Source: a virus | Direction: 5' to 3' (one strand) | Length of the DNA: 42,704 bases | Virus record (IMG/VR): IMGVR_UViG_3300018411_001112 | Span: 1-42,704 of that record | Shown here: one piece after another, positions 1 to 42,704 of the stretch | Layout of the letters: each line of letters opens with the position of its first letter | Position numbering within the stretch: position 1 is the first letter of the stretch | Position numbers and translations under genes: made by a program | The notes under the pieces: model-generated | Database searches by the model: none | What the model saw: only the letters and a program-made list of their open reading frames with translations | Told to the model about the DNA's origin: nothing

Positions 1-2376
1 AGTTTGGATTTCCGCACCAATTTGCTCACCTTGAGTAAGTGTATAGGTGAGCTTGCTTACAGTCAGTTCTCTATCAATTGCATGAATTGAATTGTTGATA
101 AGCTCATTACTATCAAATTCAACTGTGTAAGCATATTTCTTATTAATCTTATTCCAAAGCTCAATAAAGTGAGGCCAATTATCATTTAAAGGATTATCTC
201 TGATTTTAGTTTCATGAGCATCCTTTATCATTGAATTAAATGCTGATTCATCATACACAGATTGAACTAAAGCATGAATTTCGTTTGATAAGTGACTGAG
301 CTGCTCAGGAAGATTTTTAAGCATTTCATTATTGACGTCTTCTCTATACTTATTTGTAACATGACCGAAATCATCAACATAATCATTTCTTACTAAGTAA
401 TTATAGATTGCTTGTGACTCATTAGTTGAAAATGTTTTAACTTGTTCGTTTGAATAAACGGTTTTGTTTTCAAAAAAAGCAATGTTAAGTAATGTAGGAC
501 GCTCATAGAGATCTTCTTTAATATCGTTTTGAAGGCTTGTCACAAATGATTGGTAACTCTCACTTGCAACAACTGTAAGTGTATTTAAGTCATGAACATA
601 TGCTTCACCTAGAGCATCACTATCTTGTCTGTCTCCATTAGTGTTTACACAGAGTCTTAAACCACGTCCTACTTCTTGACGCTTAGTTGTAGTATTGGAT
701 GTTTGCTTTAGTGTGCAGATTTGAAAGACATTAGGATTATCCCAACCTTCTCGCAAAGCTGAGTGTGAAAAGATAAAGCGAGTTGCTTCTTCAAAAGATA
801 GTAGCTGCTCTTTTCTTTGTAAGATTAACTCATATGCAGAAATATCATCAGTGATATCAGAACCTCGCTTAACATCGCTGTTAATAAATCTCTTATTTTT
901 ATCAATAGAAAAGTAACCATTATGTGTTCTTTGAGCATCAATGTTTCGTAGATAAGCTTGATAAGCAGAATCAAAGATATTTAAATGCTCATTAAGGTAA
1001 TTAACGTATTCTTCTTCAAAGATCTTTCCATACTCTCCAATAAGCTCTTGTCCTTCTTCATCGTAGAGTCTGTATTTTGAGACCTCATCAATAAAGAATA
1101 ATGAAAGACATTTAATTCCTTGTTCAAAAAGGCGTTCTTCTTTTTCAAAATGAGATGCAATGGTTTCTCGAATTTGAATGCGTTTTATGTCATTTTCATT
1201 AACATTACCACTAGCTTCTCCAACTCTTAAAATTAAGCCATTTGAAAATGAAACAGTTCCATTGATTGGATTTACTTCGGTGATATACAGTTCTCTGTAT
1301 TGTTCAAGTTGATTAGATGCTTCATATAGATTGTCTCCGACTTCAAATCGCTGAGTAAATCTCTTAATTGATCCAACAAGCCTTTTTTCGAATTCAATTC
1401 GTGCAACGGGCGGTTTATTTTTATCAATATTAATAGATGATAGAAACAAGTATTGACTTGTGCCAGTGAGATTGTTAATATCAAAACCTTTAACTTCAAT
1501 GCGCTTAACTAGCTTCTTCTTAAATGCATCAAGTGCATCTAAAACATAAACTAAGTTATGCGAAGTTTTATGAGTAGCGGAAAAATTCATGGAGAAAAGA
1601 GGATTAAAATTTCTCTTCAATGCATTTTGTGTTGCTTGTCCAGCCATTCTTTGAGGTTCATCCAAGATAATGATGGGTTTATTTGCTTTGATAACATCAA
1701 TAGGGCGACGTGAAGCGAACTCATCACGTTTAGTGTAGATAATACGAGCAGCTTCATTTCCTTTGTTTCCTGCAACACTTTTTTCTTCATTAAGAGTGGT
1801 ATTAAAAGCTTGGGTATTAATAATCATGACATTAATTCCAGCATTTTGAGAAAACTCATCTAGTTGATGAAGATTTGAAGAGTTGTAAATGAAGTATCGA
1901 GCTTTAATTCCATATAATTCCATGAAATGATCTTGAGTCATTTCAAATGATTTCTTAACTCCCTCTCTAATAGCTATACTTGGAACAACAACGATATACT
2001 TACCCCAACCATAGTTCTTATATAGTTCAAACATCGTTTTAATATACACATATGTTTTTCCAGTACCAGTTTCCATCTCAACATCAAGAGAAACAGTACC
2101 TAGTCCACTTATAAGTGTTGATGATTGCTTAATGTTGTTTCGAATTTGAATGTGTTGGATATTATTTAGTAATTGTGTCTGATTAAGCTCGATATCTGCA
2201 TTTCGATAACCTGCATCGAATTCATCATCTAATTCATCTAAGGTTGTTTGCCCAGTTCTTTCTCCTATGTCGCGTCTATAGCGAACAATGTCATATTTAG
2301 GTTGACCATTAAAAACCGAAACAATACTTTTAGTTGCTTCAGTTTGAAAAGGTTGAACTTTAAATTTGAATTTCAT
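1..2376 (-). CDS. res: Type III restriction enzyme Res subunit (C-terminus off the window)
   Basis: Helicase-nuclease subunit of a Type III restriction system, which cleaves DNA after ATP-driven communication between Mod-bound sites. Reading the minus strand from the ATG at 2376 gives an open frame to base 1. It begins MKFKFKVQPFQTEA and has Walker A METGTGKTYVYIK (about residue 105), the Type III DEAD-like box IILDEPQRMAG, and SF2 motif VI-like ALREGWDNPNVFQ followed by RQEVGRGLRL. The C-terminal PD-(D/E)XK nuclease would lie beyond base 1. It starts one base after the mod stop (TAA at 2378-2380), the usual mod-res order. Because Res normally works only with Mod and mod is broken here, the system is probably inactive. 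The region is very AT-rich compared with what lies to its right. Confidence 0.93.
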   Translation of the reverse strand, partial: MKFKFKVQPFQTEATKSIVSVFNGQPKYDIVRYRRDIGERTGQTTLDELDDEFDAGYRNADIELNQTQLLNNIQHIQIRNNIKQSSTLISGLGTVSLDVEMETGTGKTYVYIKTMFELYKNYGWGKYIVVVPSIAIREGVKKSFEMTQDHFMELYGIKARYFIYNSSNLHQLDEFSQNAGINVMIINTQAFNTTLNEEKSVAGNKGNEAARIIYTKRDEFASRRPIDVIKANKPIIILDEPQRMAGQATQNALKRNFNPLFSMNFSATHKTSHNLVYVLDALDAFKKKLVKRIEVKGFDINNLTGTSQYLFLSSINIDKNKPPVARIEFEKRLVGSIKRFTQRFEVGDNLYEASNQLEQYRELYITEVNPINGTVSFSNGLILRVGEASGNVNENDIKRIQIRETIASHFEKEERLFEQGIKCLSLFFIDEVSKYRLYDEEGQELIGEYGKIFEEEYVNYLNEHLNIFDSAYQAYLRNIDAQRTHNGYFSIDKNKRFINSDVKRGSDITDDISAYELILQRKEQLLSFEEATRFIFSHSALREGWDNPNVFQICTLKQTSNTTTKRQEVGRGLRLCVNTNGDRQDSDALGEAYVHDLNTLTVVASESYQSFVTSLQNDIKEDLYERPTLLNIAFFENKTVYSNEQVKTFSTNESQAIYNYLVRNDYVDDFGHVTNKYREDVNNEMLKNLPEQLSHLSNEIHALVQSVYDESAFNSMIKDAHETKIRDNPLNDNWPHFIELWNKINKKYAYTVEFDSNELINNSIHAIDRELTVSKLTYTLTQGEQIGAEIQT

Positions 2377-2377
2377 C

Positions 2378-3898
2378 TTAAATCACTCTCCGCTCAGTTG
2401 TTGGGCTGTAAGTGTTGAAGATTTGCTCAACATTGATTAATGAGCTATCATTGATGAAAGAACTGTCTCTGAATACTGCATAATATGGTTGCATTTTTGC
2501 AATTTTTGTAACTGTTTCAGAGTCTACTTTATCAAAACAAGCCACAAGATAGTTGCCGTCAACGGTTATGATATTATCATCAATATTAATCTTTGCGGAT
2601 AATGGCACACCAAGTTCTAACATAACCTGGAAGAGAATATCTTCGTGTGTACGATCTGGTTTAATATTTTCAATAAGATCTTCAAACTTGAAATTAGTTT
2701 CTTTGTACTCATCTGGAGAATAGAAGACATTATTCATATTGCTTTCATCTAGCTTTAAGACTCTAAATCCAACATCAAGACTTTGTGCAGTGAGACCTAT
2801 TTCCTCTTTGATTTTATTGCCTGCTCTTCTGATCCGTTCTTTGCCTATTTCACAAATGTTCTTATAACCAGCCTTGAAAGCTTCTGACTTCTCATCAGTA
2901 CTTTCTGGGAGTTGAACCATAATGAACTTGCGATTTCCATTGTCTTCTGCATTAAGTTGCATAACTGCTTGGGCAGTAGTTGCTGATCCAGAGAAGAAAT
3001 CAAGAACTATGTCGCTTTCATGAACGCCAGAAACTTTAATTATCTTTATCAGTAAATCAATAGGTTTCGGATTGTCAAAAACCTTACTTCCAATGGCAGA
3101 TTTTAAGTCAATTGTTCCCTTTTTATTACCTTCAACATCATTCCATAGATTTGATATCTGCTTTGTTCTGCCTTCAAGGTAATATTTCACATATGGCATT
3201 AATTTGCCATTTCGTGAAGCCTGCCAAATAATCATGTCATTCTTTAAATATTCTTTATAAGTAGAGTATCCGAATCTCCACCGACTTTCATATCCAGTTG
3301 GACCCTCAGGAAAAACTTCATTTCCCGCAGGTGATATAATTGGGTAATACATATTCGGTCTATCTTCCCGTCTATCCGCATTCCCAGTTTTACGGAGTTG
3401 AAGAACAGAATATTTTCCTTTGCTATCCTCATAGCTAAATCGTTTCTCATCATTTTCACTTAGCTCTATACCCTCAATCTTAAAAGCAGTTGATTTTTTG
3501 TATATAAGTATATAATCAAGAGAGGACCCCATTTTATTTGCATCTTGACCAGTTGTTGTACCAGTTGCTCTACTTACACACCCGAAACAGTTATCCGAAC
3601 CGAAAATCTCGTCACATACTTTTCGTAAATTGTGAAATTCATTATCATCAATACTTATAAAGATTACCCCATCCTCAGTAAGCAAATCCCTAGCCAGCTT
3701 CAGTCTAGGATACATCATATTCAACCAATCTGTATGAAATCTACCATTACTCTCTGTATTTGTGACTAGTCTATTTCCTTGCTCATCAATTTGATTGTCT
3801 CGTCTTAGAAACTCTTGAGTATCCGCTGCAAAATCATCTTCATAAACAAAGTCATTCCCTGTATTATAAGGTGGATCTATGTTCCTGCTGATTTTGAT
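2378..3898 (-). pseudogene. mod: 5'-truncated Type III DNA adenine methyltransferase Mod
   Basis: Mod supplies target recognition and N6-adenine methylation for a Type III system. The frame holds the catalytic motif IDPPYNTGNDFVYEDDF, the target recognition region and SAM motif I VLDFFSGSATTAQA in beta-class order. The protein homology starts abruptly at IDPPY: the 80-100 residues that normally come before it are absent. The open frame runs on upstream only to a TTG at 3985, through sequence that folds as a hairpin and reads as unrelated residues, so this is not a believable N-terminus. The break falls near 3893-3900, where AT-rich mod sequence meets a foreign junction. I read it as a deletion or insertion scar rather than a naturally short Mod. 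Confidence 0.85.
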
Positions 3899-4103
3899 AC
3901 AAAAATAAAAAGCCCTCTCAGGCACAAGTGTGCTGAAAAAGGCTTGAAACAAAGGCTTTCGAGCTTTCGCATTTTTTTGATGCAAGCTTCGAGAGCTTTT
4001 TTTCGTCTATTTGATTTATGGCATCCTACACAGATTTCGAGATTGCTTACCCTACATTATCGCCAATGGAGGAATAATTAAAAAGTATGGAAAAATCAAA
4101 AGG
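3899..4103. other. Integration or deletion scar between mod and the AlbA_2 gene
   Basis: This stretch is unlike either neighbour. It includes an imperfect hairpin of about 18 bp (arms roughly 3954-3972 and 3980-3998, based on GCTTTCGAGCTTTCGCAT) followed by seven T, which could end transcription on the plus strand. It also has a GGCACAAGTGTGCT dyad near 3918. A 19-codon plus-strand reading frame at 4018-4077 has no recognisable homology. The mod gene is cut exactly at its left edge, so this looks like the footprint of a recombination event. No transposase, integrase or direct repeat can be seen. Confidence 0.45.
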
Positions 4104-5243
4104 TTATACGAACATCGCACGCCATCCTTTGAGAAGCGTGTTCAGTGCTATTCCTGTTCTCAATCGTTTCTTGTATTCGCTAGTTTTTAGTTCACTTTCT
4201 GTAGCAATGTATTCATATTCTTTTGAAGCATTAACAAGCGAATCCAATTTCTCTGGATTTGCTAATACATATCCTTCAAAAGCTTTTCTTTCTTCTTCAG
4301 AATGATAAATTAAGACAACGTTTATAAGATCATCAAATGCACAGCGCTCGTCTGAATTCTCTGGGTTATACAAAAAATCAAGGACACGGTAACGGTCGCT
4401 GCCTTCAATATAGTATTTATACGCCCTGGTATCCTGATGGTAATCACCAAAGTGTAAAAAGCCCCATTCAGGCACAGGTATGCTGAGCCGTCCACTATCT
4501 AAATTTGTAATTTGATAGCTATCGAGCACGGTATTATGAGCCATTATGTCCAACATTGAATATGAAGTGGACTCGTTCGCTTGGGAATAGGAATAAAATT
4601 CATCCACTCGTCTACCAACATCGTCATTCTCATCGATGTTTTTAATAGAATATTCTGGTTTATAAATATTGTAATAAAAATCATCATGCTGATTCCATTC
4701 CAGTTTGTTCTGGAGTCTATCGATTATGTACTCAAGCGGGGGCTTCGTTAATCCAAGTCTCTTTCTCCAAAGATTCTCAATCTCGACAATTTCCGCATTC
4801 CCATTGTCAGGTGTGTTTTTGTCTCCGTTTCTGGAATAAATACACCCTTGTCTCATACTCCCGTATGGCTTTTTTAAATAAATTGGTGTTCTGTCAGTGT
4901 CGAATATTTTAAGGACATCAAGCTCGGTGCCTTCGAAGTTAACTGTTTCAATATCAATTTTTGGGATGTTGTCACCCGCAAAGTGAAGATTTGATAAGGC
5001 ATCAATTACATCGGCCTGCTTCTTGCGCGATTGTTGCATCCCGGTAAGTTTAAGGTCATCGGAAACGCCAAAAATTAGATAACAATCCTCATCATGTACT
5101 GTATTTGCGAAGCAAATGATATCCTTAATGAGATCATGCATATTGATATGCCACTCCTGTTTAAAGTCCCACCATTCGCCTTCTTTGCCCTTGCTTATAA
5201 AGTATGAAATTAGATTTGTTATTGAATGATCACTTAGTCTCAT
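4104..5243 (-). CDS. AlbA_2 (Schlafen-type) domain protein
   Basis: 379 residues with an N-terminal AlbA_2 domain, the putative nucleic-acid or ATP-binding fold found in Schlafen-like bacterial proteins (old name: divergent AAA-4). Visible signatures are EWWDFKQEW at about 23-31, CFANTVHDEDCYLIFGV at about 44-60 and GCIYSRNGDKNTP at about 132-144. The C-terminal half is unfamiliar and rich in Tyr and Asp. The start ATG at 5243 has an AAAGGA site about 9 bases upstream. The gene lies 28 bases after mcrC on the same strand, so it is likely the last gene of the defence transcript. Such proteins recur in defence islands, but a defence role here is inference from position. Confidence 0.8.
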   Translation of the reverse strand: MRLSDHSITNLISYFISKGKEGEWWDFKQEWHINMHDLIKDIICFANTVHDEDCYLIFGVSDDLKLTGMQQSRKKQADVIDALSNLHFAGDNIPKIDIETVNFEGTELDVLKIFDTDRTPIYLKKPYGSMRQGCIYSRNGDKNTPDNGNAEIVEIENLWRKRLGLTKPPLEYIIDRLQNKLEWNQHDDFYYNIYKPEYSIKNIDENDDVGRRVDEFYSYSQANESTSYSMLDIMAHNTVLDSYQITNLDSGRLSIPVPEWGFLHFGDYHQDTRAYKYYIEGSDRYRVLDFLYNPENSDERCAFDDLINVVLIYHSEEERKAFEGYVLANPEKLDSLVNASKEYEYIATESELKTSEYKKRLRTGIALNTLLKGWRAMFV

Positions 5244-5271
5244 CTGTATTATCCTTTACATTTGATGCATT

Positions 5272-6549
5272 TCAGCACACAATTGATATCAAATTGGCAA
5301 TGCTGCTGTCCACATTTCTCAGGTCGATGAAAGAAACATCAACTTTAACATTGTCATCTGATGCATACCTAATTCCACCTTTGCTAACGCTGTCAGATTG
5401 AGGATAGAGTAGTACGATACCGTCGGCGTCATATTTCTTGCTATAAGCATACATTTGATACATATCAGACTGTGAAATCCCGTTGTTTCTTACATTGTCA
5501 GATAGCAGTTTCCACTTTGTGTCCAAAATGACTGTGCGCTCTCCAGATTCTAAAACAAGGTCGGGTCTGAGGGCAAATGCACGGGTTGGGCTATCAAACA
5601 GACTATATCTGTTGTCTTGTGTCCTAAGACTGACGCCACTCCCAAGGTGCTTGCGAAACTTAGCTGCAACAAAGCTCTCGAAAATTTTCTCCATCGGGAA
5701 CAGAAGCGCCAGAGCAACCTCACTTCCGGCAAAGGCAGTAAAACTGTTTCCCTTGAGGAAAACACGACACCACGAAAGCGCTTTGTCGTAGTGACTCATA
5801 CTACGGTCGCTGATGCACTTCGAAAAGTCAGATTCGTAGCTTTCTGAGAAATCCACACCTTCAAAAAAAGTGAGCAACCGGGCGACATTATGACGGTTGC
5901 GACTATCCGCTGTCTGTTTCAACAGAAAGTGCAGGGTGGACTTAATCAATCGGTTCTCCGGTCGGTTGAAGCTAAAATCGTCGTAACGAACAAAGAATCG
6001 CTCATAGTTCATCAGGTTATGCTTAATGTTCTGCGAAGCCAGCAATTTACCTTTGTAGAACCGTTCGTTAGCTTCTACGGGCATATATGCAGCTTTTAGT
6101 CCTTGTTTCGTCAGAACGGACACCTCATCAAGAAACATCTTGATGAAGATCTCAAAGAGACTCAGTTTGTCGGTGCGTAAGTTCGAGACGTTAAAGTCCT
6201 TGAAAGTCACATCTTTGAGTGTTTTAAGCATTTCAAGGAAAATACGCTTCGTGTCACCCACGGAAATGTCGGCACCTGCTATCTTCGGTAATATCTCTAT
6301 GACTGTCCCGTCCGTCATCGTTATCAATCCAACATAATTACGAGCAGTGATAATTTTGCCGATTCCGCGGCGAGCAGACAAGGAGAGTAATTCGATTGCC
6401 TCCGTTTCTGCACCAGCGGTATTAGCAAGAATAAATGTTTCCAGCGCAGCGAAGGTTCTCTCCGGTAGACTCTGATATCCACTAAGCGACGCACCTCTTA
6501 TAAACCCGCCATATTCAGTTATGGTATAGGTCTTATTAGATAAACGCAT
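5272..6549 (-). CDS. mcrC: McrC, nuclease subunit of the McrBC restriction system
   Basis: McrC carries the nuclease that cuts modified DNA when the McrB GTPase ring translocates. The C-terminal half shows the PD-(D/E)XK core FALRPDLVLESG ... VILDTKWK, with the Asp and the D-x-K arrangement intact. The N-terminal part has the McrC-like sequence ITEYGGFIRG and ISARNYVGLI-type strands. Length is 425 residues from the ATG at 6549, which has GGGAGG nine bases upstream; the frame stays open 13 codons further to 6588, but no site supports that start. It overlaps the 3' end of mcrB by 14 bases, a sign of translational coupling. McrC itself looks intact even though mcrB upstream is frameshifted. Confidence 0.92.
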   Translation of the reverse strand: MRLSNKTYTITEYGGFIRGASLSGYQSLPERTFAALETFILANTAGAETEAIELLSLSARRGIGKIITARNYVGLITMTDGTVIEILPKIAGADISVGDTKRIFLEMLKTLKDVTFKDFNVSNLRTDKLSLFEIFIKMFLDEVSVLTKQGLKAAYMPVEANERFYKGKLLASQNIKHNLMNYERFFVRYDDFSFNRPENRLIKSTLHFLLKQTADSRNRHNVARLLTFFEGVDFSESYESDFSKCISDRSMSHYDKALSWCRVFLKGNSFTAFAGSEVALALLFPMEKIFESFVAAKFRKHLGSGVSLRTQDNRYSLFDSPTRAFALRPDLVLESGERTVILDTKWKLLSDNVRNNGISQSDMYQMYAYSKKYDADGIVLLYPQSDSVSKGGIRYASDDNVKVDVSFIDLRNVDSSIANLISIVC

Positions 6550-8770
6550 ATGCGTCGACCTCCCTGAACGCCGCACTGTTAATCTCATAGTATTCTGGAA
6601 AGTCTATGTCAGCATTCCCGAAAAGCTTCAATGCATCGGTCTTTTTCACAATGAAACGAGTACTGTCATCCGGCTTCTGGTTATCACCTAGCACAAGTTG
6701 GATCTTCTCATAATCGTCGTAGAAGTATTCTTGCAGGAGCGGAATTATCTCATTTTCATAGATCATTGCAAGACGGTCAATACTCGGATCAGCTTTCAAC
6801 GGTTGTAGAAAATATGAATGACCAATGGTATGCTCACGGTCGAGTAGGACCGTGATTCGCTTGTTGAGGGTATCGAGCATTTTAGCTATGTCGATGCCGT
6901 CGATAAGAATATCCTTGAGCGTCTCCGATTCTGGTAACATTTCAACAAAATTGAATCGTCTGCGTAGGGCTGCATCAATTCTAGCAATGGAACGGTCAGC
7001 GGTATTCATCGTACCTATAAGATAAATATTATCAGGCACTCCGAAATTTTGTCCTGAGTACGGTAAAGAAGCTCTCAATTGTTCGCTTGCACCTATGCGT
7101 TTTGTCGGTTCAATGAGAGTTATCAGTTCGCCGAATATTTTCGATATATTTCCTCTGTTAATCTCATCGATTATGAAGACGCGATTCGGGATTTTTACCT
7201 TCTGCGTAAATATGGATGGTTTAAGCTTTTTAATCAGTTGAAGGGCGTCTGACACGGAGATTGACAGCTTATACACCGATGGCTGCATCATTAGTTTTTC
7301 GGAGTTAAGTTCGTAGATATCCTCGTTGATACCTGTTACGAGCCATTTTACTTTTCGTAGCCTTTTATAGTGAGGATATTCATTATGCCATTCCGGCTCA
7401 CCAGTAATAATGCCGATAGCATCGATTGTTTTGTTTGAGTAACATGACAGAACTATATCGCCGATTTGCATTTTGTAGTAGAAAGCGTTTAGAATATTCC
7501 TCCCATTATCACCCTTTTCATAGGTGTCTGGCAGAGTTTCACCGTAGCCGTCATACCCGATACGGATGTGGCTATTTGCAAAGCACTCAGTCCGTGTAGG
7601 ATTATCACCTGTGCCTTCAAGTGAAACCTTCCATACACTAGGATTCTTACCAATCCCTAAGTCAATATTTCCACCATTTCCAATAGGCGTACCGGCCTTG
7701 TCACAGAAAGCCTTAAAAATTCCATCGTGAACCTCATATTCGATTTCACGCCCAGATTCGGCTTTATCCTCTGACGAGACAACAGGTCGAATACCTTCAA
7801 TGAACTCCTCATATCCGAACGACTGATGGAATGTCGTAAATGCAACAAGTCCATCTTCTTTGTACTTCAGATACCGAGTAAACACTGCATCATAATCCTC
7901 GGCTTTCACATCGGCAATTAGTTTTTCCTCGATTATGGCAACAGCATACTGTATTGAGCTATAGGTCTTACCTGTGCCAGGTGTTCCAAAAAGGATGAGA
8001 TTTTTAGGGATTTTATTACCGATAGTTCGTCCCGTGGGCGAGCTATACCGTGCCTCAACTCCGTCTGCTACAACTGATGCCCCTTCACTTTGCAAGAAAC
8101 TGAGATAATGCTTTATGCCGCTCTTCAGATCATCTCTTTGGACTGACGGTTCAATATCGAAGATCACTTCCATCTTTGAGTATTCACCACCGCTGGCTTG
8201 GAAATACCCATCGAGACCTCCGTTTTTTATTGCATTATTGAGATCATCATATATAGTAATAGCAAATACAGGTCGTCCATTTTTTAGCTTCGTTTTGCCA
8301 ATAGCAGTCGAAATGGTATTAGCAGAATTTGATGAACCGCCATTGTCTACATACCACTGTTTAAACGCAACCCGCTGTTGCCGTTCATCAACAACTATAG
8401 CCTTATTACTTCCGCTACCACTTTCTGGAGAGCCTTCTTTTTTTTCTGCCCAAGCAGCATAGGAAATTTCAGGGAGTGTAATACTGGGTGGCTGCTCAGC
8501 TACTTTTGCTTTGAGCATATCAAGAAAAGCCACATATTCATCTCCCGTGCAATTACCACTCGGAGCAGTTACGCCGTACTTGGCAGAAACGAATGAGCGG
8601 GAATTCCCATCTAACGGCATAAAAACATTGGGGCGTATCCAATACAATCCCATTGTAATATAGGCAAGACCGTTGCCGCTGACTGCGATCGCCTTTTCAA
8701 AAGCCACCTTAAATTCAGCTGAATATTCATTTGTTTCAGCGGCTTCATGGCCAGCAGGAACAAATCCCAT
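6536..8770 (-). CDS. mcrB: McrB GTPase, main part (AAA+ domain), downstream of a frameshift
   Basis: McrB is the AAA+ GTPase that recognises modified DNA and drives McrC. This frame (744 residues if started at 8770) has an MrcB_N-like region (about 130-235), Walker A FGTPGTGKT (261-269), an inserted EVE/PUA-like segment containing GDIVLSCYSNKTIDAIG, Walker B VFIIDEINRGNISKI, and the McrB signature MNTADRSIARIDAALRRRF. The EVE-like segment may bind a modified base. The first ~45 residues (TNEYSAEFKVAFEKA ... YITMGLYWIRP) continue a domain whose beginning is in another frame at 8611-9123. The ATG at 8770 has a weak GGGGTGG site upstream, so reinitiation could make a short McrB, but the original protein was almost certainly longer. 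Confidence 0.9.
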   Translation of the reverse strand: MGFVPAGHEAAETNEYSAEFKVAFEKAIAVSGNGLAYITMGLYWIRPNVFMPLDGNSRSFVSAKYGVTAPSGNCTGDEYVAFLDMLKAKVAEQPPSITLPEISYAAWAEKKEGSPESGSGSNKAIVVDERQQRVAFKQWYVDNGGSSNSANTISTAIGKTKLKNGRPVFAITIYDDLNNAIKNGGLDGYFQASGGEYSKMEVIFDIEPSVQRDDLKSGIKHYLSFLQSEGASVVADGVEARYSSPTGRTIGNKIPKNLILFGTPGTGKTYSSIQYAVAIIEEKLIADVKAEDYDAVFTRYLKYKEDGLVAFTTFHQSFGYEEFIEGIRPVVSSEDKAESGREIEYEVHDGIFKAFCDKAGTPIGNGGNIDLGIGKNPSVWKVSLEGTGDNPTRTECFANSHIRIGYDGYGETLPDTYEKGDNGRNILNAFYYKMQIGDIVLSCYSNKTIDAIGIITGEPEWHNEYPHYKRLRKVKWLVTGINEDIYELNSEKLMMQPSVYKLSISVSDALQLIKKLKPSIFTQKVKIPNRVFIIDEINRGNISKIFGELITLIEPTKRIGASEQLRASLPYSGQNFGVPDNIYLIGTMNTADRSIARIDAALRRRFNFVEMLPESETLKDILIDGIDIAKMLDTLNKRITVLLDREHTIGHSYFLQPLKADPSIDRLAMIYENEIIPLLQEYFYDDYEKIQLVLGDNQKPDDSTRFIVKKTDALKLFGNADIDFPEYYEINSAAFREVDAYAFI

Positions 8771-9123
8771 ACTTCATCCACCCCATTGAAGAATGAGTTC
8801 ATATTATTTAGAACTGGGATACCCTCAAACTTCGTAGGGGCAGAAATTTGTATATCAAATGTTGCGGCGAGAACCTTCGCCAATACTGTTCGGTTTGCGT
8901 CCGTTGTACCACGATTCATAACGCCAATTACAGAGAACGGGTCAATCTGGTGATGCCGAGGCTCCCACCAATCTTCCCGCTCAAAATGCAAATATTTCAT
9001 CAGTGGTTGCTCCGACGAAACTTTTTTCATTAGAGCAAAGAGTTCGTCCCTTTTATCGCTGTATGCGAGCAATTTATCGGCGAGTGCTTCGTAAAACGGC
9101 ACCCATTGATATGCATTATCCAT
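8611..9123 (-). pseudogene. mcrB: McrB N-terminal part, separated by a -1 frameshift
   Basis: 170 residues. The start MDNAYQWVPFYEALADKLL resembles the usual N-terminus of clostridial McrB-family proteins, and homology continues through IDPFSVIGVMNRG, GIPVLNNMNSFF and VDEVWDLFLLA. At about 8745-8760 the homology moves to the frame of the following GTPase part; the rest of this frame to 8611 looks like nonsense. The change equals loss of one base (or gain of two). I see no slippery heptamer, so programmed slippage is unlikely. AGGAGG at 9133-9138 sits 9 bases before the ATG at 9123; the upstream ATG at 9132 touches the site and is a poorer choice. The gene starts just after hamB ends. Confidence 0.8.
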
Positions 9124-9136
9124 CGTCTTCATCCTC

Positions 9137-11800
9137 CTATATTTCTACATCGCATCCATCTACTACAAATAAATCAGGCATATTATATTGAATGTCCCGA
9201 GCCTCATTACAAGCATTGATATTGCTGCAAGAAAGCAACGATCGACTTAATCGAAGTTCTCCCGCTGATGTAGTTACGACAAAATCAGACTGATGGGACT
9301 TAATATAAGTCGAAACTTCACGCGAAAAACCATTTCTTTGCAGCAGGATCGTTAGAGGGTTTGTCGTTCCATATTCAACAAATTCATACCAATTATTTTC
9401 GAACTCCGTAAGTTGGTGAATGCGCTTATATTCATTTGAAAAGCGAAGGAAATAATTAGAAATACTAAAAAGGATGGTATTTTCAATTACTTCTAAGGTA
9501 TCCGCAAAGACGACATTCTTATGCTCTGCTGAACCAGTGTATCGTGTTTTCTCGTGCTTGTTTATCCAGAAATTATTAGGATGCGCTTCTCTATATTCAA
9601 TAGCCTTTTTCATAATACTGCTCAAGCCGGTACCTTCCATCCACTGGATAAGGATTACAGCATACCAACGAAGCAATGCACGCTGACCATTTTCGCTAAC
9701 TTTGCCAAGAGATGTATATTCATACTTCTCCCATTTGAAAATCCTGCATAGCTTTTCAAGGAAGGCCAGCACATCATCATATACAAAATGCCCCTCCACA
9801 CGTTCCGGATACTTAAGTCCGAATGAAATGGCTGCAGATAAGTTTTGTGCTTGGTCAACAGATATATTTATATCATCATCAAGCAGAGAAGCAGATTCTT
9901 GAAAATTCTCCCTAATTTTATTTTCGTCCACCTCATTCAATAATGTTGAAAACTCACGTCTCACCAAACTGTTTCTGTTCTCCAAAATATCTCGGAGCAA
10001 AATGAGCGCAAATTTTCGCATCATTGTATGTGCTTCTTCTGATTGGTTGGTATTACGTTTTTCGATTTCAATATCCCCGGCGAGCAACTTGGATACTATG
10101 TATTTTTTCTCAACCTCCTGCAAGCCAGTTTTTCCAGATTCAATAGACAATTTTTGATCCGGGACCGGTGCTTGCAGTAGTTCGACATAGCCCTGCTCTG
10201 TGATTTTATCTCCTTGGGCAACTAAAAAAACATTACCGTATAAGTTGAACCGTATACGTCCAACACGACCAATCAAATTTCTGAAATCTACGGGCGTCAT
10301 CATCGAACGATTAATCTTAAAATCGGTTATAAATAGATTATCGGCAGGCAGATTTACCCCTTCCAAAAGGGTACTAGTACAGAACATGATTGTTATCTTG
10401 CCCTTTCGGAACAAGTCTTCAATTCGCATACGTATGGACGAAGGTAAGTACCCGATGTGGTAGGCAACACCCTTTTTTATTATTTCGGTTAAATAATACT
10501 CGCCGTGAACCTCGTTGCGGATATCTCGTGATAAATCTTCAAGGTCTTTATCACCGCTTTCTGGAAGCAAATTGGAAAATTCACGCGCAAAATCAATCGC
10601 TTTGTTTTTACCATTACAATATACAATAGTCTGCTGGCGATTTTCAGGTGATTTCTTTATATTAATAACTTCGAACATTCTGAGAAAATCAATTAAAGTA
10701 GCATCGGATTTCTGAATGGTCGATAAGTGAACCAGTTCCTCGGCATAATCATTGTATGAGCTGATAGTATGGCTGTTTAAGTCAATTAAAAACTTGATTT
10801 GTGCCACAGGTGAAAATGTCGACCTGAGCCTATTATCTGCATTTGTCTCTTCTGAAAGTAGTCTCAGATATACCTCTGGGTTAGGAATATTGGGTGAGGC
10901 AAAAATAATATGAGGCTTCTGAGGTCGCTTTAGTAGCATATCGACAACTTTATAATAAAAAGGACCTCTGCTATTTTTCCCGGACAATTTATGCGCTTCA
11001 TCAATGAATAGGTAATCAATCTGCAAATTTGGCTTGCTGATAAATAGATACAACAATCTTTCCGGTGTAAGAACAAGAATAAAATTATGCTGTCCTTCAA
11101 GGGCTAAGTCTCCAGCGGCAGTAATTACGCGATAATTTTGTTGCTGTAAGTATTCTTTTAGATCATTAATAATTTGGCTTCGATTTTCATTTATTAGTGC
11201 TTTTGTCGGAACAATTAATGCAAAATTTTTCTTTGCTCCTTGCCTGACTTGCTCCTTTATAAACATTCGCATGATGAAGGATTTGCCCATAGAAGTCGGA
11301 CCAGAATAGCTGAAATATGGGTCGTCTAAGTGATCATACGCATTCTTCTGCGCACCAAAAAAACGCAAATCTGGCTCAGCGGGTATTGTAAGATAATGAC
11401 TCTGAAATTCTGAAAATACTCTTTCAAGTGCAGAAGGCGCTTGATAATTGCTCTTTATTATTTTTTGTCCCTGATGATTCCCTGTGTAGGAAAGGACCGA
11501 TCCGGCAACCATATTTACGTCTTCGTTGTCTGGATATAGTTCATGTAGCAGTATTACTATTTCCTGCGCCCACATTTTGTGATTATCTTTGTTTTCGGAA
11601 CACGTCGATTTAGAAAGCAAATCGGCAAATCTTAGTGCTGAAGTAATATCAATCTCTCTGGATTGCCTTTTTGTTGTCAGCTCAAATTTCTGCAGGGCAT
11701 AATTATAGAGTATGTTATCATAAAGTTCATTCAGAAATGGATTGTGTTCGATACCACTAAATATAGCATCACCAAGATTAATCTTCTTAACATCGTTCAT
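9137..11800 (-). CDS. hamB: HamB, Ski2-like helicase of a Hachiman defence system
   Basis: 887-residue superfamily 2 helicase. Visible motifs are Walker A YSGPTSMGKSF (about 165-175), VPTKALINE (Ia), TPERLL (Ib), FIDEAHKLSG (Walker B, DEAH at about 267-270), ASPNIPNPE in place of the usual SAT (III), STLLEGVNLPADNL (V) and NLIGRVGRIRFNLYG (VI). The GPTSMGKS loop and Ski2-like layout, directly after a DUF1837-type gene, match HamB. Published work describes HamB as scanning DNA and keeping the HamA nuclease silent until damage or phage intermediates appear. Its ATG overlaps the hamA stop as ATGA, so the two are translationally coupled. It ends 13 bases before the likely mcrB start. Confidence 0.88.
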   Translation of the reverse strand: MNDVKKINLGDAIFSGIEHNPFLNELYDNILYNYALQKFELTTKRQSREIDITSALRFADLLSKSTCSENKDNHKMWAQEIVILLHELYPDNEDVNMVAGSVLSYTGNHQGQKIIKSNYQAPSALERVFSEFQSHYLTIPAEPDLRFFGAQKNAYDHLDDPYFSYSGPTSMGKSFIMRMFIKEQVRQGAKKNFALIVPTKALINENRSQIINDLKEYLQQQNYRVITAAGDLALEGQHNFILVLTPERLLYLFISKPNLQIDYLFIDEAHKLSGKNSRGPFYYKVVDMLLKRPQKPHIIFASPNIPNPEVYLRLLSEETNADNRLRSTFSPVAQIKFLIDLNSHTISSYNDYAEELVHLSTIQKSDATLIDFLRMFEVINIKKSPENRQQTIVYCNGKNKAIDFAREFSNLLPESGDKDLEDLSRDIRNEVHGEYYLTEIIKKGVAYHIGYLPSSIRMRIEDLFRKGKITIMFCTSTLLEGVNLPADNLFITDFKINRSMMTPVDFRNLIGRVGRIRFNLYGNVFLVAQGDKITEQGYVELLQAPVPDQKLSIESGKTGLQEVEKKYIVSKLLAGDIEIEKRNTNQSEEAHTMMRKFALILLRDILENRNSLVRREFSTLLNEVDENKIRENFQESASLLDDDINISVDQAQNLSAAISFGLKYPERVEGHFVYDDVLAFLEKLCRIFKWEKYEYTSLGKVSENGQRALLRWYAVILIQWMEGTGLSSIMKKAIEYREAHPNNFWINKHEKTRYTGSAEHKNVVFADTLEVIENTILFSISNYFLRFSNEYKRIHQLTEFENNWYEFVEYGTTNPLTILLQRNGFSREVSTYIKSHQSDFVVTTSAGELRLSRSLLSCSNINACNEARDIQYNMPDLFVVDGCDVEI

Positions 11801-12723
11801 AACATAACATCCCCCTTCATGACGTTCTCCATGATGGCCTTTTTCTCGGTTTCGGCATCATCAAAGGGCAGGATGTAAAAATAGAATGAGTGTGATCCAA
11901 GTCTGCTGGTCTGAATTTTTTCTGCAATGTACTTTGCATGCTGTTTTATATCATAAGCCATTTTTTGCATTACTAGGTTCTCGTATTCTTCTGAAGTGCG
12001 TCCAGCTGAAGACAAACCTATAGAGTAGCCAAGGAAAACACCATAAGCAGTGTTATAGCTTGGGGGTTTGCCTTGAGACGGTAAGATAAGGTCTTTGATG
12101 AGCTCAATTTCATCTGGGTCAAACGCGCGGTCGAGAATTGTCTTCTCGACCATTTTGATTTCACGAGCTTCATGCTGTTCAATGCGGAGGATACTTTCAA
12201 ATGATCGGTCAATAGCATCCTTAATTTCACCTATGACATTAGATGCACCAAACACCATCTGACAACGTTGATCAGATCCTGGAGCAAATAGATGTATGCT
12301 TTCACATGCACTGCCAAACTGTGATAATTCAGTCGAAAGCTCCACTCTACTCATTAGCTTTGGAGCGCCAAGCATGTCCTCCAAAAAAGTATATACAAGC
12401 ATTTCGCCGAGTTCATTACCACAACCCTTTGTATCTGCTGCTCCGTTTTCGCGCATAATCCTCAAAGCCTGTGCTGTTACTGAATCCAAATCGTCCTCAA
12501 GCCTAAAATCTTCAAGTTTTGCACGGGAAAAGACATAGCGACCAATATTACGATACAGCATGGTTTCCAAATCGCTGGAATAAAACTTGTTGTTTCGTAA
12601 GGCCAAATGGAAAAGACGCAGTTGTTCCGGCATACACAAGCCGAGGTTCTCACTATGATGAACCTCGACAAAAATGCCGTCTGTGCTTTTTCTTTTTAAT
12701 GTTTTAGCCAACACTCCACTCAT
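11797..12723 (-). CDS. hamA: HamA, DUF1837-family nuclease of a Hachiman defence system
   Basis: 308 residues from the ATG at 12723, chosen because GCGGGAGG lies six bases upstream; the frame is open 19 codons further. The middle has the DUF1837/HamA layout: CGNELGEMLVYTFLEDMLGAPKL (about 101-123), VELST (127-131), SIHLF (142-146) and QMVFGASNVIGEIKDAIDRSF (155-175). The C-terminus FYFYILPFDDAETEKKAIM is typical of the family. HamA is the effector that degrades DNA when HamB releases it. The ExK nuclease core is not obvious: E128 is followed by Ser two positions on, and only E166-I-K168 fits the spacing, so activity cannot be judged by eye. It lies 22 bases after hsdR and is coupled to hamB. 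Confidence 0.85.
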   Translation of the reverse strand: MSGVLAKTLKRKSTDGIFVEVHHSENLGLCMPEQLRLFHLALRNNKFYSSDLETMLYRNIGRYVFSRAKLEDFRLEDDLDSVTAQALRIMRENGAADTKGCGNELGEMLVYTFLEDMLGAPKLMSRVELSTELSQFGSACESIHLFAPGSDQRCQMVFGASNVIGEIKDAIDRSFESILRIEQHEAREIKMVEKTILDRAFDPDEIELIKDLILPSQGKPPSYNTAYGVFLGYSIGLSSAGRTSEEYENLVMQKMAYDIKQHAKYIAEKIQTSRLGSHSFYFYILPFDDAETEKKAIMENVMKGDVML

Positions 12724-12745
12724 GTTTTTCCTCCCGCAAAAGTCA

Positions 12746-15709
12746 CTATTCTTTTCTTGGTATCTGATACGCCTTGCCATCAGGATTATAAGTAAGATTG
12801 AAAACCATATCAGACAGCCATTTTTTGAAAGATGGGTTGTCTTGGAACTGCTTAAACAATTCCATATTGTCCGCCATGATAGAGAAGATCACCTGTTGCA
12901 AAGCACGCTCACTTTCCATTCGAGCATTTTGTGCATCGGAATTTTTCATGGCGTTTTTATACCTTTCATCTTTCGCCACCATTTCTGGAATTTCAAGAAT
13001 CTGGCGTCGGACATTATCTGCGTCATTCCAGTTGATATTTCCAAACATGTCATTGAAATTTGACAGGATTGATGACAGTAAATCCATCTCAGGATCAACA
13101 ACATGACCAATCTTGCCCGCAGGTACCGGAGGCACTTCAGCGTCCTCGTCTTCAAGTTTGATAGACATTACTTCCTGTGCTTCAAGACGATAGCTATCTA
13201 AATCAATAGCCTGCAAGATGCCCTGTGATAAATCATCTTCTCGTGGTGATGGCAGCTTCGGAATGAGTAGGTTTAGAAAGATAGACAAGCGCTCCCAATC
13301 GGCATTACCATAAGGGAGAATCGCTCCGAGAAAACCATAAGTGCGCACAAATGACTTTGCTGCGCTTTTGAATTTTATCTGATCATCTGTTTCCAATTCA
13401 TTGTAGACTGCTGTACATGCATCCAAAATCGGATCGATCCTGTCACGATCAGCGCCATCTAAGTATAAATTTACGAGAAGATCCACATGATCTGAGGAGT
13501 AGACCTGATAGTTATCCATGACGGCAATGAGGTCATATAACTTGTTCGGATCGGTCTCGCCAGAGAGAATAGTGGTACGGTAATACCTGGAAAATGACTC
13601 TTCGATGATAGACGCTGTATTTGCAAAGTCCAGTACGAAGGTATCATACTTTTTAGGACATGCACGGTTTAGGCGTGAGAGTGTCTGCACCGCTTTGATA
13701 TCATTAAGCATTTTATCTACATACATAGTATGGAGCAACGGCTCGTCAAAACCCGTTTGAAACATATCTGCGACTATCAAAAAACGATATGGATCAGTTT
13801 TTAGCGTTTTTGGAATTGCTGCATCAGGGAATCCATTAAGTGCTGCTGAAGTAAATGCTGGTTCCTGCCCCTGATACTTGTGTTCACCAGAGTATGCCAC
13901 GATAGCCTTATATGGACTGTGTCGAGCAGCAAGACATTTATTTATGGCGTAATAATATTCAACACAACGAGGAATGCTTGCCGTAACCACCATAGCGCGA
14001 GCCTGTCCACCGATTTTGCCTTTGGCAATAACCTGTTCGTGGAAGTGATCAATCATCATTTCTGCTTTATGAGCGATAGTATGGCTGTTGCTTTCGACAA
14101 AGGAACGCAACTTCTTCTGAGCGCGTTTCTTATCGAACATTGGATCGTCCTCGACAGTCTTCATCAATTTGTAGTAGCTGTCGATGGGAGTATAGTATTT
14201 CAGCACATCAAGAATAAAGCCCTCTTGAATCGCTTGTTTCATAGTATATACATGAAATGGGCGGTGTTTTATGTCTCCTCCGTCTTCAAACATAACGCCA
14301 AATGTCTCCAATGTCTTGTTCTTCGGTGTTGCAGTGAACGCGAAGTAGCTGGCATTGGTGAGCAGCTTACGGCCTTCCATCATGGCATTGATTTTATCTT
14401 CATTATCCATCTCGTCATCAGAGGCAAGTCCAGAAAGAGCTAAATTCATCTGCGCAGAATTTCGACCGCTCTGACCAGAGTGTGCCTCATCAATTAAAAG
14501 AGCGAATCGCTTATCCTTATGCTCTGCGCCGATATCTGGCAAAACATATGGAAACTTTTCGATGGTGGTAACGATAATACGTTTGCCGTCAGTGATCGCT
14601 TTACGTAAATCTCCAGAATGCTCAGCCCACGCAACAGTATTTTGAACTTGCATAAACTGTTTAATGGTATCTCTAATCTGCTTGTCAAGAATACGTCGGT
14701 CGGTAACCACCAACACAGAATCAATAATGGGGTGGCCATTTTGCTCAAGGCCAATCAACTGGTGTGCGAGCCAAGCAATAGAATTTGACTTTCCACTTCC
14801 GGCGCTGTGTTGAATTAGATATCGCTGACCCATCCCGTTATTTTTGACATCCGTCAGTAACTTTTCAACGCAATCCAATTGATGATAACGAGGAAAAATC
14901 TGTTTAACAGTTTTTTTCTTAGTCTCCGGATCTATTTCCTCAACAACTTGTGCGTAATTTTCAATGATACGACTAAGTTTGTTTTTTGTTAGGATATCCT
15001 TCCACAAATAATCCGTCATTAATCCATCCGGATTTGGAGGATTACCAGCACCGTCTTTATATCCTTTATCAAAAGGAAGAAACCAGCTGTCTTTACCAGA
15101 AAGTTTAGTACAAAATTTCACGCGGGTATCGTCTACGGCGAAATGCACCATGCAACGTTTAAACTGAAACAATAGTTCTCTTGGATTCCGGTCAGTCTTG
15201 TACTGTTCAACTGCGTCATCCACCGTCTGCTTTGTAAGCTGATTTTTTAATTCAAATGTAATAACAGGTAAACCGTTTATAAAAATACACAGATCCAGAG
15301 CCAACATCGTTGAATCCATAGAATATTTCAATTGCCTGGTAACGCTGAATATGTTTTTTTCATGCATTAGTTTAGCCTTATTGTTATTCTCAGTCGGTGT
15401 CAAATAAAACATAACAAGATCTGCAGGGTAAATTTTTACACCATTGCGCAACACATCTACAACGCCTCGCTTGGCAATTTCACCTTGCAACCGATTAAGA
15501 AATTGATTGTATTTTTGCCTGTTTTTCCTAATTCCAAGCAATTCTATTTGCTCAGATTGAGTTTCTTCTAAAAAACGAATTAGACGGGCTTCATCAATGG
15601 CATATTCACGGTTGAAATCGGCGTTTTCGCCTTGTTCATAGCCGTTATGAGTTACAAGATAATTAACAATTAGTGTTTCAAAACCCTGTTCTTTTACATT
15701 AGTTACCAT
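12746..15709 (-). CDS. hsdR: Type I restriction enzyme subunit R (HsdR)
   Basis: 987 residues. HsdR translocates DNA and cuts it far from the recognition site, in complex with HsdM and HsdS. Seen in order: RecB-like nuclease core PVITFELKNQ with E-x-K and AVEQYK (about 165-190), Walker A HSAGSGKSNSIAW (about 320), DEAH box LLIDEAHSGQSG, SF2 motif III FTATPKNKT, and DMFQTGFDEPLLHTMYVDK with LSRLNRACP (motifs V and VI), then a helical C-terminal domain. I start at the ATG at 15709, which has GAGGAGG seven bases upstream; the frame extends 15 codons further without a site. It overlaps the DUF4145 gene by 11 bases. All key motifs look intact. Confidence 0.95.
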   Translation of the reverse strand: MVTNVKEQGFETLIVNYLVTHNGYEQGENADFNREYAIDEARLIRFLEETQSEQIELLGIRKNRQKYNQFLNRLQGEIAKRGVVDVLRNGVKIYPADLVMFYLTPTENNNKAKLMHEKNIFSVTRQLKYSMDSTMLALDLCIFINGLPVITFELKNQLTKQTVDDAVEQYKTDRNPRELLFQFKRCMVHFAVDDTRVKFCTKLSGKDSWFLPFDKGYKDGAGNPPNPDGLMTDYLWKDILTKNKLSRIIENYAQVVEEIDPETKKKTVKQIFPRYHQLDCVEKLLTDVKNNGMGQRYLIQHSAGSGKSNSIAWLAHQLIGLEQNGHPIIDSVLVVTDRRILDKQIRDTIKQFMQVQNTVAWAEHSGDLRKAITDGKRIIVTTIEKFPYVLPDIGAEHKDKRFALLIDEAHSGQSGRNSAQMNLALSGLASDDEMDNEDKINAMMEGRKLLTNASYFAFTATPKNKTLETFGVMFEDGGDIKHRPFHVYTMKQAIQEGFILDVLKYYTPIDSYYKLMKTVEDDPMFDKKRAQKKLRSFVESNSHTIAHKAEMMIDHFHEQVIAKGKIGGQARAMVVTASIPRCVEYYYAINKCLAARHSPYKAIVAYSGEHKYQGQEPAFTSAALNGFPDAAIPKTLKTDPYRFLIVADMFQTGFDEPLLHTMYVDKMLNDIKAVQTLSRLNRACPKKYDTFVLDFANTASIIEESFSRYYRTTILSGETDPNKLYDLIAVMDNYQVYSSDHVDLLVNLYLDGADRDRIDPILDACTAVYNELETDDQIKFKSAAKSFVRTYGFLGAILPYGNADWERLSIFLNLLIPKLPSPREDDLSQGILQAIDLDSYRLEAQEVMSIKLEDEDAEVPPVPAGKIGHVVDPEMDLLSSILSNFNDMFGNINWNDADNVRRQILEIPEMVAKDERYKNAMKNSDAQNARMESERALQQVIFSIMADNMELFKQFQDNPSFKKWLSDMVFNLTYNPDGKAYQIPRKE

Positions 15710-16310
15710 TACCGCACCTCCTCTGTCTAGCCATTTCAGGTAACTTGTAAACATTTATGAGTAAATGCATAATAAAAGTAATTGCTAATTCAGCCTCTTC
15801 TTTAGTCGCCTCATCTAACTCATGTATGTACTGATTACCTAATTCTCTGATTTTGTCTACCCATGTACGATTGTGCCTCGATATATATCCTTCAGTCTCT
15901 AAATAGTTAACATACTCAATAAATCTAAGATTTGATTGAGCTCCTAAATCTGCGGATATATGCATTATCATTGTGCGAGCAATCATTATTACAGCATAAT
16001 GACATTCATTTGAAAAACACCTTCTACACTCATAATACATTTTTTGTATTCTATCAGGTACATATGGAATATCTTCGAATGGTAGGAATTGGGACTGAGG
16101 TATTATTTTCCCATCAAGCCCAATCGTAATAGGCATAAAACATTCCGGGCACTTAAATATGTGATATTTTATAGCACCTGATTCGAGATCAAATATTCTT
16201 GTGTCTGATGAAGCACGCACTCTTACGTTACAATAAGGGCAGTTTAATGTATGTTGAATAATTTCTTTAATCTTAACTTTCTCCCATTTCCACTCTTTAA
16301 TATCGAGCAT
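15699..16310 (-). CDS. DUF4145-like zinc-ribbon protein inside the Type I operon
   Basis: 203 residues. The N-terminus has two Cys pairs, LNCPYCNV and FKCPECFMP, about 30 residues apart, which would form a zinc ribbon. The remainder is helical and resembles the DUF4145/HEPN-like group: ECHYAVIMIARTMIMHISADLGA, then IRELGNQYIHELDEATKEEAE. The start ATG overlaps the hsdS stop as TAATG, and the 3' end overlaps hsdR, so it is embedded and translationally coupled within hsdMSR. Genes of this type are often found in Type I loci, but I know of no settled role; a regulatory or RNA/toxin-like function would be speculation. Some members carry a HEPN R-x4-6-H motif, which I do not see clearly here. Confidence 0.75.
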   Translation of the reverse strand: MLDIKEWKWEKVKIKEIIQHTLNCPYCNVRVRASSDTRIFDLESGAIKYHIFKCPECFMPITIGLDGKIIPQSQFLPFEDIPYVPDRIQKMYYECRRCFSNECHYAVIMIARTMIMHISADLGAQSNLRFIEYVNYLETEGYISRHNRTWVDKIRELGNQYIHELDEATKEEAELAITFIMHLLINVYKLPEMARQRRCGNGN

Positions 16311-17680
16311 TAATGATCACCGCCTTCATCAAACGGTTCATCATCTACAAATTCTTCTCCGTCTTCATATGACTCATCTGTTGCTTCCTCGACATACTCA
16401 AAGTTTGGAATTGCCACACCACGCACATCAATTTGACCTGTAACCACATCGGAAATAAGCTTTGTACGGAGCTCATGCAAAACCCCAATTTCTTGCAATA
16501 GACAATCTTTGTAATTTTGGGTCTTATGAGCATATCCACTGAGATGCTGCATGATTGCTTCCTGCTCTTTAAGAGGGGGCACAGGTAAAACAATTGTTTT
16601 GAAATCTCCAGTATATAAACGCCAAAAGCCTTCAATGATTCCTCGTACTCGAATTCGTAGCTCTCTACGGCATTTTTCACTTTTAAGAACCATTTCCCCA
16701 AAAGCAGGAATAATTTTGCTTTGATTAGGAATTAGAACAGTGTAGTCAGGACTTATAACACCCATCTGTGGGGACAAGGCGAAAACACCTAAATGTGCTT
16801 TTAATCTGTTTAGAACAAGATCATTTGTATAACATATTTTCCCACCTTGATATGATTCAGAGAGCATCCTTCTTTCATCTAGCTGATCATTTGGCACTAA
16901 GCCATATTTTTGGCTCATTGATAGATGTTGTTCTTTACCTTCAACTGAACGTTCATCTCGTTCAGAAAAAAGATATTTACATCGCAATACTTCCCAGTGT
17001 GCCGGCACTTTTCCAATCCACTCAATTCCCGAATCTTTCATGGAAACTTTGGTATCTAGTCCGGATGTAATGATATTGGAAATATGTGTCCTTTCCCTTT
17101 CTTGCAGGAGTGCAATTTCTTTTTTCTTCGCAGTAATTATTTTGTTTATTTCCGATGTTTTCCAATCAAGATATTGGACTATCTGATTTTGCTCATCGAG
17201 TGAAGGAACAAGTATTTCATGATTAATAAGATCCTTTCCAGAAAGTGTCTGTCGAACCCCTTCTCCCAGACCGTTAAATATCAATCTCTTATACCAATCA
17301 TAATACTGGTAAAAAAAATATTTCGTGTTCAATTCCGCGCGAGGCTTGAGACGTATATAAGCAGAGCTCATTATGCCCTTTTCGGGAACAAGACCAACTC
17401 GGCTAGTCGATATATTTTCCAAATCAATTAGCTTAAATACTAGCTCATTTTCATTAAATATTTGATAGGTTGCATAGTCTGATGGAGATAGCCCGATAGG
17501 TTTTTCTCCGTTGTTTCGAATCACACCGTTTAAAGTAAGTGAAAGAATATTGCTCTCGTTGTTATTTTTATTCAAAGTTTTAGGATTAGAAAAAAATCGC
17601 TTGGCTTTTTCACAAGCCCAATGGGCTGGATAATCATGATTCCATAGAATTATCGAAGGTGAATACAATGGGTATCTCAT
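16310..17680 (-). CDS. hsdS: Type I restriction specificity subunit HsdS
   Basis: 456 residues that set the bipartite DNA target of the Type I enzyme. The protein has two target recognition domains (about 1-165 and 205-375), each followed by a conserved helical spacer: SLDEQNQIVQYLDWKTSEINKI with a coiled coil of Lys, Glu and Leu, and PPLKEQEAIMQHLSGYAHK. The second domain opens with the classic IEWIGKVPAHWEVLRCKYLF. The C-terminal tail after VTGQIDVRG is very acidic, with many Glu and Asp, and is unusual in length. The ATG overlaps the hsdM stop as ATGA. Both half-sites look intact, so the system could be functional. The recognition sequence cannot be predicted by eye. Confidence 0.93.
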   Translation of the reverse strand: MRYPLYSPSIILWNHDYPAHWACEKAKRFFSNPKTLNKNNNESNILSLTLNGVIRNNGEKPIGLSPSDYATYQIFNENELVFKLIDLENISTSRVGLVPEKGIMSSAYIRLKPRAELNTKYFFYQYYDWYKRLIFNGLGEGVRQTLSGKDLINHEILVPSLDEQNQIVQYLDWKTSEINKIITAKKKEIALLQERERTHISNIITSGLDTKVSMKDSGIEWIGKVPAHWEVLRCKYLFSERDERSVEGKEQHLSMSQKYGLVPNDQLDERRMLSESYQGGKICYTNDLVLNRLKAHLGVFALSPQMGVISPDYTVLIPNQSKIIPAFGEMVLKSEKCRRELRIRVRGIIEGFWRLYTGDFKTIVLPVPPLKEQEAIMQHLSGYAHKTQNYKDCLLQEIGVLHELRTKLISDVVTGQIDVRGVAIPNFEYVEEATDESYEDGEEFVDDEPFDEGGDH

Positions 17681-19683
17681 TCTACCAACCCTCCAATAAT
17701 TTCTGCCAACATGCCATCGGTTTTGGCTTCTAGTGACTGCAGATCTTCCAAAATCTCCTGCATAGAGCGCTGCTCCAATGGTTTGTAGAAATACTTTGTA
17801 AAGCTGACTTCATAACCTATTTGAGTTTTTTTATCATCAACATAAGCATCAGGAGCATATGGGTGCACCTCGTTTTCCATGAAGGCCTTTATCCCTCCTT
17901 CGTAACAGAAGGGCACTATTTCAGTATCACGAAGGTCAACATCAGCCTCGCCTTCAACGGCTTTAGCTTCAGGATCCTTCTCAGAAATAAACGGACGCAC
18001 TTTTTTGAGCAACGCCGCTTTGAGTCCAGTTGCTTTTGTAAACACTGCCCAATCGTCGGTAGGGATACCTACAGGCAACTTAGCAATCGCTTTGTTATAC
18101 AGTTCTTCCTCCGCAGGCTTTAATTGTGCAGCTGCAATACTTCTGTTAGGAAACACACGTAGACGTAGTGGCCTATCAACAGTTATTGACCAAAAACCAA
18201 ACTCATTATTATCAAAAATGCGACTGACCTCACTTTCTTCCATCGATAGAAAAATACGAACAATCTCTGCCCTAAGCTCTGGAGTAAGTTCGCAATTTTT
18301 CTTGCCCATATTCTTTCGCAAAGGAGATTTTATTGCAGTCGCGTCAATTAATTGAATTTTACCGCGTCGACGTTCTTCTTTACTATTTGATAGTATCCAA
18401 ATATAGGTGCCAATGCCGGTGTTGTAAAACATATTTTCGGGAAGTGCAATAATAGCCTCTACTAAATCTTTTTCTATCATATAACGACGAGCATTGCTTT
18501 CGCCACTTCCAGCGTCACCAGTAAACAAAGATGAACCATTATGCACTTCTGCAATTCTACTACCCAGTGCAGTATCCTTCTTCATTTTTGACACATTGTT
18601 CAGAAGGAACAGGAGCTGCCCATCACTTGTACGAGGAATCATAGCAAGTTGTTCCCCACCTTCCAGATAAGCGTTGAATCTACTGTCGAGTATATCCTTT
18701 TTCCCGCCCATCTTGTCTGCGTCAGTTTTCCAACTTTTGCCATAAGGTGGATTAGAAAGCATGAAGTCAAACTGACGAGTTGCGTTTCCATCAACAGAGA
18801 GAGTTGAACCATATGATATATGATCCGCTTGTTCGCCCTCACCCTTCAGTAACATATCAGCTTTGCAAATTGCATAGGTTTCAGGCTGTACTTCCTGTCC
18901 AAAAAGATGAATGGATACCTGCTTGCCCCTTCTAGCTGCCAATGTTTGTAAGCGCTCCTGCGCGACAGTTAACATACCGCCGGTACCACACGCGCCATCA
19001 TAACAGGAGTATGTAGCGTCCATAACTTTATCTGCGATAGGAACAAATACAAGATCTGCCATGAGCTCTACAACATCACGAGGCGTCCAGTGTTCTCCAG
19101 CTTCCTCGTTGTTAGCCTCATTAAAACGCCTCACCAACTCCTCAAAAACAGTACCCATACTGTGATTATCCAGCGCAGGGAGACGAATCTCCGTCATTGT
19201 ATCATCTCGATAAATTGGTTTTGGACTTAGATTTATGTCAGACGAAATAAACTTTTCAATAACAGCGCCAAGGATATCTGCATCAATCATAGTCGTGATC
19301 TGATTGCGGAATTTGAACTTCTCAAGAATCTCCTGCACATTGGGCGAGAATCCATCCAGGTAGGCTTCAAAATCTGCTTTAAGGGTCTGCTTTTTTGCAC
19401 GGCTGGTCAAATCTCGCAGGAGAAACGGCGAAGCATTACAAAAGGACTGGCCAGCTGCATTGCATAGCGCTGGCCACTGGTTAGCAATCCCCGCATCATC
19501 CATCTTCTTTTTCATATTGAGTACTTCATCCTTGGTATCTTCCAACATAGCATCAAAACGGCGAATAACCGTCATAGGCAGAATAACATCACGGTATTTA
19601 CCGCGTACATATACATCACGCAGACAGTCGTCTGCAATACCCCAAATAAAACTTACTATCGCATTATGAGTTTGGTTGTCCAT
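17677..19683 (-). CDS. hsdM: Type I DNA adenine methyltransferase HsdM
   Basis: 668 residues, the methylation subunit that modifies adenine and protects host DNA. An N-terminal helical HsdM_N domain (about 1-150) is followed by EHWTPRDVVELMADL, SAM-binding motif I YDGACGTGGML (228-238) and catalytic NPPYGKSW (311-318). Length is typical of the long HsdM group. The ATG at 19683 has AAAGGTAGG upstream, and a good promoter (19731-19759) lies just ahead, so this is probably the first gene of the hsdM-hsdS-DUF4145-hsdR transcript. Nothing looks damaged. Confidence 0.95.
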   Translation of the reverse strand: MDNQTHNAIVSFIWGIADDCLRDVYVRGKYRDVILPMTVIRRFDAMLEDTKDEVLNMKKKMDDAGIANQWPALCNAAGQSFCNASPFLLRDLTSRAKKQTLKADFEAYLDGFSPNVQEILEKFKFRNQITTMIDADILGAVIEKFISSDINLSPKPIYRDDTMTEIRLPALDNHSMGTVFEELVRRFNEANNEEAGEHWTPRDVVELMADLVFVPIADKVMDATYSCYDGACGTGGMLTVAQERLQTLAARRGKQVSIHLFGQEVQPETYAICKADMLLKGEGEQADHISYGSTLSVDGNATRQFDFMLSNPPYGKSWKTDADKMGGKKDILDSRFNAYLEGGEQLAMIPRTSDGQLLFLLNNVSKMKKDTALGSRIAEVHNGSSLFTGDAGSGESNARRYMIEKDLVEAIIALPENMFYNTGIGTYIWILSNSKEERRRGKIQLIDATAIKSPLRKNMGKKNCELTPELRAEIVRIFLSMEESEVSRIFDNNEFGFWSITVDRPLRLRVFPNRSIAAAQLKPAEEELYNKAIAKLPVGIPTDDWAVFTKATGLKAALLKKVRPFISEKDPEAKAVEGEADVDLRDTEIVPFCYEGGIKAFMENEVHPYAPDAYVDDKKTQIGYEVSFTKYFYKPLEQRSMQEILEDLQSLEAKTDGMLAEIIGGLVE

Positions 19684-19730
19684 TTTCTTTACCTACCTTT
19701 ACTATTTATGTGTTTATTTCCAATAGTGTA

Positions 19731-19759
19731 TAAATAGTCGTTCACTTACTCTATTTCAA
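19731..19759 (-). promoter_or_regulatory. Candidate sigma-A promoter of the hsd operon
   Basis: On the minus strand TTGAAA (19759-19754) is followed after exactly 17 bases by TATTTA (19736-19731), with the hsdM ATG about 48 bases downstream. Both hexamers are close to the vegetative consensus. It lies between the small HTH gene and hsdM, so the restriction genes can be expressed apart from the HTH gene. Confidence 0.55.
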
Positions 19760-19780
19760 TACATGCCCTATAAAACGGTC

Positions 19781-19993
19781 TCATTCTGTGTCAATAGGGT
19801 CGGAATTATCTGCAGCACCACCGGAGCGTATCCAGTCATCAACTTCGGACAGTTTAAATTTCCACAGCCGTCCAACCTTATATGCTGGCATATTTCTCTT
19901 GGTGATCCACTGCAGAATGGTCTCACGGCCTACACCGAGGTACTCTTGTACTTCTTTTAAAGTAGACCATTTTTCAATGCTTTTATCGCTCAC
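19781..19993 (-). CDS. Small excisionase/MerR-type helix-turn-helix protein
   Basis: 70 residues from a GTG at 19993 that has GGAGG eight bases upstream; the frame also extends to a TTG at 20008 that lies over this site. The HTH_17/excisionase fold is clear: WSTLKEVQEYLGVGRETILQW, then RNMPAYKVGRLWKFKLSEVDDWI, the classic wing ending. Proteins like this bind DNA as small regulators or as excision factors. It sits just upstream of hsdM, where similar genes are common in Type I loci, so regulation of the restriction genes is a reasonable inference. No integrase is nearby, which speaks against a true excisionase role. Confidence 0.85.
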   Translation of the reverse strand: MSDKSIEKWSTLKEVQEYLGVGRETILQWITKRNMPAYKVGRLWKFKLSEVDDWIRSGGAADNSDPIDTE

Positions 19994-20016
19994 GTTATTA
20001 ACCTCCAAACGGGTGT

Positions 20017-20844
20017 CTATTCAATTTCGAACTTGGAATCTATTGTAACGTTAAATAACCTTTTGTTATTAGGGAAGCAGTCGTTACCCTCGCTATCCTG
20101 CATCTCCCACAAACATTCATAACGTCCTTCAAAACCACGAGTGTCAAAGCTCGTGGTTATTTTTACTTCTTTACCTGGAGGTACATCTGGTATATCGATG
20201 CAGTTTGAATTAGCTCTCGGTCTTACTTCGGCATGGTTAATAAAAACTAGTTTGCGGTCGCGCCATGTCTGATTTCCCATGTTGCGGATTACCCATGTGT
20301 GATCAAAATGCTCATAACACCTTTTTATATAAAACCGCGAAGGTAGAAATTCAAGAACATATGCGCCATCACCAGGATACAACGGAGCTAAAGACTGAGG
20401 CTTTTCATCGGAAGGCTCAGTGAGGAGTCTTTGGTATTCCATGGCTACGATATCGTCGACATCACTATCTTCATTCTTTACAAGGTAATTAAATTGAAGA
20501 GCAAGAGCTCGAGAAAAGGTACCTTTCTGTGGTTCGAGCGAAACTGGTATTGCAAATGCTGTCATCGCTTGGCGAACCTGATCATCTTTTAAGTGCTTTT
20601 CAAACAGACCGACCAATGCGTCCAAGTGAGTATTAGCCGGGAATGAATCCTTTAGATTCTGTGTCAGTGGCTTCGAACCATTAAACAGCTTCTTTTGATA
20701 TTCCTTGTCAGCAGTGACGGATGCAGAAAAATTCGAACTTCCACCAGCTATAAACAGCTTGCTCACAAACAAACCCTGGCTAGATATCTGATGACAGTAT
20801 GGATATATTTTTTTGCAGTACTGGGAGAAGTTTATATTAATCAC
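20017..20844 (-). CDS. Protein with C-terminal NBR1-type Ig (FW) domain
   Basis: 275 residues, no catalytic motif seen. The C-terminal ~105 residues match the NBR1/four-tryptophan Ig-like fold: DHTWVIRNMGNQTWRDRKL, DIPDVPPGKEVKI, FEGRYECLWEMQDSEGNDCFP. In eukaryotes this domain binds proteins; bacterial copies are known but poorly understood. The N-terminal ~150 residues look helical (VRQAMTAFAIP, SRALALQFNYL, VDDIVAMEYQRLL) and are unfamiliar. The GTG at 20844 overlaps its own GGAGGTG site, so the true start is uncertain; spacing would suit a codon about 8 bases on, but no ATG is there. It is the first gene of the leftward island and sits behind repeats and a TATAAT box. Confidence 0.7.
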   Translation of the reverse strand: MININFSQYCKKIYPYCHQISSQGLFVSKLFIAGGSSNFSASVTADKEYQKKLFNGSKPLTQNLKDSFPANTHLDALVGLFEKHLKDDQVRQAMTAFAIPVSLEPQKGTFSRALALQFNYLVKNEDSDVDDIVAMEYQRLLTEPSDEKPQSLAPLYPGDGAYVLEFLPSRFYIKRCYEHFDHTWVIRNMGNQTWRDRKLVFINHAEVRPRANSNCIDIPDVPPGKEVKITTSFDTRGFEGRYECLWEMQDSEGNDCFPNNKRLFNVTIDSKFEIE

Positions 20845-20853
20845 CTCCGTGAA

Positions 20854-20905
20854 AGTCCCTTGATTAGTCCCTTTAGTCCCTTGTAAGGCTAATTTTTAGT
20901 CCCTT
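20854..20905. repeat. Four AGTCCCTT repeats upstream of the NBR1-Ig gene
   Basis: AGTCCCTT (AAGGGACT on the minus strand) occurs at 20854-20861, 20866-20873, 20875-20882 and 20898-20905. The last three are preceded by T, and the middle two are nine bases apart. They lie between the candidate promoter and the GTG start, in the 5' leader of the leftward transcript, so they could be operator sites or RNA-binding sites. Confidence 0.6.
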
Positions 20906-20907
20906 TG

Positions 20908-20940
20908 CGCCCTGCTACTCTTATTACAGATGGCAGGGCG
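20908..20940. promoter_or_regulatory. 8-bp inverted repeat in the leader of the NBR1-Ig gene
   Basis: CGCCCTGC (20908-20915) is a perfect inverted match of GCAGGGCG (20933-20940), with a 17-base AT-rich loop. No T-run follows on either strand, so a plain terminator is unlikely. Together with the AGTCCCTT repeats beside it, it suggests controlled expression of the leftward island. Confidence 0.4.
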
Positions 20941-20979
20941 TTACTCATCTATGTTCCAAATGTGGGTATTGACTATCCC

Positions 20980-20985
20980 ATTATA
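20980..20985 (-). promoter_or_regulatory. Candidate -10 box for the leftward defence island
   Basis: Perfect TATAAT on the minus strand (20985-20980), preceded by TGTGA. At a 17-base spacing the -35 position reads TAGTTT, which is a poor match, so an activator may be needed. The rest of the gene-free stretch 20845-21288 holds the repeats and hairpins listed separately and no convincing rightward promoter. Confidence 0.35.
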
Positions 20986-21247
20986 TCACATCGTTAGGTA
21001 ATAAACTATCCTTACCGACTATGTTGTTTATAAAAAGTCATAAACTCACTTTTCAAGTCACAAAAAATGCTCTTGTCATTTGAAATCACCTCAATGTGCA
21101 TCCACTGATCACGGATGGTTCAGCGCAGCGAGGCGAACAACCAAATATATAACAGCTGACTACTGAACAGGAAGCTGCAATCCGAAACGGAGAAATCTGT
21201 GTTGGACTGCGGTCGGGCTTTTATTGCCTTTTTCAGCTGAGCAGCTC

Positions 21248-21288
21248 AATTCCTCCGTTTCGAGACAACGACAAACGGAGGAATTTTT
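21248..21288 (+). promoter_or_regulatory. 13-bp hairpin containing the ribosome-binding site of the first phage gene
   Basis: AATTCCTCCGTTT (21248-21260) and AAACGGAGGAATT (21273-21285) are perfect inverted repeats with a 12-base loop. The right arm contains GGAGG, the Shine-Dalgarno site for the ATG at 21289, and is followed by a short T-run. Folding would block translation and may also stop transcription, so this looks like a switch that must be opened before the sigma-like gene is made. Confidence 0.65.
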
Positions 21289-21816
21289 ATGTCAAACAGT
21301 GCAAACCAGAACCAAACCAACGAACGCAAAATCTACCTCAAGGACCTGCACCAGTGGGTGCCCGTCAGCAAAACCGACTATGACAACTATTACCGCGATA
21401 TCAATGCCTATCGCCGCAGGCAACAGGAGCACGGGCGCTGTGTCTGCCCAGCAAACAAGCGCTACCTCTGCGACATGGACTGCTGGACCTGCCGTTTTCA
21501 CAAGGCCGGTGATGAGCTTTCCCTTGATTACACCGTGACAGACGACGACGGCAACGAAAAGAGCTGGCTCGATGACTTGGCGGACGATGCTCCCAGCGCT
21601 CAGGCCATCTTAGAGGATCGCGAACTACTGGATACCCTTATCTGCAAATTGAACGAGCTTGATCCCGACGGTCGCCGAATTTGTGAGCTACTGCTTCAGG
21701 AAAAGTCCGAACGAGAGATCGCTGCTATCATGGGCATTTCTCGGCAATCCACCATCAACTACAAGAAGAAAAAGGCGTTTGACGCTTTGCGGGAGCTTCT
21801 TCGCGACTACATCTAA
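21289..21816 (+). CDS. Sigma-70 region 4-like regulator
   Basis: 175 residues. The C-terminus is a sigma region 4 helix-turn-helix: LNELDPDGRRICELLLQEKSEREIAAIMG, then SRQSTINYKKKKAFDALREL. The N-terminal half has clustered Cys (CVCPANKRYLCDMDCWTC) that may bind metal. It lacks sigma region 2, so it is unlikely to act as a complete sigma factor; it may be a transcription activator or partner. Similar proteins open the early region of many clostridial prophages and conjugative elements. Its ribosome-binding site is buried in the hairpin just upstream, and a strong terminator follows. Confidence 0.8.
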   Translation: MSNSANQNQTNERKIYLKDLHQWVPVSKTDYDNYYRDINAYRRRQQEHGRCVCPANKRYLCDMDCWTCRFHKAGDELSLDYTVTDDDGNEKSWLDDLADDAPSAQAILEDRELLDTLICKLNELDPDGRRICELLLQEKSEREIAAIMGISRQSTINYKKKKAFDALRELLRDYI

Positions 21817-21829
21817 TACCTTATCCATC

Positions 21830-21870
21830 TTTCTCCGGCTGCCCAAATTGGTGGCCGGAGAAAATCTTTT
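21830..21870 (+). terminator. Rho-independent terminator after the sigma-like gene
   Basis: TTTCTCCGGC (21830-21839) pairs perfectly with GCCGGAGAAA (21854-21863), with a 14-base loop, followed by ATCTTTTTCC. It separates the sigma-like gene from the replication operon, so the latter probably needs readthrough or its own promoter. Confidence 0.75.
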
Positions 21871-21875
21871 TCCTG

Positions 21876-21959
21876 ATTTTCGTTCAAACCGCATTCTCAC
21901 CTCCATTGGGTAGTGGAAAGAGCAAAACGACAATCGCTCCTTCCAAGGAGGTGAAACGA
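21876..21959 (+). promoter_or_regulatory. Structured leader, copy 1 (possible DUF2800-type RNA motif)
   Basis: Begins ATTTTCGTTCAAACC and includes ACCTCCATTGGGTA; the same blocks recur at 26319. TCACCTCCATTGG (21897-21909) pairs with CCAAGGAGGTGA (21943-21954) with one bulged base, hiding the GGAGG of the ATG at 21960. An inner stem pairs GGAA-GAGC (21915-21923) with GCTC-TTCC (21936-21944). A motif named after DUF2800 has been reported in Firmicutes by comparative genomics, and this leader precedes a DUF2800/DUF2815 operon. Whether it is that motif needs a covariance search. Confidence 0.6.
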
Positions 21960-22175
21960 ATGCATAAGGCACAGACAAGACCACGGAGCTGCGCTGCAGA
22001 TGATGAACTCGTAGATGTTCTCACTGCGATCAGTGTTGTATCCATGAGGCTGGCAAGAAAATTGACCTTGCTCGCCGGACAGAGCCAATCCAAGGAAGGA
22101 GGAAAAGCACATGAGCAAAATGAGGGACATGGCCATGACCATCGAAGAACTGCGCAGCGCAGCTGCAGCTATTAA
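21960..22175 (+). CDS. Small phage protein of unknown function
   Basis: 71 residues beginning MHKAQTRPRSCAADDELVDVLTAISVVSMRLARKL, a short helical protein with a basic N-terminus. AAGGAGG lies eight bases before the ATG at 21960, which makes this start better than the open frame upstream to 21906. The last 65 bases overlap the next gene in another frame, and that tail (rich in His, Arg and Gln) looks unconstrained. Genes like it commonly open the replication operon of related prophages. Translation is probably controlled by the structured leader in front. Confidence 0.6.
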   Translation: MHKAQTRPRSCAADDELVDVLTAISVVSMRLARKLTLLAGQSQSKEGGKAHEQNEGHGHDHRRTAQRSCSY

Positions 22176-22422
22176 CGAAGCCGCAAATTGGCTGGCGGAG
22201 CAGTTCAGCAGTAATGACCCAATACCAGAACCTACACCCACCGAACCTGTACTTACGCTGGAAGCGGTCAGAGCAGTCCTTGCGGATAAGTCCCGCGCTG
22301 GCTTCACAACTCAGATTCGCTCTCTGCTCCAGAAGTACGGTGCCGATAAGCTGTCCAGCATTGATCCGGCCAACTACAAGGCACTGCTTGAAGATGTGGA
22401 GGTACTAACAGATGCCAGCTAA
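22111..22422 (+). CDS. Small phage protein before the DUF2800 gene
   Basis: 103 residues starting MSKMRDMAMTIEELRSAAAAINEAANWLAEQF, probably coiled coil, followed by a Pro/Glu-rich linker (PIPEPTPTEPVLT) and a C-terminal helical domain, LEAVRAVLADKSRAGFTTQIRSLLQKYGADKLSSIDP. That last part resembles short domains found in phage recombination or ssDNA-related proteins of this operon type (rRNA biogenesis rrp5-like annotations are frequent), but I cannot name a function. GGAGG lies eight bases upstream. The stop overlaps the DUF2800 gene by 11 bases. Confidence 0.7.
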   Translation: MSKMRDMAMTIEELRSAAAAINEAANWLAEQFSSNDPIPEPTPTEPVLTLEAVRAVLADKSRAGFTTQIRSLLQKYGADKLSSIDPANYKALLEDVEVLTDAS

Positions 22423-23551
22423 AGGACATGCACTCCTCTCCGCATCCAGCTCCGAACGCTGGCTTCGTTGTCCGCCCTCTGCTCGGCTCTGTGAGAGTTA
22501 CGACGATAAGGGCAGCAATTACGCTGCTGAAGGCACAGACGCTCACGAGCTTTGTGAGTACAAGCTCCGCCGGGCACTTGGCATGGAGGCAAAGGACCCG
22601 ACCGAGAACCTCACATGGTTCAACGAAGAAATGGCCGACTGTGCTTCTGGCTACGCGGCCTACATTATCGAACAGGTAGAAGCGGCCAAGCAAAACTGCG
22701 CTGACCCGGTCGTCTTGATCGAGCAGCGTGTGGACTTTTCTCGCTGGGTGGAGTCCGGATTTGGAACAGCTGACTGCATTATTATCGCAGACGGTACCCT
22801 GCAGATATGCGACTACAAGCACGGGTTAGGCGTTCTCGTAAGCGCTGAAAAGAATCCTCAGATGCAGTGTTACGCCCTTGGCGCCCTGGAACTGTTTGAC
22901 GGAATCTACGACATTGACACCGTTCGCATGACCATTTATCAGCCCCGGCGCGATAACGTCAGCACCTACGAGCTCTCAAAAGATGAGCTATACCGCTGGG
23001 CGGACGAAGTGCTCAAACCTACTGCCGATCTTGCTTTTGCCGGTGACGGTAACTTTCTCTGCGGTGAATGGTGCGGTTTCTGCAAAGCAAAGCACGACTG
23101 CCGCGCCAGAGCCGATGCCAACATGGCGCTCGCCCGCTATGACTTCAAGCTGCCGCCGTTACTCACGGACGAGGAAATCGAAGAAATCCTTACCCAAGTC
23201 GATGACCTTGTCTCTTGGGCCACGGACATCAAGGAATATGCCCTACAGCAGGCCATCAGCGGCAAGGAGTGGACCGGATGGAAGCTGGTCGAAGGCCGCT
23301 CTAATCGCAAATACACCAATGAAACAGCAGTCGCTGATGCAGTTAGCAGTGCAGGCTTTGACCCATATGACCACAAGGTCCTCGGCGTCACTGCCATGCA
23401 AAAGCTGCTCGGTAAGTCCCGTTTTGATGAACTACTCGCGGCCTACATCGAAAAGCCGCAAGGTAAACCAACACTCGTACCGGAAAGCGACAAACGCCCG
23501 GTCATGAACACAGCCAAAAATGATTTTATGGAGGAAAACGACTATGAATAA
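22412..23551 (+). CDS. DUF2800 protein, Cas4/RecB-like PD-(D/E)XK nuclease
   Basis: 379 residues. N-terminal SSSERWLRCPPSARLC is followed by AAEGTDAHELCEYKL, and the nuclease core is GFGTADCIIIADGTLQICDYKHG, with Asp, Asp and Lys in RecB/Cas4 spacing. The C-terminal half has LCGEWCGFCKAKHDC, three clustered Cys plus one more, which with the N-terminal Cys could hold an Fe-S cluster as in Cas4 and AddB. It probably acts in phage replication or recombination, together with the DUF2815 protein next door. The gene overlaps both neighbours, by 11 and 8 bases. Fe-S binding is inference from the Cys pattern. Confidence 0.88.
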   Translation: MPAKGHALLSASSSERWLRCPPSARLCESYDDKGSNYAAEGTDAHELCEYKLRRALGMEAKDPTENLTWFNEEMADCASGYAAYIIEQVEAAKQNCADPVVLIEQRVDFSRWVESGFGTADCIIIADGTLQICDYKHGLGVLVSAEKNPQMQCYALGALELFDGIYDIDTVRMTIYQPRRDNVSTYELSKDELYRWADEVLKPTADLAFAGDGNFLCGEWCGFCKAKHDCRARADANMALARYDFKLPPLLTDEEIEEILTQVDDLVSWATDIKEYALQQAISGKEWTGWKLVEGRSNRKYTNETAVADAVSSAGFDPYDHKVLGVTAMQKLLGKSRFDELLAAYIEKPQGKPTLVPESDKRPVMNTAKNDFMEENDYE

Positions 23552-24119
23552 CAATACCAACAAAGCCAACAACCCAATGAAGGTAATCACTGGACCCGAC
23601 ACCCGCTGGAGCTATGCAAACGTATGGGAAGCCAAGAGCATCAACGGCGGAGCGCCAAAGTTCTCAGTTTCGCTCATCATCCCTAAGTCCGACACCAAGA
23701 CCGTCGCCAAGATCAAGTCAGCAATTGAAGCTGCTTATCACGATGGCGAATCCAAGCTCAAGGGTAGCGGTAAGTCTGTGCCTCCGATGGCGGCACTCAA
23801 GACTCCGCTCAGGGATGGCGACAGCGAACGTCCGGATGATCCAGCCTACGCCAATGCATATTTCATCAACGCCAATTCAGCTACGGCTCCTGGCATCGTG
23901 GACGCTGATCGCAATCCTGTATTGACTCGCTCCGAGGTGTACTCCGGCGTATATGGCAGAGCCAGCATCAGCTTCTACGCCTTCAATTCCAACGGCAACA
24001 AGGGCATCGCATGCGGTCTGAACAACCTGCAGAAGGTACGTGATGGTGAGCCTCTCGGTGGCAAGGTTAGTGCTGAGTCCGATTTCGCAACAGATGATGA
24101 CGATGACTTTCTGTCTTAA
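23544..24119 (+). CDS. DUF2815 protein, probable phage ssDNA-binding protein
   Basis: 191 residues from the ATG at 23544, which has GGAGG nine bases upstream. The sequence (KVITGPDTRWSYANVWEAK, then APKFSVSLIIPKSD and an acidic C-terminus ending TDDDDDFLS) matches the DUF2815 family. Members are thought to have an OB fold like T7 gp2.5, and the acidic tail is typical of ssDNA-binding proteins that recruit partners. It overlaps the DUF2800 gene by eight bases and is followed by a tiny membrane protein and the DNA polymerase, so a replication role fits. Confidence 0.87.
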   Translation: MNNNTNKANNPMKVITGPDTRWSYANVWEAKSINGGAPKFSVSLIIPKSDTKTVAKIKSAIEAAYHDGESKLKGSGKSVPPMAALKTPLRDGDSERPDDPAYANAYFINANSATAPGIVDADRNPVLTRSEVYSGVYGRASISFYAFNSNGNKGIACGLNNLQKVRDGEPLGGKVSAESDFATDDDDDFLS

Positions 24120-24136
24120 GGAAGGGTGGTAAACCA

Positions 24137-24310
24137 ATGACAACTATTTTACTAAACATCCTTCTGGGATTGTATTCAGCTCTGTGTGTCGCGTTCCTGG
24201 TCTCAATGGTTCAAAGCATTGGAAGCGATCGCAAGAGGGCAAGACGCGACGAAGAACGCGAATCTCGTGATAAAGAGTATCACGAAAAACGGATGCGGGA
24301 CTTCAAGTAA
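24137..24310 (+). CDS. Short single-pass membrane protein
   Basis: 57 residues. An N-terminal hydrophobic helix (TILLNILLGLYSALCVAFLV, residues 3-22) is followed by a strongly charged Arg/Glu/Lys tail ending KRMRDFK. A GGGTGG-type site precedes the ATG at 24137. It would sit in the membrane with the charged tail in the cytoplasm. It lies between the ssDNA-binding-like protein and the polymerase in a tightly packed operon. I have seen similar small genes at this place in related prophages, but no function is known to me. Confidence 0.6.
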   Translation: MTTILLNILLGLYSALCVAFLVSMVQSIGSDRKRARRDEERESRDKEYHEKRMRDFK

Positions 24311-24319
24311 AAAAACTGT

Positions 24320-24353
24320 GGACGGCGGTAGAGAACTTCTTTACCGCCGTTCC
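24320..24353 (+). terminator. Strong hairpin before the DNA polymerase gene
   Basis: GGACGGCGGTA (24320-24330) pairs with TACCGCCGTTCC (24342-24353), with one bulged base and an 11-base loop. No long T-run follows, so it may be a weak terminator, an mRNA-stability element or an RNA-processing site rather than a true stop. Confidence 0.45.
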
Positions 24354-24374
24354 TTATAAAAAGGATGGTCAACT

Positions 24375-26315
24375 ATGAAATCACTCTCAATAGATATTGA
24401 AACCTATAGCAGCGCCAATCTCGCCAAATCAGGTGTATACCGCTATGTCGAGTCACCGGATTTCGAGATTCTCCTTTTCGGCTACAGCGTCGACGGCGGA
24501 GAGGTTCAGGTCGTTGACCTTGCCGGTGGAGAGAAACTACCAGCCGAGGTCATCGATGCTCTCACAGATGAAACAGTGATCAAATGGGCGTTCAACTCGA
24601 ACTTTGAACGGGTCTGCCTTTCTCGCTTTCTTGGGCTCCCTACCGGCGAATACATCAACCCTGTCTCATGGAAATGTTCGATGGTCTGGGCCGCGACGAT
24701 GGGACTACCTCTGTCGCTGGAAGGCGTCGGCTCGGTACTTAAGCTGGATAAGCAGAAACTCACCGAAGGTAAAGACCTCATCAAATTTTTCTGTCAGCCT
24801 TGTGCTCCAACGAAAGCCAACGGTCAGCGCACCAGGAATTACCCGTACCACGCACCCGATAAATGGTCGGTGTTTAAGAAATATAACGCTCGAGATGTTG
24901 AAACGGAAATGTCCATTCAAGAAAAGCTCGCCAAGTTCCCGGTGCCGGATAGCATCTGGGACGAATACCACCTCGACCAGGAGATCAATGACCGAGGCGT
25001 TGCGCTGGATATGACACTGGTCCAAGAGTCTATCGCAATGGATGGTCGCTCCCGATCAGAGCTTTCCACCGCGATGAAGCACCTGACAGAACTTGAGAAT
25101 CCAAATTCGGTACAGCAAATGAAGCAGTGGCTTGCCGGCAACGGCATGGAGACCGACACACTTGGAAAAAAGGTTGTCGCCGAGTTATTAAAAACGGCAC
25201 CTCCGGATCTTGCAGATGTCCTCTCACTAAGACAGCAGCTTGCCAAGTCATCGGTTCGGAAGTATCAGGCGATGGAAAATGCGGTCTGTACCGATGGTCG
25301 AGCTCGTGGGATGTTTCAATTCTTCGGTGCTAATCGAACTGGGCGCTGGGCAGGTAGGCTCATTCAAATGCAAAACCTCCCTCAGAACCATTTGGAGGAC
25401 TTGGCCGAAGCACGCTCCCTTGTGCGCTCCGGTGATTTTGATGCCGTGGAAATGCTCTATGAGGATGTGCCGGACACGCTGTCGCAGCTTATCCGTACTG
25501 CCTTCGTCCCAAGAGCCCGGGCCAGACTTATCGTCTCAGACTTCAGCGCCATCGAAGCCAGAGTCATCGCGTGGCTGGCTGGTGAACACTGGCGACAGGA
25601 TGTGTTTGCCAAGGGTGGCGATATCTACTGTGCCTCTGCCAGTCAAATGTTTAAGGTGCCGGTTGAAAAACATGGCATCAACGGTCACCTACGTCAAAAA
25701 GGCAAGATTGCAGAATTGGCGCTCGGTTATGGCGGCTCTGTCGGCGCGCTCAAAGCAATGGGCGCTCTTGATATGGGACTTGAAGAGGACGAGCTCCCTC
25801 CACTGGTCGACGCGTGGCGGCAATCCAATCCGCGCATCGTGAAGTTCTGGTGGGACGTGGATAAGGCCGCAACGGAGGCAGTTAGGAATAAATGCACCAA
25901 CTCGACTCATGGGATCACTTTCTCCTGCCAGAGCGGGATGCTTTTCATTACGCTTCCTTCCGGTAGGCGGCTTGCCTATGTGAAGCCGCGAATCGGTGAA
26001 AACAAGTTCGGTGGGACGTGTATCACCTACGAAGGCGTAGGTTCCACGAAAAAGTGGGAACGGCTGGATTCCTACGGGCCGAAGTTCGTGGAAAACATCG
26101 TACAAGCAACTGCCCGCGACATTCTCTGCAGTGCCATGCAAACGCTCCGGCACTGCTCTATCGTCATGCATGTCCACGACGAAATAGTCATCGAAGCTGA
26201 TCCACGGATATCTCTGAAAGCTGTCTGTGAGCTGATGGGCCGGACACCACCTTGGGCAAAGGGTCTGCTGCTCCGCGCCGATGGCTACGAGACAGATTTT
26301 TATAAAAAAGATTGA
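24375..26315 (+). CDS. Phage family A DNA polymerase
   Basis: 646 residues. The N-terminal 3'-5' exonuclease opens with SIDIETYSS (Exo I, D7/E9) and has WAFNSNFERVCL (Exo II-like) and YNARDVETE (Exo III-like). The polymerase domain has motif A LIVSDFSAIEARVIAWLAGE, motif B RQKGKIAELALGYGG and motif C MHVHDEIVIEA. There is no 5'-nuclease domain, as usual in phage enzymes of this kind. It should replicate the phage genome together with the VapE primase/helicase downstream. AAGGA precedes the ATG at 24375. All catalytic residues appear intact. Confidence 0.95.
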   Translation: MKSLSIDIETYSSANLAKSGVYRYVESPDFEILLFGYSVDGGEVQVVDLAGGEKLPAEVIDALTDETVIKWAFNSNFERVCLSRFLGLPTGEYINPVSWKCSMVWAATMGLPLSLEGVGSVLKLDKQKLTEGKDLIKFFCQPCAPTKANGQRTRNYPYHAPDKWSVFKKYNARDVETEMSIQEKLAKFPVPDSIWDEYHLDQEINDRGVALDMTLVQESIAMDGRSRSELSTAMKHLTELENPNSVQQMKQWLAGNGMETDTLGKKVVAELLKTAPPDLADVLSLRQQLAKSSVRKYQAMENAVCTDGRARGMFQFFGANRTGRWAGRLIQMQNLPQNHLEDLAEARSLVRSGDFDAVEMLYEDVPDTLSQLIRTAFVPRARARLIVSDFSAIEARVIAWLAGEHWRQDVFAKGGDIYCASASQMFKVPVEKHGINGHLRQKGKIAELALGYGGSVGALKAMGALDMGLEEDELPPLVDAWRQSNPRIVKFWWDVDKAATEAVRNKCTNSTHGITFSCQSGMLFITLPSGRRLAYVKPRIGENKFGGTCITYEGVGSTKKWERLDSYGPKFVENIVQATARDILCSAMQTLRHCSIVMHVHDEIVIEADPRISLKAVCELMGRTPPWAKGLLLRADGYETDFYKKD

Positions 26316-26318
26316 GCC

Positions 26319-26395
26319 ATTTTCGTTCAAACCCGTTTTTGACCTCCATTGGGTAATAGAGGTGGACAAAATGCCCACCCGGATTGGAGGTCAAA
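26319..26395 (+). promoter_or_regulatory. Structured leader, copy 2, upstream of the DUF4406-like gene
   Basis: Shares ATTTTCGTTCAAACC and ACCTCCATTGGGTA with the leader at 21876. TTTTGACCTCCA (26337-26348) pairs perfectly with TGGAGGTCAAAA (26385-26396), which includes the GGAGG and the first base of the ATG at 26396. The inner stem is GGTGG/CCACC, different in sequence from copy 1 but in the same place. This suggests that the fold, rather than the sequence, is kept. Confidence 0.6.
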
Positions 26396-26815
26396 ATGAG
26401 CATTGATAAATTCAACAGCGAGGGTTACTACGACCCAACCGCCTACGAAGCATTGTCTGCTATCGAAAAAGAAGAAAAGGCGCTTCGGGCATTCAGGCCA
26501 ATTGTCTACATCTGCTCTCCCTTTTCGGGAGATGTAGAAGGAAACGTAAAGGCCGCGCAGCGCTACAGCCGATTCGCAGTTCACAAGGGCTTCATTCCCA
26601 TTGCGCCGCATTTGCTATTTCCACAGTTTTTGAACGACGATATTCCTGCAGAACGCCAGCTTGGACTGTTATTTGGGAATGCACTGATGAGCAAGTGTAC
26701 AGAGGTTTGGGTGTTCGGCAGCACCATCTCAGCCGGTATGTCGGCTGAAATCAAGAGAGCCAAGTGGAAGAACTACCGCTTACGCTACTTTAATGAAAAC
26801 TGCAAGGAGGTTTAA
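26396..26815 (+). CDS. DUF4406-like (DUF7768) protein, nucleoside deoxyribosyltransferase-like
   Basis: 139 residues from the ATG at 26396. The fold markers are PIVYICSPFSGDVEGNV (start strand and loop), ARYSRFAVHKGFIPIAPHL-type helix and strand, and EVWVFGSTISAGMSAEI, as in nucleoside 2-deoxyribosyltransferase-like proteins. These bind nucleotide-type ligands; whether this one is an enzyme is unknown. In a phage it might act on nucleotide pools or on a nucleotide signal. The N-terminal ~35 residues (FNSEGYYDPTAYEALSAIEKEEK) are an added helical segment. The start is set by the hidden GGAGG of the structured leader. Confidence 0.82.
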   Translation: MSIDKFNSEGYYDPTAYEALSAIEKEEKALRAFRPIVYICSPFSGDVEGNVKAAQRYSRFAVHKGFIPIAPHLLFPQFLNDDIPAERQLGLLFGNALMSKCTEVWVFGSTISAGMSAEIKRAKWKNYRLRYFNENCKEV

Positions 26816-26821
26816 GTAACC

Positions 26822-27958
26822 ATGATGGGTTTTGTAGAAAACGGGATGGTCTTTGATGATAATAATAACCTTATTGGTATCATTGATCGAAATGTCACTG
26901 AATCATGCATTTTAAATCAGGCAGCCCTTTCCCAAGATGCGAATACTTATCGCGAATTAAGTCGTTCTATTCGCGAGATGAATGATGCAGATTTCCTTCG
27001 TTTCATGAGAACATCGGTTACCGTCATTCACGACATTCCAGCAAAGGACGTATTAAACGGCATTACAAGGCGTGCAAAAGAGAACAACATCTCTAAGGAT
27101 AACAGCGCGTTGAATGCGATTGGAATGGTTTTTCTTCCAGAAGATGATAACGCAAAGTTACTTCAGAACCTGAACAAGAGTAAGCCAAGCGACTCTATCA
27201 ACCTGGACTTTGACTCTGTAATGGCATTGACCGAGCTCTGGTCGCGATCGGCAAAGGATGTTGAAGGCATTCCCTCTGACTTATTCTTTGCAAATACCAT
27301 TCCATTACAGGATTGCTGTATCAACATTCAGAATAAAAGCAGTTCCTATGATCTCTATCGTTTCGTTGTACACTCAGATTTTGAAGATCGTATCAGAGAC
27401 GCTGGTGAATGGGATTATGCAGAAGTAGCTAACCTTATTCATCAGCGTGGTAACGCCGAGCTTATTTTTCCGATTCTCACTGTTCATGGTGTGAACCGGC
27501 TTATGGTTGGAGAAATCGGATATCGCAGCCTTCCGAAATCAGCACGAGACAATCTTTCAAAGCATGTCACCATGCAAGCTATATTATCCATGGCAACATT
27601 TGTGATTCAAGCATGGTATGGAATCCAGATAGCGCTTCTTCATCCTGTAGTAAAATCGGTATTCAATAAACCAAGGACAGAAACTTTAAAGGCATCAAAA
27701 TCCAAACATAACAAAAAAAGAAGAACAGCCTATATCAAGCGTCATGTCATAAATGCAGAGGATATCAGAATTGCATTAACCTCTGCCAATATCGAAAGGT
27801 ATACCCTTGTCTGGTATGTCATTGGACATTGGAGAACTTACAGGAGTGGCCGCAAAGTATTTGTGCAGCCATATTGGAAAGGTCCTCTACGCATCATAAA
27901 GCAAAATATCGATGACAGAGAACGAGTTATCATCACAGGAGGTGCACATAATGCGTGA
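26822..27958 (+). CDS. Unrecognised phage gene, AT-richer than its neighbours
   Basis: 378 residues. I do not recognise a family. The first ~60 residues include GMVFDDNNNLIGIIDRNVTES; the middle is mostly helical with no enzyme motif. The C-terminus, after a very basic stretch (SKSKHNKKRRTAYIKRH), has TLVWYVIGHWRTYRSGRK followed by VFVQPYWKGPLR. A GHWR-Y-SG-PYW-G pattern like this recurs in phage proteins, but I cannot tie it to a function. AAGGAGG lies 11 bases before the ATG. Codon use is clearly more AT-rich than in the genes on each side, so this may be a late insertion. It overlaps the primase gene by eight bases. Confidence 0.8.
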   Translation: MMGFVENGMVFDDNNNLIGIIDRNVTESCILNQAALSQDANTYRELSRSIREMNDADFLRFMRTSVTVIHDIPAKDVLNGITRRAKENNISKDNSALNAIGMVFLPEDDNAKLLQNLNKSKPSDSINLDFDSVMALTELWSRSAKDVEGIPSDLFFANTIPLQDCCINIQNKSSSYDLYRFVVHSDFEDRIRDAGEWDYAEVANLIHQRGNAELIFPILTVHGVNRLMVGEIGYRSLPKSARDNLSKHVTMQAILSMATFVIQAWYGIQIALLHPVVKSVFNKPRTETLKASKSKHNKKRRTAYIKRHVINAEDIRIALTSANIERYTLVWYVIGHWRTYRSGRKVFVQPYWKGPLRIIKQNIDDRERVIITGGAHNA

Positions 27959-30281
27959 TTTATCCATTGCCTATGGCAACAGCTGTTTTGCTAAGACATG
28001 GCCAAATAAAACCGTCACATGGACTGATTTGTGTAGCAGGCTATCGGTAACTATCAGGACAACGGAATCTGTCGAAGAATACCCAAAACTCAAAAAATCT
28101 GACAGAGAAAAGGTCAAAGACAAGGGCGGCTTTGTTGGTGGCCAACTCAAAAATAATCGCCGCAAAATCGAAACCGTCGTCTGTCGTTCAATGCTGACGA
28201 TGGACTTGGATCAAGCTGAAGTTGGTTTTATTGAAAGATTCTGCGCGACATGTAAATTTGCTGCCGCACTCTATACGACACATGGTCACATTCCTGAAAA
28301 GCCAAGAGTGAGAATCATCATACCATTTACAAGAGATACGTCCGTTGATGAGTATGCAGCTATTGCAAGGTATTATGCTGCAGAATGGGGCATCGACCAG
28401 TTTGACGAATGCTCCTACCGACCGAACCAGTTAATGTACTGGCCGACTACTCCCGCAAATGGCGAGTATATATTCAAGCGCATAGACGGTGCCTGGCTTG
28501 ATCCAGACGTATATCTTGCTGCACACCCCAATTGGAAAGAGTGCTCGCTACTGCCGACATCTTCTCGGGAAAGTGCTGTCCGTGAAGCTAGCCAGAAACC
28601 ACAAGATGACCCTCTTGGCAAATCAGGTATCATTGGTGCGTTCTGTCGTTCCTATACCGTGGAGACTGCGATTGACACTTTTCTCTCAGATGTATATGCA
28701 CCTTCCGCAATGGCTGGTCGTTACGATTACATCCCTGCCGACAGCAGTGCTGGCGTTGTCATTTACGACGACAAATATGCCTACAGCCACCACGCCTCTG
28801 ATCCTGCTTACGGAAAGCTGCTCAATGCCTTTGACCTTGTACGCATACACAAATTCGGTGATGACGATGAGAAGTCCAGCTTCAAAAACATGTGCGGCTT
28901 CGCGCTCAAGGATGAGGCTGTTGCTGCACTACTTTTGGAGGAGCGCCGTCAGTCTGCTTCCGAAGATTTCATGCCCGGTGAGACTTGGGCTTCCAGGCTA
29001 ACACGCACAAAAGCCGGTGATGTGGAAAACACTCTCGGCAACCTGCTGCTGATCATGAAAAATGATGAGGCCCTTTCGCAAATCCGATATAACCGGCTCG
29101 CCAACCAAATCTATGCCGAGAATCTGCCTTGGGCGCATACTCACCCAGCTTGGCGGGACGCGGATACAGCCCAGCTCGTGGCTTACGTCGACACCAACTA
29201 TGGAGAGTTCAGCGCCCGAAACTACGAGCTTGCTCTTACCAAAGTGTCAGATGACAGGGCCTATCATCCAGTTCGTGAATACCTGATGGCACTGGAATGG
29301 GACGGCATACCTCGTGACGAGACTGTCTTCATCGACTTTCTCGGAGCTGAGGATACTCCCTACGTTAGAGCGGTTACTCGAAAGACACTCGCTGCTGGAG
29401 CTGGCCGTATCCTCGCACCCGGCATCAAGTTTGATACCATCCCAGTTATTATCGGCGGTCAGGGCATCGGCAAGTCCACCATGCTCGCCAAGCTGGGAAA
29501 ACAATGGTACTCCGACAGCCTTTCCATCTCTGATATGAAAGATAAAACGGCACCAGAAAAACTTCAGGGCAACTGGCTGCTAGAGCTTTCTGAGCTCGCT
29601 GGCATCAAGAAAATGGACGTGGAAACCGTGAAGTCCTTTGCCAGCCGAGTTGATGATAAGTATCGCCCTTCTTATGGCAGAGTCGTCGAAAGCCATCCAC
29701 GCCAGTGCATTATCATCGGTTCCACCAATAGCGATGGTGGTTTTCTTCGAGACGTGACCGGTAACAGACGCTTCTGGCCTATCAACGTAACCGGTGAAGG
29801 CACAAGACGACCTTGGGATATTACCGAATACGAAGTCGACCAGATATGGGCCGAGGCGGTAGCCAACTTTAATGCTGGCGAGGAACTGTTCCTGAAAGGC
29901 GCTGAAGCAGAGGCCGCCGCAGATGCACAGCGTGACGCGATGGAAACCGACGACCGCGAAGGTTTGGTTTCTGCATTTCTTGACACCTTACTCCCTGAGG
30001 ATTGGGACACCACTGACATTTACCGTAGACAGGAGTTTTTCCGCGATCCCGACGATCCTACAAGACCGGTGGGTACCGTGCGCAGAACACAGGTCAGCAA
30101 TATTGAGATTTGGTGTGAGTGCTTTGGTCGTTCGAGGGATTCCATCAAGAAATCTGACTCCTATGAGATCGAGGCCATTCTTCGTAGCATCGGCAATTGG
30201 GAAAAGTACTCCGGCAATAAGACCGGCAAGCGCATTATCCCCCTTTATGGTGTTCAACGTATCTATCTGAGGTCGGAATAA
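27951..30281 (+). CDS. VapE-family phage primase/helicase
   Basis: 776 residues from the ATG at 27951, with GGAGG eight bases upstream. The N-terminal ~200 residues look like a primase-polymerase domain: MLTMDLDQAEV, TTHGHIPEKPRVRIIIPF, SYRPNQLMYWPTT. The C-terminal part is the virulence-associated E helicase/ATPase: Walker A IIGGQGIGKSTML, a Walker B-like LLELSELAGI, and IIIGSTNSDGGFLRDVTGNRRFWPI. VapE-type proteins start phage or satellite replication by binding and opening an origin. A region dense in TTGCCCA/TGGGCAA repeats follows the gene directly, as expected for its target. Confidence 0.92.
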   Translation: MRDLSIAYGNSCFAKTWPNKTVTWTDLCSRLSVTIRTTESVEEYPKLKKSDREKVKDKGGFVGGQLKNNRRKIETVVCRSMLTMDLDQAEVGFIERFCATCKFAAALYTTHGHIPEKPRVRIIIPFTRDTSVDEYAAIARYYAAEWGIDQFDECSYRPNQLMYWPTTPANGEYIFKRIDGAWLDPDVYLAAHPNWKECSLLPTSSRESAVREASQKPQDDPLGKSGIIGAFCRSYTVETAIDTFLSDVYAPSAMAGRYDYIPADSSAGVVIYDDKYAYSHHASDPAYGKLLNAFDLVRIHKFGDDDEKSSFKNMCGFALKDEAVAALLLEERRQSASEDFMPGETWASRLTRTKAGDVENTLGNLLLIMKNDEALSQIRYNRLANQIYAENLPWAHTHPAWRDADTAQLVAYVDTNYGEFSARNYELALTKVSDDRAYHPVREYLMALEWDGIPRDETVFIDFLGAEDTPYVRAVTRKTLAAGAGRILAPGIKFDTIPVIIGGQGIGKSTMLAKLGKQWYSDSLSISDMKDKTAPEKLQGNWLLELSELAGIKKMDVETVKSFASRVDDKYRPSYGRVVESHPRQCIIIGSTNSDGGFLRDVTGNRRFWPINVTGEGTRRPWDITEYEVDQIWAEAVANFNAGEELFLKGAEAEAAADAQRDAMETDDREGLVSAFLDTLLPEDWDTTDIYRRQEFFRDPDDPTRPVGTVRRTQVSNIEIWCECFGRSRDSIKKSDSYEIEAILRSIGNWEKYSGNKTGKRIIPLYGVQRIYLRSE

Positions 30282-30495
30282 TTGCCCAACCTTGCCGATT
30301 CGCACTTCGGCACAAACCATGGGCAAGGCTTGCAGCCCCCGAAATTACTATAAAAGCTCGTTGCCTTGCCGGTATTGCCCATAAACTCCTACTCCTTTTC
30401 AATTCATTAAAAATGTAGTACAGCCTGAGCGTATATATGCGCGCGTAGGATTTATAGGAACAATGAGCAAATGGGCAATCATCGGCAATGGGCAA
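30282..30495. other. Iteron-like TTGCCCA/TGGGCAA region, candidate replication origin
   Basis: TTGCCCA occurs at 30282-30288 and 30375-30381; TGGGCAA at 30320-30326, 30472-30478 and 30489-30495. Related TTGCCG/CGGCAA units lie between. The two ends mirror each other: TTGCCCAACCTTGCCGAT at the left and ATCGGCAATGGGCAA at the right. The centre is AT-rich (about 30394-30417) and includes GTATATATGCGCGCG. Initiator-encoding phages and satellites often place the origin beside the primase gene, so this is a good candidate, though unproven. Confidence 0.5.
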
Positions 30496-30512
30496 GAAAA
30501 ATGGAGTGAAAA

Positions 30513-30794
30513 ATGAAAGAGAAAATCGTTGAGCAAAAACTGGTGAAAACAGTGAAGGACATGGGTGGCATTGCACCAAAGTTCACGAGTCCTGGATTTG
30601 ATGGCATGCCCGACCGTATCGTTCTTCTACCTGGCGGTCATATGGCTTTCGTTGAAGTTAAGGCTCTCGGCGAAAAGCCCAGACCACTTCAGCTGGCAAG
30701 GCACAAATTACTTCGCGGGCTTGGCTTCAAGGTTTATGTACTTGATGACGAGCAGCAGATTGGAGGGCTTCTTGATGAAATACGAACCACATAA
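30513..30794 (+). CDS. VRR-NUC domain nuclease
   Basis: 93 residues, a complete minimal VRR-NUC domain (PD-(D/E)XK superfamily). Key residues are in GFDGMPDRIVLLPGG and MAFVEVKALGEKPRPLQ, giving D...ExK, then QLARHKLLRGLGFKVYVLDD. Stand-alone VRR-NUC proteins of phages cut DNA junctions or flaps and are usually found next to a SNF2 helicase, as here. The ATG at 30513 has GGAG six bases upstream. The stop overlaps the helicase start, so the two are translationally coupled. Confidence 0.93.
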   Translation: MKEKIVEQKLVKTVKDMGGIAPKFTSPGFDGMPDRIVLLPGGHMAFVEVKALGEKPRPLQLARHKLLRGLGFKVYVLDDEQQIGGLLDEIRTT

Positions 30795-32139
30795 CTACCA
30801 GAAATACGCCACCCGCTACATCGAGGAGCATCCCATCTCCGCTGTTCTACTCGATATGGGTCTTGGCAAGACGAGCATAACACTGACTGCGCTGAACGAC
30901 CTGTTGTTTGACAGCTTTGAAGCCCACCGCATTCTGGTGATTGCACCACTACGAGTGGCACGGGATACATGGCCTGCTGAAGCAGATAAGTGGGAGCATC
31001 TCCAGAACCTCATCTGCTCCGTTGCAGTCGGCACCGAAGCAGAGCGCCGTGCAGCGCTTATAAGACCCGCTGACATCTATATCATCAACCGAGAAAATGT
31101 CCAGTGGCTCATTGAGGAAAGCAAGCTGCCCTTCAACTTCGACACGCTTGTGGTAGATGAGCTATCCTCCTTCAAGAATTATCAGGCTAAGCGATTCCGG
31201 GCTCTGATGAAGGTACGACCAAAGGTCAAGCGTATCATCGGCCTTACAGGTACCCCTTCAGCAAATGGCCTAATGGACCTTTGGGCGGAGTTTAGGCTTT
31301 TAGATATGGGTGCTCGCCTCGGACGGTTTATCAGCCACTACCGACTGGATTACTTCCAGCCAGATAAACGCAACGGACAGGTCATCTTCAGCTACAAACC
31401 TCTACCCGGAGCGGAACAGCGCATCTATGACAAGATCTCCGACATCACTATTTCCATGAAGTCTACCGACCTTTTGAAAATGCCGGAACTGGTCAGTAGC
31501 GAATACACCGTCCGCCTCTCCGACGAGGAGCGCCAGCGTTACGACGAATTGAAGCAGGACCTTGTATTGCAACTCCCTGACGGAGACATCACTGCTGCTA
31601 ATGCCGCCGCGCTCACCGGCAAGTTATGTCAGTTGGCAAATGGTGCGATCTACACCGACGATGGCGACACCTTCTCCATCCATGACCGAAAGCTGGATGC
31701 ACTGGAGGATATCATCGAGGCTGCCGGTGGTAAGCCGATTCTTGTGGCCTACTGGTTCAAGCATGACCTTGCCCGCATTACGGAGCGCCTACAAAAGCTT
31801 CATGTCCCGTATTCCAAACTGGACAGTGCCGGCAGTATCCGCAAGTGGAACGCTGGAGAACTGCCTGTGGCTCTGATCCACCCCGCCTCTGCCGGTCATG
31901 GTTTAAACCTGCAGAGTGGCGGCTCCTGTATCGTCTGGTTCGGGCTGACATGGTCACTGGAATTATATCAGCAGACCAACGCCCGCCTATGGCGACAAGG
32001 GCAAAATGCCGAAACAGTTGTGGTGCAGCACATTGTGGCCAAAGACACCCTCGACGAGCGGATTCTGAAGGTGTTATCCAAGAAGGACAGCACCCAAGCC
32101 GCCTTGATTGATGCTGTAAAGGCCGATCTGCAAGCCTAA
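30775..32139 (+). CDS. Phage SNF2-family helicase
   Basis: 454 residues from the ATG at 30775, with GGAGG about eight bases upstream; the open frame further up lies inside the nuclease gene. Motifs: VLLDMGLGKTSITL (Walker A, about 25-38), VIAPLRVARDTWP (Ia), LVVDELSSFKN (Walker B), IGLTGTPSANGLMDLW (III), GHGLNLQSGG (V) and QTNARLWRQGQ (VI). It should remodel DNA during replication or recombination together with VRR-NUC. This pair is standard in Firmicutes phages. All helicase motifs are present. Confidence 0.93.
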   Translation: MKYEPHNYQKYATRYIEEHPISAVLLDMGLGKTSITLTALNDLLFDSFEAHRILVIAPLRVARDTWPAEADKWEHLQNLICSVAVGTEAERRAALIRPADIYIINRENVQWLIEESKLPFNFDTLVVDELSSFKNYQAKRFRALMKVRPKVKRIIGLTGTPSANGLMDLWAEFRLLDMGARLGRFISHYRLDYFQPDKRNGQVIFSYKPLPGAEQRIYDKISDITISMKSTDLLKMPELVSSEYTVRLSDEERQRYDELKQDLVLQLPDGDITAANAAALTGKLCQLANGAIYTDDGDTFSIHDRKLDALEDIIEAAGGKPILVAYWFKHDLARITERLQKLHVPYSKLDSAGSIRKWNAGELPVALIHPASAGHGLNLQSGGSCIVWFGLTWSLELYQQTNARLWRQGQNAETVVVQHIVAKDTLDERILKVLSKKDSTQAALIDAVKADLQA

Positions 32140-32197
32140 GACAATCAACGACAATCCGTGCCAATCCGAGAGAACTAAAAATTCGGAGGTACAGATT

Positions 32198-32425
32198 ATG
32201 GACCCTTATCAAGAATTAGCAAACGCCATTGTTATGCAAGCAGTCAAGGATTATCGAACCTCTCTTCTTCATTCGAAGAAGCGTCCGGATAACAAAGGCT
32301 ACCAAATTGAAGTGTCATCGTTAGAGCGGTTCTTCCGTTCCGGTTGGTTTGGAGAACTCACAAGTCTGAATGCCGAGTACCTCATTCGAAGAGTTAACGA
32401 GGAGGTGCAAAGGAATGACCGCTAA
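32198..32425 (+). CDS. Small conserved-looking phage protein
   Basis: 75 residues: MDPYQELANAIVMQAVKDYR at the N-terminus, then KKRPDNKGYQIEVSSLERFFRSGWFGELT and a helical end. It looks helical and soluble, with no motif I can name. GGAGG lies eight bases upstream, and the 3' end overlaps the next gene by 11 bases. Similar short proteins with SLERFFRSxWF precede DUF1492-type regulators in related prophages, which suggests a linked role in late transcription, but that is inference. Confidence 0.7.
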   Translation: MDPYQELANAIVMQAVKDYRTSLLHSKKRPDNKGYQIEVSSLERFFRSGWFGELTSLNAEYLIRRVNEEVQRNDR

Positions 32426-32843
32426 AGAGTATTTATCACAGGCTTACCGCCTTGATCAGAGGATTGCCAGCAAACTCGAAATGGTGGAATCCTTAAATGA
32501 GCTGGCAATGAGATGTACTACCACCATAACCGGTATGCCTCGCAACCCCAGCAAAAGCACCTCGCCGATGGCGGACACCGTTCTAAAAATCATTGACCTT
32601 CAGGACGAGATCAACAGAGATCTTGAAAGCTTGGTGGATCTTAAGCGTGAGATCAGCCTTGTAATCCGCGAAGTAGAATACAACGAATATCGAACGATTC
32701 TGGAGAAGCGATATATCAGCAATAAGTCTTGGCCAGAAATTGCTGTAGAGCTTGGGTATAACCTTCGCCATCTTTATCGCTTACATGATGCAGCGCTAAA
32801 CAAAGTAAGAATTCCTGAAGATGTCACTGTATGTCACTATTAG
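32415..32843 (+). CDS. DUF1492/sigma-70 region 4-like late regulator
   Basis: 142 residues from the ATG at 32415, with GGAGG about nine bases upstream. An N-terminal coiled coil (DLQDEINRDLESLVDLKREIS) is followed by an HTH close to sigma region 4: YRTILEKRYISNKSWPEIAVELG, then YNLRHLYRLHDAALNKV. The layout matches DUF1492/ArpU-type regulators, which sit just before the packaging genes and are thought to switch on late transcription. A strong terminator with a GAAA loop follows, so the packaging genes likely use another promoter or antitermination. Confidence 0.82.
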   Translation: MTAKEYLSQAYRLDQRIASKLEMVESLNELAMRCTTTITGMPRNPSKSTSPMADTVLKIIDLQDEINRDLESLVDLKREISLVIREVEYNEYRTILEKRYISNKSWPEIAVELGYNLRHLYRLHDAALNKVRIPEDVTVCHY

Positions 32844-32891
32844 TCCAAGTGCAATCATGTTAATGTTAAGGTAGCGAAAAGCATCAAGGCG

Positions 32892-32926
32892 AAGCCTCGC
32901 GGGAGAAATCCTGTGGGGCTTTTCTT
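32892..32926 (+). terminator. Strong hairpin with GAAA tetraloop before the HNH gene
   Basis: AGCCTCGCGGGA (32893-32904) pairs over its full length with TCCTGTGGGGCT (32909-32920), counting three G-U pairs, around a GAAA tetraloop; TTTCTTAT follows. It has the form of an intrinsic terminator at the early/late boundary. It lies about 50 bases after the regulator gene and 25 before the HNH start. Confidence 0.65.
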
Positions 32927-32950
32927 ATGCCCCGAAAGTGAGGTGAACCC

Positions 32951-33307
32951 ATGCCATATAAACCAAAGCATCCCTGCGCCTACCCCGGCTGCGGTCGGCT
33001 CGCTGAGCGTGAGCAATACTGCGCCGAGCATCAAAAGGTCGTGGACAAACAATACAACCAGTACCAGCGCGACCCCAAGTCCAACAAACGCTACGGCAGA
33101 AGCTGGAAGCGCATCCGCGACCGCTACATCAAGTTGCATCCCCTTTGTGAGGAATGCGAGAGGCAAGGCAAACTGACGCCTGCCGAAGAAGTCCACCACA
33201 TCCTTCCGCTTTCCAAGGGCGGTGGCAACGAAAAAAGCAATCTGATGGCTCTTTGTAAATCCTGTCACTCCCGAATTACTGCTGAGAGTGGTGACCGGTG
33301 GGGGTAG
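32951..33307 (+). CDS. HNH endonuclease of the packaging module
   Basis: 118 residues. The HNH core is LCEECERQGKLTPAEEVHHILPLSKGG with NLMALCKSCHSRIT: the CxxC pairs hold zinc, and His-His/Asn/His are in place. A second Cys/His group, CAYPGCGRLAEREQYCAEH, lies at the N-terminus. Small HNH nucleases beside the terminase assist cos cleavage and packaging in HK97-like phages, which suits this position. GAGGTG precedes the ATG at 32951. A cos site would be expected close by, but I cannot pick one out. Confidence 0.92.
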   Translation: MPYKPKHPCAYPGCGRLAEREQYCAEHQKVVDKQYNQYQRDPKSNKRYGRSWKRIRDRYIKLHPLCEECERQGKLTPAEEVHHILPLSKGGGNEKSNLMALCKSCHSRITAESGDRWG

Positions 33308-33415
33308 TCAAATCTCTAAAACTATTCAAAGCGGACAGCGGCGTGGGGCTTCGTGTTGAAAAACGCGCTTTCAAACGAGGGAATAGCCCCAGCCCTGCAA
33401 AGTGAGGTGATATTT

Positions 33416-33967
33416 TTGGCAAAAGACGGTACCAACCGTGGCGGTGCTCGTATCGGCGCGGGCGCAAAAAAGAAGCCATTAGCCGACAAAATTGCCGAGG
33501 GCAATCCCGGCGGCAGAAAACTGACGGTGATGGAATTTCAAGATACGGCAGATCTCAAAGGCCTTGAAATGCCTGAACCAAACAAAATGCTCGAGGCCAT
33601 ACAAAAAGACGGTAAGACGCTCGTCGCAAGTGAAATCTACAAATCCGCCTGGACTTGGCTGAACGAACGTGGCTGTGCGGTGCTTGTCGCACCGCAGCTT
33701 CTGGAGCGGTACGCCATGAGCGTGGCCAGGTGGATTCAGTGCGAGGAAGCAGTCACTGAATACGGCTTTCTGGCAAAGCACCCCACTACAGGCAATGCAA
33801 TTCAGAGCCCCTATGTAGCGATGGGCCAGAACTACATGAACCAAACAAACCGCCTGTGGATGGAGATTTTTCAGATCGTAAAAGAAAACTGCACCGGCGA
33901 GTACAGCGGTGTGAATCCGCAAGATGATGTTATGGAGCGGCTCTTAACCGCCCGGAAAGGAAAATGA
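33416..33967 (+). CDS. Terminase small subunit, P27 family
   Basis: 183 residues from a TTG at 33416, chosen because GAGGTG sits about eight bases upstream and the protein then begins LAKDGTNRGGARIGAGAKKK, the usual Gly/Lys-rich P27 N-terminus; the frame is open back to a GTG at 33353. P27 markers include DKIAEGNPGGRKL, SAWTWLNERGCAVLVAPQLLERYA and SPYVAMGQNYMNQTNRLW. The small subunit binds the phage packaging site and presents DNA to the large subunit. Here the large subunit is 4 kb downstream, separated by methylation and small genes. Confidence 0.88.
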   Translation: MAKDGTNRGGARIGAGAKKKPLADKIAEGNPGGRKLTVMEFQDTADLKGLEMPEPNKMLEAIQKDGKTLVASEIYKSAWTWLNERGCAVLVAPQLLERYAMSVARWIQCEEAVTEYGFLAKHPTTGNAIQSPYVAMGQNYMNQTNRLWMEIFQIVKENCTGEYSGVNPQDDVMERLLTARKGK

Positions 33968-33968
33968 T

Positions 33969-35132
33969 ATGGCGAAATATAAAACTTCTGAAAGTGTATG
34001 CAAGGGTCACCCGGATAAGCTCTGCGACCTGATTGCAGACAGCATTCTTGATGCGTGTCTTCGCAAAGATAAATCTTCCCGTGTGGCCTGCGAGGTCATG
34101 GCGACAAAGGGCAAAATCATCGTAGCGGGCGAAATCACCTGCTCGAAAAAAGTAGACATCCGCTGGGTGGTCCGTAGAGTTCTTGAGGAGGTCGGCTACA
34201 ATCCGTGGAAGTTCATTGTGTTTGTATTCGTCCACCAGCAAAGCAAGGATATCGCTGGTGGTGTGGATCAGGCGCTAGAATCTCGAGCTGGAGATACCTC
34301 TTGGTATTCCATGCTCGGCGCTGGCGACCAAGGTACTATTTACGGCTATGCCACAGATGAGACGGTAGAAAAACTTCCGCTCCCTCTCGTATTTGCTCAT
34401 GGCATTTGTCAAAAGATCGATAGCACCATGAAAAATGGCGTCATCAAAGGCATTGGTCCTGATGGCAAAGCCCAGGTCACTGTCGAGTATGAGGATGACA
34501 AGCCCAAGCGCATCAAAACGATTATTGTTTCTGTGCAGCACCGCGCTGATAAGGATTTGGAGATTCTCCGCAGTGAGATCATCTCCCAAGTGCTGTGGCC
34601 GGTGTTCGAGAAGTTCCCATTTGACGATGCGACTGAAATCCTCATCAATCCCTCCGGCCGTTTTGTCGAGGGAGGACCTGCAGCTGACACCGGTTTGACC
34701 GGTCGAAAGATAATGGTCGATAGCTATGGCGGACTTGCTGCTCATGGAGGCGGTGCGTTCTCTGGAAAAGACCCGACGAAGGTTGACCGCTCCGGTGCCT
34801 ACATGGCACGGGCTATCGCAAAGAACATCGTCAGGTGTGGTTATGCCAAACGCTGTCAGGTGGCTATCTCCTATGCCATCGGTAAGGCTGACCCCGTTGC
34901 GGTTGAAATTGATACCTTCGGTACGGGTACTGTTTCTGATGAGATTCTTCGCAAAGCGGTCCTCGAGGTTTTTAACCTGCGTCCTGCGGCAATCATCGAA
35001 ACGCTGAGTTTGCGAGATCCCATTTACGCAGATACAGCAACCTATGGCCATTTCAGTGGAACACTTTCTCGCTGGGAATGGCTGGACCGTTATATAGAAT
35101 TACGAGAGGCGGTAAAAAAATATGCTGATTGA
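33969..35132 (+). CDS. metK: Phage-encoded S-adenosylmethionine synthetase
   Basis: 387 residues, close to the cellular enzyme's length. MetK makes SAM from ATP and methionine. Visible signatures: SESVCKGHPDKLCDLIAD (catalytic His14, Asp16), GAGDQGTIYGYATDE, NPSGRFVEGGPAADTGLTGR, and GGGAFSGKDPTKVDRSGAY (phosphate-binding loop with Lys). The end, TYGHFSG, is a divergent form of the usual YGHFGR. The gene starts one base after the small terminase and overlaps the ParB-methylase by 11 bases, so it is a true member of the packaging operon. It probably supplies methyl donor for phage DNA modification. Codon use matches its phage neighbours, which argues against a recent capture. Confidence 0.94.
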   Translation: MAKYKTSESVCKGHPDKLCDLIADSILDACLRKDKSSRVACEVMATKGKIIVAGEITCSKKVDIRWVVRRVLEEVGYNPWKFIVFVFVHQQSKDIAGGVDQALESRAGDTSWYSMLGAGDQGTIYGYATDETVEKLPLPLVFAHGICQKIDSTMKNGVIKGIGPDGKAQVTVEYEDDKPKRIKTIIVSVQHRADKDLEILRSEIISQVLWPVFEKFPFDDATEILINPSGRFVEGGPAADTGLTGRKIMVDSYGGLAAHGGGAFSGKDPTKVDRSGAYMARAIAKNIVRCGYAKRCQVAISYAIGKADPVAVEIDTFGTGTVSDEILRKAVLEVFNLRPAAIIETLSLRDPIYADTATYGHFSGTLSRWEWLDRYIELREAVKKYAD

Positions 35133-36366
35133 GAAAAAGAATACCGCCGAGCTCCTGCCTGCGGACTACAATCCCCGCAAGGACTTAAGGCCCGGCGATC
35201 CGGAATACGATAAGCTGAAGCGCTCAATTGAACAGTTCGGATACGTCGAGCCGGTCATCTGGAATAAGGTGACCGGCTGTGTTGTAGGTGGGCACCAGCG
35301 TTTGAAGGTGCTCATCGACATGGGCATCACCGAAGTCGAGTGCGTAGTGGTCGAGATGGATGTCGAGAAAGAAAAGGCACTCAACATCGCGCTGAACAAG
35401 ATTTCCGGCGAATGGGACAAAGAAAAACTAGCTCTGCTCATTGCAGATTTGCAAGGCGCGGACTTCGATGTATCGCTCACAGGCTTTGATCCCTCCGAAC
35501 TGGACGATCTGTTTAAGGATAGCATCAAAGACGGCATCCACGATGATGATTTTGATGTGGAAGCAGAGCTTAGGGAACCTCGCATCACCAAGCTCGGTGA
35601 TGTCTGGACCCTTGGTCGGCACCGACTGGTATGTGGCGACAGCACCAAGAAGGACACCTTTGATTTGCTGATGGCCGGTGCCAAAGCCAATCTCGCGATC
35701 ACCGATCCGCCTTACAACGTCAACTATGAAGGCAGCGCTGGTAAAATCAAAAACGACAATATGGGTAACGACGCCTTCTACCACTTTCTGCTCGATGCCT
35801 TTACAAACACCGAAGCGGTTATGGCGGATGATGCCAGCATCTACGTATTCCACGCCGACACCGAAGGGCTGAATTTCAGGAGAGCCTTTGTGGATGCCGG
35901 TTTTTATTTATCTGGTTGCTGCATCTGGAAGAAGCAGTCGTTAGTTCTGGGGCGCTCTCCATACCAATGGCAACACGAGCCTGTGCTCTACGGTTGGAAG
36001 AAAACCGGAAAGCATCAGTGGTACACCGGCCGGAAGGAAACCACCATCTGGGAGTTCGACAAGCCTAAGAAAAATGGCGATCACCCGACCATGAAGCCGG
36101 TCCCGCTCTTGGCGTATCCGATTATGAACAGCAGCATGAGTAACACCATGGTGCTTGATCCCTTTGGCGGCAGCGGTTCAACGCTCATCGCCTGCGAACA
36201 GTCTGACCGCTCCTGCTATACCATTGAGCTTGATGAGAAGTTCTGCGATGTTATCGTCAAGCGCTACATCGAACAGGTCGGCACGGCTGATAGGGTTTCT
36301 GTCCAGCGCGATGGTTTGCTCTACTCCTATGCAGAGGTGACAGCCACCAAGGACAGCCATGCCTGA
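35122..36366 (+). CDS. ParB-like domain fused to a DNA methyltransferase
   Basis: 414 residues. Residues 1 to about 95 form a ParB/Srx-like domain (YNPRKDLR, SIEQFGYVEPVIWN, VVGGHQRLKVL). After a linker comes a beta-class DNA methyltransferase: RHRLVCGDSTK, catalytic DPPYNVNY at 195-202, and SAM motif I VLDPFGGSGSTLIACEQ near the C-terminus. The target base is adenine N6 or cytosine N4. Such fusions are common next to phage terminases and protect phage DNA from restriction. It is translationally coupled to the SAM synthetase. No cognate endonuclease is seen, so it should be a solitary phage methylase. Confidence 0.94.
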   Translation: MLIEKKNTAELLPADYNPRKDLRPGDPEYDKLKRSIEQFGYVEPVIWNKVTGCVVGGHQRLKVLIDMGITEVECVVVEMDVEKEKALNIALNKISGEWDKEKLALLIADLQGADFDVSLTGFDPSELDDLFKDSIKDGIHDDDFDVEAELREPRITKLGDVWTLGRHRLVCGDSTKKDTFDLLMAGAKANLAITDPPYNVNYEGSAGKIKNDNMGNDAFYHFLLDAFTNTEAVMADDASIYVFHADTEGLNFRRAFVDAGFYLSGCCIWKKQSLVLGRSPYQWQHEPVLYGWKKTGKHQWYTGRKETTIWEFDKPKKNGDHPTMKPVPLLAYPIMNSSMSNTMVLDPFGGSGSTLIACEQSDRSCYTIELDEKFCDVIVKRYIEQVGTADRVSVQRDGLLYSYAEVTATKDSHA

Positions 36367-36434
36367 CGATAGCATTTCTTATGATGATCGGCTCTTCCTC
36401 CGACTCGATTTGGCACATATATTTCTCGAAAATC

Positions 36435-36482
36435 ACTTGCTATAAAGTGCCTTTAGAGTGATGTATGTACATACCAAAACGA
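36435..36482 (+). promoter_or_regulatory. Promoter-like element A
   Basis: ACTTGCTATAAAGTGCCTTT begins a stretch that ends with ACATACCAAAACGA, nearly repeated at 37683-37729. TTGCTA (36437-36442) and GATGTA (36460-36465) are 17 bases apart. GTATGTACATAC (36463-36474) is a perfect 12-base palindrome over the presumed start site. AGGAGG and the ATG at 36498 follow. Confidence 0.5.
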
Positions 36483-36497
36483 TAGGAGGTTTTGTAA

Positions 36498-37253
36498 ATG
36501 GAAATCAAGTACAACGTAACTGGACCCGACCGCAAGCGACTGGTACAGGCCATCGCGATGATTCTCGAAAGTGACACCAAGTACCTCGGCGTTCCATCCT
36601 GTGCTTATCAGGTGGACAACTTCACCATCAACAAGGATGGCATCCTCTCATTCGACGACCACGCCAACAGCGGCGCGGCTGAGCAGCTTATCGAACGCCT
36701 TTGCGATATGGGCTTTGAAGCTGAGATTGAGGAAGTCACAGATGCCCTTTGCATGGAGCTTCCGCTGAAAGACACGACAGAGGCGGCGATCGACAACCTG
36801 CGCAGGATGGTGGACAGTAAAGCGACGCTCATTAAAAAAGCACTCGGTGCTGATAGCTTGGAAATTGAGGTCACCGAGGAGCGTATCCGCTTCCCTTGGT
36901 TCGATCGCATTCCGGAGCCTGAGGTCATCAGTGCAACTACTCATTTCCTTAGGCATATGCTTGATGCAGCGAAGAGCCATAAGCGTGTGACTGCCAAGGA
37001 AAAAGAAACAGACAATGAGAAATATGCCTTCCGCTGCTTCCTCCTTCGACTCGGCTTCATTGGTGATGAGTTCAAGGAAACGCGCCGGACGCTTCTTCGG
37101 AACCTGACCGGTAGTGCTGCATTTCGAACGGGAGCCAAGAAAGGCTTCAGTACAGAGGACCTCGACGCCGCTACCGACGACCCCGCTGTAGTAGAAGCGG
37201 TAAATGCCCTGCTGAATGGAAAGGAGGCAACTGATGATGAGATTTCCGAATAA
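36498..37253 (+). CDS. 'Virulence-related' phage protein of unknown function
   Basis: 251 residues. It begins EIKYNVTGPDRKRLVQAI, with a repeated sandwich-like N-terminal half, and ends in a helical part (FRCFLLRLGFIGDEFKETRRTLLRNLTGSAAFRTG). I recognise it as a family often labelled virulence-related in clostridial phages and conjugative elements. That label has no experimental basis I know of. AGGAGG sits eight bases before the ATG at 36498. It is the first gene behind promoter-like element A and overlaps the DUF4314 gene by 20 bases. Confidence 0.75.
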   Translation: MEIKYNVTGPDRKRLVQAIAMILESDTKYLGVPSCAYQVDNFTINKDGILSFDDHANSGAAEQLIERLCDMGFEAEIEEVTDALCMELPLKDTTEAAIDNLRRMVDSKATLIKKALGADSLEIEVTEERIRFPWFDRIPEPEVISATTHFLRHMLDAAKSHKRVTAKEKETDNEKYAFRCFLLRLGFIGDEFKETRRTLLRNLTGSAAFRTGAKKGFSTEDLDAATDDPAVVEAVNALLNGKEATDDEISE

Positions 37254-37467
37254 AGATGTGGTCGAGCGCATCCGCCGTCAATTTCCGGTCGGTTGCCGCG
37301 TTGAGCTTCTTCGCATGGATGATGTGCAGGCTCCGCCCATCGGCACCAAAGGCACTGTAACCGGTGTGGATGACACAGCAAGCATCATGGTTAGCTGGGA
37401 CAACGGTAGCGGACTGAACGTGGTCTATGGCGAGGACCTTTGCCGGAGGTGCGATGATGACCGATAA
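37234..37467 (+). CDS. DUF4314 small protein
   Basis: 77 residues. The core VERIRRQFPVGCRVELLRMDD, then PIGTKGTVTGVDDTASIMVSWDNG and LNVVYGEDLCRR, looks like a small SH3-type beta barrel and matches DUF4314. GGAGG is six bases before the ATG at 37234; the next ATG at 37237 is equally possible. SH3-like barrels often bind nucleic acid or protein, but the role is unknown. It overlaps both neighbours in a tight group of small genes. Confidence 0.85.
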   Translation: MMRFPNKDVVERIRRQFPVGCRVELLRMDDVQAPPIGTKGTVTGVDDTASIMVSWDNGSGLNVVYGEDLCRRCDDDR

Positions 37468-37633
37468 GGTGCGAAAGCAGATCTTGGCCATACGCGACAC
37501 CGGTCTGACGAATATGTTTGATGTAGTAGCGGTTCAGCGTATCGCAAACGACATGGGCTTTTATGAGCTGGTTGTGTACCTCGAAGAAAACCGCAAGGAA
37601 TATGCCCACTTCATCCTGACCGGCGAGGCGTAA
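37457..37633 (+). CDS. DUF5049 small protein
   Basis: 58 residues from the ATG at 37457, with GGAGG seven bases upstream (ATG at 37454 is also possible). The sequence MTDKVRKQILAIRDTGLTNMFDVVAVQRIANDMGFYELVVYLEEN matches the DUF5049 pattern, a short helical protein next to DUF4314 in many phages. Function is unknown. The final residues, YAHFILTGEA, are also typical. Confidence 0.82.
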   Translation: MTDKVRKQILAIRDTGLTNMFDVVAVQRIANDMGFYELVVYLEENRKEYAHFILTGEA

Positions 37634-37682
37634 AACACATCCCTTGCATCACGATATTTGGTGGATTTTTATCTCTGAATTG

Positions 37683-37729
37683 ACTTGCTATTGTGTGCTT
37701 TCAGAGCGAATATACACATACAAAAACGA
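37683..37729 (+). promoter_or_regulatory. Promoter-like element B
   Basis: ACTTGCTATTGTGTGCTTTC, then AGAG-GA and ACATACAAAAACGA, matching element A at 36435 base for base over most of its length and without gaps. TTGCTA (37685-37690) and GAATAT (37708-37713) are again 17 bases apart. A consensus-like TTGACT starts at 37680 as well. The ATG of the DUF7678-like gene follows at 37744. Confidence 0.5.
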
Positions 37730-37743
37730 AGGGAGTGCACACC

Positions 37744-37971
37744 ATGTGGAAAGAAGGAAGCCTTAAGATTCAAAACAGCATTTTTCATTACTGGATGAAG
37801 GTTTACGAGGAAGGTTCCCAGTTTGGAATCGACGGTGGCAGGATCAGCAAGCTGATGCTAAAGCGTGATGGCAAGGTCGTATGCAACTACGACAGGGGCT
37901 GGGACATAGAGCCCGCCGACCCAGACACTCAGCTTGCCCTTGAACTACTGCTACACAAGGAAAACAGATAA
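37744..37971 (+). CDS. DUF7678-like small protein
   Basis: 75 residues starting MWKEGSLKIQNSIFHYWMKVYEEGS, then FGIDGGRISKLMLKRDGKVV and CNYDRGWDIEPAD. It looks like a small beta-rich protein and matches a family found just upstream of phage large terminases. GGGAG lies about nine bases before the ATG. It stands behind promoter-like element B, and a hairpin and terminator-like structure follow it, so it may form its own short transcript. Confidence 0.75.
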   Translation: MWKEGSLKIQNSIFHYWMKVYEEGSQFGIDGGRISKLMLKRDGKVVCNYDRGWDIEPADPDTQLALELLLHKENR

Positions 37972-37993
37972 CACAAACAAACTACAGCTTCTT

Positions 37994-38052
37994 GGAACAT
38001 GAGCCAATCGGCTCTGTTCCTCGTCATGCAGCCAATATGGGCTGTATTTTTT
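37994..38052 (+). terminator. Two successive hairpins upstream of the large terminase
   Basis: First, GGAACA-GAGCC (37994-38005) pairs with GGCTC-TGTTCC (38009-38020), with one bulged T. Second, CAGCC (38029-38033) pairs with GGCTG (38040-38044) and is followed by TATTTTTTAT. The second has the form of a modest intrinsic terminator. Because it lies directly before the large terminase, it may regulate packaging gene expression. Confidence 0.5.
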
Positions 38053-39681
38053 ATGCCCTGCAAAAGGAGGCGACGGCGTATCAGAAAATTGAAGAAATAC
38101 TCTCCAACCCGATTTAAAGCATCGGATTCAATCTATGACAAGGCTCTGGCCGATTACGCCGTGTCCTTTATTGAGGCGCTCTCCCACACCAAGGGCACCT
38201 GGGCCGGTAAGCCTTTTGAGCTGATTGACTGGCAGGAACGGATTATTCGAGACATCTTTGGCACCATTAAGCCCAATGGCTATCGGCAGTTCAACACAGC
38301 GTATGTGGAAATCCCAAAGAAGATGGGTAAATCAGAGCTCGCTGCTGCGGTCGCCCTACTGCTGACCTGTGGTGACAACGAGGAACGCGCCGAGGTCTAC
38401 GGTTGCGCCGCTGATCGCAATCAGGCCTCTATCGTTTTTAACGTTGCTGCGGATATGGTGCGGATGTGCCCGGCGCTCGCAAAACGAGTCAAGATCCTTG
38501 ATTCCATGAAACGGCTTGTTTATTTACCGACTGGAAGCACTTATCAGGTACTGTCTGCCGACGTTGGCAACAAGCACGGTTTCAATACCCATGGCGTGGT
38601 ATTCGACGAACTGCATACTCAGCCTAACCGAAAGCTCTACGATGTTATGACCAAAGGTAGCGGTGATGCGAGGATGCAGCCGCTTTATTTTTTGATCACG
38701 ACCGCCGGAGACAACCAGAACAGCATCTGTTGGGAGGTCCATCAGAAGGCCCTGGATATCATTGACGGCAGAAAAAACGACCCGACCTTCTATCCGGTCA
38801 TATATGGTGCAGCGCAAGAGGACGACTGGACTGATCCAAAGGTCTGGAAAAAAGCCAATCCCTCCCTCGGTATTACCGTCGGCTTAGATAAGGTCAAAGC
38901 GGCCTTTGAGTCTGCCCGCCAGAATCCCGCAGAGGAGAACAGCTTCAGGCAGCTCCGCTTGAACCAATGGGTCAAGCAGGCTGTACGCTGGATGCCGATG
39001 GACAAATGGGATGCCTGCGCTTTTGCGGTCGATCCGGAAGCCTTACGAGGCCGGGTTTGCTACGGTGGTCTTGACCTTTCCTCATCCACCGACATTACTG
39101 CCTTTGTTTTGGTATTCCCACCGCTGGACGAGGATGACAAGTATGTCGTGCTTCCGTTCTTCTGGATACCGGAGGACAACATCGATTTGCGTGTGCGGCG
39201 TGACCATGTGAATTACGATGTCTGGAAAAAGCAAGGCTACCTTTTAACTACCGAAGGCAATGTGGTCCACTATGGCTTCATCGAGAGCTTTATTGAGGAG
39301 CTGGGTACTAAATACAATATTCGCGAGATCGCCTTTGACCGGTGGGGCGCTGTACAGATGGTCCAGAACCTTGAGGGCATGGGCTTTACAGTTGTTCCGT
39401 TCGGTCAGGGCTTCAAGGATATGAGTCCGCCGACCAAGGAACTCATGAAGCTAACCTTAGAACAGAGGCTTGCCCACGGCGGTCATCCGGTCCTTCGCTG
39501 GATGATGGATAACATCTACATCCGTACCGATCCGGCAGGCAACATCAAAGCGGACAAAGAGAAATCCACCGAGAAAATCGACGGCGCTGTCGCCACCATT
39601 ATGGCGCTTGATCGGGCGATTCGATGCGGCAATGAAAGTGGCACTTCGGTCTATGATGATCGTGGCCTGCTTGTTTTTTAG
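38053..39681 (+). CDS. terL: Terminase large subunit
   Basis: 542 residues from the ATG at 38053. The ATPase half has NTAYVEIPKKMGKSELAAAVA (Walker A-like KKMGKS), a Walker B-like GVVFDELHTQP and LYFLITTAGD (coupling motif). The nuclease half has GGLDLSSSTDITAFVLVF, IREIAFDRWGA, and a final Asp in KIDGAVATIMALDRA. This is the HK97/phage terminase that pumps DNA into the prohead and cuts it. Its start is unclear: AAAGGAGG lies at 38062-38069, inside the frame and downstream of the ATG, and the codon at the right distance is ATC. Homologues starting near RKLKKYSPTRFKAS would be about 11 residues shorter. Confidence 0.93.
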   Translation: MPCKRRRRRIRKLKKYSPTRFKASDSIYDKALADYAVSFIEALSHTKGTWAGKPFELIDWQERIIRDIFGTIKPNGYRQFNTAYVEIPKKMGKSELAAAVALLLTCGDNEERAEVYGCAADRNQASIVFNVAADMVRMCPALAKRVKILDSMKRLVYLPTGSTYQVLSADVGNKHGFNTHGVVFDELHTQPNRKLYDVMTKGSGDARMQPLYFLITTAGDNQNSICWEVHQKALDIIDGRKNDPTFYPVIYGAAQEDDWTDPKVWKKANPSLGITVGLDKVKAAFESARQNPAEENSFRQLRLNQWVKQAVRWMPMDKWDACAFAVDPEALRGRVCYGGLDLSSSTDITAFVLVFPPLDEDDKYVVLPFFWIPEDNIDLRVRRDHVNYDVWKKQGYLLTTEGNVVHYGFIESFIEELGTKYNIREIAFDRWGAVQMVQNLEGMGFTVVPFGQGFKDMSPPTKELMKLTLEQRLAHGGHPVLRWMMDNIYIRTDPAGNIKADKEKSTEKIDGAVATIMALDRAIRCGNESGTSVYDDRGLLVF

Positions 39682-39693
39682 TAAAGGAGAGTG

Positions 39694-40956
39694 ATGTCTA
39701 TGGGAATACTTCAAGGAATATTCAAGGCGCGTGACAAGCCTCAAGATGCCCTCGGTGGCAGCCGCTACAGCTTCTTTTTCGGAAGCACCAGCGCGGGAAA
39801 GCCGGTCAATGAACAGACGGCCATGCAAATGACAGCAGTATACAGCTGCGTGAGGATATTGTCTGAAACATTGGCGGGGCTTCCGCTCCATATATATCAA
39901 TACAATGATTCCGGAGGCAAGGAAAAACACCTCAAACACCCACTATACAAGCTGCTTCATGATGAACCAAATCCTGAGATGACTTCCTTTGCGTTTAGAG
40001 AAACGCTGATGAGTCATCTTTTATTATGGGGGAATGCCTACGCACAGATCATTAGAAACGCACGTGGCGAGGTTGTTGCACTTTATCCGCTGATGCCAAA
40101 CAAAATGACAGTCGATCGTGATTCAAACGGTCGGCTTTTCTATTTGTACCAGCGCGGCAACGAGGACACACCCTCTCTTGGCAAGGACAGTCAAGTCTAC
40201 CTGGCACCATCCGATGTTTTGCATATTCCTGGCCTCGGCTTTGATGGTCTGGTCGGTTACTCTCCCATCGCAATGGCGAAAAATGCCGTGGGACTAGCCA
40301 TTGCCACTGAGGAATACGGTGCGAAGTTCTTCGCTAACGGAGCGGCTCCGGGCGGAGTGTTGGAACACCCTGGCACCATCAAGGACCCACAGAAGATTAA
40401 GGAATCCTGGAACGCTGCCTATCAGGGCAGCGGCAATTCTCACCGAGTGGCCGTTCTCGAGGAAGGCATGAAGTATCAGCCCATCGGGATCTCACCGGAA
40501 CAGGCGCAGTTTCTGGAGACGAGAAAATTCCAGATCAATGAAATCGCCCGAATCTTCAGGGTGCCACCTCACATGCTAGCCGACCTTGAGAAATCGTCCT
40601 TCTCTAACATCGAACAGCAATCACTTGAGTTCGTGAAATACACACTTGACCCTTGGGTAGTGCGCTGGGAACAGTCCATGTGTCGCGCCCTGCTCATGGA
40701 TAGTGAAAAGCCGAAGCTGTTCATTAAGTTCAATGTAGATGGGCTGCTTCGCGGAGATTATGTGAGCCGGATGAGTGGTTACGCCACCGCACGTCAGAAC
40801 GGCTGGATGAGCGCCAATGACATCCGGGAGCTTGAGAACCTGGACCGCATCCCGGCAGAGCTCGGTGGCGACCTCTACCTCATCAACGGCGCCATGACCA
40901 AACTTCAGGACGCGGGTGCGTTCGCAAATATAAAAGAAACGGAGGAAACCGAATGA
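39694..40956 (+). CDS. HK97-type phage portal protein
   Basis: 420 residues (418 if started at the ATG at 39700, which is about as likely; AGGAG lies at 39685-39689). Portal-family markers are AMQMTAVYSCVRILSETLAGLPLHIY, LLWGNAYAQIIRN, VLHIPGLGFDGLVGYSPI and FQINEIARIFRVPPHML. The portal forms the dodecameric ring through which DNA enters the capsid. It follows terL by a dozen bases and ends in an ATGA overlap with the protease gene. The protein appears complete. Confidence 0.95.
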   Translation: MSMGILQGIFKARDKPQDALGGSRYSFFFGSTSAGKPVNEQTAMQMTAVYSCVRILSETLAGLPLHIYQYNDSGGKEKHLKHPLYKLLHDEPNPEMTSFAFRETLMSHLLLWGNAYAQIIRNARGEVVALYPLMPNKMTVDRDSNGRLFYLYQRGNEDTPSLGKDSQVYLAPSDVLHIPGLGFDGLVGYSPIAMAKNAVGLAIATEEYGAKFFANGAAPGGVLEHPGTIKDPQKIKESWNAAYQGSGNSHRVAVLEEGMKYQPIGISPEQAQFLETRKFQINEIARIFRVPPHMLADLEKSSFSNIEQQSLEFVKYTLDPWVVRWEQSMCRALLMDSEKPKLFIKFNVDGLLRGDYVSRMSGYATARQNGWMSANDIRELENLDRIPAELGGDLYLINGAMTKLQDAGAFANIKETEETE

Positions 40957-41651
40957 AGAAATTCTGGAACTGGGCACGGGATGATAATTCCGGTGTTCGA
41001 ACACTCTACCTTGACGGCGTGATTGCCGAAGAGTCGTGGTTTGATGATGATGTCACCCCTAAGGCATTTAAAGCAGAGCTTACTGCTGGTGAAGGTGACC
41101 TTGTTATATGGCTCAACTCTCCCGGCGGAGATTGTATTGCGGCAAGTCAGATCTACACCATGCTTATGGATTACAAAGGCAAGGTTACCGTGAAGATCGA
41201 TGGCATTGCAGCATCTGCTGCATCCGTAATTGCTATGGCTGGAACGACCGTACTGATGGCACCGACTGCCCTCATGATGGTGCATAACCCGCTGACTGTT
41301 GCCATTGGTGACAGTGAGGAAATGCAAAAGGCCATCTCAATGCTCTCGGAGGTTAAGGAAAGTATCATTAACGCCTACGAGATCAAAACAGGACAGTCAC
41401 GGGCAAAGCTATCACACCTGATGGATGCGGAAACCTGGCTCAATGCTAAGAAAGCCATCGAGCTTGGTTTTGCAGACGGCATCTTGGAGGACGAAAAGAA
41501 GCGATCACAGACCGATGATTTCACCTATGCCTTCAGCCGCAGAGCCGTTACCAACTCTCTGCTGGGCAAGGTAAAGCCCAGGCTGCCTAAACAACAAACG
41601 GGTACACCGATTGAGTCGCTGGAGAAGCGGCTCTCTTTAATTCAACACTAA
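40953..41651 (+). CDS. ClpP-like head maturation protease
   Basis: 232 residues of the ClpP/crotonase fold. The catalytic triad can be seen: Ser88 in GIAASAASVIAMAG, His111 in LMMVHNPLT and Asp in LMDAETWLNAKKAIELGFADGI. The oxyanion strand INSPGGD-type sequence is WLNSPGGDCIAASQIY. In HK97-like phages this protease trims the capsid protein and scaffold region during prohead maturation. It sits between portal and capsid genes as expected and is coupled to the portal gene by ATGA. Confidence 0.95.
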   Translation: MKKFWNWARDDNSGVRTLYLDGVIAEESWFDDDVTPKAFKAELTAGEGDLVIWLNSPGGDCIAASQIYTMLMDYKGKVTVKIDGIAASAASVIAMAGTTVLMAPTALMMVHNPLTVAIGDSEEMQKAISMLSEVKESIINAYEIKTGQSRAKLSHLMDAETWLNAKKAIELGFADGILEDEKKRSQTDDFTYAFSRRAVTNSLLGKVKPRLPKQQTGTPIESLEKRLSLIQH

Positions 41652-41670
41652 TTTTGAGGAGGAAAATACT

Positions 41671-42704
41671 ATGAACAAAATTCTTGAACTGCGTGAGAAA
41701 CGCGCAAAGGCGTGGGAAACAGCTAAAGCATTTTTAGATACCAAACGCGGCGCGGATGGCATCGTTTCAGCTGAGGATACCGCCGTTTACGACAAGATGG
41801 AAGCGGATGTGGTCGCCCTTGGCAAGGAAATCGATCGTCTTGAAAAGCAAGAAGCACTGGACCGCGAGCTTTCAAAGCCACTTAACACACCACTTACTGG
41901 AAAACCTATCTTCCAGGGTATGGAATCCAAAGGAGGCAGAGCTTCTGCTGAATACCAGAAAGCCTTCTGGAATGCCATGAGAACCCGTTCTGGTGAAGGG
42001 CTTGATCCTGTGATTAAGAACGCACTGCAGATCGGTACTGACACTGAAGGTGGCTATCTTGTACCAGATGAATTTGAGCGTACCCTCATTGAAGCCCTGG
42101 ATGAAGAGAATATCTTCAGAAAGCTGGCCAACGTCATTTCCACTTCTTCTGGCGATCGCAAGATTCCAGTAGTAGCTTCCAAGGGTACTGCTTCTTGGAT
42201 TGATGAAGAAGGTGCAATTCCTGAAAGTGATGACAGCTTTGGACAGGTTTCTATTGGTGCTTACAAGCTAGGTACCATGATCAAGGTATCGGAAGAGCTT
42301 CTAAATGACAGCGTGTTTAATCTTGAAAACTATATCGCCAGGGAATTTGCAAGACGTATCGGTAATAAAGAAGAAGATGCCTTCTTTACAGGAGATGGTT
42401 CCGGTAAACCTACAGGTATTCTTGCTGCCACTGGTGGTGCGCAAATCGGTGTAACCGCTGCAAGTGCCACTGCCATTTCGATTGATGAGATTTTGGATCT
42501 CTTCTACTCTCTTAAATCGCCTTATAGAAACAAGTCAGTGTTCGTAATGAATGATGCCACCATTAAGGCAATTAGGAAGCTGAAAGATGGTCAGGGTCAG
42601 TATATCTGGCAGCCTTCACTTCAGGCAGGAACACCAGATACCATTCTGAACAGACCTGTTTACACTTCATCCTACGTTCCTACCATCGCTGCATCTGCAA
42701 AGTC
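41671..42704 (+). CDS. Major capsid protein, HK97 family (3' end off the window)
   Basis: ATG at 41671 with GAGGAGG upstream; the frame is open to the window end (344 residues seen). The N-terminal ~95 residues form a charged coiled coil (LELREKRAKAWETAKAFLD, YDKMEADVVALGKEIDRLEKQ), the delta domain that acts as scaffold and is removed by the protease. The capsid fold begins near QIGTDTEGGYLVPDEFERTLIEAL, with the GDGSGKPTGIL loop that is typical of the family. Only the last ~50 residues appear to be missing. From about 42040 onward the DNA becomes more AT-rich. Confidence 0.95.
   Translation, partial: MNKILELREKRAKAWETAKAFLDTKRGADGIVSAEDTAVYDKMEADVVALGKEIDRLEKQEALDRELSKPLNTPLTGKPIFQGMESKGGRASAEYQKAFWNAMRTRSGEGLDPVIKNALQIGTDTEGGYLVPDEFERTLIEALDEENIFRKLANVISTSSGDRKIPVVASKGTASWIDEEGAIPESDDSFGQVSIGAYKLGTMIKVSEELLNDSVFNLENYIAREFARRIGNKEEDAFFTGDGSGKPTGILAATGGAQIGVTAASATAISIDEILDLFYSLKSPYRNKSVFVMNDATIKAIRKLKDGQGQYIWQPSLQAGTPDTILNRPVYTSSYVPTIAASAK

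Follow-up and report, generated by a model that had tools for sequence, protein, structure and literature searches.

The origins of phage-inducible chromosomal islands (PICI) are situated directly 3' of the initiator gene and consist of two sets of iterons flanking an AT-rich region (PMC6092414). SaPI origins have been likened to that of SV40, with oppositely oriented repeats proposed to load two head-to-head hexamers (PMC9894130), and SaPI Rep proteins bind the downstream iteron origin via their C-terminal domain (PMC7581432). The C-terminal domain of the SCCmec Cch2 helicase also binds short repeats downstream of its own gene (PMC7581432). Streptococcus thermophilus phage Sfi21 has an annotated origin of 302 bp (AF115103, 34487-34784; Foley et al. 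1998) with inverted repeats (GTAACT/AGTTAC iterons; GTAACTAA/TTAGTTAC) around an AT-rich core. No paper was found in a literature search for VapE, iterons and phage origins together.

The window, i.e., the whole stretch of DNA analysed (42,704 nt of IMG/VR record IMGVR_UViG_3300018411_001112), contains a VapE-family helicase gene (27912-30281), a VRR-NUC gene starting at 30513, and, separating the two, a 231-bp gap filled by repeats. Judged from sequence comparison and position, this element is very probably the replication origin of a temperate phage, with the adjacent VapE as its initiator. The features of the locus are the following:

27912-30281, strand +, VapE-family helicase-primase of 789 aa, proposed initiator (PF05272, phrog_256)
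30018-30278, strand +, winged-helix domain at the VapE C-terminus (residues 703-789), proposed to bind the iterons (AlphaFold model, co-variation)
30198-30272, strand +, wing strands, residues 763-787, with candidate specificity residues Y766, K773, I775, V781, and L786
30282-30512, no strand, whole intergenic element, candidate replication origin (comparison and position)
30282-30298, strand +, outer left iterons TTGCCCA (30282-30288) and TTGCCGA (30292-30298)
30320-30326, strand -, left iteron TGGGCAA
30361-30381, strand +, inner left iterons TTGCC (30361), TTGCCGG (30366-30372), and TTGCCCA (30375-30381)
30382-30471, no strand, AT-richer centre of 90 bp between the iteron sets, proposed unwinding region (AT profile)
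30440-30459, strand +, conserved core box CGCGCGTAGGATTTATAGGA (a CGCG..TATAGG-like box is found family-wide)
30472-30495, strand -, right iterons TGGGCAA (30472-30478), TCGGCAA (30482-30488), and TGGGCAA (30489-30495)
30513-30794, strand +, VRR-NUC nuclease gene (weak match to PF08774; phrog_93 endonuclease)

An SNF2-type helicase gene comes after the VRR-NUC gene, and genes for large terminase, portal, and head protease were found at 37999-41651, so the record represents a full temperate prophage. Satellites are without capsid and large terminase genes of their own, and the record is hence not a phage-inducible chromosomal island. The layout of initiator plus origin, which the earlier note had compared with that of satellites such as SaPIs, matches the plan published for SaPI and PICI origins (PMC6092414, PMC7581432, and PMC9894130). 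The left half (1-20850) has a lower G+C content (33-45%), genes on the minus strand, and a type I restriction-modification set (HsdR 12746-15754, HsdS 16310-17680, HsdM 17677-19683); it is probably host flank, with an abrupt switch to phage at about 20.9 kb. Beside the junction of this low-GC part with the phage early genes, four copies of AGTCCCTT/AAGGGACT are located within about 50 bases (20854-20905) and possibly represent an operator or an end feature. A DUF2800 RNA (Rfam RF02960) was recognized as a clear match of 136.5 bits at 21086-21243 (+), where the phage early region starts. None of the window ORFs checked was identified as an integrase. A 414-aa ORF at 35122-36366 joins a ParB-like domain to a DNA methyltransferase (phrog_498) and is followed by an amidoligase-like ORF at 36498-37253.

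The repeats claimed in the earlier note, in non-coding DNA and with ends inverted relative to each other, were all found at 30282-30495, and the block fills the space between the VapE stop at 30281 and the VRR-NUC start. TTGCCCA/TGGGCAA is present in five exact copies at 30282 (+), 30320 (-), 30375 (+), 30472 (-), and 30489 (-); its TTGCCG relatives are at 30292, 30366, and 30482, and a shortened TTGCC is at 30361. Outer and inner ends are opposite in orientation, the right iterons being turned against the inner left set. The AT-rich centre, also part of that claim, was confirmed in a weaker form: AT is raised to a maximum of 73% at 30387-30416, compared with about 50% for the phage, which is only moderate. 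Counted over the whole window, TTGCCCA occurs 12 times with 6.6 copies expected, and the seven copies outside the element correspond to the background level. It is the tightest-clustered 7-mer of the window; at least five copies of some 7-mer within 215 nt were reached by four of 60 dinucleotide shuffles, and for this reason the case from the window alone is modest and borderline. Moderately supported by the window itself, the repeat case becomes strong once relatives are compared. The element DNA gave no match when searched directly against annotated phages. Three copies of CGGCAA are present at 30190-30229 inside the last VapE codons, in the segment encoding the proposed specificity wing, so that iteron-like sites may extend into the vapE gene.

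In searches with VapE, viral contigs contributed 80 loci and bacterial genomes 76, among the latter a Dethiobacter MAG with a 99% identical VapE; after four further viral scans, the VapE C-terminus was readable at 347 loci in total. In most of the approximately 350 VapE relatives examined, a non-coding stretch of like plan is located between VapE and VRR-NUC. Its order is iterons, an AT-rich stretch often starting with CTATATAG, a CGCGCGTATAGGAA-like box, and iterons again. The CGCG..TATAGG-like core box was found in 104 of 139 non-redundant elements. The innermost iteron pair is inverted in 56 of the 65 elements scored for iterons on both sides (p=2e-9), and the inner iteron-to-iteron distance has a median of 102 bp across elements. 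The iteron unit varies by phage (TTGCCSA, TTGTCC, TTGTTCC, TTGTCA, TTGTGTC, TTGTAAG, TTGTAGG, and TTGTCT, and in other phages TTTGGAGC, TGTTGCAT, TGTTACT, and CGTCCCTT, among others), and TTGCCCA is thus one among many units used at the position 3' of VapE. Repeat density was compared in the 51 phages for which 14-20 kb of sequence was available, and the unit counted was selected for its enrichment in the element. At the median, the best unit occurs 15 times per kb within the element and roughly 0.5 times per kb (0.57) outside it; a stretch of equal density was found elsewhere in just two of the 51 phages, the element being the densest in the other 49.

The family was also retrieved independently, by the 17-base core box alone (TACGCGCGTATAGGRAA) searched against 2.9 million viral contigs. 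Twenty of the 21 contigs obtained have the box beside VapE/VRR-NUC or a D5-type helicase. VapE and/or VRR-NUC are at the expected distances in 17 of the 21 contigs, VapE being lost at the contig end in two. In L410 and in L425 and L426, which are alike, a D5_N/DUF5906/Pox_D5 helicase adjoins the core box and the phages have iterons of their own; the D5 gene was confirmed by profile in L410 and L425. The palindromic core box is thus common to phages with D5-type helicases as well (L410:1679; L425:2608, CTATACGCGCGTATAG; L426:11478), and it may be recognized by something shared by several SF3-type initiators, or by the host. Near the core box at L428:12967, none of VapE, VRR-NUC, and D5 helicase was recognized. 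In Mogibacterium-like genomes (L136-L145, L148, L154, L157, and L158), the helicase half of VapE stands alone and no VRR-NUC gene was detected after it. Remnants of TGTTCC repeats are present in some of these loci, e.g., L136, which are possibly decayed or domesticated origins.

The fourfold-site GC skew in the 51 phages is about zero over 10 kb upstream of the element, rises to +0.145 in the first 2 kb downstream, and stays positive to 10 kb downstream. The genes flanking the element are co-directional, and the change in composition is therefore not due to gene orientation. Stratified by amino acid, the skew difference is +0.068 and positive in 38 of the 51 phages (p=1e-4), which are not fully independent of one another. 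Earlier, the skew of VapE had been compared with that of the helicase ORF downstream, and the same direction of change was obtained in 51 of 58 loci; no difference was found between the two halves of VapE in this 58-locus test. The step in the window itself is small (+0.02), without a clear GC-skew signal, so only the family average is used for calling the origin; as such an average, the change of strand composition in co-directional genes taken to mark a bidirectional origin was found.

VapE of the window was recognized by profile as PF05272 (E=2.5e-71) and phrog_256, 'DNA helicase' (E=9e-293). Its residues from about 343 to 789 match PDB entry 7pds, 'PriRep1 with dsDNA', by sequence and by fold. 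This entry, in which the molecule is named 'Similar to D. nodosus vapE', is the sole significant PDB sequence match (profile E=7e-110) and also the best fold match (E=1.5e-36, TM 0.76-0.78 on the target, 31-32% identity). PriRep1 is the initiator of SaPIs. The AlphaFold model of VapE has a mean pLDDT of 86.9, with mostly 81-91 in the winged-helix segment, and the predicted order at the C-terminus is H703-711, E727-729, H730-737, H747-760, E763-765, E773-776, and E780-787. All five candidate specificity residues are in the wing of the predicted winged helix; the codon of V781 is at 30252-30254.

The iteron unit switches at least 44 times on the tree of VapE bodies. Co-variation of the repeats with VapE in homologues, envisaged in the earlier note, was indeed found, and specifically with the C-terminal wing; the winged-helix domain is the only part of VapE whose identity strongly tracks iteron similarity. 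The partial correlation with iteron similarity is about zero for VapE residues 1-350; some parts of the helicase have intermediate values, and the highest value, 0.31, is reached at the very C-terminal end. Inside the C-terminal domain, residues 738-757 have no signal (-0.004) and residues 758-789 have 0.09. In 248 loci, pairs with a body identity of at least 0.90 have a mean C-terminal identity of 0.96 with matching iterons and 0.76 with differing iterons. The C-terminal effect, which is also present in partial correlation, is clear at body identities of at least 0.7 and weaker below 0.5, and in the bins 0.50-0.70 no C-terminal difference was found between same-iteron and different-iteron pairs. 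From these comparisons, iteron identity appears to follow mainly the last 30 or so residues of VapE, the predicted wing.

Near-isogenic natural pairs, with VapE bodies 99-100% identical, show the same at single loci, wing and iterons being exchanged jointly. In L311 and L313, VapE is identical to about residue 750, and the 11 substitutions are all at 752-801 (local numbering); their iterons are unrelated (TGTTACT and CGTCCCTT), and DNA identity returns to 93-98% past the element. Together with L322, these staphylococcal-type prophages represent three near-identical VapE bodies with three different cassettes of C-terminus plus iteron, as if origin incompatibility groups were swapped. Seven of 12 substitutions between L104 and L105 fall in the last 45 aligned positions, and L030 and L037, with bodies 99% identical, differ by R781L in the wing and by TTGTCC replaced by TTGTCA as iteron.

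The excess of mismatches in different-iteron pairs is greatest at V781, Y766, K773, and I775, with L786 also high, and among the columns tested, residue 781 has the top mutual information with iteron class (1.86 bits; next column 1.38), these specificity residues being chosen after the data were seen. Loci with TTGTCC have R773 in 20 of 20 and R781 in 17 of 20, those with TTGTCA have Q or L at 781 in 10 of 10, and those with TTGTTCC have K or P at 781 in 40 of 43. In phylogenetically independent pairs taken on a FastTree of VapE residues 16-735, the counts are about 9:0 for TTGTCC with R781, about 13:0 for TTGTTCC with K/P781, and about 12:0 for TTGTCN with R773. The iteron classes come from simple counts of patterns, several of them being weak, e.g., the L243-L250 group called TTGCCSA; as this class is mixed, only V/I781 with K773 is claimed, for its clear members. 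Ranking columns by mutual information normalized to entropy was rejected because lineage markers came out on top in place of wing residues; the evidence for the wing is the raw mutual information, the matched-pair excess, and the independent pairs.

As the VapE C-terminus adjoins the element, some of this co-variation could be recombination linkage, and in the swap pairs the replaced DNA block is in fact contiguous over the VapE 3' end and the element. An origin whose iterons are recognized by another protein, with linkage as the source of the co-variation, is nevertheless improbable. The VRR-NUC gene, across the element from VapE, is equally close and served as linkage control: in the 25 loci with VapE, VRR-NUC, and helicase all aligned, its correlation with iteron identity is -0.05 (raw), whereas the C-terminal value of VapE is 0.26, reached by eight of 2000 label permutations. 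The signal inside the C-terminal domain is moreover confined to the wing, about 10-18 independent pairs repeat the same residue-iteron matches, and both SaPI Rep and Cch2 use C-terminal domains (PMC7581432).

Very improbable is an operator by which a phage regulator, possibly VapE, controls the VRR-NUC/helicase part of the early operon, with replication starting elsewhere. The element does precede a gene, its short inverted repeats are typical of operators, and regulators are encoded nearby (a sigma-like ORF at 21289 and a phrog_36 regulator at 32370), but a promoter scan of the element found no sigma-70-like site, the co-variation is with the VapE wing and not with the controlled gene, and neither the composition step nor the match to the annotated Sfi21 origin is predicted by an operator. 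Hardly credible is a structured RNA or transcription attenuation by RNA hairpins of the inverted repeats: the strand folds better than its shuffles (-76 against -62 kcal/mol, z=-3.2), but hairpins are expected automatically because the iterons are inverted, the unit is also present as direct repeats, which do not pair, no Rfam match to the element was obtained even at E=1, and in nine close relatives the consensus covariation term of +0.24 gave no support and a double change of any kind occurred in only two of 21 pairs, i.e., neither conserved compensatory stems nor a curated family was found.

All three explanations are less likely than an origin with VapE as initiator. The candidate phage origin beside VapE, as put forward in the earlier note, is supported by the relatives, in which the motif is sparse outside the element, by the wing co-variation, and by the published SaPI/PICI plan. 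The anatomy of the element, its conservation, its co-variation with the VapE wing, and the composition step of the family are best read as a SaPI/PICI-type origin that would be bound by the VapE C-terminus. VapE hexamers would bind the TTGCCSA iterons via the C-terminal winged-helix domain, the contact being made by wing residues around 766-786. The mirror-image iteron sets would place two hexamers face to face across a centre of about 90-100 bp, and this centre would melt around the AT-rich stretch and the CGCG..TATAGG box. Both hexamers would then unwind outward, and the replication proteins of the phage itself would come after.

It is more probable than not that VapE-family phages carry an evolvable origin-recognition cassette, wing code and wing-iteron swaps included, in which a few wing residues (766, 773, 775, 781, and 786) would read the iteron in a partly decipherable way. 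The code proposed as part of this reading is R773 with R781 for TTGTCC, R773 with Q/L781 for TTGTCA, K/P781 for TTGTTCC, and K773 with V/I781 for TTGCCSA. Swaps between otherwise identical phages look as if replicon incompatibility, or escape from satellites or decoy origins, drove the diversification. The element makes a probable origin recognizable from sequence in a large group of temperate phages, from Firmicutes and some Actinobacteria, in which, Sfi21-like phages aside, no mapped start of replication was found. Near-isogenic natural pairs and a residue-level code bear on how replicative helicases that load themselves switch their specificity from one origin to another, and such a recognition code is within reach of short DNA duplexes and a domain of about 90 residues.

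Compared with the known systems, the SaPI/PICI replicon (pri-rep-ori) shares with the locus the start of the element at the stop codon of the helicase gene (VapE here and likewise in the relatives), two iteron sets flanking an AT-rich region, though AT-richness is moderate in the window, and a helicase region homologous to PriRep1 (7pds). Unlike it, the elements described here belong to full temperate phages, which have packaging genes and are not satellites; they are followed by VRR-NUC and SNF2 helicase genes and carry the CGCG..TATAGG box. The Sfi21 origin is likewise non-coding, directly 3' of a helicase gene, and has inverted iterons on either side of an AT-rich core; its initiator, however, is a D5/DUF5906-type helicase without the VapE domain, its iteron is AGTTAC, and its core contains simple (AT)-rich repeats. 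SCCmec Cch2, whose putative origin rests on in vitro evidence only, is similar in the binding of short repeats downstream of the gene by a helicase C-terminal domain, but the helicase is of D5_N/Primase_C type and the repeats are three direct copies of AAGTG. SV40 large T antigen and papillomavirus E1 are also helicase initiators with oppositely oriented repeats and proposed head-to-head hexamers (PMC9894130), but their DNA-binding domain is N-terminal and the origin sequence is unrelated to the element. The kind of initiator and origin is thus a known one, SaPI/PICI-like and here in a phage setting, while the swapping of cassettes in nature and the partial, unexpectedly readable code of recognition are new.
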